Assembly: GCA_013368315.1 (NCBI GenBank)
Contig: JAACJM010000147.1
Span: 124,001 to 188,000, forward strand
Length of the DNA stretch: 64,000 nucleotides
Source: Tetrapyrgos nigripes
Taxonomy: Eukaryota; Basidiomycota; Agaricomycetes; Agaricales; Campanellaceae
Direction: 5' to 3'
This document shows positions 1 to 64,000 of this stretch, piece after piece (within the stretch, counting starts at the first letter, position 1; every line of letters begins with the position of its first letter). Under the pieces are notes generated by a model, which did no database searches, had not been told where the DNA came from, and saw nothing but the letters and a program-made list of their open reading frames with translations. Position numbers and translations under genes: made by a program.

Positions 1-61
1 ACAAACAGGGTCATAAGACCACCACTACTACATCCACCTCTACCTCCACTTCTGATCCCTA

Positions 62-345
62 CACTATGGACATTGATGTAAAACATGCGAAGACTACCTT
101 TGTGCTATGTGAAACTGTTGCTATGGTTGTGGTGCTCCAGGCCACATGAAGCCTCAGTGCAACCATAAGGAGGCCAAGTGCAACTACTGTGCTCGGAAGG
201 GTCATTTGGATCATGTTTGTCAGGACAAGTTCATGGGTCTTGACTGTAATAGAGGGTTATGTCCTCAGGGGCAACATGTTGCCACCACTACTACAGATGA
301 TCTGAATCCCCAGCTGTTCCTTCCATGTCCACTACTCCATCCCTA
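62..345 (+). pseudogene. Gypsy gag C-terminus with two zinc knuckles
   Basis: Two CX2CX4HX4C knuckles are visible: CYGCGAPGHMKPQC (about 121-162) and CNYCARKGHLDHVC (about 181-222). They belong to the nucleocapsid part of Gag, which binds the element RNA in the virus-like particle. The upstream part of gag is outside the window. The frame closes at 345 and protease follows after a broken linker of about 275 bp. Confidence 0.8.
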
Positions 346-611
346 GATTATTCTGCACAACTCACTGCTCTCCGAAATGCTATGACTCAACAGGCTGCCA
401 TTTTGGCTACGTTTATGAAGAAGATGGATTTTTAAAGCAGGTGCCTGTTCTGGCCGTGCGGACAACACCCTTCAAACAATTTTCTATGATTTCTACCTCC
501 TCGTATGGCTCTATTTCCACATGTAAAATATCAGTTATTCAGGAAATAGATCCTCTTTCATCGCATTTCCATGTGGGAGTAAAATTATGAGGAGCAAACT
601 GGAGTCTAGAC

Positions 612-1245
612 ACAACGGCAATGATAGACAGTGGAGCAACAGCATTATTTCTGGGAAGGGACTTTGTGATGAAACATTGTATTCAAACATTCCAACTAAA
701 GCAACCCGTTAATGTTTTCAACATTGATGGAACCTCAAACCAAGCAGGACATATTGAGAGGTTTGCACATTTGGGACTTACTGTCAATGGACAGGAAAAC
801 TGGATCAACTTTTTGGTCATGGACATTGGAGGCGAAGGTATCATTCTAGGATTACCTTGGCTGCAACAGATAAATCCTGAAGTAGACTGGAAAAGAGGGG
901 AGGTAAAGAGGCAAAAGGCAACAGTTGAAGAGGTTTTAGATGAAGGTGATGATATTCAATGGACTGGGGAGGTACCATTAGAAAGAGAGGATTTGATAGT
1001 GGATAAAGAGGAGGAACAGAGGGAAGAAAAAGTAACATCTGATTTGGAGGAGGAAGAAACCCCCTTTTGCTGTATCCGTGCTAATCGGACAACTCAAAGG
1101 AAATGGTGGAAGGCAGGGAATCTTCAAGGACCAAGTGAGGAGGTTTGGTGCACAGCTGGGTACACTTATTCCCAACAGCTTGCAGAGCAAGCTCAAGAGG
1201 ACAAACCCAAGCAGACGTTCAAACAGATGGTACTGGCACAATACT
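612..1245 (+). pseudogene. Gypsy aspartic protease and start of RT linker
   Basis: A retropepsin-like domain with the catalytic triad DSGA near the start (about 627-638) and the later hydrophobic ILGLPWL segment typical of Gypsy proteases. It would process the Gag-Pol polyprotein. A Glu-rich linker follows, and the frame stops at 1245. The next frame carries the usual pre-RT motif (FSEMESERLPAHK) up to the MITE insertion. The frame change and the insertion mean no functional polyprotein can be made. Confidence 0.85.
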
Positions 1246-1326
1246 GAGATTTTGCAAAAGTATTCTCAGAAATGGAGTCTGAACGACTTCCTGCTCATAA
1301 ATCCTGAGATCATGCTATTGAACTGG

Positions 1327-1606
1327 CACTGGGTGCAAACACTTGTAATTCCTTGGATATACTGAGGAATTATATAAGACTTACACTGGTACACTCAATA
1401 TGTAAGTCCACTTGAATTACTGAAGTATTACCAGGGACCACTGTGAGACTTCATGCCTTACAATGGTCATATATAATTGTTCTATTTTTTTTTGGTCTCT
1501 GGTAATACTTCAGTAAGTCCAGTGGACTTACATATTGAGTGTACCAGTGTAAGTCTTATGTAATTCCTCTGTATATCCAAGGAATTACAAGTGTTTGCAC
1601 CCAGTG
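1327..1606. mobile_element. Palindromic MITE, CACTA-like ends, inserted in Gypsy pol
   Basis: The 280-bp sequence is an almost complete palindrome. It begins CACTGGGTGCAAACACTTG and ends with the reverse complement. The flanking 3 bp are TGG on both sides (1324-1326, 1607-1609). CACT(G) termini with a 3-bp duplication resemble CACTA/EnSpm elements, an inference from ends only, since it encodes nothing. It interrupts the Gypsy frame between the pre-RT motif and the RT. A second copy is at 36197-36475, a large derivative at 32521-34142, and a diverged half copy at 4891-5133. Confidence 0.9.
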
Positions 1607-2190
1607 TGGTACCAGAAGCACCAGAAACTATGTGCACCAAAATCTATCCTATGTCGATCAATGAACAAGAAGAGTTAGATTGGTTCCTGGAGGATAACTT
1701 ACGCAAGGGGTATATTCAACCATCCAAATCACCACTATCGTCGCCAGTCTTCTTTGTAAAAAAAGAAGGATGGCAAGTTGCAGTTCATACAAGACTATTG
1801 GAAGCTGAATCAGTTCATGATCAAAAACCGTTACCCTCTCCCTCTGGTCACCAATATTATCAGTTGTCTGCAGAAACCTGATACTTTACCAAGTTCAATG
1901 TACATTGGGGATACAACGACGTATGAATCAAGTCTGGAGATGAATGGAAGGCAGCATTTGCTACAAATAGGGGATTATTTGAACCTAAGGTCATGTTCTT
2001 TGGACTCACCAATTCCCCAGCAACCTTCCAATCTCTAATGAATTCGATATTTGTTGATTTAATCGCTGCAGGGAAAGTAGCTGTATATCTGGATGGGTTG
2101 TTAGAAGAAGTACGAGCAATTACACAGGAAGTTTTGAAGAGGTTGGAAAAGCATGATATGTATTTGAGGCCAGAGAAGTGTGAGTTTGAG
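1607..2190 (+). pseudogene. Gypsy reverse transcriptase remnant
   Basis: RT motifs are spread over three frames: LRKGYIQPSKSPLSSPVFFVKK (N-terminal fingers, read in two parts), KNRYPLPLVTNII, then [17 protein letters not shown] and the catalytic YLDD motif, which here reads YLDG at about 2085-2096. A deletion follows directly, removing the thumb start. RT would copy element RNA into cDNA. Frameshifts, the changed catalytic aspartate and the deletion make it non-functional. Confidence 0.88.
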
Positions 2191-3081
2191 CACCAGTGAA
2201 GGTAGCAGCAGTAAAGGATTGGAAGACACCAAAGACACCGAGATCTACGAGGGTTTGGGATTCACCAATTTCTACCAACACTTCATTAAAGACTTCTCTA
2301 AGATAGCCAGGCCACTCCACAACTTGACACATAAAAATGTCATGTTCAACTGGGGAACTCATCAGCAAGCAGCTTTCAAGCAACTCAGAGAAGCTTTCAT
2401 CTCAGCACCAATCCTTACCCTTTGGGAACCTGGAAAGCCGACAAGGATAGAAGTAGATGCATCAGGATTTGCAATGGGGGGAGTGTTGATGCAGAAGTTG
2501 GAGGATGGTCCTTGGCACCCAGTCACATCTCTGTTGAACAGAATTACGAGATATATAATTGGGAAATGCTTGTGATAATAGAGGCACTGAAGGACTGGAG
2601 GCATTATTTGGAGGGACAACCAGAGGCATTTGAAATTGTAACCAATCATTCCAACCTAGAGTTTTGGGAAACAGCTCAGGATCTTAGTCGAAGACAAGCT
2701 CAATGGGCCCTTTGGCTTTCTCAGTTCAACTTTCAACTAATTCATCAACCTGGGAAGTCAAATTCACAAGCGGATGCACTGTCACAAATGCCAGAACATC
2801 AAGTCTCTGATAGGGAGGATAACCTGCAACAAACAGTGCTCAAACCTATCCATTTTGCAACCATTGCTGCAGCTGTACTGGAAAACCCGTTGGAGGAAAG
2901 GATATGTAAAGCGTCAGGAAGGGAAGCTGAGGTCTTAGAAGGGCTTAAGGAGTTGAAGAAGAACAGGTTGAGGAGATTGGCAAATGGTTTAGCAGAATGG
3001 GAGGAAGATAATGGGTTGGTATACCATCGAGGACGCATATATGTTCCCCCAGATGAACAGTTAAAGGCGGATGTCGTATGA
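2191..3081 (+). pseudogene. Gypsy RNase H and linker to integrase
   Basis: The connection domain reads GLGFTNFYQHFIKDFSKIARP, followed by an RNase H-like domain with IEVDASGFAMGGVLMQK (catalytic Asp) and the conserved QADALSQMP end. There is a frame change near 2550. The frame continues into the integrase N-terminal region and stops at a TGA (3079-3081) where the Gypsy consensus has Arg. RNase H would degrade the RNA strand during reverse transcription. Confidence 0.87.
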
Positions 3082-3765
3082 CAGTGTCATGATGATCTTA
3101 CTGCAGGGCATCCAGGGTTACATGGGACTCTAGATTTGGTGGATACTCATTTTTGGTGGCCAAAGATGAGATTGTTTGTGGAAAAGTTCATTGAAGGATG
3201 TGATACTTGTGCATGGAAGAAGCTGCAAAGACACCTGAGAGCAATAACACAACTGTTGACAGTTCCAAAAGGATTATGGGAGGAGGTTGGAGTAGATTTG
3301 ATAACTCAACTTCTGGAGTCAAATGAGTATGATGCTATCATGGTAGCAACTGACATTTATGGGAAAAAGATCCATGCAATCCCATGTATGTCCAACATCA
3401 ACACAGAGGGAGTGGCAGATCTCTTTTATCGAGAAATTTTCCAACTTCACAGACTGCCTCTACATTTCATTTTGGATCGAGGACTGCAATTAGCAGCCAA
3501 AGTTATGCAGATGCTACTTGAACAATTGGGGATCAAATCCAATCTCACATCAGGATACCACCCGCAAGCCAATGGACAGACAAAGCAAGCCAACCAGGAA
3601 GTAGAGAAGTATCTTTGATTATTTGTAAATCAACGAGCATCTTCCTTTAGCAGAGTTTGTTATCAATTCCTGAACTCAATCTGCTCACAACATGTCACCC
3701 TTCAAAGTGACTTACAGCTATCTACCACTCTTCAATATACCAGTGGGAAGGTGCTCAGGGATTCC
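3082..3765 (+). pseudogene. Gypsy integrase (HHCC and DDE core)
   Basis: The HHCC zinc-binding module is visible (CHDDLTAGHPG ... CDTCAWKK), then the DDE core: Asp in VGVDLITQL, Asp in ILDRGLQ (usually SDRG) and Glu in QANQEVEKY, with the family landmark GYHPQANGQT between them. Stops at 3616-3618 and 3671-3673 are TGA codons where Arg is expected. Integrase would insert the cDNA into the genome. Confidence 0.88.
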
Positions 3766-4296
3766 AGAAGTAGAGAAGCGGATTGACATTCTGTGAGAAG
3801 TTCAGAAGGATGCAGGAGCAGCTCTTCATTTGGGAAAGAGGCAACAGAAGGAGGGGTATGAATGAGGAAAAAGGAAAGCACACGAATTCAAAGTTGGAGA
3901 TTATGTGTGGCTGAGTGCAGAGGATATAAATCTGAAGTTGTCGAGTGAGAAGTTGGGGGACAGACAGTTAGAGAAAATTGGACCATTGGACTATTACTTG
4001 GATTTGCCAACAGGGTTGTTCCATGTCGACAAACTCTATCCATTTGGAGGAAATGAAGTCAATGGTTTATTTCCAGAAGAACCAGAACCTATCTATCTGG
4101 AGGAGGGGATGAACCAGAGTATGAAGTAGAAAGGATTTTGGACAGTCGGATTCGGTGGAGAAGGATGGAATACTTGGTAAAGTGGAAAGGATATGATGAA
4201 GGGCATAATTCTTGGGAACCAATCTACAACCTTGACAATGCAAAATGCTCGATAATGGCTTTTCATAAGAAGAATCCAAAAGCTCCAAGGATTTGA
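3766..4296 (+). pseudogene. Gypsy integrase C-terminus with chromodomain
   Basis: After the integrase tail (FKVGDYVWLSAEDI) a chromodomain can be read: EYEVERILDSRIRW, then MEYLVKWKGYDEGHNSWEP, with the aromatic cage positions Y, W and W present. Chromodomains of chromoviral integrases bind methylated H3 tails in known cases; binding here is inferred. TGA codons at 3794-3796 and 3863-3865 interrupt the frame. The domain itself spans about 4110-4290 and differs in frame from the preceding part. Confidence 0.82.
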
Positions 4297-4319
4297 CTCA
4301 TCAAGGACATTGAGTCTTA

Positions 4320-4645
4320 GAAGGGGGGTAATGTCGTGACAGTATTATTTTCAGGGTATTTTCATTCATTTTCTGTTTCTTTTCTTCATCAGTCACTGCC
4401 TTTTGATCATCATTTTGTTCATCCTTTGCCCTATCTTTTGTTCATCTTTCCTTGATCATCTATGCACAGCTATCATCTCCTGTTTCATCATTTGTTCATC
4501 TTTTTATGATACATCTCTTACAGGGACAATAGGCTGTAGTTTGATTGTTCTGAACAGTTCTCTGATTCCTTTCTTCGCTTTACTCAGTTTTTATCTTTCT
4601 TTCTGTTCTGTGTATATAAGCTTAGAGTAGTAGCTCCGGGCCACC
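4320..4645 (+). repeat. Gypsy polypurine tract and 3' LTR (truncated)
   Basis: The purine run AGAAGGGGGG (about 4319-4328) sits just upstream of TGTCGTGACAG (4332), the expected plus-strand priming site followed by an LTR beginning with TG. A TATA-like TGTATATAAG lies at 4611-4620. Similarity to a reverse-strand LTR fragment at about 57770-57936 confirms a repeated LTR. The LTR is cut off near 4645 by another Gypsy fragment, so its end and target duplication are not visible. Confidence 0.78.
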
Positions 4646-5505
4646 AGAATTCTCTGCTAACCAGTTTGTATGTTTTAAAATGGCCTGGATGTCCTGCAGT
4701 GAGGCTGTTGTGGTGCATTTTGACTATGTCTCTTCTCAGTTGTTGGTTGTTTGGAACATAAACCTTTCCTAAGAACAAGATGATTCCATCTTCATAGTTC
4801 CATTCCTGCAAATTTTTGACCAGCAAGCATGGACCATTGTTTAAGATGACCTGTAGGGCACTCACAACTTCGATGTCTTTCTTTGGGCTCTTACTGTGAC
4901 AAAAAGTCACACTGAAATACTTCTGTAATTTCAAAATGTATTACTGTTTCCTTTATTGTGACAAGATGTCACACTTAAAGTCTTCAGTAAGTCAAGGTGC
5001 CTTACAGATGTATTATCAAATACATTTTCCAAGATTTCATTCCAGTAATACTACTGTACAACCTGCTGACTTACTAATTGAGTGGTTCAAACCCATAAGG
5101 CAGAGGATTTATGATAATTTGCGCCCAGTGTAGTCTTGAAAGACTGTTGGTCATGGCAACGAGGTTTTGGGACGGCAGTAGACAATGAAAAGTCCAATGT
5201 GCAGGAATAATGATGAGGCCGGTGTTGATTACAACATCTGCACTGCTTGGGTACCTCCTCAGTCACTTCAGTAGTGGATCTGGATGAAGGTAAATCTGGG
5301 TTGGAAATTTTCACATCAACATGATGGCGCCACCGAGGTGTCAATTGGGGCCCAAGTGGGTGATAAAAGATGGTGTATGAAGGAGGAGATGGAATGGAAG
5401 CAACGCTCGCATCTATGCTTGCATCATTGGTTGTCCCAGCTTGATCCTGGGTGGATTCACGAAGAGGAGTCAAAGTGGTACTTATCCCAGCTTGATTCGT
5501 GGTAG
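4646..5505 (-). pseudogene. Reverse-strand Gypsy fragment with MITE insertion
   Basis: On the minus strand, 4646-4900 encodes a Gypsy integrase N-terminal region: GKVYVPNNQQLRRDIV, then HHNSLTAGHPGHFKTYKL and the landmark FWWPG. It is interrupted by a diverged MITE copy (4891-5133). Beyond it, 5134-5473 keeps an open reverse frame rich in Pro, Ser and Thr that I cannot assign; it may be gag or another part of the same element. Both ends are truncated. It is a different Gypsy lineage from the plus-strand element, judged by the amino-acid differences. Confidence 0.7.
4891..5133 (-). repeat. Diverged half copy of the CACTG foldback MITE
   Basis: Reading leftward from 5133 the sequence starts CACTGGGCGCAAATTATC and shows the shared CACTCAATTAGTAAGTC block and GTGACAAAAAGTCAC-type motifs found in the 1.6-kb foldback at 32521-34142. 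Only one terminus is present, so it is truncated or strongly diverged. Confidence 0.65.
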
Positions 5506-5511
5506 AGGTGT

Positions 5512-5625
5512 TGTTGAATTGGTGAATTAGTAAGCAGCCATCAATATTAGATTAGATATAGATAGATAGGAATCTAGTTAGTTACACTTACTGTACATCA
5601 GAGTTCTTAGATAAGTAGTCACATG
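5512..5625 (+). repeat. Copia 5' LTR, truncated
   Basis: The first 114 bp match the 3' LTR start (7714 onward) with few differences, up to ACATG at 5625. There the sequence switches to internal pol DNA. The TATA box and the rest of the LTR are lost, so this copy has no obvious promoter. Confidence 0.9.
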
Positions 5626-7605
5626 CTGAAGCGGAACCTGAAGCACCACCTCAGCTTCCACAGACACCTCCAAGGCGACCAGGGCAATTACTGAATCCAC
5701 CTCCTGCACCTAGACGAACTCAATGTGACAGGAGAGCACCAAAAACATTTGTGCCAGACTCTAATCAAGCCTGGAGACAGGGGAGCACTTGGCCCCCTGG
5801 ACACTGATAGAGCCACAAGAGAACGTGAGGCATGGAGACAGCTAAACCAGCCACACGGGACTGCAGCTGCAGAACCACAGGATTCTGGTCCTAGTTCCGC
5901 AGGAAAAAGTGACTCAGAAGACACTGATGAAGGTCTCAGACCACAAACGTCCACATCAGATGATTAGAATTCTGTATCTAATACAGATGGAAACGATCTT
6001 TATGAAGATCAGGCACAACTGTGCCAGGAAGGGGGAGTACAGTTAATAAATCTTTTGCTTAATAATGCAATTGACTCCAAATCTCCCTGCAAATGGACAC
6101 TCCAAGAAATATTGCTCCTACCAGATAGAGAGCAAGAGGAATGGAAAATCGCATGCTGTGGAGAACTAGAGGTACTTCACAGGCACGAAACTTTCCAACT
6201 TGTAGATCATCCTGAGAATAGGAAAGTCATAAAGGCGAGACTCATCACTAAAGGTTTTTCTCAGATTGAAGGCCTAGAATTCGATCAAGTCTTCTCCCCA
6301 GTTGTTCGCTTTGAGACAGTGCACCTTATCTTTGCATTGTCAGCCCTCAATAATTGGCACATCTCAGGTGTCGATGTCCGAAGTGCCTATCTTTATGGCA
6401 TACTCAAAGAAGAGATCTATATGGAACAACTGGAAGGTTTTATAGAACCTGGAAGAGTGCAAAGTCATCTGGTTACTTTGTGCTCTATATGGACTTATAA
6501 GCAAGCTGGACTTGCTTGGTGGAAAGGTCTCAATAAGTCCATGGCAGAACTTGGTTTCAAATGAATCAACTCTGATGCCGGAATCTTCGTATATAATAAA
6601 AACGGCTGCATTGTCTTTGCCATTGTTTATGTTGATGATGCCCTATTCTGTGGAGCAGACAGACAACTAGTTCTCAAACTAAAAGCGAGATTTATGAAGA
6701 AATGGGAATGCAGGGACCTTGGCAATGCCAAAGAATTTCTTAGGATGAACATTGTTAGGAAATGCAGCAAAATCTATCTTGATCAATGCACCTACCTTGA
6801 AAAGGTACTAGAATGATGTGGTATGCAAAATGCAAAAGCTTCTGCTACCCCATTACCTGCAGGATACTATCCTATAAAAAACAAATCCCCAGTCGACCCA
6901 GTCCTTTGACAGAAATACCAAACTGTCATCAGTTCTCTGCTTTACATCATGTTAGGAACTCGTCCTGACATAGCCTTTGCTGTCACCAAAATGGCACAGC
7001 ACTCTGCAAACCCTTCAGATGATCACTTAAGCAAAGCAGTTTGGATTTGCTGTTATCTTCTCAGCACTCAGCACTATGCATTAGTGTATGACGGATCCAA
7101 GAAAAAGGTCACTGAAACAGATCCATTAGGAACTGCTCTTGCTGCTTACACAGACTCTGACTGGGCATCAGATCCAAATGATCATCGATCACATACTGGC
7201 TTCTTCCTGACATTAGCTCGTGGTACTTTTTACTGGGCCTCTAGAGCTCAAACCACATCTGCTTTAAGCTCTACTGAAGCCAAGTATATGGCACTTAGTG
7301 ATTGTAGTCACCAAGTCATCTGGATAAAAGCTCTTTTAGAAGAACTTGATATACAGATGAAAGCAGTTGACATTTATGGGGATAATCAAGGATCTATCTT
7401 TATCGCATCAAACCCTGTTATGGAAAGACATTTGAAACACATTGCTGTTAAGTATCACTTCATCTGTAAACACATCACAAACAACAATGTAACAGTAAAA
7501 TTTATAGAAGGTAGCGATAACCCAGCCGACATGTTTACAAAGAATCTTGGCAAACAAAAATTCGAGAAGTTTAGATCACAATTAGGACTTCAGTTTTATA
7601 CAAGC
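5626..7605 (+). pseudogene. Copia pol remnant: RT and RNase H
   Basis: After a Pro-rich linker, RT motifs follow: VIKARLITKGFSQIEGLEFDQVFSPV (in parts), DVRSAYLYG, and the catalytic YVDDALF (about 6628-6648). RNase H contains AYTDSDWASDP, SSTEAKYMAL and GDNQGSI, the usual Copia signature, and ends near 7608. TGA codons at 6562-6564, 6814-6816 and 6907-6909 replace likely Arg codons. Before the deletions this would have been the C-terminal half of a Gag-Pol polyprotein of Pseudoviridae type. Confidence 0.92.
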
Positions 7606-7713
7606 TAAACCTTGGTACAATGTATCAATATGTCTTAATAACAAAGATGAACCTCAGCTGCTTATAGCACCTTTATGCTTACGCACATTAATATGCTGCT
7701 TAGCAAGGGGGAG

Positions 7714-7978
7714 TGTTGAATTGGCAAATTAGTAAGCAGCCATCAACATTAGATTAGATATAGATTAGATAGGAATCTAGTTATTTATGCTTACTGTACA
7801 TCAGAGTTCTTAGATAAGTAGTCACATGTACTATCTAGAACAGTATAAAAGGGCTCATAGATAACCCTACAAAAATAAGGATTTCCCTTACTACTCATCA
7901 CTCATAACCTCTAACAAACCGCTCTAACAGGTAAGTATGCAGTTGCCGCTACGTATATAGAACATAGCCTGCTCAACA
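7714..7978 (+). repeat. Copia 3' LTR, complete
   Basis: 265 bp, starting TGTTGAATTGG right after the purine tract AGCAAGGGGGAG and ending CTCAACA. A TATA box TATAAAA is at 7844-7850. It would drive transcription rightward. The 5-bp GGTGT duplication follows immediately. Confidence 0.92.
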
Positions 7979-9123
7979 GGTGTCATCGTTATGAGATGAT
8001 GAGGATGGAATTAGGATAGAAGAGTCGATGGGGAGAGATGATTGGGATTGGTAGAGAGGGAGGAAGCTGTGGATTTTGCAAATCCGAAGACTTGAGAAAA
8101 GGATGGGAGTGGTCATGAACCATACCTGGACTTCCTCTTCAGCTGCATGTAGTTACAGTTCCAATCAAATTGATCCTTGTCTACCAGAGTGAAGACTTCA
8201 TCAACATCCTCAATAGACCCATCCAAATACGCAAATATGGCTTGTAGAGTGTGTTGAAGAATCTCAAGGCATGAACCGAGACTTGACTAAATCCAGAATA
8301 GTACAGCCAATTAAGGCTACGAGGACTCACAAAAAAGTGTAACAGTTCCTCTCAGCTCGGACCTAGACATACGAGTAAACCTCTTTCTATTCTGTAAAAT
8401 AGATGATAGAGAGGTACAAAGTACGAGATGGTGGTCAAAGAGAAGAAGTAAAGTTAAACAAAGGTAAATATGATAGGACCTATATAGGTCCGGAAAGATA
8501 AGATATACCAAAAAAGGGTATGACCCCTTACAGTACTTGTATCATTGGCAACTCTACAATCTACCTGCGGCGGTCACAATCATGAGCCCTTGTAAAAACG
8601 GAGGGGGACTGGGGATAAAGCATTACCGGTAGAAGGATGTCTCATGGGGTAAAAGCTGGCAAGGCTGAATTAGTCGGATGACGTGGCATACAGCTGAGAC
8701 AAAACACACTACGAAAAGACAAGAAAAGCTGGCGCAAACAGACCAGATGGCCGAGCCAAACGCCTGAAGCAAATAACAACGTTGTTACCTTCATGAATGG
8801 TGAATAATGAAGAGTAAGGGTGAAGGATGATCAGTGTTGCAGTCCCTATAATCGTGCATATTCTGCCTATTCAGCAACCATTCAACTCTACACAAGGTCA
8901 GGACAACTAGATAGCCTATAGATAGATAGATACACGCCAAGTGGCCCCTTCAGGACCCAGCGGGGTGGCGTTGCATAGTCACCTAATTGATAATAAGGTG
9001 TTACAAGGGCAAGGCAGTCCCCCTATGCGTAGCCGCCTGTAAAGACTTCCCAAGCCGAATCATGCACTAGTGACAATGAAAACACTCTTTAAACATGGCA
9101 AAGTCAACTCCGATCAATGTATC
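7979..9123. other. Non-genic stretch with exon-like remnant and shared promoter-like repeat
   Basis: No complete gene seen. On the minus strand 8124-8290 reads as one open segment (contains AIFAYLDGSIEDVDEVFTL) ending at a possible GTATGG donor; unidentified. At 8474-8516 lies a block (CCTATATAGGTCC next to GGAAAGATAAGATATACCA) that recurs at 46578-46617 in the same orientation. Confidence 0.4.
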
Positions 9124-9308
9124 TCATCACGGAATTGGGACGAACATTGCCATGCATGGCATATGCTGGCCATGCAAAGACCATCATAGTTTGAAGATGG
9201 TAGTGGATGGTATGCAGTTGCCATCAGGGTGCCATGTTATGGAGTACGATGGCAAGCATATACCATCGATGGCGTGGTTTACCATGTTTGTCCCAGTTCC
9301 GTGATGCT
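9124..9308. repeat. Short foldback element, about 185 bp
   Basis: The left arm starts CATCACGGAATTGGGACGAA and the right arm ends with the complement of CATCACGGAACTGGGACAAA. The inside is unusually dense in CCAT/ATGG words, so much of it can pair with itself. The small open frame across it is a by-product of this repeat. Confidence 0.6.
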
Positions 9309-9389
9309 TCAGATGCAACGCAATAGAGGACCCGCATCATATATTCACAGCCTGCGCAAGGTACGAGAAATGGCGACTTCAAACAACTG

Positions 9390-9723
9390 ACATCATTATA
9401 GCGCGCACACTTGAGAAACTAGAAGAAAAAATGATACCTGCTGATGATCAAAACAGACTCATCCTCACTGCTAAGAATCTCCTTTCTGACTGTTCTGAAA
9501 TCTGACCTCTCACTAACTCTTATTATTATCTAGGTCTACTACCACCCCTCAAAAACTTCATTTCCCCTTCTCCATCCATTTCCCCATTATCCTTACAACG
9601 TCTTCTTCATCACCTCGCAGCAGACTGGCATCTTCATTCCATAAGACTCGCCGGCCGCATATTTGGTGACTATCAAAGGGGATCTGCGAAACACCATATG
9701 GAACGCCCCCTTCAGCAACAATG
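9390..9723 (+). pseudogene. Two exon-like open segments, unidentified
   Basis: 9397-9504 reads open (LEKLEEKMIPADDQNRLI is typical), then a stop, and after a good branch-point and acceptor context (CTAAC ... TATTATCTAG at about 9515-9532) a second open segment of about 63 codons continues to the stop at 9721-9723. The join could be an intron in a small gene or gene fragment. I recognise no family and see no start codon with support. Confidence 0.25.
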
Positions 9724-10172
9724 ATCATGCTTCATCTTCACATCCACTTCTTTGTTAATTCTTTATGCTTGGCTTGCAAGATCTTCCAGTGATGTTGGTG
9801 CAGTGGGGTCGCTCCCCATGCAGCGTGGGTTTTTACCTGTCCCAGCAAAGACCTCGAAAGGCACAGTGCGGTTACACCTGAATAGGGGCTCAGGTTTTTC
9901 ACCCTGACATCATCCTCAAATTTGGAGCGAGCGCTCATGCAATGTCTTTATTATCTATTCTTTTCATATTTCTGTCTTCATAGTTAGGTTCACAGAGGTC
10001 GACATACCTTAGTCTATTTTTTTAGGCGGAGATGAATATCATTTTTTAAACACTGCAAGTGCGTTGCAGACCACGCGCTTTTCGGCAAAAGCCGGTGACC
10101 GGTTACAGTGATCAAATGGCCCCGGAGACCGGTAGAGCTATCGAGCACAGCCACACGCGGAAGCGTCAGGTT

Positions 10173-10849
10173 ATCACACCGAAAAGGGACAAATTTCCGC
10201 TCGATGGATACATGATCGGATATGTGTATGAAAACGAGATATATTTGAAATCTAGATATAAATACAAAAAGATGATGTATCTGTAAGCTAGATATTTGAT
10301 CAGAAAGTTGCTATATAAGGATGAATTTTTAGTATATTTGATTGGTGTGCGGACATATTCTGTATCAAAGCTATTGAAAGAACTACATAAAGACCTCAAA
10401 TCAGGATTCCAGACATGGTTACTGATATGTGTCCGAAAAGACAATAAGTCCGGATTCTGGACAAGGGTCCTGATAGTAGTCCTGGCAGATGAACTGATAG
10501 ATCAGAATGAATGCTATAAAAATATCAGTATTACGGACATATAAACTATACGCACCCATATCTGGAAGCCGGATGTATTGTCTTTTCGGACGCATATCTG
10601 TAACTATATCCGGATTCTCGATTCTCGGTCTTTTTGTACTTCTTTTAATAGCTTTGATACATAATATGTCTACACACCAATCAAATATGCTAAAAGGCAT
10701 CCCTATATAGCAACTTTCTGTTCAAATATGTAGCTTACTGATACATCATCTTTTTGTACTTATATCTAGTTTCCAGATATATCTCATTCTCGTACACATA
10801 TCCGGTCACAGATCCGTCGAGCGGAAATTTGTCCCTTTTCGGCGTGTAT
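10173..10849. mobile_element. Long-TIR foldback element, about 680 bp, non-coding
   Basis: Arms of roughly 230 bp are inverted copies: the left begins CACACCGAAAAGGGACAAAT and the right ends with the complement CCCTTTTCGGCGTGTA. Matching continues through ATATTTGATTGGTGTG and CAAAGCTATTGAAAGA into the centre, where GTCCGAAAAGACAATA (10428) pairs with 10575 onward. The same termini occur in the element at 62608-63770. TA lies at both edges, so a TA duplication is possible. The small ORFs in it are not genes. Confidence 0.75.
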
Positions 10850-11100
10850 AAGAACGAGTACCTAAAGGGCCTCGTAAAAAGTAGTATACATACATAAAAT
10901 ACAGGTGCAGGTCTATATGCTTTCTCCTGATATGTCTTTTAAGACAAAAAAAATACTTGAAAATCATTAGGTACGCACTGCGGACCTGGCGCGACCTGAC
11001 CCGACCACGAGGGTCAACACAGCCACTGCCCCGGCCTTTGACGAGGGCCAGGCCTGACCCGGACCACAACAACACTGCTTCCAAGGTTCCACACGCTCAC
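10850..11100. other. Short spacer, nothing recognised
   Basis: Between the foldback element and the coiled-coil fragment I see no gene, RNA or repeat that I can support. Confidence 0.4.
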
Positions 11101-11324
11101 TGGCAGCAATACAAACTGCCTCGATGCTTACTGTACATCAAGTACAGCTCCAGGGAGAGGTCGACGATCTACGAGAACAGATGCGCACATTACAACAGGC
11201 TGTTGATAGCTCTAGAGATGGAGGAAGGATGATGGTGCAGATAAAGATGTTGGAGAGTCAACTGAGCTCGGAGTGGGCCAGAGGTTTGAGAGATGAGCCT
11301 CCACCTGTGTATTCGTCTATGTAA
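11100..11324 (+). pseudogene. C-terminal fragment of a coiled-coil protein
   Basis: An open segment ending at 11324 encodes about 66-75 residues with heptad-like spacing of Leu, Val and Met (VQLQGEVDDLREQMRTL) and the tail DEPPPVYSSM. Many agaricomycete proteins of unknown function end in a short coiled coil followed by a PPxY tail, so this may be the last exon of such a gene. Upstream exons are not visible because the foldback element lies just upstream. Whether it is a gene fragment or a distant exon cannot be decided from sequence. Confidence 0.4.
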
Positions 11325-12328
11325 TTGGAAAAAGCTCATCATTTAATCAGCCGCTCAAAATTCCTCATTTGTTTGCAGATGCTAAGATCTTTTGCATCAC
11401 AATCAGTCAAGGACGATATTCCAGCACTAAATTCCATACTCACCTCTAGCTCGGACAGCTCCAGGAGATGGAGAAGGGTGCGCTGCAGCCTGGTGACTTA
11501 GACTAAGAATACCGATGATTGCAACGATGGTGAGTGTAAAGAAACAATTCTCATGATGGGAGATAGAGAAGTCTTTGAGCCTGAAGAATTCCTTCCTCTC
11601 TTACTGCATTTTTAAGTGATGCCAGACAGCCTGAGCCATAATCTATGCAAGAGGTAACCACCGTTCCCGTCGCTTCTCAAGTCAAAAACTCATGCTATTA
11701 ACTTTTCTACTATAGGGTTACTATCTGCCATAAGAAACCTTTGGTTGGTTACGAGGCCTTTAGGCTGAATTAACTTAGGTGACCTTTGCAATTCAATCGC
11801 AACTTTTCCACGCCTGCAATTTCTATTGGCCAGTCTATGATGCCAACAACCAAATGATCGGTCTAGACTCATGACGCATCGGCTTTTCGATCCGACCCAA
11901 GCTGTCGTCAACTATGAACAAACAATGACATAACCTAAGTCGCGTCGGATTTTCCTAAGTCCTTTTGCCTTCACCTTACGATATGTATGTATGTACATAT
12001 TTATGTAGCCAATACACAAACATACAAGTACGCGCTGTCAGTCAATTGATCAGCCCTGTTTTTGCAATCATGATCAGCTACAACGCGGTTCAAGAATATA
12101 GCGAGGTTTGAGTGTGTAGGCCATCAGAAAAAGCCGCGATTTAATTAACTCGGTTGCCCGGCTTCACAGCAGCTAAACGGCAACATGCCCTGCCTTTATT
12201 CAGTTGTACAAGCCGAGCAATAGAACCACTGGGGTTCTAAGTACGAATGGGCATTGATTGCATGATTACTTATCTACTGAATAACCACAGTATGATATTC
12301 CTAATATGGCTAACGCTGCAACCCTACT
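11325..12328. other. Non-genic stretch
   Basis: Moderately AT-rich sequence without a supported gene. A run of ATGTATGTATGTAC repeats lies at about 11982-11998. No RNA gene seen. Confidence 0.4.
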
Positions 12329-12374
12329 ATGGGCCTCGTAACTTGCCATGCGAAGCAGTGGCATCTTTCCCCAG
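12329..12374 (-). repeat. Dispersed 45-bp repeat, copy 1 of 3
   Basis: On the minus strand it reads ACTGGGG...CCACTGCTTCGCATGGCAAG...GAGGCCC. The same block occurs at 18800-18848 and 63774-63820 on the plus strand, with a few differences. Confidence 0.75.
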
Positions 12375-12458
12375 TCAATTGAAGTTTGTAAAAAAAAATT
12401 TGAAGGGACCTCTACAAAATGCATTTCATGTTATTGAATAATCAGTGGTCAGCACGTC

Positions 12459-12672
12459 TTAACATGTATATACAAGATAATTCACTTTAATGGCCTCAGG
12501 ATCATAAAGCAAGCCTCTCGACGCAGTTGAGATGCGTGAGAAACATGCCGGAAATTCCCGAAGCCAGCTGTTGTCGTCTTCACTTGACATTTTCACACCG
12601 AGCTTGCTCGTGAGGGTGGAAAAGTGTCCTATTGCGACTTGATATCCTTTTGGAGAGAGAATCTGTAAGAAT
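12459..12672 (-). pseudogene. Single exon-like ORF, unidentified
   Basis: On the minus strand an open segment starts after a TTACAG acceptor-like site near 12665 and encodes about 65 residues (contains SPKGYQVAIGHFSTLTSKLG and SWLREFPACFSRIS) before a stop near 12459. Composition looks protein-like, but no family is recognised, and no partner exon is found nearby. It could be an exon of a broken gene. Confidence 0.25.
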
Positions 12673-13195
12673 ATAGCAAACAAAAAGAAAATCAAATTTG
12701 TGGCTGTGCTTATTCCTCTTTTTTGAAGATTTTTACACTTTCCTTGCATCAGATACACTAGCTCAAAGACATTTCTGAGCTAATATACATAGTTTATACA
12801 GTACAGAATGACATATATGATAAGTTAGGATGGTACCCGTAAATCCAAGCCAGGTCCCCGCAGCCCCGCAGATTTACCTATACCACAGGGAAAATGATAG
12901 GTTTAGGGCTGACGTGGAGGTCGGGTCGGTGAGTGCATCATGTTCTTGTTCCTACCAAATTGACCGCATTTAAGTTGAAGGTTGATGTATGATGACCTGC
13001 CGTCGGTCTCGAAGCCGCCGAGTCATATTCTATATACGACTCGGAGCAGCGCCTCTCAACGGGAATATGAGGCTTGATCTCACCTCTACATATAGTCAGC
13101 GAAAGTGGTATGTATGTGCTGTTTTTACGTTTTGTCAGGTACTGACACTGACACTGGCTGATATTGATGTAATCAACCAAATCAGGCTCAGTGAC

Positions 13196-13686
13196 CATCA
13201 GTATTTTGACAGATTACTGGTTTCAACTGGTAGGGCCAAAATTTGGCAGAGCACCAGTTGAAACCAGTAGACCCCCCATTTCCACCAGACAAGTATTTTT
13301 CTCCACCAGTTGAGTGCTTTTCGACGTCGTTTGGGCATCATCATTGTCGAGGAAGGGCCCAGCAACATTGCCAAAGGTGAGCACATGGTCAGTAATGATC
13401 CGAAAGTCATTTCCGACATCGGCTAATGTTCTCATCGTTGTCAGGGACAGCGTTCGGCACCTCCCGACGCCCCCGACGACCGGCTGACGCGTAGCCGCCG
13501 CTACTTAATAATTATTGCGCCACCTGTTTGCGATAGCTACGGTGATATCATAGGTAGTTTTTACTTACATCTCCTACTCTACAAGTGCTGTTAAGTATCC
13601 AAACAGAGGTGAATAAAATTTCCACCAGTCAGTTGGCTTGCAGCACCAGTGGACCAGTCCACTAGTAATCTGTCAAAATACTGATG
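13196..13686. mobile_element. Non-autonomous TIR element, about 490 bp
   Basis: The termini CATCAGTATTTTGACAGATT (13197) and its complement (ending 13686) are perfect for at least 20 bp. If the element starts at CAGTATTTTG, the flanking octamers GTGACCAT and ATGACACC match at five of eight positions, which would fit an old hAT-type insertion. No transposase inside. An internal hairpin lies at 13216-13270. Confidence 0.7.
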
Positions 13687-14347
13687 ACACCCCGTAGCCT
13701 TTTCGGCTCGAATTAACTTGACGACACGCGTCCGAATCCCTCCGTAGCCACTTCCAATCCAACCCGGTCCACTGACTCCAGCGACGACACAACCCACTGT
13801 ATAAGTATGCTATTACTCATTTTCAAATTCTCTGATGCAAGCTGATATATCAATCCATACATAGTAAGAATAGGGAAAGGTATGTGATAAAGCCGTTCTT
13901 CCCATGGGATGTTCCCATCGCTGTGTTCAAGCTGTCAATTAAATCTGAGATCTGAGCTCTTACCTCCAGTAACATCCCGTTGCCAACATCGTCCACTGTC
14001 CCATCCCCTTACCCTATTCTTGATCTTATTCTTATGCTGTTTTGCTGTGCACCACCGCAGTCCTTACTAGCTTCAACACCCATATGCTCTATCCGGCTGC
14101 GAAACGTTTCAGACTGCGAATGAGTCAACGAGCGCGGGATCTTCATATCTACATTTGTACGCATCAAGTCTTGGTGAGTTTCTTTATTTATCATCGGTTC
14201 TACGGTTCACTTATAAAGCACTCTCTAGATTAGTGGTGGTAGTCAATTCCCTCCAACCCTTCTGTTATTCTTTCTTTCTTCCTTTGACTTTGAACCCCCC
14301 TGGTAGCGTGTTACCGTATCTCGACCTAGGTAAACGCACGCAACACT
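13687..14347. promoter_or_regulatory. Upstream region of the GMC oxidoreductase gene
   Basis: About 660 bp precede the start codon at 14348. The last 130 bp are pyrimidine-rich (CTTTCTTTCTTCCTTTG at about 14266-14290), a common core-promoter feature in basidiomycetes. No clear TATA box close to the start and no operator that I can name. Confidence 0.35.
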
Positions 14348-16954
14348 ATGAGGCCATGCTCGTCTCTGTCAGCGGCATTCCAGGTTGTATCGGCCATAGC
14401 AGTGATCCTATCACCCGTCCTTTCCCTTGTCCGGGCGGAGTCGACGCTGTACACGAATCCAAATGATCTGCCCACAAAGGAATACGATTTCATCATCGTT
14501 GGAGGTGAGTACCAAGTCTTTCCCTTCGCTTCATTCAATAAGGGCTTAACGATGGATTAACGACGGACGCATACGCCTATAAAGCTGGTACAGCCGGAAA
14601 CGTACTCGCTGCTCGACTAAGTGAAGATCCAAGTAAACGTGTCCTGGTTATCGAGGCTGGTGTCGAGTAAGTACTCATAGTGACATAGATAATAACTTTA
14701 GCCATTCATCTTCCTTCAAACCGAATTTCTATAATAAAGCGATACCGGCGTCCTCCCAGTCCAAGTCCCCTTCCTCGCTTTCAACAACGAAGGAACACCC
14801 ACAGATTGGAATTACACTACCGTGCCTCAGAAAGAACTTAATAATCGGACGATCTCGGTACCCAGGGGTTTCTGCTTGGGGGGGAGTAGCAGTATCAGTG
14901 AGTCGTTACATTTTCGACATTTTATTGTTCGAGGATGCAAGATTTACTGACTCTATACATGATAATAGATCTCATGATATGGACCCGAGGCTCGAGCGAA
15001 ATCTGGGATCATTACGCTCAAGTTACTGGGGATTCAGGTTGGAGCTGGAATGCGCTGGAGAAATATTGGGATAAGGTAAATAATATATTGTTGGGAAATA
15101 TTAGCTACCTCTGGACTTACAAACCCTCCCTTCCTATAGATATCCACCTTTGTCCCTCCAACCTCCAATCCATCAATTCTCCCTCCTCCACCTAACGACC
15201 TCACGTTATCCAATGGAGACGGACCCGTCCTCGTCACTCGAGCCAATGCCCCAACCGAGCTTGACTGGAGAGTGATCAACACCAGTATGCTGATACAACA
15301 AGAGGAAGAGTCGAATGGAGAAAGTCCAAGGTTCAAGTTTACCGAAGATATGAACACTGGGGATAGTATTGGATTCGGTAAGCCAGCCTTAGTTCGGGTT
15401 CCCTTCTGCGGGTGGTCGTATATACCATATATACTCATATGAAACTCAGGATATCACCAATCGGCGAGCGGGAAGGGAGAACGACGTTCTTCGGCTGCAA
15501 CATACCTCCATCCAGCGCTCAATAATCGGTCAAATCTGGATGTTTTGATTCACACGAGGGCTATGAGATTGGTTCAGGACAATTCAACAAACGATTATAT
15601 TCCCGTTTTTAACCAGGTGGAAGTCGCTCAAGCCGTTGGTGGTAAGTAGACTCGGATCTACGCACTACTACTTCCTCTTCGATATGAGTTGACTTCTCTC
15701 CTTTTTTAGGTCCTCGATTCACTTTCCGTGCTAAAAATGAAATCATCTTGAGTTCGGGCAGCATAGGGACGCCGCAAATATTATTACTTAGCGGCGTGGG
15801 TCCCAAGAGTGAATTGGAAGACATGGGGATAGAAGTTGTGGTTGATAAGCCCGGTGTAGGTGACTAGATGATATTCCATATATATGAAGCATCTCTCACT
15901 CAAAAATTGCTGATTCTCTCCAAGGCAAAAACCTACGCGAACATGCCATGCTCGTCGGCATCTACAACGTAAATTCCAACATGACATCCGATGATCTTTT
16001 GCGAAGTCCTGCTCTGCAACAACAAGCACTCGAGCAGTGGCAAAACAACAGGACCGGAAGGTTTGCGGATTCGGCGAGTAATGTTCTAGGTGTGTACTAT
16101 GCATACTATATGCTGCGTACTCCTTATATGAACTGCACTGACTCACTTTGATGCTAGGGTTTATGAGGATACCTGACGGTCAGTTGAATGGAGCACAGGA
16201 TCCTACATCTGGACCTCATACGCCTCATTTTGAACTGCTGTTTGCGGTAAGTGCCTTAATCACTTCAAATTGAGCTCCTTTGATTTCTCCATTTACCAAT
16301 CCGCAGGACAACTTTGTAGGTGTTCTCGATCCGCTGCCTGAACAAGGCCATTTCATCACTGTTGTCAACGTTGTACTCGCACCGCAATCCAGTAAGGATC
16401 ATTTCATGTCTTCTCGGCATTCTAGTTCTCTTATTTTTCGTGATCAGCCGGTTCATTGACTCTCTCGACCGCCGAAGGAGGGACATTCACCCAGCCTCTG
16501 ATCGATTATAGCATATATTCCGACCCAGTCGATGTTCAAGTCATGCTTCAAGCGATGAATGACACTGAGACCTTCTTGTCTAGCAGCCCTTGGACTCAGG
16601 ATGATTTCATCATTTCCCAAGTTGGTCTTGGTCGAAAAGCAACGTCTGAGGAGAAGCTCGCGTTCATGAGGGATAATACTATCACCATATTCCATCCCGT
16701 CGGTACTGCTAGTATGGGAAGTCAGGAAGAGTCCGTCGTAGACCCAAGATTACGAGTGCGCGGTGTAAAGGGTATTAGAGTTGTTGATGCAAGTGTCTTC
16801 GTGAGTGGTTTCCATTCCTTGTTCATAAATTCGCAGTTGAACTTAAATCATCTTTGGGTAGCCTACCATGCCAGAATGTCATCCTCAAGCGGTGGTGTAT
16901 ACTTTGGCTGAACGCGCGGCGGATATCATCAAGGAGGATAATGAGATGCTATGA
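14348..16954 (+). CDS. Secreted GMC (glucose-methanol-choline) oxidoreductase, 12 exons
   Basis: FAD-dependent alcohol oxidase or dehydrogenase, likely extracellular and H2O2-producing. Exons by splice logic: 14348-14504, 14585-14666, 14740-14897, 14969-15075, 15140-15377, 15450-15641, 15710-15859, 15925-16089, 16158-16246, 16307-16391, 16448-16800, 16862-16954; total 1869 nt, 622 residues, no internal stop. Residues 1-30 form a signal peptide (hydrophobic [19 protein letters not shown], then A-E). The ADP-binding motif is [18 protein letters not shown], and GMC signature 2 reads [16 protein letters not shown]. Near the C-terminus, HPVGTASMG and CHPQAVVY supply the two expected His positions. 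Length is usual for aryl-alcohol oxidase or related members (about 570-620). Substrate cannot be told; lignocellulose-linked aryl-alcohol oxidase is one option. All introns are 56-80 bp with GT..AG. The best-preserved gene in the window. Confidence 0.93.
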
Positions 16955-18799
16955 GCTAAGACAATATGACTGCTTTAATACTAATCCTTCCTTGATCCAC
17001 ATTCGTTCGTTTATTTTCGAGTCATTAGTTTCAAGATTCACTACGATACAACTTTCTTCATACTTATCATAAGTTAAGTATAGTATATCTACCTCCTTCT
17101 GTTACTCTACATCAATTACTCAGTACTAAGTACACTCTCTTTCGATCTATTTGTCACTTCTCTACTACAGTATTTTGCTCCTATAGCGTTTATATCATGT
17201 ACTAGTACAGTTCCGAATGTAATTTCCTCGTTTCTTTGTCTCTTGCATTCGCTTTGCGTGCTGCTGGCTCGCTTGTTTCAGTTCGTTTGTGTTTGGTGCT
17301 AAGACTTGTTGGATGGAACAGAGTCGGCAGGAGTCAGAAGGCATCGGTATAGCTTAGATTAACTAAGAAAGATGGACAATAGCATGAAATGTCATATAAT
17401 CGGATTTATCTGACAGTTTCCTGGAAATGGTTGGATCTGGCCAAAATCTTTCTAAAAAATTCTGGTAGTATGCGGTAATTTTCTGACTTTTTCAGACTAT
17501 TTCCGAGACGATTGGGTTTCCCTCTGACTTCCAGACATGGCCAGAAATAGTCGGATGTACCCGGCATCCTCTTTTACTAGACGGGAGATCAAAGATAGAA
17601 TATATTGAATATGTGAAGATATAAAGACAAGAAATACAGATTGGCGAAGCGTCACTTTTAACAGATGACACTGGTGACGCCGCTCTGATGCGCCAGCAGT
17701 CCCCAGGCCTCGTCCAACCGTCCTGAAACCTTCAAATTCAGATTCTATGACTAGAAACACATTGCCTCATTACCCCACATTATTACTAATTTGCTGTCTT
17801 CCATTTGCCACCTCCAAGCCAAAATTTTTTTTTGGCTAGCATCTCAGAATCCGCCCTCCTGTATTTCAACCGCTGCATTAGGCCACTCATTTTCGGTACA
17901 AAAATGATTCATTGTGACCTTATCTACCGCATCATGATGCCCAAAGTCCCATCTGGGTCCCTTCTACACCATTAAGTGGCCATCAGTTCAAGGTGAGCCA
18001 AATAAGGGTCTTTCTCACAAAGGTCAAATCCCCTGGATGTATGTTCATGTTCAGGCAACCTGTTTGCTATGTATAAATTTTTTTGTGGACCAGGCGAGCT
18101 GCCTCATGTACTTTTTGTGGTGATGCATTCTGGAAGAAGAGGAATGGGGTTTAAATTTTAATACTCGCGATCTCGTTTATATTTAGGTCCCCATTCACGC
18201 AGAGTCGTTTGGTATCGGGGTTCGAGTTTACGGTGAAGTTAGAATCGAGAAGTCTGTCACCATCATGATCGCCGCTAATAAGAACATCCGAATTCGAGTC
18301 TGAGTCTGAGTCTGGCAAAGTAGAGCTAGACCAAGATCCATCACACATTTCCCACCACCGACACTCATATTGCCTTCCCGTCCGATAACCACATCCCTTC
18401 CGAAAATGGATCTTTAAATTGTAATTACCAGAGTCAGATACATCAGCTTTCAGTACCTACAACAAAGTTGATTTCTTACACCCGGCCTCCAATTTTCACC
18501 ATGATTTCTTCCAAGAACGCACTGCTCTCATTGCTTATGGGGGCCAATAGGCATATGAGCAAGGACAGGTGATGGCGAAGAGGCTTCATCCCTTGCTAGG
18601 TGTAATGGTTAGCTCCTAGACTCCTACGCTCCTTATACCTTTTATCATATGTTAGACTATTACTCCTTTTAGTATTCTTATAAATACTTGTATCTTTTGT
18701 AGTAGTTCTTCAGTCAAATCAACTCTTAGTTTCCTTCTTAAAGCCGTCTCTTCTAAGTCTACTTAAAGGCTAGCCAGCACCCTTACACTAGGTTTATGA
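16955..18799. other. Intergenic stretch downstream of the GMC gene
   Basis: About 1.8 kb without a supported gene. The first 200 bp are T-rich and probably hold the 3' end of the GMC transcript. Around 17400-17540, GGCCAAAATC and GGCCAGAAATAG blocks hint at a weak inverted repeat. The short reverse ORF at 18151-18348 is mostly an Asp-Ser repeat from GAGTCTGAGTCTGAGTCTG and is not convincing. Confidence 0.4.
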
Positions 18800-18848
18800 T
18801 ACTGGGGTAAGGGGCCACTGCTTTGCATGGCAAGCTATGAGGCCCCTT
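18800..18848 (+). repeat. Dispersed 45-bp repeat, copy 2 of 3
   Basis: ACTGGGGTAAGGGGCCACTG followed by CTTTGCATGGCAAG and GAGGCCCC; matches copies at 12329-12374 (minus) and 63774-63820. Confidence 0.75.
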
Positions 18849-19424
18849 CCTTTGGTATGGTCTTCAGCAGGACCAAAAATTACATCTTCCATGTAGAGCA
18901 ATTGTGAGGCAAAACACATAATATTGACTATACCAGAACTTGTAAGACAGAGAACAGTAAATGAACAATGTTCAACATTAAATTATGCATAAGGATTCAA
19001 AATATATACAGAAATGACTTCAGCATCTGATATATAAAAGAAACATCAATGTTAGCACCCAAGATCATAGACGTCTCAGAATGAATGAGAACGACGGGCA
19101 TCCTGACCACCAACAGTTCTAACAACCCAACTTTAACTAGGAAGTAAGGTCAACGACGTGAGCAGCCCGTTTCCCAATAACACCTGCACCTGCACCATAC
19201 CAGCAAAGGCCAATGCAAAAAAACCAACCGGTGGTACAGCCGTTTGCATAAGGTTCTTCAGGTCGCGGTCTGGGGTGACCACTGTTTATTTGTATTTGTC
19301 TGTACCTTTCAATAGATATTTACCTCGAATACATTCATTTTCAGAGTCAGGGAAACAGCAACGACAACCCGTAGCCTTGTCGTAGCCCTTGCTCTGCCCT
19401 TTGAACTCGCTTTAAACACCTTTC

Positions 19425-19862
19425 TCAAGATGCTACACCACCCATTTTTGTAGTCATCTCTCTACTGTACTCCTTCGGAATGCTTCCAAATTCTCCAATC
19501 CATGTTGCCTCGAGTATTGTGTTGTGTTGGGCAGCCTGATTTGAGATTTTCTTGTTGGTTACAGCCATCTGCATTAGGGCTTGACTCAAAGTCGCCAACG
19601 AAACATCAACTTCACGGTCATCCCACAACTTGTCCTGGATCTCATCGAGATAGAGGGTGGGGTTGGCATCAAGTATCCCCTGAATGTATGCCCTGTCTTC
19701 GAGTGTCAAGAGCCTAGGACGTGAATAGGGAAGAGCAGATAAATTGACGACTTCTCCAGTGGTATGATAGAGGGAGAGTAAGGCATAAACAGTCCTTTCA
19801 GTACAGCCAGCAAGTTTAGCAATTTCTGAAATGGGTTTCTCCTCCTTCCACCACTGGATCAT
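19425..19862 (-). pseudogene. Tc1/mariner transposase, N-terminal part only
   Basis: 145 residues on the minus strand. They contain the paired-type HTH pair: ISEIAKLAGCTERTVYALL and then a linker GRPR-like SRPRLLTLEDRAYI, followed by NPTLYLDEIQDKL and DVSLATLSQAL, which match fungal Tc1-type transposases. The catalytic DDE domain is absent: just after the segment before the first Asp the frame turns into unrelated sequence. The protein could bind TIRs at most. No evidence that it is expressed. Confidence 0.88.
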
Positions 19863-19989
19863 TCACTTCAAGTTGAAGGTCTGTGCTCAGCGTCTTCGGC
19901 ATGCTGCGCTGTATGTACATGACTACATGTCATCTAAAATCTATTGGAAGGTACAGACAAATACAAATAAACAGCGGTCACCCCAGACC

Positions 19990-20659
19990 CAAGGGGGAGG
20001 GAAAATTTAGCCGAGTGATATAGGGCTAGTTCAGGGTTCAGCCCAAGATCCTCTTAAATTTTTTTCTCATGTCAGAAAATTTTAGTACTTCAGTACCATT
20101 TTTGATGGTAAATTTGAGTCTGCAAGAGCGAGTACTGGTACTGAGTGCCATGTCAAACACTCCCAGTAACATGCCTGAGCTTCCACAGGTGAATAAAAGT
20201 ACTAATACTGTGTACAAAGCAATGACATGAGTTATAGGATTCAGGTATATATCTGTGGAGAGTAAATCAGTGAAGAAGAGACCTCAGATCCTCAAAACTG
20301 TGACATTGCTTGCCAAAGAAAAGCTGCGAGACCAATGCGAGACAATATTTGTGAGTGCTAGCCCTGTCAAGAGACAGTTGAAGGTTGGATACTGATGTTT
20401 TCAAAAAGTACTATTTGACATGTGTAGGGCTCGCATATCCCTCCAACAAATGGGAATGTGAGGCTTGCGCAAAGCAGAAACGTGCTTGACGGTAGCAGGA
20501 GGTTGAAGCGACTTATTTGGGCGGATAATGCGCACATGTGCTTACAAATACCTTCTATATATAGTATATTCCCACAAGGGTGTTAGTTGGTTCAGCTGTC
20601 GGAGGTGTTAAAAAATTTTCTGGCCCTATATCCTTAATTATTTTTCTCCGTCCCCCTGG
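19990..20659. mobile_element. hAT-like non-autonomous element (670 bp) with 8-bp target duplication
   Basis: The octamer CCCAGACC occurs at 19982-19989 and again at 20660-20667, on both sides of the insertion in the mariner TIR. The element starts CAAGGGGGAGGGAAAAT and ends ATTTTTCTCCGTCCCCCTGG, imperfect inverted termini. An 8-bp duplication and C(A)AGGGG-type ends are the hallmarks of hAT elements. No transposase is encoded. Confidence 0.88.
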
Positions 20660-21014
20660 CCCAGACCGCGACCTGAAGAACCTTATGCAAACGGCTGTAT
20701 ACACTGGTGACTGTCTTGACACTGTTCTGCTGCAATGTCCCGCGAATATATCCCGCGATCATGAGTTCCCGGACGCTCTCGAGAGGTTCTGTCGGAATGA
20801 AACACTGGCAACAAGAACGAGTAACGACTCGGGATTAGCTCAAAGTTGACATCAAGTTGACATTGGTGCTGCGCTTCTAAAATTTCAATGTGTGTGCACC
20901 CGGGCTCATCATGCTTCGCTGATGGACGTCGCGTTCTAAATCAAGAGGGGCACATATATTGTACGTTGCATCAACCTTGAAATTTATCACCTTTCCCCAA
21001 CCTTTCCCTCTGCC

Positions 21015-22716
21015 ATGTCACAACCCCTCCTCCCCCTTCCCTACAACATTACCCTCTCATCCCAGACAGCATCGATCCATTACTCCCCGTCTCGTGACGG
21101 CAATGATTCTTCGAGTGGCTGGACCGTTTCATACACTGATGGCTTGAAGGATACGGGATATGGTAACCCGCAGGGCGTTGGAGTGGATTATCATCAGACG
21201 AGTTTTGCAGGAGCTTATATGGAGTTGAGCTGGATAGGCTCGGGGGTGTATCTGTATGGAAATGGCTCTGCGGGATCTTACACATTCTCAGTGGATGGGG
21301 AAAACATTACTTCGGATTCTGATTCGGAGTCGGACGTCGGGAAGGGAGGGGGAGGGATCCTGGGGAGTAAAGCTGGGTTGGAATATGGGAGTCATACAAC
21401 TCGGTTGACGGTGAGTGGGAAGAGTAAGGTAGCGTTTCAATATGCACAAGTGACCATTGGGATGGGATATCAAGGGTAAGTATGGTGTTTACTACTACAA
21501 TCAACAACAAAACCTCTGATTTATGGATCAATTGATACTTATCTCGATATTCTGACTTTTAGTTCTAGTTCCAATGTCAACAATCAAACTATTTATCCAG
21601 TCAATGATCAGAGATCAGAAAACCATTTCTTCTCGTACTCGGGCAATAACTCTCCATGGGACGGGACGTTCTCGTGGAATATCGAAGATGATATCAAGAA
21701 CGGTGAGTAGCACTAGCTGCCGATTGATTACTATTACTAACTAATATTAACTGATTATACATACATATGTGTTTGCAGTACTTGCGCCTGACGGGTCATC
21801 TAGGCCCCTCCCCCGCGAAATGGTCACAAACAGAAAGGATCAAACTCTTTCCTTCACACTCAACCATACAGCAGCCTTCTTCCTATATGGTGCAGTTAAC
21901 ATTGACCATGCCCCCAAAAAGGCTACTCTCACGCCTCTTAGCGGGAGATCCGAACCCAATAGACGATTTCTCAACTGCCTTGGATCTGAAGCAAGTCTTA
22001 TACTGGGAAAGCGGATTAGATTAGAACGAGACGTATACGGTCGAGATTACAAATCTGGATGATGAGAAATTCTTTTCGTTTAGTAGTTTGGATGTGCTTG
22101 ATGGGTGAGTTGCATACATAAGTATCCCGGAAGTACTATTGTAAGCTACTTATTTGATTATATCAAGAGGGCCACAGCCAGATGGCTCTACTAGTTCATC
22201 AGAACCCTCAGATCCGATTCCGTCCTCGACTGGAAGCGTCGTAGCCAGCTCGCAATCCTCCAGTACCCTTGGTCCTGGATCAATAGCGGGGAGAGCAGTG
22301 AGTTCTGATTGGGGCGGAAGGGTGGGATTCATGACTCTGATTCCTATGTATACAGGTCGGTGGGGTAGCAGCAGTCATACTCTTTGTCTTTGCTATTCTA
22401 TGTTGTCGTCGTCGGCGAAAGAGTCAGTCAGATATTTCCAAATTTTTTTGTTTATATAACGTGCCAATGCTTAATAATGATCTTAGATCCACCATCCCAT
22501 ATTACGCCATTCTATTCAGGAGTCCCTGTCAGTTCAACGTTGCATGCGATTGATTCTGGACCTATCGCGCCATTCCCTCCGGAATACGATCCTCGTTGGG
22601 CATCAGGTGAAACGTTAAGTAGCACTAGAATGGGGATGATCTCGGGACCGAAAAACAGGCAAGGATCCGGGAGGGGTATAAGTAGTGGTTTAACGGCAGA
22701 AAAGACTGGTCTTTGA
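21015..22716 (+). pseudogene. Single-pass membrane protein gene, six exons, frameshifted
   Basis: Exons: 21015-21475, 21563-21702, 21779-22104, 22168-22297, 22356-22422, 22487-22716. The product would have an extracellular part rich in Gly, Ser, Tyr and N-glycosylation sites, with paired beta-sandwich-like modules, a Ser/Thr/Pro stalk, one transmembrane helix (VGGVAAVILFVFAILCC) with a following RRRR stop-transfer signal, and a Pro/Gly-rich cytoplasmic tail. Similar architectures occur in many agaricomycete proteins of unknown function. In exon 3 the frame must shift by one base between about 21905 and 21945 to reach the conserved NETYTVEITNLDDEKFFSF segment, and a TAG stop sits at 22022-22024 just before it. 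The exon phases agree with one extra base. It is either a recent pseudogene or carries two sequence errors. Confidence 0.75.
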
Positions 22717-24427
22717 AAGGCAATGTTTTTCACTGACAGTTCACAAATACTATACCAACATCATTCTCTGATTTTGTCCAAAACTACACTCATTTATTTG
22801 AAGGACTGCTCTTCTTTTCAGAATCCAGACTTTATCCGGGGTCCTTGTTACTTTAGCCAGATTAATCATGTACATACTTGCTACTCTATTGTTGGTAATT
22901 TTACTGCTATCTGTACTTCTTTTGATTTCCTTTACAATTATTACTTATATGAATTCTCCCTTCAATTGAAATTTCTTCCAGAGCTATCAGCCTTACTAGT
23001 ACCAAATATCAAGTACTACATCGATATTATCATGTTTCAAGTCTATCTGACATATATAATTATAGTTATAACTTTTCAATTGTCAACTAGAATTTAGAAC
23101 GTAAACCGTTCCTCAAAGAAGAAGAAAAAAAACAATGAAAAAAAAAAAACTCATTTGTACGTCTTTTCTCTGAAACGTAGCCAGCTTTGAACAGCTTTCG
23201 AGGGATCATTAGGATATTCGCGGAAACTAGGGACCATTAATGTACCTCAGCCGGGCATTGTCCGCTTGCATGGAGGAGTAAGCAGATGACGCAGTACACG
23301 GCCGGTGAAGGACCGAGGCAAAGTGCTTTAATCTTAACACAACCAGAAAAATACGTCTCTTTTAACAGCACCCATGGGTATCGATAGACCGGGAATTCGA
23401 AGGTCACACACACTCTCTCCAGTGCAAAACCTTCCCTTACAGCAGCCGGAAGTCATCAGTCCATTCATTTCTCTCTCCCCATCGAAATCCATACCACATA
23501 TCCGAAAATTCGAAATAAACGAGGCCACTTAAAAAAATACTGGGTTAGTGTATGAGGAAGATGGTGCCGCGTATCTGCGTTTGAGGTTTTGTCTATAGGT
23601 GAGTAGACTAATCCTGCTGTTTTGCTTTCCAAGCTGACGTAGCTCTCAGTAGCACCGTATGAATTACGAGGCTGAATGAAATGAGGCTGAGTTCTTTACA
23701 CTCCGTTTCCACATGTGGCAGTGCATATTCATCCCGTCTCCTCCCATGCTGTTGTTTCCAGTTTCCGCCTTGCCAATATCCGCACCTGTATTTCTTAACA
23801 TGACTAATTATCTTGGTGGCGTGTCATTGAGGGGTTCAAGACAAGGATTATAGGAGAATCACCCTGGGTATAATTTGCATGAAATGAACGAGGCGAGGCT
23901 CAGCAGCGCCGTACATAAAGTAAATATTGTAGTATATGTAAACAAGAAGATGAAAATGGGAGAGGAGGGCGGGTAGCTCGAGAAATAGCTAGTGCTGCTA
24001 GACTCGTAAGTAAGAGTGAAAAAATGAAGTGATATATGATGCGTACCCGAGAGACTCGTGAATAGAATGAATAGGACGAGTCTCTCGGGGGTATAAGTAT
24101 GGGAATACTCGAAACAGGAGAAAGAAACGCGTATGTGATGGAACTACGGCATTTTCCTATCTATCTTCGAATTACTCTTACTTGCATTGATTAGATTACA
24201 TCTTCTATGAAATTCTCTTTAATTCTTTTGACTCACAGGTAACAAATATTCTTTGATCTCCTAGAAGATTCTCTTGTATTCCACAAGCACTCGTAGTACT
24301 ATAGATACCAAGCCACATTGTATTCGAGAGAACCTGAATCACTACTTTGTCTACCAACTTACCTTCTACCCGAAGTGAGAATTCTTGAGTGGCTATGCAA
24401 CGCTTCGCGCTTGTCAACCTCCTCAGC
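22717..24427. other. Intergenic stretch with one strong hairpin
   Basis: No supported gene. The first 400 bp are AT-rich. A poly-A run interrupted by few bases lies at 23125-23150. A perfect 14-bp stem-loop lies at 24046-24089. Small ORFs at 23334-23528 and 24205-24417 (minus) have no recognisable features. Confidence 0.4.
24046..24089. repeat. Perfect inverted repeat, 14-bp stem, 16-nt loop
   Basis: CCCGAGAGACTCGT at 24046-24059 pairs with ACGAGTCTCTCGGG at 24076-24089. It has no T-run after it and lies outside any gene I can support, so its role is unknown. Confidence 0.85.
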
Positions 24428-24512
24428 CCTCAGATACTTATTAGCTGCCTTGGCGCTACTAAGTGTTTATGTCCTCTGATACTTACCGGCTGCCTTGGCA
24501 CTACAAGTATTC
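24428..24512 (+). repeat. Two tandem copies of a dispersed 40-bp repeat
   Basis: CAGATACTTATTAGCTGCCT and CTGATACTTACCGGCTGCCT start two adjacent copies, each followed by TGGC(G/A)CTAC. A third copy is at 42061-42092 on the minus strand. Confidence 0.7.
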
Positions 24513-24689
24513 GAGATTATGAAGTATCGATCTATTAAACTTACTACAGAGTTACATCAAACCTACACAATTTACAAAATCTAGCCCTACTCTTTTACAG
24601 CGTATGAAGATAAATTAGAAACATGCGGAAGGAAATTGGAGATGTGTACGAGAACTTGAGACAAAACAAATTACTGAGACGAAGAGAGA

Positions 24690-24870
24690 AAGGATACGTG
24701 TGTGGGGAATGCGCAATGGATAGCCCTGTGGTCCTGTGCGAGAGGTACGGGCCACGGAGGCATACGATATAACCGTGGACAGCCCTGAGGTCCTGCGCGA
24801 GAAGTAAATGATAGGGGATGGATGAAATCCAAGGTGGCACTTACAGCGATGATTAGATCTTTATAAAGTA
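24690..24870 (+). repeat. Dispersed repeat, shared with 52660-52830
   Basis: Blocks GGCCACGGAGGCA, GGACAGCCCTGAGGTCCT and GCGATGATTAGATCTTT occur here and, in the same order with small changes, at 52660-52830. Within this copy the CCCTG(T/A)GGTCCTG block is itself doubled. Source element unknown. Confidence 0.65.
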
Positions 24871-25760
24871 TTTCTTGGTTGTTACTGCCTAGAAAGTGCC
24901 ACCGTCAACCTCTAGACAATTTCTCGGACTTACCTGGGTTCGAAGAGTTTTCTATTTAGGTTTATATTTTCCGTGTCAGCGCTGTCCGGCCTCGTAAGAG
25001 CCACGCCTCAGCACTGGCCCACACCCCCTTCATAATACTACTCGCTGTTGTAAAGTATACAGAATATGTCGCCCTTACGACTTCACAATTAGCTTGATTT
25101 TGTGAGCTTCTTACCTGGTCAAAACCACGGCCTCTTTTACTTCCAGAGCTGCGACGTTTCTTCTGCCTTTCCAAGTTATGGCTGATCTATTCCACTCAAA
25201 AGGTGCGTTGCAGTACTTGATGTTACTTCCTCGTGGCACTCTAACCCTAAGTCAAAAGAACCAAAAGACTCTGAAGTACTCATCAAGTCGATTCAAACAC
25301 CGACACACATGACCGCAATGTTGATTTTTGAGTCACCTTCTAGACGGGAAGGCATATGCAACCAGTCGCAACGACTGGTTGCATATGAAACGGCGCGTCT
25401 CGTTAACATGAGTAAATAAATAAATTGTCCAGCCTCTCCTTCAAATCTCCATTGATCAGCGTTCAGTTGACGATACCGGCACCACATGGACTAGCTCAGT
25501 CTTCTCCGTGTTCCTACTCGTACCCGTATACATTCCTGACGTCGTCATTGTCATAGCAAACTCCATCTCAGTCACAGTCCCAGTCACTTCGCTAAAAATC
25601 CCACATGTGTTGTAGCTATTCGTGAAGGAAGGATAGCTGGATTGTAAGTGGTCTCTTACCAGTATCGGGCCTCAAGTAGACTAGATCAGGGTTTATTTTT
25701 GTCACTGAGGGGGCAGGCCTACGATAGTCTACGTATGGCAGTAATATTGGCAAAAAATCC
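24871..25760. other. Non-genic stretch with a short-loop hairpin
   Basis: No supported gene. Holds the hairpin at 25353-25387. Confidence 0.4.
25353..25387. repeat. Perfect 16-bp stem with 3-nt loop
   Basis: CATATGCAACCAGTCG, loop CAA, then CGACTGGTTGCATATG. A cruciform- or hairpin-forming site. No T-run follows, and no gene is close. Confidence 0.88.
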
Positions 25761-26048
25761 AACTTTCGCAGGTGCCATTTTCAGCTATTTCTTTGCAGGT
25801 TCTGACTTTTTACAGTAGCATAATTTTTTCGCAGGTAGCCGGACGAAACCGAAATTTTTTTACAGGTCACACAAGTGGCCTGCAATTTTTGCAGGTTGCT
25901 TTTCGCGCAAGTCAGGAAAATTTCGCAGGTCCTTGCTGGTAGATTTTCCGCAGGTTCTGGATCGCAAATTTTTGCAGGTGACTCGACAATGATCCTTTTT
26001 TTTGCAGGTCAGATATGACGGTCATTTTGTAGAGAGTTTTTCGCAGGT
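25761..26048 (+). repeat. Degenerate tandem array of T-tract plus (C)GCAGGT motifs
   Basis: Ten motifs of the form T(3-9)(C)GCAGGT or TACAGGT end at 25773, 25800, 25836, 25867, 25896, 25930, 25955, 25979, 26009 and 26048, spaced 24-39 bp (mean about 30). The sequence between motifs is not conserved. Each motif looks like an intron 3' splice acceptor followed by GT. Confidence 0.85.
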
Positions 26049-26174
26049 TGGAATCTTAGAAGCACTGCCACCGATTAGCGGATCGGAGGTAAGCAGCCCA
26101 ACACGTGGCTTTGGTGATGTGGCCTGTCTTTGGCTTCATTGCTTTTGACAGTATTACTGTAAACACCATAAATA

Positions 26175-26410
26175 TCTGGAACCGCTCATCGGACCCCCTT
26201 AAAGATTGCAGATTTGGATTTCCAGACATCGAGAGCTGCAGGTGCTAGGAGGAGGAGTCTGGGACTCGCTTTTTTAGGTTATTTCTATGCCAGAAAGTTA
26301 TATTTTTTCCGGACGTCTTTCCTTATATCTCAAGAACAGCTGGTCGGATTGCCTTAAAAGTTGAAGATTCCGATTCCTATGCATCAAAACCATAGACTTG
26401 AGTCCCCAGT
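26175..26410 (+). repeat. Diverged direct repeat of about 80 bp
   Basis: Two segments (about 26175-26255 and 26326-26400) share GAAC-GCT-TCGGA, then CCTTAAA and a G-A-TT-A-ATT pattern. Old duplication with no clear coding role. Confidence 0.35.
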
Positions 26411-26524
26411 CCTAACCCAAACCGATGTGCTCAGTGAGAAACATCAAAGCTACTTTCCCAGATGCGAAAACCTTTCTGCACAGGTAGGTGTCAAGATGAC
26501 ATGTGCTCCACTTCTGTGGGTCAT

Positions 26525-28163
26525 CAGAATATCCCACCTCAGGTATCCCCTGGGACCTACCTCCTTAGGCTGTACTGTTTCTGTACAAACTTCAGCCTTG
26601 AGGTGGGTAAATACCTGGGAGGCTACCCAGTGCCAGGGAGCTTCCTACACTCCCTGGGAGTCTCCTGGTATTTTGTGTCTGGACTCCCATGATCTCTAGA
26701 TTGGGTGTGCTGGGAGCTCACATTGCCTTGATGGGAGGTACCACTCCTGTCACTCTGTCACAGGGTGTCCCAGTTCTTTTTTCCTCCAAAATGCGGTTTT
26801 TCTGCTTGTCAGATTGTACCTTAGAATTACAGTGGTTTGCGAAAAGAATGACCGTGGGAAAATTTTGAAAGTATATCTCAATTTGGCATCTACGTAGTTT
26901 CTTAGTACAGTCGCGGCGCTGTATACTGCTTCATCAATTACCTGCTGCTTCCTCTCAATCCTTATGTCGCAATGAACCGGTTTTCCCACATGAGGTCTTC
27001 AAGCTCTTGGATGAACCAATCTGAGTGATGTCAGACAATTCAGATCAAGAATTGCATGTCTTCCATAGCCAGGGATCGTGGGTGGCCTCGAACTCCAAAT
27101 GAGTGATTGATAACATCTCCAGTCTCCTGCCAGAGCTTGAGGACCCTCCAAAAGGTACTCTCGCTAAACCCGACCACTTCCAAAATCTGCTCTAGCGTCA
27201 GCAGGCCCTGTTCATAAAGGTTTACAGCAGCAAGCTTGAGGCCTCAGTCAATGGGCTTTTGGCCAAGCATAGTTGGATTTGATGTGGAAAGAAGCTATAC
27301 AATGAGAAGGTATGAGGACAAGTAGGCGAAGCAAGGAGGAGTTGAGGAAGGGCTTCGAGTACGGTACAGTAGGTACAGTAGGCTGACACATCACCCGAAT
27401 CAAGATATATACTTTCAAAAATTCCCACTGTCATTCTTTTTGTGAACAGCTGTAATGAAACTCCGTTTAACAAATATTAAAAGGTGTTATAACATAGACC
27501 ATTATATATATCTCTGCCATATACCTCAAGCGATTGTGGTTCAGACTTTAAATACTTGAAATACCAAAAACTATTATTAGAGCTGATACTATTCTACTGG
27601 TGAAAAAGCATGTTGAGTCCAGGTGTGTATACCAGGCCAGATTGGAATCAGGGCCTGCTGCTGATCAGATAAAAATAGATAGGTAGATGGCTAAGTTAAG
27701 TTTATTACACCGCTCCACAAAAGCTAGCTAGGTATGACAAAAAGCAGCTCTATGTGGACCCATTTCCTGAGTCTAGTGGGGCAAGCAACAATGATGTAGA
27801 GCTGATCATCCTGACGCAGTGCTGAAGCGCTATAAAGTGGCGCAGAGACGGGGAACATGTGCCTTGATGCACAGGGTAATGTTTGGTAAGTAAGTAAGTA
27901 GAGCTAGAAGAATGAGTAAGTAAAGATACTGAGAGTAATTGAGAAATACGAGAGATGAATGCCAAGTACAACTAAGTACAATAATATAGGAGGATCTTAG
28001 AGAGAAAAGAAGAGAAAGAGAACAGGCTACAGATAGATAGAGAGCCAGCAAGCTAACCACTGCACTATTCTGGCTTGTGAGAGTAAACAATGTCTCAATT
28101 ATTGGCCACTTTTCTTGACAATCATGCCAGTTTATTGATACAAACTACTTATGTAACAGTACC
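26525..28163 (+). repeat. Left TIR of the KDZ element
   Basis: Outer end has CACCTCAGG...ACCTACCTCCTTAGGC, inner end GTAACAGTACC. Both find inverted partners in the right arm, together with the block around 27740-27890 (AGCAGCTCTATGTGGACCCA and ATAGCGC-type palindromic segment). Contains the Tc1 insertion 26830-27452. Confidence 0.9.
26830..27452 (-). mobile_element. Deleted Tc1/mariner element inside the left KDZ TIR
   Basis: 623 bp, begins CAGTGGTTTGCGAAAAGAATG and ends with the imperfect complement TTCTTTTTGTGAACAGCTG. TA lies on both sides (26828-26829, 27453-27454). The right KDZ arm has the empty site with a single TA in the same context (CTAAGG on one side, ATGA on the other, minus orientation). 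On the minus strand about 27240-27040 encodes a Tc1-type HTH (LTLEQILEVVGFSESTFWRV, then RGHPRSL). The catalytic domain is missing. Confidence 0.93.
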
Positions 28164-30310
28164 TCCTCCTCCTCCTCCTCAGCAGCTGAGGCTGGGATGG
28201 TTTTCGTCATCTTAGCATGAGCCTTGGGCTTCAGTCCATTCACAACACCTTGAGCTTCATCCTCTCCATTCTTCTCGTTGTCACTAGCTACGGTTCGAGT
28301 GGTTTTCCTCGCATTGAGCTTGCTGGACTTCTTGGGTTTGCTGTGACTGCTGTTGCTGTCTGAGGTTTCAAGAGTCCACTTTCCTGACTGGCAGACAGCG
28401 ACTTTCTTGGCCCCAGTGGTCAACATCACTAGCACAACGTCTCATTGTTCTGCCTTTGGAAGTCTCTTGTCATCTAATAACAATACTGTAAGTCCTTGTT
28501 ATGGTCTAAAAAAATTACAGGGACATACTGTTGGTCCAAGACACCCCTCGCAAGGCTTTCTTGGAGATCTCTTTGGGAGGAGTAGTGTCATCTTTCTTAC
28601 TCTTCCAAGCCTCTTTTGATTCTCACTTTTGTGAGAGATGTTGGAGTTTGGGTTTTCTTGATGGCATCATTGACCCCACCTGCTCCAGGTACCTTCACAC
28701 CATCATCTCAGTTGACAATATGGAGCTGGTGCTTATAGGCGAAGTCAGCCGAGCTCGTCTAAGAGGTAAAAACAGCATTAGGTTCTGTAAAGACATCAAA
28801 CTGCATGGAGCATAACAGATAAAAAGGCATGCTCACTGTCATGATTGGTGACCTTTGTTGAAGGGTCTCACTGACATTGGATGCTTGCAACCCATGAGGA
28901 CCTCCAAATCATGGAGTTGAGCCTTCTGAGTGGCATTATTCTCCCTCAAACCCTTATATTTGTCGCCATGGCCCAACATGACACTGTGTTTCCCTTTCAG
29001 GTCAATAACATAGCTGATGACCCAGAGTCCATGGTTAAAATAGGCTTGCCATGCCTACCAGATGTGATCAGGATGAAACACTGGGTAGAGGAAGAATTGT
29101 GAAGGTACCATGTTTGCCATTGTCTGGGCAATTGACTTGATAGCCCTTTTTGTCAGTCCTTGTCTCATCTGCCCTTGGGAGTTATATTTGTTTTGATACC
29201 GGGTCCTAAGCCAGCTGAAAGCATCACCATATTGCTTGGAGTCACTCCAGTCATCTCTGAGAGCTTTTATTCGCTCCTCTGCCCATTTCTGAGCCAGGAA
29301 GGATGCAGGGTTTTCTGAAAAGTTTTATGTTCAAGCGATGAGCAGGGAAAAAAAGACTTATGATTGTTGGGAAAGAGTCTGTGATGTTGTCATTGCCTGG
29401 GTCCTCATGTAAGGTAGGCAGATAGGCCATCAGACACCTTACACCAGCATTCTGCTTCTTGTCTGGCTCTACAGTTGCCTCATCAATGGCTTTAACCCAT
29501 TCCAGAGGCAGCTCAGTCACTGCTGACTTGAAAGTGTCAAAGAAGAGCTCAGTGATAGCAGAGACAGCGGATATGGATTCAACAGCATAAATCTTGAGCA
29601 GTCATACAGCTTCGTCAATGCTCTTGGGAGTGATGTTGGGCAGCAAATTAGAAGTGCTTCAAAAGAAAATCAGAATGTAGTTGCTCACCTTCTCCATTGA
29701 GATAAATTTGTTTGTCATTCTTTAAGCTTCGTGTGTCATTGGAATGCTTCATAGAGGGTGGAGCTGCTGAATTGGGTTCTGGAGGACTTTTGGGCTGGGT
29801 CTCGTGCTTGTCTTCCCCATCAATGACACCAAGACCAGGGGTTTCCATAGTCTTGGAGGTGGTAGCCTTGGGTGACTCCTCATGAACAGGAGTGTGTTCG
29901 TCCATGGAGACGTGTTGTCTGCCTGTCCATTACCTTCATTAAGGTACTGTGGTGACTCCTCATGAACAGGGGTGTGTTCGTCAGCTGGAGAATTGTCTTC
30001 TGCCTTTGTTGAGGGGTTGTAGAGATGTGGAATCCTTGAGCCCTGCTGCCACGACCACATTTGGTTTTAGGGGTGGCTTTGGTGATTTTGGTGGACAGTT
30101 TTGAAGTGTTTCGTCCTCTGGAATTTGTAGGAAGTGGAGGAGGAGAGTCAGCATTTCCTTTAGAGTGAAGCTGCATTGGGACTGTCTGTACACAACAAAG
30201 TACTTCTTGAGTGAGATGGAGGTCAAACTTGGTTGAAGTTGAAACGATGGGGCTATTAGCTTGTTTCCTCCAGTGAAGAGCTTAGAACCACAAAGGACTA
30301 AACCCATCAA
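28150..30310 (-). pseudogene. Unidentified KDZ-cargo gene, several exons, decayed
   Basis: Open segments on the minus strand follow one another from about 30310 to 28150: a basic disordered part (SRGRNTSKLSTKI, then KTKCGRGSRAQG), an acidic Pro/Ser-rich part (TPGLGVIDGEDKHE), a folded-looking part with NITPKSIDEAV, then PLEWVKAIDEATVEP and CLMAYLPTLHEDPGND, followed by FLAQKWAEERIKALRDDWSD and LKGKHSVMLGHGDKYKGL, and a Lys/Glu-rich tail ending in EEEEEEV. At least three stop codons break it. I recognise no named domain. Its place between the TIRs and opposite orientation to the transposase suggest a second element-borne gene rather than host DNA. A nucleic-acid-binding role is only suggested by the basic segment. 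Confidence 0.55.
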
Positions 30311-30374
30311 CCTGTCAAATATGTCAGTAGCTGCAGCACCAGTAGGGTCTGAGATCCTGTAATTTGTTCAGAAT

Positions 30375-30970
30375 GTTAGCCAGTGGCAATGGGAAAGGCA
30401 GAGATACTCACTGGATCCCATGGATTCTAGCTGCCCTGGTGCAGACATGAAGATGGTGGAGCTTATCATCCCAATCCCAAACGATGATGAGAGTGGGAGG
30501 GATCAAGAAGATAACAAAGCTGGCAACATAGAGTTTGCGTCAGTGAGAATTGTTGTCTGAGCCCATAATGTTAACCACAGTGGCAATGGGAAGGGGATAG
30601 ATACTCACTGGAAGCCCAGGGACTCTAGCTATCCTGCTTTAGACATGAAGATGGTGGAGCTCATTGTCCCAGACGATGATGCAAGTGAGCTGGTGATGCG
30701 GACTCTGTATAGTCTGTGTCAGCCAGGATTGTTCCCAAGTCCCTCGAGCCACATGCTAAGACCCATTGAAAACATCAACAATAGCTGCAGAAGTGAGAGG
30801 ATAGGTACTTACTGGATGGCCATGGACTCTGCATACCCTACATAGCATCAATGGAGGAGACAGAGGAGATCATCCCAGACAATGATGAGAGTAAGAAAGA
30901 GAGATGGAAAAGATGACAAAGCTAGTAACACATGCACTGTATAGTCCCTGTCAGCCAGAATTCTTCACAA
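30375..30970 (+). repeat. Three degenerate tandem units of about 190-200 bp
   Basis: Three copies share TGGCAATGGGAA, GATACTCACTGGA, GACATGAAGATGGTGGAGCT and GACGATGATGA-type blocks (about 30375-30570, 30575-30770, 30790-30970). The third is most diverged. It lies between the divergent unknown gene and the Spt5-like gene of the KDZ element. Confidence 0.7.
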
Positions 30971-31270
30971 CTTTAGGTCGCTTAAGGGTGCTAAAGCCTG
31001 GACCCAGGAACCCAGCTTTGTCATCTTTTCCATCCTTTTCTCAAACTTCCACAAGTCCTCCACTGCCTTTGCCTCCTCCTCCTCCTCTTCCTTGTGAGTA
31101 TGCTATTTTTAATATGTGTAGAATATGTAGTGTAGCTACTTAGCGTGAATAAAATGAAATCTACCTGCCGAAGTGCTGGTAAAGTTGTCCATAGACAACT
31201 ATTTTTTAGTTTTCTGTGCCTTAAAAATGTCTTAAGCATTTTGCTGACAGTCTGTGCTGGCAGGCCCCCT

Positions 31271-34200
31271 ATGAACCCTTTTATCGATAATGAAGCCAGT
31301 GTCTCAGCAGATGAAGAAGAAGCAGAGGAGGAGGCAGAGAAGTGGGAGGGAGAAGAAAGTTTGTGTTTACATCCATTTCATTCTCTCCAATATCCACTGA
31401 CCATTCTGCACCAGGTACAACACCACAACAATGAACCAGAAGAAACTGCACTGTGGGATGCTTTCATCCAGCACAGCAAGACATGTGCAAATGCCAGCAT
31501 TCCTCCAATTAATGCTCCTTCAGATATCAGTGAAGAAATAATGCATATCTTGCTGCTCCAACAGGTCAACCCTTCTGTGTTTTGGCATGTAAAATGTAAA
31601 GTAATATTTGTGGTCATCTCCCATCCACACACTAACATAACAGATGCATTGGCATAGCCTGGTTTGGAGTCTGAGCTCGTCTCTGCACTATATGATCATT
31701 TTACCTCCCCTTCCAACCCCATACCAGATGGCATTCGTTTGACACAACCTGTAACTATACCACCACCACGGATTCCAATACCAGCTCAAAACCCCCAGAT
31801 GTCTCATTTCCATGAGGCTTTTGACACTGTTCAATGAGGACTTCACTTGGGTAGTGAAATACCCAAGATCCATGCTGAGTTGGAGTGAATCCTGCAAGAC
31901 AATTACATTGGGAAAGACTGGGATGCTGCTGTGTCAGCTACCATCCTGGAAGAGGACAATTGTCTACAGGATGCTTTAGAGACAATCAATTCATTGGAAT
32001 GACAATGGTTGGCTCAGAACAACATTCTCACTGTATCTCAGGAGATACCCCTAACCACTCAGCCCACAGTTCTCCCTACTCCTGCTCCAGCAACAACCAC
32101 CTCATCCTTCAGCCCAGTCACTCCATGGTTCTGCAGCAATAAGATCACCACCATCACCCAGCCCTCAGTTGCACCTGCACCACCCAGCTCACCATGTCTC
32201 ATCCGATCTGCCTTGTGCATACCTGGCATGTCCAGTTGGGTCTACGTTGAAACAGAGCCCAATCTCCATCTGTCCTTTGCAAAGTGAGCTCCTTTGCTGA
32301 AGTTTCTTCAAAGTCATCAATGCATGAGGCATAGTCACACTGGAAGCCCCATCATAGAATTCGTCTCTGCTCAAGAGATGGGTCAGCTGCTTCAGTGGAC
32401 TTTGCCAGCCATCAAACCAATGAGCTAGGTGAGGGTGAGGAAGGGGACGTATACTGGTGACATGGGTTTCATGGTCAGACAGATATGTGACCAAGCATTT
32501 CTGCCCACTCACTTCCTGAACACTGGGTGCAAACACTTGTAATTCCTCAGATATACAGAGGAGTTACACACGCCTTACTTGGGTACACTCAATATGTAAG
32601 TCTATATGACTTACTGAGGAATTACAAGAGACCAAAAAAATTAGATTAATTATGTATGACCATTATAAGGCACAAAGACTTACAGAAGACTTTCAGTGTT
32701 ATAGCACTTGTAATTCCTTGGATATACAGAGGAATTACAGAAGCCTTACTCAGGTACACTCAATAAGTAAGTCCACTTGACTTACTGAAGTATTACAAGA
32801 GACCAAAGAAATTAGAACAGTTATGTATGACCATTGTAAGGCATGAAGACTTACAGCAGACTTTTGGTATTACAGGAAATAATACTTTGTCCATAACAAA
32901 AAATAAAAGAGAATTACAAGAAATCAAGAAAAATCAAAGAATTTGGTAAGTGCATTGTAATACATATAGACATATAATGGACATTCATTGTGACTTTCTG
33001 TCACAGTATGTGACACAATGGATATACAAAGAAATTTCAGAGTGACTTTATGTCACAGTATGTTATTCTGTAAAAGCTCAGCAGAATTTCAGTGTGACAA
33101 AAAATCACAGTATGGTCAAGTGTAATACCATTGGGACTTACATAAGACTCACAGAAAAGAAGGCCCTGGAAATCTTCAAGATGAAATTTATCAAGTGACA
33201 GGCAAGTGACAGGAATTCACCAAAAAGTCTGTCAGTATTACAGAGGACTTACAAGAAAGCCAGGTCAGGCATGCTATATGATAATTCTTCAGTCAAGTTG
33301 TGCCTCTTGCACTTGTGCCTGAAATTTCTTTGTATATCCATTGTGTCACATACTGTGACAGAAAGTCACAATGAATGTCCATTGTATGTCTACATGTATT
33401 ACAATGGACTTACCAAATTCTTTGATTTTTCTTGATTTCTTGTAATTCTTTTTTATTTTTTGCTGTGGACAAAGTATTATTTCCTGTAAGTCTTCATGCC
33501 TTACAATGGTCATACATAACTGTTCTAATTTCTTTGGTCTCTTGTAACACTTCAGTAAGTCAAGTGGACTTACTTATTGAGTGTACCTGAGTAAGGCTTC
33601 TGTAATTTCTCTGTATATCCAAGGAATTACAAGTGTTATAACACTGATAGTCTCCTGTAAGTCATACATAATTGTTCTAATTTTTTTGGTCTCTTGTAAT
33701 ACTTCAGTAAGTCAAGTGGACTTACTTATTGAGTGTACCTGAATAAGGCTTCTGTAATTCCTCTGTTTATCCAGGGAATTACAAGTGTTATAACACTGAA
33801 AGTTTCCTGTAAGTCTTCATGCCTTACAATGGTCATACATAATTGTTCTAATTTCTTTGGTCTCTTGTAATACTACAGTAAGTCAAGTGGACTTACTTAT
33901 TGAGTGTACCTGAGTAAGGCTTCTGTAATTCCTCTGTATATCCAAGGAATTACAAGTGCTATAACACTGAAAGTCTCCTGTAAGTCTTTGTGCCTTACAA
34001 TGGTCATACATAATTACTCTAATTTTTTTGGTCTCTTGTAATTCTTCAGTAAGTCAAGTGGACTTACATATTGAGTGTACCCAAGTAAGGCTTCTGTAAG
34101 TCCTCTGTATATCTGAGGAATTACAAGTGTTTGCACCCAGTGTTCAGGAAGTGAGTGGGCAGAAATGCTTGGTCACATACCTGGATCCCACTCAGCCTGA

Positions 34201-35888
34201 TGAATGGGTCAACCAACTCGACATTTGGAAGCAGTTCTGTTGCACAGATAACAGAGAGGCTCCTGTGTACGGAGTCATCATCAACATTTCTGCAGTGTTG
34301 TGGAACTGGTAGGCCATCAAAGTTATACAGCAAGTTAAAACTTTCTTATTTGCGATTTACATGAAAATTCACCAATTCCATGTCAACACTTGCAAGCATG
34401 TTGGTGCTCGAGACTCCAATGGTGGTCATCATCTTCTCTGGATTGATGAGCACGTCTGCTGCCATGAAAGTGCTAGGAGAGACACCAACTACACCAGCTT
34501 TATCACCAATATCTTCTTCCCAAACCCATATACCAAGGTGAAGGTTTATTTTCCTCACTTGAACAAGTCAGCCATACTGTGACACAACAATGTTGATCAG
34601 TTGATATGACTACTCTATACTCTTTTGCAATGATTATTCACTTACCTTGATTGTCAAAACAGTTCAGGAATGTATCTTAAGAATGCACTGCCTCTTGGGC
34701 CACATCAAAAACAGTTTCATCAAACAAGGACCAGGAGGAATGAGATGAGCTTCACAAATTTGCCTCTGAGAAGTGACAGGCTAGGTGCTACAATCAGAGG
34801 GCTGACATTGGTGCAGCTAAGGGAGCTTTGGCATCTCAAGCCCAAGCCACACCACTGATCTCGATGAAGACACCTGCTGCACCATGGAAAGACATTCATA
34901 TCATTGTTATCCATGGTCTGATGAAACTTTATGAAGGGAGTGTCGTCAACGTCTTGCAAGGAGACAACATGCTACTTGGAGATGGTAGTCTGGCATTTCC
35001 TAGTGGATTGCACATCTCCATCAATTTCAGTCAGGTTATGACCTATGCCCATGGAAATGCAGCGAGATTGGAGATCAATTATAGCTGGATTTGTGATGTG
35101 AAGTGAGTATTTGCATTTTTTCCCTCTCATGCCCTAAGAACTGACTGCATGAGCAGAACTGGACAGGGATTAAATGAGGTGTACCCATTGAAGTATTCCC
35201 AGCAGTACTACCAACCCAAGTTTCCTGTGGAAGTTATCAAGATTTCAAAATGCTCCTTGTCTGTAGAGGAATCCACTGTTTCCTGAGCTCTGACTCTGCC
35301 TCCACCCCAGGGAGAAGTGGTTCATGATGGTGGTGCTTGGGATCCCACCTTCTTGGAACTGGACTTACCATCGTTCTCTGTTCCCCTACCAATGTGGATC
35401 CACCCTCCACTCAATGGGAAGACATTTATGGCCACTCACAGACCCAAAAACTGACCTGAATGCAACTGAATGCACACTACTCCTTTCTTGAATGATAAAA
35501 AGGTGCAGCTTCAATATGGCAGAAGTAAACCATTCCTTGTGGATCCTGCAGAGGTTTATCTGATGCCAGTGAGAGCAATGTCTCATGAAGATGGTATCTC
35601 ATTTGTTTTGGAGAACATGATGGCAAGTATGCTCGTCATCTCTATGTCTGGTATGACAAAGAGCAGCACAGCGAGGAGTCTTGGATGGTAGTAGCAACAT
35701 TCAGAAACTAGGGAACAGTACAGGAAGAGATCTGGGATGAGGAGTTCCTGATTGATGCCAGCATTTGCATAAATGCTGGGCCTATAGCCCATGACAATCC
35801 TTTGACTCTGTGGGTGCAGGAGAGGAAATCAGCCTTGAGAAAGAAGAGAGAGCAGAAACACCTGCCCAGGAAGAAGAAGAAAGATTGA
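31271..35888 (+). pseudogene. Spt5-like NGN/KOW protein gene carried by the KDZ element, decayed
   Basis: Order of recognisable parts: NPFIDNEASVSADEEEAEE (acidic N-terminus from ATG at 31271), an NGN-like segment around PGMSSWVYVETEPNLHLSF (32226-32281), a KOW-like GTYTGDMGFM (about 32448-32477), a second KOW-like stretch WKDIHIIVIHGLMKLYEG with SGLHISINF (34882-35030), and near the end DGKYARHLYVWY plus a tail rich in Lys and Arg, stop at 35888. Spt5 is the eukaryotic NusG homologue that travels with RNA polymerase; agaricomycete genomes hold many Spt5-like copies of this layout with unknown function. The gene is broken by several in-frame stops and by the 1.6-kb foldback at 32521-34142. 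Family call rests on remembered motif patterns, not a search. Confidence 0.6.
32484..34179. mobile_element. 1.6-kb foldback element (CACTG ends) with palindromic flanks
   Basis: The body 32521-34142 starts CACTGGGTGCAAACACTTG and ends with its complement. Each arm carries copies of a subunit of about 165 bp (with GTAAGTC(C/A)A(C/G)TTGACTTACTGAAG): about two on the left (32521-32870) and four on the right (33484-34142), around a shorter palindromic centre near 33130-33300 rich in GTGACA/TGTCAC. Outside the CACTG ends, 37 bp on the left (32484-32520) and right (34143-34179) are perfect inverted copies rather than a direct duplication. It is a grown form of the 280-bp MITE at 1327 and 36197. Confidence 0.85.
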
Positions 35889-36196
35889 TTTACCAGACAT
35901 TGTGGACACATCCATACCCTGTATATAGTTTGTATGAACATACTTGTTGGAACTGTTTTTGTCTTTCTTGCTGTTGTACAGACTCGTTGTCACAGTTTTT
36001 ACAGTGTTTATCCCTATCCACATATTGTGGAAGTATCTTACTTGTTTATATATTCTCTGTGCCATGTGATTATCATATGACTGCCTCATATCTTATCTTT
36101 TGATTAGCCCTATATGGCTTGATCTAGTCCATCATTCCAGACTTGCATTCTAGAATACTTGCTTAGGTAGTCAGTTACACAAGGGACACATGCTAT

Positions 36197-36475
36197 CACT
36201 GTGTGCAAACACTTGTAATTCCTTGGATATACAGAGGAATTACACAAGACTTACACTAGTACACTCAATATGTAAGTCCACTTGACTTACTGAAGTATTA
36301 CCAAGGACCACTGTGAGACTTCATGCCTTACAATAGTCATATATAATTGTTCTATTTTTCTTGGTCTCTGGCAATACTTCAGTAAGTCAAGTGGACTTAC
36401 ATATTGAGTGTACCAGTGTAAGTCTTATGTAATTCCTCTGTATATCCAAGGAATTACAAGTGTTTGCACCCAGTG
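36197..36475. mobile_element. Palindromic MITE, second 280-bp copy
   Basis: Starts CACTGTGTGCAAACACTTG, ends with CAAGTGTTTGCACCCAGTG. TAT flanks it on both sides (36194-36196, 36476-36478), a 3-bp target duplication. It lies between the Spt5-like gene and the transposase gene and is nearly identical to the copy in the Gypsy element at 1327-1606, so both moved fairly recently. Confidence 0.92.
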
Positions 36476-36813
36476 TATTGGTCAATTACTGCCATAATAT
36501 GCCATTTAGAATTAATTTGTCATCAGTAGTATGTCATTTACACATCTGACTGAATTACTTGCATCAGTCAGCATATCAGTCAGCACATCAGCCAGCACAT
36601 TAATCAGTGCATCAGTCAGCTAGGTACCAGGGGGTCTTAGATAGTGTCTGGGGTCTTAGAGTACTTGTATATAAGCTGTAGTGTCTGAGCCTGTAGGACT
36701 CAGTGTATACAAGCATCTCTCTGCATCAACCTAAGTCTAAGGTCATTGGCCCTGGTGCAGGTTCAACATGATGAAGGAAGGGGAAAGAAGATCTGGTCTA
36801 CCTTGGCAGAGGT

Positions 36814-39800
36814 GTGTCATTGACCCAAAGACCAAATCTTCCTTGTCTTCATGGGCAAATCAGGTTGAATGGTGATCATCCTGCTCAGCTGGATGAAGAA
36901 AACCAACCTCTCACTGCCATTCTGCCAACCCAGGAAGACACTGTGGATACATTGTTGCAGGAATTTAGGCAGCCCGAGCCAGTCTCCCCTTGTAAACAAT
37001 CCCACAAGTTGAAGAAGGAGTGTCAGTGGAGACGTTGGCTGAAGGTCATGACACCGATGCTGGTGGAACATTATATGGATTTACTTAGAAGGATGGAAAA
37101 CCTGTGCAATGATCCTGAGAGGCAGTTTGAGGAGAGCTGTGAGTGTCAAAAGGGTTGTTGGCATTCAGTGTCCATCATTTGGTTCACTAGTGCGTCTTTT
37201 TATTTTCACACTGAAATATTTACTAAATGAGACTTTTTCTGTAGGTATTGGGACCCTTAAACTGTGGATTTGTGATGAATGTGCTCCTGCCACCATACAG
37301 CTCATCAAGAACAGTTTGTTTCCATGTGCACCTGTACTACCTACTCTGGCTGTTGATATCTGCATGCTGGATTTGCAGATTTCACCCAACATGACTGCCT
37401 GGAGTGGAACACTGATGGAGCAACTTTCTGAGCAAGGCTACCAACTACATGGACAGGACCCCTTATGCTTGCTATGGCTCCAAAGTCTTCAGGATGCAAC
37501 TCAGAAACTAGTCAAAACGAAATTGGAATATGCCAGAGACCAGCTGTTAAGCCCTTCCTGGCTTGAGGAACCCTCGGGTACAACATCTGAAGAAACCTCA
37601 GCCACCAATGCGACTCCCTCGAATCCCATTGCCTCACTTTTAACGCCTATCATTCCGTCCTCAACCTCACCTCCAACTGTCCCATCTGAGACTCCACTAC
37701 AAGCAGCTCAACAACAAAATCGTCCCAGTGAATATCTCCGTTCACAATGTCTGAGATGTTTTGGGAGCACATCACTGGAGGAGCCCACATCTAGACCTCA
37801 ATGTTTCATCACCAAAGATGCTTGTTTTACTCAGAAGCACAACAAGCAGAGTGCATGCAACCCTCCCTGGTTCCACCTGGACACTTTTTTCATTCCAGAG
37901 ACAATGGTGAAGGAGTGGGAGACATTTTTTGAGGAGACAAGGACTTGTCATCCATCCAAGCGAGGAAGGATAGATGATGAAGGTTTACAGTAGGATCATT
38001 TTGAGCATGGCATGCATGTATCTAAGTCTGCCCTTGACGGGTGTCAGTCCAGCTTTCACGCTGCTCAGGAGATCTTGGCCAAATCACCAGCTGCAGGCTA
38101 TGATGCGACTGCTTGCACCAGAATGTTTTGTATTCACAATGCAGCTCTCTTTATGGTATCTATGGAGTCTGTTGGTGAGAAGCAGCACTACACACTAGCC
38201 TTGATTGTGACTCTCTTCGAGCATCTGCCTGAGAGCTGGAAGATAGGGTTGCTATACAACATTGCATGCCAGCTGGAACAAAGCTGCCTCAAGTGGGGTT
38301 TTTTAAAGCAACTCCACAAGCACATTTTTTGGGCTGTTTCCATATTTCATGCCTATGGTCATAACCAAGCATGTCAGCTGATATACCATCCACGGAAATG
38401 GACTTGGTTTGGTTTCTGTGACAGTGAAGGCTGTGAGTGGTGTTGGAGTTGTCTGAATCACTTGGTAGTGTACACAAGAGTTGTTGGGGTAAGTGGTTCT
38501 TATCTATTGCAAGGGAAAAGATTGCTAACAAGTCCACAGTATTATCTCTGGTTATACATGTTGGATATGCAACCCCACCGCCATAATGATCTGGTTTTTC
38601 TTAGCTCAGTGAGTGCTCTAGAGAGGAAGAAGAGGATGCTACACAATTGACATGAGGAAGCTACCAAAGCCCTGGCTGAATGCAAGTAAGACGAAGACTT
38701 TCTTAGGGCACAGTGGAATGAGCAGGTTGAGGCTCAAACTAAGCCTCTTCTGAGTGTGTTCTTGTTTTCTTTACAAGTATGGGTACCTTATCTAGGACAA
38801 AATCCTGTAAAAAAAGCCCTTTGCTTTCACAAAAGCCTGGAAATCATCAAATTGAAGATAACTGATCTTGAACAGGTGATAATATCACCAAATACTAAGT
38901 GTTACAAGACTGTGGTGATTCATGACAAACTGGTCAAAGCTCGTCAATCAAGGGACCAACTATGAATTAAGCTGACTCAGAAAGAATGACAGCTAGGCCC
39001 AGCAGAGAAGAAAGAGCTGAAGAACCTCTGAAACCATCCCTTTTATACAAAACACCTGAATCCACTTGCTGTTAAGCAACAGCTGCATCAGAAGTTGATT
39101 GCTAGATGTTACCGACAGTAGAGAAGTGGTGAGTGTCTCTACGGATGAGCAGAGTATGATGCTGACTGTGATAATGATCATTACACAGAAAAAAACCTTC
39201 ATGCTCATACCCAGGATGCTATTCAACACCGAGATCCCTAGTATCAATATGTTGGCCAATAAATACAACACACTCTGCAATGAAATCTCATGTCTCATAT
39301 GCCAGGGAAAGACTCCTACTCATGCTGTCACACCACAGATGATAGAGAGAGGAAACCTCTTCAACTTAGACATTGTTGAGGACATTTGGCAAGATGCAGG
39401 ACTCAGCGAAGACACAAATGATTCCCCACCACCATGGATGGCAGATGATGATGTCAGAAAGGGTATTAGAGCTATTCTGGACCTCGACCATGCAACTGAG
39501 GAGGAGGAACACTTAGTGAGGGAACAAAGGTCGTTGTTTGAATGGTTTATGGAGGAATGGCAAATTATCTTACTGGCAATGGAGTCGTGCAAAGGTGAGA
39601 GTCTTTTTCTATGATACAGCTTGTAATTGATTAGTTTCTCTGATCATTCAGAGAACAAAGGTCTTTTGCATCAACTGCAGCAGTGCAAGCAGTTCCTGTT
39701 GAAGGCCTATGTCCACTGGGAGTGGTCCTTCCTGATCAACAAGAACCTTGCCTGGGGTTCAAAACAGCCTACAGACAGTGAAATTGGGGATGCACAAAGA

Positions 39801-40079
39801 CAAGCACTGCTTAATTCAACAATCATTATGGGTGATGGCGAGGGTGATGATGAATTTGGGACAGAGTACATGGAGGGACACAGTGATAGTTTGACTGAGC
39901 ATCTTGACTCCCAGGACATAATCAAGGGATACAGAGATTTGGAGTGGGTGGAAGTGAACTTCACAGTGACCAGCATTGATTTGTTATTTTCTCATGTTTT
40001 CTTACAAGAACATTCTTATTGTACTTCTATTGAGCAAGTATTCCTTGGTTGTCTGTCTGAGGGCCATCAGAGGCTATGA
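36814..40079 (+). pseudogene. KDZ transposase with N-terminal CxC cysteine cluster, decayed
   Basis: The N-terminal part reads KKECQWRRWLKVMTPMLVEH, then a cysteine cluster (CECQKGC before an intron near 37190-37245, CDECAPATIQL after it) and LFPCAPVLPTLAVDI, the landmark of basidiomycete CxC-KDZ proteins. The core has FITKDACFTQKHNK, a catalytic-region motif, then HVSKSALDGCQSSF, GEKQHYTLALI, LLYNIACQL, SIFHAYGHNQACQLIYHPRK and GFCDSEGCEW (Glu), as in KDZ transposases (RNase H fold). After a further intron (about 39593-39651) a C-terminal region ends at 40079. Stops at 37991, 38648, 38963, 38987, 39029 and others, several of them TGA at likely Arg positions. Start codon approximate. Confidence 0.85.
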
Positions 40080-40260
40080 GGAAGAGTATGGGAGCTACCA
40101 GTCAGGGACTGGTAGCTCCCAGAGGCTGCAAGAAAGGGTATTCAGAGGCTACGAGGAGAATGGGAGCTACCAGAGGCTATGAGGAAGAGTATGGGAGGTA
40201 CCAGAAAGGAATTGGTAGCTTCCAGAGGCTACAGGGAAGAGTATGGGAGCTACCATAGTT
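40076..40260 (+). repeat. Tandem repeat of about 37 bp with embedded hairpins
   Basis: About five units of the form AGAGGCTA(T/C)GAGGAAGAGTA followed by TGGGAGCTACCAG. A perfect hairpin lies at 40090-40120: GGGAGCTACCAGTC, loop AGG, GACTGGTAGCTCCC. It sits between the transposase end and the right TIR. Confidence 0.85.
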
Positions 40261-40265
40261 GTATA

Positions 40266-41275
40266 GGTACTGTTACATAAGTAGTTCATATCAATAAACT
40301 GGCATGATTGTTGAGAAAAGTGCTCAATAATTGGGACATTGTTTACTCTCACAAGCCAGAATAGTACAGTGGTTAGCTCGCTGGCTCTCTATCTATCTGT
40401 AGCCTGTTCTCTTTCTCTTCTTCTTTTACTCTCTAAGATCCTCCTATATTATTGTACTTAGTTGTACTTGGCATTCATCTCTCATATTTCTCAATTGCTC
40501 TCAGTATCTTAGTATTTACTTTGATCTCTTACTTACTCATTCTTCTATCTCTACTTACTTACCAAACATTATCCTGTGCATTGAGGCACATGTTCCCATT
40601 TCTGCGCCTCTTTATAGCGCTTCAGCGCTGTGTCAGGATGATCAGCTCTACATTGTTGTTGCTTGCCCCGCTATACTCAGGAAATGGGTCCACATAGAGC
40701 TGCTTTTTGTCATACCTAGACAGCTTTTGTGGAGCGGTGTAATAAACTTGATTTGACTTGACTTAGCCATCTATCTATCTATCTATTATTATCTGATTGG
40801 CAGCAGGCCCTGATTCCAATCTGGCCCAACATACTTTTTCACCAGTGGAATAGTATCAGATACTTCAAGTGTTTAAAGTCTGAACCACAATCGCTTGAGG
40901 TATATGGCAAAGATATATATATATAATGGTCTATGTTATAACACCTTTTAATGTTTGTTAAAAATGGTCTCATTAATTCTAAGGTACAATCTGACAAATA
41001 GAAAAACCGCATTTTGGAGGAAAAAAGAACCCAGACACCCTGTGAAAGAGTGACAGGAGTGGTACCTCCCATCAAGGCAATGTGAGCTCCCAGCACACCC
41101 AATCTAGAGATCATGGGAGTCCAGACACACAATACCAGGAGACTCCCAGGGAGTGTAGGAAGCTCCCTGGCACTGGGTAGCCTCCCAGGTATTTACCCAC
41201 CTCAAGGCTGAAGTTTGTACAGAAACAGTACAGCCTAAGGAGGTAGGTTTCAGGGGGTGCCTGAGGTGAATATCC
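40266..41275 (-). repeat. Right TIR of the KDZ element
   Basis: Inverted counterpart of 26525-28163, without the Tc1 insertion. It retains the empty target TCATTAATTCTAAGG at about 40969-40983. Two simple runs, (ATCT)n near 40770 and (AT)n near 40915, also recur in the left arm in related form. Confidence 0.9.
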
Positions 41276-41280
41276 CCTAT

Positions 41281-42585
41281 TACCCAGCATTTGCCTTTAA
41301 TTCATTCCCAGTTTTAGCCATCCAAAGGTCAACTCTGTTTTGTATCCCACTCCCATATGTGCCCACCCCCAATGTGGCATCAATACATCCCATCTTATAA
41401 CGGAAACTTGATTCCATCCCCCATTATACCATAGCTCATCTTGTTCACACATGCTTGACCAGTTGGCTCTTTTGTAAGTATAAAAAGTATCACTTAGGAT
41501 ATATACCTAGATGACATGTGCCCAGCCTATATGGGGTGCCAATATCTACTAGTTTACCCTTATAAACAGGCACAACACCACTTAGGCCATACTTCATCAC
41601 CATTCCAACTGGGCCTCAAAACTCCTCAAAATGTGTATTTTAGTGTCCTGGGCTGTCATTTCACTAATTTTGCAATAAATATTGGGTGTTTCCTGGGTAT
41701 CCACAGTAGCTATGGTCAACCCCATCATCTTGGTATACTTTTCTTTTGATATAATTATATTTTGCAGCCACCAGATGTGATTTGGTACAACAAGAAGAAC
41801 CTGTCAAAAAGTTTCCCATGCATCATTCCTTTACCAAGATCTCAACCTATCTCTGAGTATATCATCATTGTTTCTATATGAAACCAACAATGTAATGCTC
41901 AATTCTTGTATTTCTTTGAGCTTTGAGAAGGTCAAAGGTCAAGTCAAATGTAACCCTATGCAGCCACTGACATGACCCCTTGTCAGATCCTTTATAGGGA
42001 TAGGTACAATGTATCTCAGTAGTAACTGTAATAAACCTATGCCTTGTAAGCTCAAATGCCACTAGTGCCAAGGCAGCTAGTAGGTATCTAAGGTGCCGGG
42101 GAGGTGAACAAGCGCATAACCACTTACTTCAGACAGAAGGTAAGGGAGGCAACAAGTACAAGTTCAGATAAGTATCTAATACAAGTATCAGGTATATATA
42201 ACACTATGAATGTAGGTCCCTCTAGCAGTCAAAGGAATATTCATACAAGAAAAAGCAGTAAATCGAATGCGAGAGAAAGGGATAAGAGGAAATACAACTA
42301 CTACAGGCTAATATTATCTAATCTGCTCGGAAGAGGAAGTTGAAGGTAAATATCCGAACAGCCCAAATGTTGAGTACGTATCGACTCGTTTCGGATGTGG
42401 TGGAGAATGGAAGGTGAGGGTATTACTGGTAGACTGGTTGGGTGAAGGAGAAAAACACTGTACACGTAGACTGTAATTGTAGTAAACCTCCACCTACAGC
42501 CAGATTTCCAGAGAAGGACGGGTTTAATAACAGGGTTATATCCTTGCGAACGGTTTGATGATTAGTAGCCAATCCACCTTTCAAT
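41281..42585. other. Non-genic stretch
   Basis: No supported gene. Holds one copy of the GATAC(C/T)TA-GCTGCCTTGGCAC repeat on the minus strand (42061-42092). The last 200 bp before 42586 probably contain the 3' end of the neighbouring reverse-strand gene. Confidence 0.4.
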
Positions 42586-43602
42586 CTAGTTTACGAGTAT
42601 GGGATGTCCACCTCCACCTCCACCTTGATCGTGCAGCCCAGTAATGCCACCCGCTGAGTCTGACGAGTCTGACTGCGTTCCGCCCTCAGCCACGACAATT
42701 TCGAGTCCTCTAATAAATGGATAGAAAATATCAGCCCCATCGCCTGATCCAAATCGGACTTTGGGCGTTTCCGAACCCGAGGAACTGGGCATGAAAAGCT
42801 CGCCCAATTCACCGTCGGATAGGACTGGGCAACAAATCTTTGTGGAGGATGCACGTCTGGGGGAACGATCGAAAGTTACATTTCCGTAGCAGTTGGTTCG
42901 GTCGAAGCCCGTAACGATGTAGTACGATGAAGACGTAGCTGATCGGAGATATTGCTTCCAAATGTTTCGTTGGGCGTATTCACGAATGGCAGATAAACCC
43001 GTGTAATCGATGCGGGTGGCACCATTAGGAAGTATGAGGACTGATCCTTGCGATTGCGTGAAATGAAATTCAATACTCGATGCACGCCTAGTTGTTGTGT
43101 CCCTGGTCACCAAGCAATAATTAAGTAGTGAAATATGAGAGGTAGATAAAGATGATGGACTTACGAAGTGAGGATGTTCCCATCCCTATCAAACATGTAC
43201 TGATGTCCATTTTCGCTGACTATCCTTGTGCCAGGTGCAAAGTACTGGGATGAGTAACAGACGAGAGCTGGATTAAATTTCATAGGAGTGAAGCCAGGGG
43301 GAACACCCCATAGGTTGTCGCGCTTTTTAAAAATATTAAACAAGCAGACCAAGTCACCATCAGTATCATTGAGAACCACATCTCCCACTTCAACCTCGGG
43401 TTTACCCTTGACTTGAGGATTGAACGGTGCATATCCATGACCTGCACCCTTAAAAGACGCAGAATATATCTGAGCAGTGTCATATAGCGTCGGCAAATCA
43501 CATTGGGCTTGAGAATCAAGTTTTCATCTTGGCTTCAAGAATCAAGTAATGGGATGAAGACCTACCTGTACTAGAGTCTTCCGCGGTTGGTTTCTCAGTC
43601 AT
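42586..43602 (-). CDS. Agaricomycete-type conserved protein of unknown function, paralogue B
   Basis: Three exons on the minus strand: 43566-43602, 43165-43507, 42586-43102 (37, 343 and 517 nt; 298 residues, no internal stop). Introns of 58 and 62 bp are GT..AG. N-terminal half: YSASFKGAGHGYAPFNPQ, VEVGDVVLNDTDGDLVCLFNI, PPGFTPMKF. C-terminal half: GSVLILPNGATRIDY, IREYAQRN, YYIVTGFDRTNCYGN and FYPFIRGLEIVV. Paralogue A just upstream has the same blocks. I know this family as a frequent, lineage-specific group in mushroom-forming fungi without assigned function; no signal peptide or membrane segment is seen, so probably intracellular. It ends in a Gly-rich tail instead of the HPSD..HDDEW part of paralogue A. 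Start Met gives a good first exon but is inferred. Confidence 0.75.
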
Positions 43603-43633
43603 GATGCTGTCCTGCGAGGAAGCTTCCATTCAT

Positions 43634-45264
43634 TCAGATCAGTGGCAAAGTAATAGACAAATGGATGGATTCACCTCTGAATTTTGATGGAAATTTAATC
43701 AACATTCGGCTGATCAGCGTTGCTTTATCGAGAAGTTCATCGTCCCCCTATCATATGAGAGCGACTCAGTGTTTGCGTTGTTGGTCAAGGCACTTACACT
43801 CACGTCTTTTAACACGGATGCCCATTCGTCGTCATGAGTGACAGACACACTTGCGCCGTACTGTAGGATTGCTTAGTCAAAGTGTCTTGTCAAGAAGGCA
43901 ATGAAGTAAACCTTTTCAATGATGTACTTGTTAATGATATCAGATGGATGCTGCACCGCAGAGTTCTCAGTATGTTTCATGCAAAGTAAATTAAATAAAG
44001 CCATACCTCAAATGCAGAGACATCCGAATCAAAATCCGACTCGTCACAGTCAGAAAGATCCCATTCAGAGGTCGATGGCTGAGAGGAGAGATCCGTATCT
44101 TCAGTACTCTTCGATGTTAAAGAGCTCGCGGACGGTTTTGACGATAAGTCGTCTTGGCTCGAGGTATTATTCGACCTAGAAGAAACAGATCCCGAGTCGT
44201 TGGGTGAAGTATATGCACGCCGCCGAGTTGGATTCAAGCCAGGAGAAACCATTGTGCTGGACAAACTACGCAAAATTTGCTCTTGGTACAGCAAGTCCTT
44301 GGGGCTTCCCTCGGTCAAATCTACGAGCTCCGTCCCGGCCCTCCGTACCCATCCCCCCGTCTGGTCATGACTTTGAATCCTCGCAAGAATACGTAGAGAT
44401 TCTCGTCTTGCGATGAACCGCTATCCTTCCAGTCGTGTACCACGTTAGAGAGAGGATGACGTGACACAGATAGCGCCCCAAGCGACGTTTCGGATAAAAC
44501 AGGGCAAGAAAGCGTGAAAGATACGGAAATATCTGTAGAAGAAGCGAGGAAAGCCGCATTCCTGTAGCGGTTAGCTTGGTCAAAGCCTGTAATGACATAC
44601 AGGGAGCCATCGGGTACCATTCCTTGGAATTGCTCTGCGTAGTCGTACCAAGCCTCTGCATTCTGCTCAGCATGTATTCTGATGCGTTCTCTGTCTCCAT
44701 AATCAACACGAGTAGCTCCGTTGGGGAGAATGAGGAGGGATCCTTTGCCGCGTACGAATTGAAAATGAACGCTCATTCCAGGTGCAACGGGCACGGTACT
44801 GAGACGCAATGGGAGTCGTATCAATTCGAGTGAATTAGATTTGAAAGAAACTTTACGATGCTCACGGATTAATAGCGTTCCCCAAGATATCAACCGTAAT
44901 TTCCTGCCCGTTTTTACTCATTATCCGAGCCCCCTTTACGAAATAATCTGGTGAAGTGTAGAGGTGGTCGTCATGATATTCCAGAGGAACAAAGCCACTT
45001 GGCAAGCCCCTGTATGTATGCTCGTGTGTTCCGAAGATGTTAAAGAGGGGTTTGAAGAAGCCGTTCCTGTGATCGACCATACCCACATCTCCGACGTAGA
45101 CATCCCGGGCAACGCGTTGTGTACCCAATAGAGGACACTGTGGCTTCAACAATGCACAGCCGTGGCCTTTGGAGTATAATGTCCCTGAGTAGAGTTGCTG
45201 TAGAGTAGGAGTTTTGGCGCATAGTGAAGGTATTCCTTGGAGCGATGGAGAAGGTTGGGGGAAC
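43634..45264 (-). CDS. Agaricomycete-type conserved protein of unknown function, paralogue A (5' end open)
   Basis: Exons on the minus strand: 44866-45264, 44349-44798, 44007-44265, 43912-43950, 43798-43860, 43634-43747; in frame over 440 residues. The first exon listed starts at an acceptor, so one or more upstream exons with the start codon are not identified. Blocks: LYSGTLYSKGHGCALLKPQ, VGDVGMVDHRNGFFKPLFNI, GKGSLLILPNGATRVDYGDR, GSLYVITGFDQANRY, LYVFLRGFKVM, a Ser/Asp-rich linker, then HPSDIINKYIIEKYGA and VSVTHDDEWASVL. The same order is typical of the family. Its stop lies about 30 bp before the start of paralogue B, on the same strand. Function unknown. Confidence 0.72.
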
Positions 45265-47845
45265 CTAAGGATGTGGGTCTTTAACCCATGACAGGCTCTT
45301 AAAGATGTAACCCCCCGCGGGAACTATTATCATATAAGCATACAGAGCTTCATGCGTCCATGTGCAGTATCATACATAGCATCCAAGGCCATGGGCATAA
45401 TGCTCTACATCTATAGCAACACGAATTCTTCGTGGCTATGGTATGGTAGTACATATCAACCCCTTTAATTGCTATATCCGCAATCAAGTGTTTGGCTATA
45501 ATTCTGGGGCTCATTTCGAAGGATCCACAATTACACCCTTACGTGGGCGTTATCTTTAACTCTACAAGTACTTCTTTCAGCACTACTAAAAGAAGGCTCG
45601 GATAGAGTAGTTTCCATCGAGTGCCATATCGGAGTGCGCGAACTGCCTTCCCTCTAAAAAGTTCTAATTGATCCAAGTTGCCACCTGACTCAAGGACGCA
45701 CGGGTGCGTTTACAGCGAGCACTTAGCACTTTCTTCACCGGCCGTCCCCTTATTCACGTAATCGGGTCTTCTCCCAGTCAGAACAGGACGGGTTGTCCTT
45801 GCCCCCGGATGATCATCAGGAAAACCACTCAGAAATAATGGATTGGTAATGTTGTTGTCGTAGTCCAGATAATTATCTGCCATATCTTCTAGATAGTAAT
45901 CTAATTATGCTAACTCAGCGCTATCCCAAAATAAAGATGAAACGGTATCTCTATCTCGTAATTAGCATCTAGAACTAGTACACAGGGTGTCAAACGACAT
46001 GGAGCCTACGCAAAAACTACCGTACATACATATGAGAAACACTTCAACTTAGTATATCCACAATTCCTACCGACACAATAAGGGTCCCTCCATGTCCACC
46101 CTCATCTAAGTACCTAACAAGTATGAGCCACTTGAAGCCCGGGCGTGACACAATTACTAGAGACGTAGGAACATCAGACGACAGCAAAGGATAAAAAGGA
46201 AAAACACACGCAGATGGGCAGTACACTGGTCATTACTACACCAAAACCTAAAGTTCAGACGGCTCAGCCAGGATGCAGAACATTATCATCATCAAATAAA
46301 TACATACCTAGCAACGTCAACAAGAGCCATGCCCAAGCGCTAAAAATCCAATGCAATTTGGTGGCGAAGTAGCGGCTGTGATGATAGGCGCACGTACCTA
46401 TGATCCTATGGATACACTGGACAGTTACGCGTGACGCTGCAGCAGTTGTACACGACATAGTCATACACTGCCAGTATCCAGAAGACTGTAAAGATAGCTA
46501 CGTACGATCCTATATTGGCGCCTGCTGTGGAGTCTACGAAACTTGAAGATAGAAAAGAGGAGGTTTGAAGGAAGAGATAGGTCCTATATAGGTCTGGAAA
46601 GATAAGATATACCATTTGATAGCAATGTCAGGGTGGTCAGCTGGTAACTAGTAATGCAGATTATAAGAAGTGAGGCGCTCGAAAGCCGTTTAAAGATGTG
46701 TCTCCAACTTGCACTAAAATTCTGGTACCAAAAATGATTTTGGATGGGAAGTGCATCTTCAAATCTAAGAGCTAAGAGCTATGTCATCTGCCGACGTACA
46801 TTGGACGTACAGGACCTTGGACCTTCAAAAAGAAGATTATAATTATTTGCATATCGGATAAATAATTCTCTACAAGAGCACTTTCGCGAGCGGTTATAAT
46901 TACTTTCATCAAATTTAAGACAGCTCGGATCTGCCACAAACAACTGCTCCATCGAATCCGATATTGGAGCCCCCCGAAGATTGGATGCACACTATACATA
47001 GGTATGATTGATTGCCACCTAATTCAGGGGTGTGATTGCGAACACACTTTCCTTCACGGAATCGGGGCTACTACCAATCAGAACAAGACGGGTCGTACTT
47101 GCCCTCGGATACCTTGTATGCCTAGCAACTCCGAGACCAATAAGCACATAAGGCATTACAAGCAAGTATTGACTTGATGTATAATGGTCGAAGGATCTAC
47201 GAATTGCCGAGGCCGCGATAAATGAAATCCGGCGAGGGGTTTCTATATATGTCACCTACCTTTTCATCTCGCCGCGAGTATTTGGTCGTCTGTCCATCAT
47301 AATCTTCGAGTGGATGATAGAAGGGAGCTAATTTTGGTGCGCAGATGAGTTGAGTGACAACGGCGTAATTTCAGTCCTGGGGACTGGTATAAGACTTTGG
47401 AAGATTGGCTGGGTTGATTTAAACGCCGACGAGCCACAATGAGTCAGTTTATCAGAAAAAAAAAGAATAATAAAAAGCACTGGGCGTTGGATTCAAAAGA
47501 AAACGACGCCCATCAGTGGAGGCATGGTGCATTAGACTCACACTGTCACTATACTGTCTGGAACGGCTTCGGGGGGGCCTGCATCTAATCTGCGCTAGTA
47601 TTACAGTGATTCCTGCTAATCATCTTGCGGATCGTCCTAGAGAATTTCTCTCTGGTAAAAGAATAGGCGAAACACGGGGAGTCCTGAAACAGCGACTCCC
47701 CTGGGTATATTCGTGGGCGAGACTCGAAAAAGGCGCATACATCACAATAAGTAAATAAGTAAATACGGGAGAGAGGGAGGGTGACGCGAATAAATCTGAA
47801 TTGACTCAATAAACTCGTAAATCAATATGGGAAGTAGAAGGATGA
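45265..47845. other. Non-genic stretch with repeats and membrane-exon-like segments
   Basis: No complete gene. A degenerate 60-bp repeat occurs at 45751-45810 and 47051-47110 (TCAGAACA-GACGGGT, then CTTGCCC-CGGAT). On the minus strand 46445-46560 encodes a hydrophobic segment (NIGSYVAIFTVFWILAVYDY) and 46310-46395 another (WIFSAWAWLLLTLLG) ending at a GTATGT donor; the two may be exons of a membrane protein, but the intron between them would be only about 31 bp. A poly-A-rich run is at 47455-47480. Confidence 0.35.
46310..46570 (-). pseudogene. Possible exons of a small membrane protein
   Basis: Two hydrophobic open segments on the minus strand, with a candidate donor GTATGT after the second. 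The first begins near FVDSTAGANIG and holds one predicted helix, the second holds another. The segment upstream (46578-46617) is the promoter-like block shared with 8474-8516. No family recognised; the very short gap between the segments argues against a normal intron. Confidence 0.25.
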
Positions 47846-48212
47846 CGTAGAAGAGACGGAGTACTTGACCAGGTTTGACTCCTGTCATTTTGATGCTGGG
47901 TGGTTTCATGAATATGTTTTCATTGTGATTGGTTTTGCCATAAAGGTATGCTGATTTGATGTCCATTTGGTGAACTTCCATGTTATGATATGCTGCAATG
48001 GATAGAATTATGCGTCCTGATGTCATCTTGGTGACTGATGCGAATGTTTCATCTGGGAAATAATTGAATTCTGGGATTTGGTTGTATCCACGCACAACAA
48101 GTCGTGCTCAATGTTCCTTGACCTTTCTGTGTTCGTCCTTCTTCGTCCTATAAACCTATTTTCCAGTGAGAATACTGGCATCTGATGGTGCGTAGACTGG
48201 AATGAATGTTCC
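47846..48212 (-). pseudogene. Copia RT, N-terminal third only
   Basis: KARLVVRGYNQIPE-type start, then FAPVTK-like FASVTKMTSGRIIL and MDIKSAYLYG, the RT motif with one catalytic Asp. After about 80 residues the sequence becomes unrelated, near 47846-47870, before the YVDD motif. Truncation by deletion or by insertion of other DNA. Confidence 0.85.
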
Positions 48213-49325
48213 TCATTCCTTATGTCTCCTCATCTCTTCTTCCATAGCTTCCTTCCATTTAGGCCAATCTGGTTGTCGTTTCACTTCTGCAACTGAAAGT
48301 GGGTCATAAGCTTCAAGTTCTGATGTAACCTGAGCGAGATTAGCGGTAAGCAATTTGGCAGATTCTACTCCTCCTGTCTTCTTCGTCATCGATCTGGTAA
48401 TAGGTCTTCTACCTGTGACAATCTTGGGTGGAATGATGATCTTGGGTGCGACAGGTTTGGTAATTTCAATGATGGGATCAATTGTATCTGACTCAGGGAC
48501 CTTTTGTTCCAAATTGATGAAATCATTATCCTCCTCCTCACTGATTTGGATCGGTTGATTGGTGAATTGGATATTCCGTTCCATGGTGATGGATTTCTTC
48601 TTTGGCCAATAGATATAGTAACCCTGGGATTCCTTCTCTGGTCCTAACCAATGTCCTTCAACTGCCTGATTTTCCAATTTGTTGGGTTTTGGAGTGCATT
48701 TGACGTAAATGATAGAGCCAAATGGATGAAGATCTGAGATATCTGGAATAGTTCCAAATCGATTTTCGTATGGAGTCTTCATGTTGATCGCTTTGTGTGG
48801 GGTATGGTTCCAAATGTAGGTTGCATAGAGCATAGCCATGCCCCATAACCATTTCGGTAAACCTGATGAGATGAGCATAGCCCTGACGGTGTTGAGAAGC
48901 GTACTATGACTTCTTTCTGCAATACTGTTCTTCTCTGGCGTATCATGTACTGTGAGTTTCCTCTCCATTCTTTTTCCTTTCAAATACTTTGTAAACTCTC
49001 CTCCTAGAAATTCTCCTCCTTGATCCAACTGTAGAATTTTGATGATAATGTTGAATTGAGTTTCGAGGGTGGTCTGGAAGATGACGTATTTGGTGAATGA
49101 TTCGTCTTTAGAGTGCAGTAGAGGGGTTTCTAGCCAGTATGTGGCATCATCAATAAGCGTGAGTGAATACTCCTGGTGGTTAATAGTTCTGACTGATGCT
49201 GGTCCCCAGATGTCCATGTGCATTCTGTCTCCAAAGTTCTCAGCGCGTGGAGTAAGATGTAATTTTGGAATAGTGAGAAGAGCTCCTTTGGCACGCATAC
49301 ATACAATACATTCAATCCGTTCCAT
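48213..49325 (-). pseudogene. Copia integrase core and C-terminal domain
   Basis: 370 residues open. Starts in the zinc-binding region (ECIVCMRAKG) and shows the DDE core: Asp in MHMDIWGP, Asp in LQLDQGGEFLG, Glu in NSIAERSHSTLLN, with LPKWLWGMAMLYATYIWN after it. The C-terminal part has NRFGTIPDISDLHPFGSI and GHWLGPEKESQGYYIYWP. Ends in a linker rich in Ile, Pro and Lys. The longest intact frame of this element, but isolated from a usable start and protease. Confidence 0.9.
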
Positions 49326-49335
49326 TTTGTTCGGA

Positions 49336-49967
49336 TCAAGACATAATCCTTTGACTGCATTGTTTGCGAATAAGGTTTCGATGTATTGATAACTCTGGTG
49401 ACCAGGAGCACAATGGGCTTCGTATAAGGATAGGGTGCAGTTGGTAACACAATGATTTGATAAAGCCCATGCACTTTTGGAATGTGAGCAACGTTACCAT
49501 GATTCCTCCTTCAATATGAATGTTGTACCCTGCGTCATCCAATTTTCCCAATGATACTAGTGTGTTTGGCATGTCTGGACAATAGAGAGTGTCACATAAG
49601 GGTAAGAAGTGAGGTTTCTCCTTTGTATCAACTGTTTCGATGTGTAGGGTGCCTTTCCCTTGGGATGTGAATGTATCAGAGTTAGCTGCTTGGATTCGAT
49701 GAGTGGGAATAGTCTGATAGCTTCGTAATTGATCATGTGGGATGAGCATCCAGAATTGAATAGAATTAGTGGAGTATGTTCCAATGCTACGAAAGCTGCT
49801 TCCTCAGCTATGTCAGAGCAATCAATAGTGGGGTGATCAATGGAATCTTCGATTTCCAGAACTTCAATGGCAATCCAACTTTCTTCATCACTATCTTCTT
49901 TGTTCTTTTCTCTGGCACTGCCTGCTGTATCTTTTCCTTTTCCATTCCTTTGTTGTCCATTCTCCAC
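49336..49967 (-). pseudogene. Copia protease and GAG-pre-integrase region
   Basis: The protease active site reads LFNSGCSSHMI, where Copia proteases have DSG; the catalytic Asp is replaced by Asn. After a frameshift the segment HRIQAANSDTFTSQGKGTLHI and the landmark LPLCDTLYCPDMPNTLVSLGK follow. Near 49390 HCAPGHQSYQ of the pre-integrase motif can be read in another frame. Would have matured Gag-Pol; now dead. Confidence 0.8.
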
Positions 49968-50002
49968 ATTCTTTCTGTCTTCTCAATGTTCTCTGGCAAC
50001 AT

Positions 50003-51521
50003 TCATGCGCTGCATGTACTTTGATGTACAGTTCTTGGAGAAATGACCAAGTCCTCCACAGTTGTAACGGCTGGATTCCTCCCTTGTTGAGTTGTTGCCT
50101 TGCCAACTTCCTCCTGCTCGACCTCAGCCTCTTCCTCTGAAGTTTCCTTGACCTCTGAATAATGATCCTCCTCGGCTTCCTCTGCTATTTCTTCTGCCTC
50201 TTCCTCCTCTTCCCCTAAATCCGCCATGCCCTCTACTTCGGAAGTTATCATTGGAGTAATTCGCAGATTTTTGAGATTTGTTGGAGCTAGAAGCAAGTTC
50301 TTGCCCTGAGCTTCAGCACAAATAGCTGCGATTAACATTTCTGGTGTCAACTTGTTAGGTTCTTCTCTGTAGACAGTGATGAGGGCTTTGACGGTGGCTT
50401 GATACATATCAGGAGTGGAAGAGATGATGGCTGATTTGAATTGGGAATCAGGGATAGAAATTCCACGGTCAGCTAGTTCGTCCATGATAGCAATGAGATT
50501 GTCAAGGTGTTTACCAACTTTAGCTGAGTTGGTACAAGTGAGGGAGAAAAGTCACTTTTCCAAGCTGGCTTCAGTAAGTGGATCCTTTGCATCATAATCC
50601 TGCTTTAATGCATCCCACAACTCCTTCAATGTTGGCTTGTTCTTGTAACACCTAAAAATGGTGTCTGGTAGTGTGCTGAGAATGCCATTCAACAGGTCAT
50701 TATCCTGCTGTTGTTGATCTGCCACTGATGTGGGTTCTGTGGTTAGATACTTATCGTATCCGATAGATCCTGCTGCTCTCTGGACTCTTGTTACCCATCC
50801 TTCTTGAGTTTTGTAACTTTATCAAATGCTTTGGTTGCCTTAGACATGTCGTCGTCTGAATCTGAATCTGAATCAATTGTATCGTCTGGATTGAATGGAT
50901 TAGGATCTGGATTGGATGGTGGAGAAGGTGAGCTGGGTGGATTAGAATGTGGTTCTGGATCTGGATTTGGACTGGGATCTTGTGATGGAGGATTCGGTGG
51001 AGGTGGCGTTGGGTCTCTTTTTGGTGGCTGTTCTGGGGCTTCTGGTATGATGGCTGTGGATCTAATGATGTGGAGGGTTGTGGCGCAGCTTCTTGTGGCT
51101 GTCCTGGAGGTGGAAATACGAGTGAATTCCTTGGTGGTGGTGCTGTGTGTTCTTGATGACTGTTGATAAGTGGTTCTTGTCCTCCGTTTATGTGTCGTCC
51201 CCAAGGATTTGGGTTTGCCTTTGGTGGTAGTGGGATAGAGTTGTAGCGATTTGGACAGGGATGAGCTGTTTTGTTGCACCAATAAAATTCTTTGCTTTCT
51301 ATGTCCCAAAAACAATCATTGTAGTCGTCGAAGTTGTATATGTGTGCCTGATATGCACAATGGAGATCTGGTGCTGGTGGGACGTACTCTTGTGGTCTGG
51401 GACTGCCTCTCCTAGACTGGTTTCTAGATCCTGACTGTGATCTGGTTGTCTGTTTGGGATTGTTGACCCTGGGTGCTGGCGATCTGTGCCTTGAACTGTA
51501 GTGTTGCAAATTACTAGTCAT
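50003..51521 (-). pseudogene. Copia gag (UBN2-type) with zinc knuckle
   Basis: The N-terminal part is Pro/Arg-rich and disordered (start TSNLQHYSSRHRSPAPR). After frame changes near 51000 and 50750 a gag core follows: LLNGILSTLPDTIFRCYKN, LWDALKQDYDAKDP, IAIMDELADRGISIPDSQ. An acidic segment (GEEEEEAEEIAEEAEED) precedes the knuckle YNCGGLGHFSKNC (CX2CX4HX4C, about 50040-50080). This is the structural polyprotein of the element. A TGA near 50555 and frameshifts disable it. Confidence 0.85.
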
Positions 51522-51606
51522 ACAATGTCGAGAGCTAGACGATGAGATATGATTAGGCTAGGGTGGGGCCCATAGCCTATGAGAATAAATGAATATGAGA
51601 ACACTT

Positions 51607-51800
51607 GTTAAACAAGTGAGGCGACGAATACTATTGTGGCTCTGGAGGTATAGACAGTAAACTACTGAGTATTTATACTGTTGGCTACTGTGGCTACTGT
51701 AAACCCACTTTGTGGTTTCTACACATTGGACACATATTGCCACAGTGTGAGATAATTTTACTTATTAGGATTATTGGATATTTCAGTCATGAGACCAACT
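51607..51800 (-). repeat. Probable 5' LTR of the reverse Copia element
   Basis: On the minus strand an LTR end ...CTTGTTTAACA is at 51607, about 85 bp upstream of the gag start. A TATA box (TATAAATA) lies at about 51673-51680 in the same orientation. The outer LTR boundary could not be set because the 3' LTR is missing. Confidence 0.4.
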
Positions 51801-52440
51801 TCTATTTCATCATTTACCAATTTACCTACAGTCCACAGTCACTGCGCAGCATAGTCATTTTGCGCACAGTTACTTAGCTGCAGTTACTGTGCAGATTAAC
51901 TCATATTTTCCGCAGTTACTGCTCCGTAGTCATTATTTCTTTATCGTACCACTTTTTACTGTGCCTCAGTTGCACAGTAATTTGAAATACTTATTCTATG
52001 AGTATATAAGTAGCCCAATTTTGTGCACAAATAAAGAGAAGTTCCCCAAAAACAAGTTCCCTAACAAGTACTTCCCTTCCAGTAACTACTTCCCTGCGAA
52101 GTACCACTTCTCACTTACGTCTATTCTCTGTTAGAGTGTGATTGACATCTCAAGCCAAAGGCAATCTATTGAACATCTAGTCTTCTGATCAAGAGAGTTT
52201 GCTTCAGAGCTCAGTGTTGATATTTTGTGACTTTGCAAGTTCAGAGCATTCTTTCTGAAGCTTTCTCAGTTCTGGATTATTAAGTCCAGTCTCTTACGTT
52301 CACAGATATCTCAGCAATCTACTCAGATTGTTCATTTTTCAGTTATTGTACATTCGAGGAATACTTATTTGAATATTGTGTTCTGACCCTGGAGACGAGC
52401 TTTGACCAATGACAAGTCTTTAAGCAGTCTTCATTAGATT
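51801..52440 (+). other. LTR-like or promoter-like AT-rich region
   Basis: Contains four copies of a CA(G)TTACT(G) word with GCGCA/GCACA next to it (51838-51980), then GAGTATATAAGTAGCCC (52000) and repeated AAGT(A/T)(C/A)TTCCC words (52037-52095). The layout resembles a plus-oriented LTR with TATA box, but no partner LTR is in the window. Confidence 0.25.
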
Positions 52441-52659
52441 GTACAGATCAGATCAACACTACGCGAGTCCATAAATATAACACTGTGGAGAAAAGTGGAT
52501 ACAAATAGATTGTGTATACTAGAGAAAGATAAGATCATTTGTTGTAAGTATAGTTCAATATAAAATTCCAACAATATTTGGGAAGGAGGAAGTACCAAAG
52601 AAATGTGAAATAAATGAGATGAGTGAGAGGAAGGCGTGTACGAGATCATTTGTGTCTGG

Positions 52660-52830
52660 AGACGCGTAAGGAAACTACGGAGGCATAATGGTGTGTAGCC
52701 CTGAGGCATCAACCTTTGAGGCCACGGAGGCAATTAATGGACAGCACTGAGGTCCTACGCACTGGGCGTTGAGTGAAAAGGAAAAAGAGAAATAGAGTGC
52801 GTACTCACGGCGATGATTAGACTTTTGTAA
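52660..52830 (+). repeat. Dispersed repeat, second copy of the 24690-24870 block
   Basis: GAGGCCACGGAGGCA, GGACAGCACTGAGGTCCT and GCGATGATTAGACTTTT appear in the same order as in the first copy. Confidence 0.65.
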
Positions 52831-53855
52831 AGGGCTTTAAAACAAGATAATAATGGGAATGAGCGTTACCCAAAAAGGAAGGTCGCCTGCCGCCGGTGAT
52901 TATCAAGCTCTTTCTTGTCTCTTTCCCGTCTCTTTCTCTTTGCACGACCCCCGTCATGACTAGTGAAGTATGCCAATGGACTGTAATAATGTAGCGCGGA
53001 ATAATATTGGATTTTGTGTAGCTACTTTGAGTACTGGCGCTCTGATCAGTCTGCATACAAATAGATGTAAAGTAATGACTAATCGCTGAAACGGGCATCC
53101 TATGGCGGTCCATAGAAGGATTGCACCTTGTGTCCTACATCCTCAAGGCTCTCTTCTTGAGCTCATAGCTGATGCGCCGCTTGCCGATGTAGGCGGTGGA
53201 AGACCAGAATTGGGCGTGGGTCGAGCACCTTCCTTATTGGGTAGACGCGGAAAAAAAAAGTGAGTCCCATTATTTACAGGAATTGCTGTAACGCCAAGCC
53301 AAGGTGGATGATTCAAAAGTGGAGGAAGGAAGGGAAAGGGATTGGGTCAACTATGGTGTTTGGTTGAGAAACAGCGACGCGTCGGAGCGGGAAGACAGGC
53401 GTCACATATGACAGGGACCTTTGGGTCTATAGACGGCGTGCCGCGCGTTGATGAAGTGTATGTTTGCTGTATGTCAGTGCCTGATCTAAGGGCGGCGTTA
53501 ATACATACCGGTGATCAGCTGCAAATCCGTACCCTGTTTCGGTACTGTGCAGACGACTATACTTGGCTCGCTGTGGAACCCTGAAATGCCACGTAGAGGG
53601 AAGCGAAAAGGAACCTGACTGTCGGAGATATAGCGGGTGGGCGCGCCCTAAAAAAACAACCACGTGTTTAGGTTAGGGTTTGGACTCTTTGATCAATCCG
53701 TCAGTCGGTGTGAGGTGGGAATCAGTCCTATCATTTCTAGGTCAGTTGTTCGTCTTGTTCGTACCTGTCTTTGTGCTCACTTCTAGGGAAAGGGAGAAAG
53801 AGAAAGAAAAACCGTCGTTCCTTACTCGTCACGTTCCTTTCAAAAATATCACAAC
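52831..53855. promoter_or_regulatory. Upstream region of the DUF7729-like gene
   Basis: No gene seen in about 1 kb. Several GC-richer segments with CGTCGG/GGCGCG words lie around 53400-53660. A pyrimidine-poor, purine-rich run (AGGGAGAAAGAGAAAGAAAA) at 53789-53808 lies close to the start. No TATA box that I would trust. Confidence 0.3.
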
Positions 53856-55334
53856 ATGTTCTCACCGCACTCTTCCTCGACTTCCTCTCTATCTGCCAAG
53901 TCTTCGGCTGCCTCAAAACCTAACCCACCAAAGACAAAGACGCCTATGTTACTCTCTCCGCCTAACACTGCCCCTTTTCCAGCCCCAAATGGACAACGTA
54001 CCCCTCCACCAACGCTACCGTCCTCTCCGTCGTTCCATACGCCGTCTTTTGCCTCAAAAGCCTTTCTACCAGAGGATGGCTATCCATTCCCTCCTATACC
54101 AGCCCCGCCTACGCCGAGACGCCGTCTATGGCCGCCTCTACTCATACCCCTCGTACTCTTCCTCATAGCAGGGTGTACCAGATGGATGCGTCATCCTGCT
54201 GTGATAGATTTAGTTGTGGGTTCCGAAGACGGGTCGTTGTTGGGTATACACAAGAGACATCCGAGTGCCTCCATATCTTTCCCTACCCCTTCTTCCACCT
54301 CCGCCTCCACCTCCACCTCGCCGTCTGCATCTACATCCCCTTCAAACCAACCAGTCCCCACCATCCCCTCCTCCGCCTCTCCACCACCACTACCAACCCC
54401 CTTCCCTCAACCCTGGGACCAATCCTCTCTCTCCCTAAACTTTTCTACCCAAGGCTGTTACAACTTTTTCCTAAACATGACCAACGCGGATTCATTCCGC
54501 TCCTGTCGTTCCTTCGGCATGCTCCAGTCCTTTTCAGACTCGTTCGTTGATGCCCAGACAAATGTGACCTTGTTGAATGAGGTGTTGTGGGGGACTTGTA
54601 ATCCACCGGACGGGGCTGATACGTGTACCAATACTTTGAGGGATTGGGTTGATGGCATTATGGCGAGTTGTGGGCAGGAGTGGGACGAAAGGAATGAGAT
54701 TGTGGTACAGACCCGGGTCGGTGAGTGTCGCGTTTTTTTTGGTATTTCTCCGTGTCGCTGAACCCTATACAGCTCTCCTCGCATACCCCCTCCTCCTTTC
54801 TACATCCTGCCTTCCGCTCTCCAATACAAACACATACTGTTACGTTTCCTCCATCGCTCAAGGACCTTCCTCCGTATCCGATATATACCTCTACTCCTTA
54901 CCCCTAGGCATCCCCTTCCCCGATAGTGCAAAACCGAGCTGCGGACCATGTGAGAGAGATTTGTTGGGGAGTTTCGGGAGTTGGTTGAGTACGTGTTTTT
55001 AAACCCCAAGTTTTTCGGCCCGCTGATGTTTTTCTTTCTCAATGTAGATTCCACCTCTTTTTCTACGACCTCTTCCGCTACAACTAGCGACACCGATCCA
55101 ACACTCGACCCCGATGATACCTCGCCTGCTGTAGGTCTCAAAAAGACGTATGCGGATGCCGTTCAGGTGGTAGAGGGTGTGTGTGGGGAAGGGTTTGTTA
55201 CTAGCGGGTCCACGGCGGGTGGAAGTGGGCCGGTGGGTAGTCATGCCAGTGGGGCAAGGGGTATGAGTGTACGAGGACGAGGGGTGTTGGGTTTGATGTT
55301 GGTGGCGGTCGGAGTGGTTCAGTTGTTGGCGTAA
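53856..55334 (+). CDS. Probable cell-surface DUF7729-like protein, three exons
   Basis: Exons 53856-54720, 54773-54988, 55048-55334 (865, 216 and 287 nt; 455 residues, no internal stop); introns of 52 and 59-60 bp are GT..AG. N-terminal 85 residues are Ser/Pro-rich, followed by a basic RRRLW and one hydrophobic segment (PPLLIPLVLFLIAGC), so it is a type II-like anchor or a very late signal sequence. A Ser/Thr/Pro linker follows, then a Cys-containing domain: GCYNFFLNMTNADSFRSC, GTCNPPDGADTCTN, SCGQEW, TYCYVSS, CGPCERDLLGSFGS. The pattern of paired Cys resembles the fungal DUF7729 family as I remember it; that name needs a profile search. The C-terminus is Gly/Ser-rich with a terminal hydrophobic stretch (LGLMLVAVGVVQLLA), as for a GPI-anchor signal. 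Function unknown, probably at the cell wall or membrane. Confidence 0.78.
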
Positions 55335-57689
55335 CCCTCAGAATGAGCGTAAAGCGAGGAGTGGGAAGACGGTGAGACGGTGCAGATGCCTGGGGGTTGG
55401 AGGTTGCTGTTGGAGGGCTCTGGTTGTGGATTGGGTGTCAGATTTGGGATTTTGGATTTTGGATCTGGATCTGGATCTGGGATTAGGATTGGGTGCGGAA
55501 TTTTCATTTCGGTTTGTTTCAATGGGGACATGAGGGGAGGCGAGGAGCGAGAGTGTGTGAAGGGTCATTGGGTCATTGGGTCCCCCGGGTCGTTGGCGTG
55601 TTGATGTGGGTGATGAGGTTTCGTCTTGGCTAGGGTTGAGGCTACGGTGGATGGTACATGGACATTGCTGGTATTGAGGGGGGTACGGGTTACAGGTGGT
55701 GACGGGCTACTACAATCTACGTGCGGTCTATAGTCTACGCTCTACGCTCTACAGCTCACAGTAACGCAACCCCATGGCTTCCGACACTGACACTGACACC
55801 GACATCTCCTCTCGCCGTATTACCACCTTCCATGCATCTTTGCGGCGTCGGTGATACGACACTGTCAACACCTAATAGGCGATAGGCGGTACCACCCTTC
55901 CCCCATGCGAGCTTGTACACCCAAAGTCTTCTCCCACTGCTTCGTCTCAAACACTCTCACTCACTATCTTCGAAATCGTTTCTGAGCCGAAGTGGTCCTC
56001 GTCGATATGGTCATAGTTCTCAGTCCACAGCCCATAGTCTACCCGACTCCCGACTCCCGACTCCCGATTACCAGGTTTACTCGAGTTTGTTGCTGGGATG
56101 CAACGATGATATCATTGGTATACCCTATGGACGTGAAGGTGGAGGTGGAGGTTGGAGGACCGAGGGGGAAGGAACGTAGGGAGGGGTGTCGGTGTCGGGA
56201 AGAGGGGAGGAATGAATGGCTAGTGGATCGGTGGTTGACGTCTACGCAATGTGAGGGGGGGAGCACGTACGCCTGGTTCACTCGTTACTAGTATCGATGC
56301 CGGCCACCGTTGCTACTATATTTCCTCCCTCATTTCGTTCATCGTCACGTCCTCAACAGTCTCCCTCCCTAGCCTCATTCCTTCCAAAGACGAGTCTTTG
56401 TTTAGTTTATGACATGTGGTGACTGTATTGACAACGACTCTTCATCTGGCTCGGTTTGGCGGTCGTTGATCACCTATTTGTCTTGTCTTCTATCGGCGGC
56501 TGCCATATTGTCATCCCCACTCGCGTTTTTCCGGTTCTATCTCTAGGTTTATACACTACATGCTTTACTTCGTGCTCTCTCTTTCTGCTCTGACACCATG
56601 CATATACTCTATCCCCCGTTTCTTGTTTGTTTGTTTTTGCTCAGTCTTGGTCTTTGGAATGTATATACCGGCTGGTTTCTTTGCTTTTCCACATTGTTTC
56701 TTTTTTCTCCTTCTTGGTTGTTTCGTTTCGTTTGGGATTTGTGTTTTACTTTTTTTGCGTTTTGCGTTTTGCGTTTTGCGTTTTGTGCATGTAAATGAAC
56801 CATTTTACCCTAACTTTGCAGTCGTTTCTTCTTGGCGCATCCTTTTATTATCTTGGAATGATATCTGATTTCCTTTGTGTTCTTTCTCTTCTTTTTTTGG
56901 GATTTAATGCTCGTCGTCTTTTTGGGTTTGAGTCCCCTCTCTTGGAGTCGTCCTCGTCGTTGGTGGAGATTGCTTCACCTCCTACTCCTACTCTTGCATA
57001 CATACATACATAGTCCTATACATCCTTGCATATTTGCATCCTGTTTTCTTTTTTTTTTTGCAAAAGAGTCCGAGTCCGAGTTCTAGCCGCTATCTCCTTC
57101 CCTCTTTTCTCCTCTCTGAGTCTCTGCGTGCCTCGTGATTCGTCCTCTCACTTTTGTCTTTTGTCTTTATCATCATCATCGTCTCTCTACTTATCTGAGT
57201 CCATTGTCTCACTACGCACTAGCGTCATTCCTTAGCCTACTTGCATTTGTTTATTCTGTTACTCGTCGCTTACTCGACTACCGAATGCCAATTCAGGATT
57301 CAGGACACGATCGATCAAAAGTTCCCACTCCCACTCTCCTCGTAATGTGCACTTACATTTGTTTATTCGTTTACTCGCCTACTGAGTGCCGAGTGCCAAT
57401 TCAGGATATGATCAAAAAGCTCTCACTCTCCTCTCCTTGTAGTGTACATACATGGTTCAATGCTGGACTTGTGCTGGATTGCGGTGAAATGGGCTGTTGT
57501 TAATGAGATCTGATAAGTAGTTGAGACACGTCTTCCGGGGTTGTCTATATTTGATCAGTTAGTTGCTTTACCCTTTGTTTGATGTATGTGTTTGACTATG
57601 CTGTGATAAATGGACCAATATTATTTCAAACATAATCAGCCAAAATCAAGCCGATTTCCCATTATTATATATCTCCCAAACTCGCGTCT
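55335..57689. other. Non-genic AT/T-rich stretch with simple repeats
   Basis: GGATCTGGATCTGG-type repeats lie at 55440-55480 and GACACTGACACTGACACC at 55783-55800. Five TTTTGCG units occur at 56754-56786. Long pyrimidine-rich segments (56560-57235) create hydrophobic open frames that I do not accept as genes. A diverged tandem duplication of about 105 bp lies at 57240-57450. Confidence 0.5.
57240..57450 (+). repeat. Tandem duplication of about 105 bp, diverged
   Basis: Both units carry ATTTGTTTATTC, TTACTCG, GAATGCCAATTCAGGAT or its variant GTGCCAATTCAGGAT, ATCAAAA and CTCTCCT near the end. Units about 57240-57345 and 57350-57450. Confidence 0.7.
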
Positions 57690-57769
57690 CCTGAATTCAC
57701 CACCTTTTTGTATCTTCCAAGCTCACACTCCTCTCTTCCAAACTCACCTTCCCAAACTCACACTTAATC

Positions 57770-57936
57770 TGAGCATGAACAAGCTGTGCATAGTGTTCCT
57801 GTAAGAGATGTATCATAAAAGATGAACAAAAGATAGGGCAAAGGATGAACAAAATGATGAACAAAAGGCAGTGGCTGATGAAGAAAAGAAACAGAAAATG
57901 AACAAAAATACCCTGAAATAATACTGTCATGACAGC
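57770..57936 (-). repeat. Gypsy LTR fragment, reverse strand
   Basis: On the minus strand it starts TGTCATGACAGTATTATTTC and runs through TTCATCAGCCACTGCC and GTTCATCCTTTGCCC, matching the LTR start at 4332-4530 closely. The end is lost near 57770. Neighbouring DNA does not show matching Gypsy coding sequence. Confidence 0.8.
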
Positions 57937-58079
57937 ATCATTGTCTCGAATGAACTGATAGTGATAATTGGTTTCTTGGATAAGGTGATAAAAGGCTGGG
58001 ATATGAGGAATTGGATACAACTGGGATGTTTCTCATTCAACACAAGTAGGAATTTGAAAAGAAAATGCTATTGGGGAAG

Positions 58080-58752
58080 GATCACATTAGGCATTCAACC
58101 AAAATCAAAAATCCTTTGAGGAGACTCACCATATGATGAAGAAAGTCAAAGGTGGCATCAATAATCTCAGTTCCAGACGGATAGTTGCCCTTCATAAAGA
58201 CAAGAGCAGCAGCTTTCTTCCTCGCCTCTTCAGAAACTGGGAAAACCTCTTCATCAAGGAATTCTGCTGTCCACTTCTTAGCACCACAAACATGAAACCT
58301 GAACGAACACTTTGGGAGGCAATTCCATTCATAGGTGGCTTGTTGGGTAACAGGTGTTGGAGCAGACGCTGAGAGAATTGCTGAGTCAGGGGGAGCAAGA
58401 TTGGTGGGAACAGTGGAAAATTCAAGATCTTCAATAAAGGACTTGAAGCAGGACACAAGCATGGTTTGGTTGGGCATGATAGACAACGAGGGCAGTTGGA
58501 TATTTGGTTCAGTGAGGAGAGATGGTGGTGATGGTTGGGCAAGAATGGGTTGTCATTTGAAGGCTCAAAAAGTTCAACAAAACCCTGAAAGGATTTCGAT
58601 TGAACAGAAATTTTTCCTTTTCCATTATCACAATCACAGAAGTGACTATTTGGGAAAGTTATTCTCTGATGGAATTTTGTATGGATCCCACCATTCATAT
58701 CCAGACCATACCTTTTCATATTTTCTATTTGAGCCAACTTGAAAACACTCAC
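58080..58752 (-). pseudogene. Reverse-strand open segments, unidentified
   Basis: Two overlapping open frames on the minus strand cover this stretch. One (58192-58752) begins SVFKLAQIENMKRYGLDMNG and continues into a His/Pro/Leu-rich part; the other (58082-58486) contains TYEWNCLPKCSFRFHVCGAK and TEIIDATFDFLHHMVS. They may be parts of one protein with a frameshift near 58480. No family recognised. The sequence lies directly before a purine tract and LTR-like start on the opposite strand, so it may be element-borne. Confidence 0.35.
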
Positions 58753-58770
58753 TTGTGGAAAAGTTCACCT

Positions 58771-58990
58771 TAGAGGGGGGGTAATGTCAGAAATCCTCAT
58801 CTCAGCCACCTTCGGCACATGCTGTATCCATACATGCCTTCATATTTCCATATCCATCACTCTTACATCATTCACTGCCTAAGCCCAGAAACCCTCAGAG
58901 GGTTTTTCGATTATACCTATGTGCACCCCCACCCTATTCTGTTTCCATTTCATTTATTATGTCAATTATTCGTTCTGTTCATCGCTCCAC
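58771..58990 (+). repeat. Purine tract and LTR-like start
   Basis: TTAGAGGGGGGGTAA then TGTCAGAAATCC, the same arrangement as the Gypsy junction at 4320-4342 (AAGGGGGGTAA then TGTCGTGACAG). It probably marks the 3' LTR start of another Gypsy family. The LTR end is not recognisable; a shared partner LTR is not in the window. Confidence 0.55.
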
Positions 58991-59204
58991 ATCTATATTC
59001 ATTGTTTGACATTTGATTTGTTTATTCTATTTACCATTTGGGACTCACAATCGTTTAGTATATTATTTATAGGAGCACCTAGGAGTGATTGCCAACTGGT
59101 TTGTAGGTCTCTTTGAGATTTATTGGTAAGATTGTGACTGGTTCTGTCCCTAATACATACAAATATTCCAATCTGATATTCATTGCTTTACTACTGGGAT
59201 CCAC

Positions 59205-59432
59205 ACCTCACTCACCCCTAGTCCATACCTCACCCACATCTAGCCTTTACCTCACTACATCTAGCCGTCCATATCCCATCTGCATCTAGCCTGTACCTAA
59301 CCAGGCTAACCTGCACCAAGCCTGTACCTCCCCCACACCATAGCCCATATCATACCTGCACCTAGCCCATACCTCACCTGCATTTACTGTATCTCATCTG
59401 CACCTAACCCATATCTCACCTCACCTTGGGCA
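59205..59432 (+). repeat. Degenerate minisatellite, unit about 20-24 bp
   Basis: Roughly ten units around CCTGCACCTAGCCCATACCT-CAC with variants such as CCCACATCTAGCCTTTACCT. Not coding in any frame for long. Confidence 0.75.
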
Positions 59433-59437
59433 GCAAT

Positions 59438-59614
59438 GCATATTTGGAAAGATCTTTTGGGCAAACATAAATGACAAATTTATGCTTGGCACTGGAGCTA
59501 CTCCATATGGCTGTTCTGCCTCAAATCGGTCCCATATGGAGTAGACCCAGGCAAGCAAAAATGGCACTGAAAAATCTGAAATTTAAGTTTGCACAGAGAT
59601 CTTTGGAAATATGC
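59438..59614. mobile_element. Foldback MITE, about 177 bp
   Basis: Left arm GCATATTTGGAAAGATCTTT, right arm complement GCATATTTCCAAAGATCTCT; pairing continues over GCTTGGC / GCTTGCC and CTACTCCATATGG to a central loop. It lies directly after the minisatellite. Confidence 0.75.
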
Positions 59615-62037
59615 AACACCGCCCCACCTGTACTTAACCCACACTAGAATCTCACTCACAACTCATAAACCTCCACTATGCTGTTGCTATATCCAGTTAA
59701 TACTAGCAATTAGATACAAATTATACTGATATGCAGCTCTAAATAACCCACACAAGACACTCAGAGGCTAGACAACAGCTAGAGAATCCCATATGACCAA
59801 GGGAGAAGACAATATGAAGACCTGTGGCAAACTGTGGGAGAATAATGATAAGTGAGTGAAAATAGGTGATGACTGGGATATACTGCTATCATTGATATAG
59901 GGCCAAAATGCAAGACTAGGGAGAAATACTGGGAAAACTGCTGGCACTGCTGGGATACCTGGATAACTCTGGAATGATACAGGAAAACTGACTCTATTGG
60001 GAGTAACTAGATACCTTATATCCATGATCATCAGTAGCTAAGTATGAGTTGGGATGTGTACCATATGGTTGAAGTCTGAAAATAAAACAAATAAAGCTGT
60101 GGAAAAAAATGAAGGCAGTAACAGATGAAAATACAGTAGAAAAAAATAAGTCAGGAAGGGAAACAAAATGTGCAGGATGTAAGATATGGTCTGTGATAAA
60201 AAATAGTAAGAAAAACAAAACAAGGAAAGGAAAGAGGTCTGAAATAAAAAATGACATGTAACACTGTGCCACAAAAAAGGGAAACTCCTTATGAGGGCTT
60301 ATAAGGCAAATGAAACGACCAAAACTCAAAGCAATACACCATTAATATCTTGATCAATAAATCAGCAGCCACTTTGGTACAAGGTCAGACAATGCATAGG
60401 ATAACTTTCAGATTGAGAATAATGTCTTCACTAATACAGAAGAATTTACCTTTGTACAATACAGTCATGAGGAAAACATTGATGAAAACAATCTGTCTTT
60501 ACATTACAGCCTGAAATAATGTTTAAGAAGGTACTCACAATCATACTACCACCCACTTTGGTATATGCTCTAACATTCCAGTAAGTAATGCAAAGTCTCA
60601 AAAGAAATTCCCACCGTAAAAGGTCCAAAATATATTTCCAGTCATGAAAGGCCAAAAATATATCTCAAAGCCCATAAGGACCATGACATTGTTCAAGCTC
60701 AATAGTCCCACTCATATGTCAATAATTAGATATAAAAACTTTGTTATCTCATTAATACAGTACAAAGTATCTTACACTAATGAAGCCAGATAAAGACGCA
60801 CAAACACAGAGACACTGAAGAGACAATAAGACAACAGCATATCAGTTAACATGGAGAAGCAAAAAGGGTCATGAGTCACTAGTGGATATCAATGTGGCAA
60901 ACATAAAAAAGAAATGAACAACGAAAACGAGGCTGAAGCCAATGCATCAGCAGTCTGACTCCAGGGCCATAAAGGAGAGAAGAAAAAAGTGGAAGGTGGA
61001 GACACCCACCCAGAGCCAAAATCAATGCATGGGCGCACAGCAAAACACTCACACTACCATAGTCCGTGCCCAGCCCTAACGGCAATGCGAAGGACAGACC
61101 CCAATGCAAAAAGTAGGTCAAGGGAGGAGAGAAAAAGGAACCAAAAGGAAATCAACAGAATGAAGAAAGAAACACACAGTCCTAGGGTTAGGACAAACGA
61201 AAAAAACAGAGATGCAAAGCCTAGCCTTAAGGCTCGCAGCCCAAACCCAAACAATCCCACCACAACATCCACAGCATCTTCGTCTCTCATAGACGACAAA
61301 GACGATGTGGAACCACATGTGTGCCTTGCTATGTCACAGTCCAAGCTGATAGACTGACCAACAGAAGTCGCCCCGAGATTACGGTGACACAGCATATATG
61401 GGCAGTCAACATTGTCCTCCACACAGCAGTCCAAACAGCATGAGAGACAGAAAAGTGAATGGGAAAAAATACAACAAAGGCTGCCTGACCATTGACCAAC
61501 AGACAGATAATTGACTGGGGAAGACAGCTGCAGGTGGTTAGGGAGAGGTGCAGGCAGATGTGTGTTTTGATGGTTGAGGTTGATGGGCACTCAGGGCCCA
61601 TAGGTCAGAAAAGGGATATAGGGTTGAATGAAATGTCAACAAGGGCGTGGCGAGTGAGTAAGAGGATGCACTCGATACAAGTAAGCAGGGAATGGGGATT
61701 GCCATAGTCGATAGAGCATGGTCAACGCTGTAGAGAGTGTGAGTCAATGTCTGAAGGCAAAGTAAAGGTGGGAACGAAACGAATACGCCATCGCCTTTGG
61801 CGGTGACAGAAAACCGAAAATGTGTATGAAGAAGATACAACTCACCAGCACAATGAACTGCCACCCCTCGCCTGCCTTCTCCTTCTCCAAAATTCACAGG
61901 TGATGGCTAAACGACCTCTTGCGTGATGTCTACTGTAGCGGACATTAAATCCAGAAGCGGCAGGGAGTTAGATAGAGAAGACAAGTAGAACTCACCATAA
62001 TAAGCATATTATGCACTCGGAGTGAAAGGCGGCCACT
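59615..62037. other. Non-genic stretch
   Basis: No supported gene. The reverse frames at 59994-60329 and 61054-61590 are long runs of Leu, Phe and Ser from purine-rich plus-strand DNA and have no domain features. The second contains LRALRLGFASLFFSF and may be a transposon-derived leftover; I cannot tell. Confidence 0.4.
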
Positions 62038-62327
62038 GGGCAAGCTGTTGTGGTTAATTGGAAGCGAGAGGAACAATACAAGCCACAGGTAGTGCAACCA
62101 GAGGAGCCATGTGTTGATTGGACACCTCGTCAAGAAGACGGAGGATGAGAAGCGTTGCAATGAGGGCATGCAGATATAGATGGGGCAAGCTGTTGTGGTT
62201 AATTGGAAGTGAGAGGAACGATACAAGCCACAGGTAGTGCAACCAGAGGAGCCGCGTGTCGATTGGACACCTCGTTGAGAAGACGGAGAACGAGAAGCAT
62301 TGCGATGAGGACATGTGGATATAGATG
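62038..62327 (+). repeat. Two tandem 145-bp units, about 90% identical
   Basis: Unit 1 62038-62182 and unit 2 62183-62327 both start GGGCAAGCTGTTGTGGTTAA and end with ATATAGATG. Differences are mostly transitions (for example CATGTGTTGATT versus CGCGTGTCGATT). Confidence 0.92.
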
Positions 62328-62607
62328 GTGGTGGTAGAGAGTTAAGAGGGAAAAACTGGATGCATCGGCATTTGACCATGTTTTGTTTGCCAAAGGCTTC
62401 TGGCAAACAAACAATGATGTTGCCCAACCATTTCTGCTGCCCCAAGGTCGGGGCTGCATACTGCACAGTAGACTCCTGGGGCCAACGATGATGATGTGAA
62501 GCAAAGAAGGTATGTACGTGTCCTGTAATTTTTACGTGAACCTCTAATACAGTACTATCTATAGCTTATTGCATCTGGTTTGCGTTATTGTCATTGCTGC
62601 TATCATC

Positions 62608-63770
62608 ATGCTGAAAGGACAAAAATATCCGCTCAATGGATAGATGACATTATTGTACTGATATAAGATGTTTCTGTACAGAAACACACTTTTTTACAGA
62701 TATATCTTATATAGTGTATGCGGGAAGGCCAATTTCGATTTTTGATTTCGGGTTTATCAAACTGGCCCAGGCATCGTGTATTATACAGTCTTTGTGTGAC
62801 ATGTCCTGTCGTCCCGTCGACCCCCTCTCCTCTGTATCTGATATGTAAGCATGTATTATCATGTACGAGGGAAATGACAAATGTAGGCCAACGTTGCGCA
62901 AAGCATGATAACAATGCCCAAAATGTGACGGTATGGGTTTTGCTGACTGAATCGGGTATGGGTTTTCGGTGGGCTAGGGGGTACGGGTACGGCTCAGCAT
63001 ATCTGAACCCGCTGCCAACTGTGACCCTTTGACAGGATGCTTATTAGACATGTCGGCATATGGTGTAAATGGCCTATAATCATAATTACTATTTCAATCT
63101 TGATGTTGCCAGCACCATACTCACATGAAATTCCGTCTACAGCCCTTTGTTTTCTCTCAAAATGCTTCAGCGTGTACAAATCCTGCAGGTTCTGCTTATG
63201 ACCAGCTCCCCCTGTCGCAACCCTTGACCCGTCATCACGGGTACAGCACACACCTACTGTAGTAAGATGATAAGGCACTTCATTTGGGTGGGATTCAGAG
63301 ACCACTTCTCCATTACCTCTCAGCTTCTCAAATTGGATGAGAGATGGCTGCACATTCCAATCTCAGTGGACAGAATCTTTGGAACAAGTTTCCATTTAAT
63401 TAGTTATATCAAATACTATCAGCAGATAAGTATTTTATATCCGTAAAATTAAATTAAATTAATCAGAATCTTCCTCTTCTGAAGTTTCCCGAGAGGAAAG
63501 TGAGCGCAAATTCATCTGTTGGTATCAGGCTACGCAATGGCAATGAGATTCAACATAGATGTTTATGCTGGCTTCGCCTTGGATGATGGGAGAGTGGGAG
63601 AGCGGGAGATGTCACATAGGGACTGTACAATGGTGGATGCCCAGTCCCGATTGATAACCCCGAAATCAAAAGTGGAAATTGAACCTTGGCCTTCCCACAT
63701 ACGGTATCTTATATCAGTAGTAGTGATGTGATCTATTGTCAAGCGGATATTTTTGTCTTTTCGGCATGTA
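62608..63770. mobile_element. TIR element, about 1.16 kb, same terminal family as 10173-10849
   Basis: Left end CATGCTGAAAGGACAAAAAT, right end complement CATGCCGAAAAGACAAAAAT; arms of about 190 bp continue through ACTGATATAAGAT, GGGAAGGCCAA and TTTTGATTTCGGG. No transposase recognised inside (62810-63590). The termini share CCGAAAAG-GACAAA-TT-CCGCT with the foldback at 10173-10849, so one transposase may have moved both. Confidence 0.75.
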
Positions 63771-63773
63771 TAT

Positions 63774-63820
63774 TACTGGGGTAAGGGGCCACTGCTTCGC
63801 ATGGCAAGTTACAAGGCCCT
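63774..63820 (+). repeat. Dispersed 45-bp repeat, copy 3 of 3
   Basis: ACTGGGGTAAGGGGCCACTG then CTTCGCATGGCAAGTTAC and AAGGCCC, beginning a few bases after the right end of the TIR element. Remaining sequence to the window end shows no supported gene. Confidence 0.75.
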
Positions 63821-64000
63821 CCCATATCAAGTGATCACCATTAAGCAAGGCCTCACTCTCAATTGCAATACCAATAATCCTACACTCCCTGTCAAAAATA
63901 TCTCTAAACTTTGTGATATCTTCAAGTAGGCTGGATATACCCTCTGCTACAAGGATAACATTGACGCCACACATTGGTCATCATCAGCAAAACACTGCAC

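Follow-up and report, generated by a model that had tools for sequence, protein, structure and literature searches.

Why should a DNA transposon of a mushroom carry a homologue of a transcription elongation factor? The question is raised by a locus of Tetrapyrgos nigripes, where a decayed KDZ DNA transposon of 14,734 bp with inverted arms of about 1 kb occupies positions 26535-41268 of the window, the window being the whole stretch of 64,000 nucleotides that was analysed. We read it as a dead copy of a KDZ family whose Spt5-like cargo most likely rides the host polymerase through the silenced element, and give this reading a probability of about 0.6. The ends at 26535 and 41268 have a perfect 7-bp target duplication, AATATCC, on either side. 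The outer parts of the arms (26535-26829 and 40974-41268) pair with 96% identity over 295 bp (E 1.9e-136) and the inner parts (27453-28164 and 40265-40975) with 83%; the left arm is split by a nested 623-bp insert (26830-27452) that resembles a Tc1/mariner-type fragment. The computed pairing bears out the arms described in an earlier note on this DNA, while the outer limits given there (26515 or 26525 on the left, 41275 or 41280 on the right) were 7-20 bp off. The features of the window copy are collected in Table 1.

Table 1. Features of the window copy, in window coordinates
Feature	Position	Strand	Remark
Left 7-bp target site duplication AATATCC	26528..26534	.	identical to 41269-41275
Left TIR, outer part	26535..26829	+	first letters CACCTCAGG
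623-bp insert in left arm	26830..27452	.	own inverted ends of ~50 bp; relatives elsewhere in the genome
Left TIR, inner part	27453..28164	+	
Gene A remnants	28238..30194	-	family unknown, conserved across the element family
Spt5-like gene	31271..35885	+	acidic start, split NGN, KOW region; stops and repeat block; homologue identity from sister copies
Part of repeat block	32480..34138	.	171-bp units arranged as inverted arms; the block extends to 34183
Self-complementary insert, 280 bp	36197..36476	.	second copy at window 1327-1607
KDZ transposase gene	36733..39965	+	with stops; candidate CxC1-like cluster in sister copy C497
Subterminal repeats	40058..40244	.	resembling the ~52-bp array close to the end of C262, a sister copy
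Right TIR	40265..41268	-	
Right 7-bp target site duplication AATATCC	41269..41275	.	

The earlier note had seen a KDZ transposase gene, an Spt5-like gene and a third gene between the arms, and this content stands, the KDZ gene being identified by Pfam (37994-38650; E 4.3e-34, 118.6 bits against a curated cut-off of 26.6) and the Spt5 relationship being clear in sister copies. The profile evidence that it looked to is more uneven: KDZ passes its cut-off here, NGN and KOW pass theirs only in sister copies, and the third gene, gene A, has no Pfam match over the cut-off. The Spt5-like gene of the window copy gives a Pfam Spt5_N match of 0.0077, below the cut-off, and does not reach the NGN cut-off in its own frames. 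With stops in the KDZ gene, the Spt5-like gene and gene A, the window copy is a fossil; the repeat block at about 32480-34138 occupies the place of about 187 codons of the Spt5-like gene, and gene D, present in six of the seven copies whose two ends share a contig, is absent. An Rfam search of the window gave no matches.

What the cargo is to the element is better judged from the rest of the family. In each of these seven two-ended copies, KDZ is accompanied by the Spt5-like gene or at least a portion of it, which speaks, for this genome, against the chance nesting that the earlier note would have read from TIR copies lacking that gene. The fuller copies follow one plan, with KDZ (-), one or two D genes (+), Spt5-like (-) and gene A (+), and the standard set of the family consists of these genes, KDZ having a candidate CxC1-like cluster; the D genes gave nothing significant in Pfam, PDB and NCBIfam searches. 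The arms are about 1 kb in the window copy and in C335, and matched outer arms of about 190-340 bp are found in C262, C497, C43, C18 and C153. Exact 7-bp target duplications were found for five of the six lineage-1 pairs with both flanks readable; the exception, C153, is without gene A and the front of the Spt5-like gene, only the last two blocks of which are left. All five Spt5-like blocks are kept in C262, C497, C335, C43 and C337. A second KDZ lineage, with ends of its own, carries the Spt5-like gene too, with an exact 7-bp duplication in C376; duplications of 8 bp flank C48 and C339, two further TIR pairs whose ends resemble those of lineage 2. Three loci with one TIR and KDZ each (C145, C143 and C238) were examined over 7 kb apiece and gave no match to the Spt5-like gene.

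Genome-wide, at least 16 of the 45 Spt5-like loci, a count that leaves out the host Spt5 locus and merges the second C18 piece (598411-598632) with the first, have a listed KDZ gene within 10 kb. Order and strand are alike in 15 of the 16 close pairs (C132 is reversed), which agrees, for this genome, with the earlier suggestion that Spt5-like copies are KDZ cargo, and at 15 loci the KDZ gene lies 3.5-7.4 kb away on the same strand. KDZ was seen directly in C335, C43 and C18, beyond the 16 loci, and 26 of the 45 loci are without KDZ within 10 kb among the KDZ matches listed and in the copy maps. KDZ genes are abundant in the genome: the Pfam search scored 150 of 345 candidates and yielded at least 173 matches, 150 of them listed, and since the list is incomplete, 16 of 45 is a lower bound. 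Copy counts may, in turn, be inflated by haplotype duplicates, as between C118 and C485, which share 573 aa at 100% identity. The copy maps, the target duplications and the order of the close pairs led us to reject a chance nesting of KDZ in other repeats.

The ends of the element are defined, with target site duplications, and the TIRs open with CACCTCAGG and are accompanied by subterminal repeats of about 52 bp; the KDZ transposase domain lies over the curated cut-off. CxC1 in C497 (E 1e-4; 22.8 bits against a cut-off of 26.9) falls short of its threshold, and the window copy has no CxC match. By its 7-bp target duplication, the family would be called Kyakuja-like. It resembles the Kyakuja elements with TET/JBP genes of agaricomycetes, as presented in the accessible part of PMC12730594, in KDZ, the 7-bp duplication, the 5'-CA..TG-3' termini and the possession of a passenger gene with a proposed role in silencing. 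On the other hand, the two Laccaria Kyakuja families in that part of the paper carry TET/JBP and have no TIRs, whereas the present elements carry the Spt5-like gene and have TIRs of about 190-1,000 bp and more.

The evidence for Spt5 comes from several sides. Pfam Spt5-NGN passes its cut-off in C262 (2.5e-7, 31 bits against 22.4, in two stretches), where KOW1_SPT5 remains below its own, and Pfam KOW does so in the divergent copy C485 (5.7e-8, 32.7 bits against 22.3, in two stretches), which also matches an SPT5 chain (2.4e-4) and, at 2.5e-4, the locus of host Spt5. All eight PDB matches of the Spt5-like protein up to E 1 are Spt5, the best being 8qsz_Y at 3e-11. Judged by these profiles, the element protein is a true Spt5 homologue, and we regard the identity of the element and its cargo as hardly in doubt. 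NGN and KOW homology is common to the element protein and host Spt5 (C28:27600-33600, L038), but a long insert splits the NGN of the element protein, and the host CTR motifs, TPAWN three times and RTPNPY four times, occur in none of 12 element stretches in six frames. A looser CTR pattern has one match, in C18; the test is keyed to the host motifs, and a CTR of other sequence is possible. The Y-x-E of the second half of NGN is found in 9 of the 12 stretches. The blocks after KOW1 are without profile identity, S3 and S4 giving nothing significant in PDB profile searches and S4 and S5 no Pfam match over the cut-off. A database search for relatives scored 7998 candidates, which do not form a fungal comparison set, and found none at 1e-3. 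Direct recent capture of host Spt5 was rejected on the distance that separates it from the element proteins, with a host end branch of 2.26 (the host row being 20% filled), the NGN insert and no CTR motifs.

The Spt5-like gene is under purifying selection in the deeper pairs: with stop codons and gapped codons left out, dN/dS is 0.21 (C335), 0.28 (C144) and 0.28 (C337), near the KDZ values of 0.25 (C335) and 0.27 (C144). In shallow pairs, it is 0.53-0.89, and the present copies may therefore be decaying. The Spt5-like tree is discordant with the KDZ tree, and the dN values likewise speak against a common history of the two genes; in AU tests on groups picked after the trees were seen, the Spt5-type grouping was rejected on KDZ data (p 0.006) and the KDZ-type split was not rejected on Spt5 data (p 0.077). 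The trees suggest that the gene may have been exchanged between transposon lineages.

The Spt5-like gene is a regular gene of the element, which suggests that it serves the element as a tool of its own for influencing element transcription. The KDZ protein would bind the TIRs and subterminal repeats and move the element. The Spt5-like protein appears to keep the NGN/KOW1 core, the part through which Spt5 contacts RNA polymerase II and Spt4. The CTR repeats serve kinases of the host as well as factors of chromatin or processing. Without such repeats, the element protein would take the place of Spt5 on the host polymerase, which would thereby read through the long, silenced element, and it could be seen as a transposon-borne counterpart of the specialised bacterial NusG paralogues. 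Our best guess from the sequence is a factor dedicated to elongation or to anti-silencing; for this particular route, read-through by riding the polymerase, we would put the odds at even or slightly under. It is a tentative proposal, too, that a lineage of Spt5 paralogues may have long resided in fungal KDZ transposons, exchanged among them, and serve as their own Pol II elongation factor through silenced chromatin, as a counterpart of RfaH and ActX. The long NGN insert might spoil polymerase binding.

The NGN/KOW1 core and the missing CTR motifs would also suit a decoy or dominant-negative protein that competes with host Spt5 for Spt4 or the polymerase and, instead of helping elongation, blocks Spt5-dependent steps, including transcription-coupled silencing, and purifying selection is compatible with this, as with any protein function; a pure decoy might need NGN alone, however, and with five blocks kept in the five copies named above, we consider it unlikely. 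The cargo could instead be an accessory of transposition, working together with KDZ on the DNA of the element or on nascent RNA and having no role in element expression, for example by guiding the transposase to transcribed chromatin. The frequent same-strand KDZ neighbour (3.5-7.4 kb apart, 15 loci) and the similar selection on the two genes fit this, but the discordance of the trees (AU p 0.006 on KDZ data, only 0.077 on Spt5 data) argues against tight partner-specific contacts, and we find such a role improbable.

Transposons capture host genes, and a captured Spt5 duplicate might be passive cargo, or nested by chance, with no benefit to the element; the dead window copy and the shallow-pair ratios of 0.53-0.89 are in line with that. 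This explanation is already weakened by the purifying selection in deeper pairs (0.21-0.28), and the gene is present in seven of seven two-ended copies and in the second KDZ lineage, which makes it very improbable in our view.

For a polymerase-riding factor, the literature offers relatives in part. Our search found neither KDZ with Spt5, nor KDZ with KOW, nor Spt5, KOW, transposase and fungi together; the 2014 paper in which KDZ was reportedly named lay outside its reach. The only match for Spt5 with Agaricomycetes concerns, in its accessible part, mitochondrial transcription. Among KDZ elements, a precedent for cargo with a proposed action on silencing is TET/JBP, a published passenger of that type in the available text of PMC12730594. 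A TET/JBP gene in the present elements is unsupported, the two genome-wide Tet_JBP matches lying on C284 and C404, where neither a family TIR nor an Spt5-like locus was found. Cryptococcus KDZ1 (PMC12810828) has the CxC1 that is the best match of the present KDZ (1e-4, just under the cut-off), differs in its 8-bp duplication and, in the text available of that paper, goes without mention of Spt5. RfaH, LoaP and the plasmid-borne ActX, as portrayed in part of PMC7819879, belong to the same universal factor family, are in some cases on mobile DNA and serve long or silenced operons; these NusG paralogues are bacterial, with NGN and one KOW, whereas the element protein belongs with eukaryotic Spt5 and has the NGN insert. 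VANC of Arabidopsis VANDAL is likewise encoded by a DNA transposon and counters silencing according to the accessible portions of PMC5735166 and PMC10398659, but it is unrelated and described as sequence-specific, the target proposed here being RNA polymerase II.

A conserved Spt5 passenger would show that the core elongation machinery, too, is recruited by transposons, and would make it possible to test directly whether transposons of eukaryotes steer polymerase elongation in order to evade silencing. The genes that travel with the Spt5-like gene, A and D, represent uncharacterised families, and additional Spt5 genes annotated in mushrooms may belong to transposons.

A KDZ transposon family in this genome retains an Spt5 homologue under purifying selection. 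The copy in the window lies on contig C144 (contig numbers also name the copies on them) of an assembly of 587 contigs and 98.5 Mb. The earlier note had described it as an element of about 14.8 kb with inverted arms, and the paired arms and the AATATCC found on either side, which make the element 14,734 bp long, bear this out; its termini are CACCTCAGG...CCTGAGGTG. The outer arm recurs at many genome sites, and a genome-wide search with a 28-base terminal pattern (at most two mismatches) gave 23 ends, the reversed control giving none. Seven copies have two ends on one contig (C144, C262, C335, C497, C43, C18 and C153), the right end of C497 being truncated by the contig end. Perfect 7-bp target site duplications (TSDs) flank five of the six copies with readable flanks (AATATCC, TCAAAAT, TGTCTCA, TGCACTT and CTACCAC); none was found in C153, an internally reduced copy with both flanks readable. 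Repeats of about 52 bp close to the element ends are plausible transposase binding sites. The insert splitting the left arm of the window copy has relatives elsewhere in the genome, one on C307 at 93%, and carries reading-frame remnants that we take to resemble helix-turn-helix.

Features of the window (self-comparison for the arms) and lengths of sister copies
Feature	Position	Detail
Outer inverted arms	26535-26829 / 40974-41268	96%, E 1.9e-136
Inner inverted arms	27453-28164 / 40265-40975	83%
Insert splitting left TIR	26830-27452	623 bp, inverted ends of about 50 bp
171-bp units	32480-34183	in large inverted arms (393 bp, 95%)
280-bp self-complementary element	1327-1607; 36197-36476	two copies, 96% alike
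Large palindrome	10171-10851	680 bp, 80% self-complementary
Copy lengths		C262 19.5 kb; C335 26.0 kb; C43 20.7 kb; C18 30.9 kb; C153 10.7 kb

Exon blocks were taken from C497 (the first Spt5 block from C262) and mapped onto the other copies; C293, C403 and C7 are truncated by contig ends, and the comparison of gene content leaves out C459, C368, C396 and C130. The common plan has KDZ and the Spt5-like gene on one strand and, on the opposite strand, gene A and one or two copies of the small gene D, in the order KDZ, D, Spt5-like, A. All seven two-ended copies contain KDZ and at least part of the Spt5-like gene, of which C153 keeps the last two blocks only; gene A is present in six (absent from C153), as is gene D (absent from C144). 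The copy on C485 has all four genes, and the genome search placed Spt5-like, A and D on both C118 and C51, with KDZ too on C118. On C145, C143 and C238, each with one TIR and KDZ, no Spt5-like match was found within the 7 kb examined per copy. Gene A, with a predicted protein of about 1,080 aa (13302-17131 of the joined C497 stretch) and no assigned family, is the third gene of unknown type that had been proposed. Gene D (5313-5822 and 6472-7041 of stretch L014 from C497) lies between KDZ and Spt5-like. Pfam, NCBIfam and PDB held no significant match to it, and each of the 18 contigs on which it was found also has a KDZ, TIR or Spt5-like match.

The suggestion that Spt5-like copies are KDZ cargo finds support in this genome beyond the two-ended copies. 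Two genome searches, once merged, gave 45 Spt5-like loci besides host Spt5, and at least 16 of them have a KDZ no more than 10 kb away among the KDZ matches listed (150 of 173; 150 of 345 candidates were scored). The two genes share a strand, with KDZ 3.5-7.4 kb downstream, in 15 of these 16 pairs (orientation, p 1e-8; proximity, p 5e-8 even with all 345 KDZ candidates counted as real). Direct mapping added KDZ at three further loci (C335, C43 and C18), and 26 of the 45 have no KDZ shown by the listed matches or by mapping; some contigs stop inside the element.

Selection was estimated by the Nei-Gojobori method with C497 as reference, stop codons and gaps excluded. For the Spt5-like gene, dN/dS was 0.21 (C335), 0.28 (C144) and 0.28 (C337), the comparisons with C485 and C18 being saturated; for C335, C144, C485 and C18, respectively, it was 0.25, 0.27, 0.14 and 0.18 in KDZ and 0.30, 0.47, 0.16 and 0.16 in gene A, and gene D gave 0.47 (C335), 0.31 (C485) and 0.39 (C18). 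Shallow pairs had values of 0.42-0.89 across the four genes (0.53-0.89 for Spt5-like alone), as expected if recent copies are decaying.

The profile check supports an NGN/KOW Spt5-like gene in sister copies, the window copy itself giving only a faint Spt5_N signal (Pfam, 0.0077). The C262 protein matches Pfam Spt5-NGN above the cut-off (2.5e-7); a long insert divides the domain, so that the match falls into two stretches. Every one of the eight PDB chains that this protein matches at E 1 or below is Spt5 (top chain 8qsz_Y, named spt5, 3e-11). The divergent C485 protein matches Pfam KOW (5.7e-8), an SPT5 chain (2.4e-4) and the host Spt5 locus (2.5e-4). The NGN profile found one exon above the cut-off in host Spt5 on C28. 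In the second half of NGN, the Y-x-E, whose glutamate presumably contacts Spt4, is read in 9 of 12 element stretches, the window copy among them, and is not read in C43, C153 (front part gone) or C7 (without Spt5-like). Host Spt5 contains three TPAWN and four RTPNPY motifs; the 12 element stretches, read in all six frames, contain none of either.

We infer that the Spt5-like protein binds RNA polymerase II. Since the NGN-KOW1 core is kept and the C-terminal repeats are missing, the data suggest a protein that would ride the polymerase exempt from host control inputs. The same protein may instead be a decoy, or it may work in transposition itself. The closest functional models are NusG paralogues with specialised roles, RfaH and the plasmid-borne ActX among them (PMC7819879); among transposon anti-silencing proteins the nearest is VANC (PMC5735166 and PMC10398659).

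A second lineage is represented by C337, C376 and C83, which have a common sharp outer end, CACTTCAGGCACCC. In C376, an end of this type lies inverted 22.1 kb off, with a 7-bp TSD (CTGAGAG) and both KDZ and Spt5-like inside; C48 and C339 hold pairs with related ends and 8-bp TSDs. Identity by piece is 33-62% for the C337 KDZ and 49-66% for its Spt5-like gene, and genes A and D had no match in the 16 kb examined there. The two genes disagree over C337, C485 and C18: in the KDZ tree, C337 is outlying and C485 and C18 are near, whereas the Spt5-like tree places C337 with C335 and C144, and C485 and C18 far. KDZ data reject the group of C335, C144 and C337 (AU test, p 0.006), and the KDZ-type split is not rejected on Spt5 data (p 0.077). 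Because of this disagreement, it is likely, though not proven, that KDZ lineages have exchanged the Spt5-like gene. Divergent Spt5-like loci at C72:26584, C83:304675, C135:172542 and C173:162569, with KDZ matches 5.4-5.7 kb off in the same order as elsewhere, probably represent a third KDZ lineage that carries an Spt5-like gene of its own.

Our literature search, whose reach did not extend to the founding KDZ paper, found no paper containing both KDZ and Spt5 or both KDZ and KOW, and the terms searched for transposons, KDZ, basidiomycetes and agaricomycetes are absent from a survey of elongation factors dated 2026 (PMC13289920). TET/JBP-carrying KDZ elements, including the TIR-less Kyakuja with a 7-bp TSD, are already described (PMC12730594), and Cryptococcus KDZ1 has TIRs of 241 bp, TSDs of 8 bp and a CxC1 domain (PMC12810828). 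This KDZ-rich genome yielded only two Tet_JBP matches, one of them above the cut-off (C284:50588-51019 and C404:26041-26394), the C404 match lying about 3.3 kb from a KDZ match. Within the window copy, the arms with the 171-bp units contain an inverted fragment of the Spt5-like gene.
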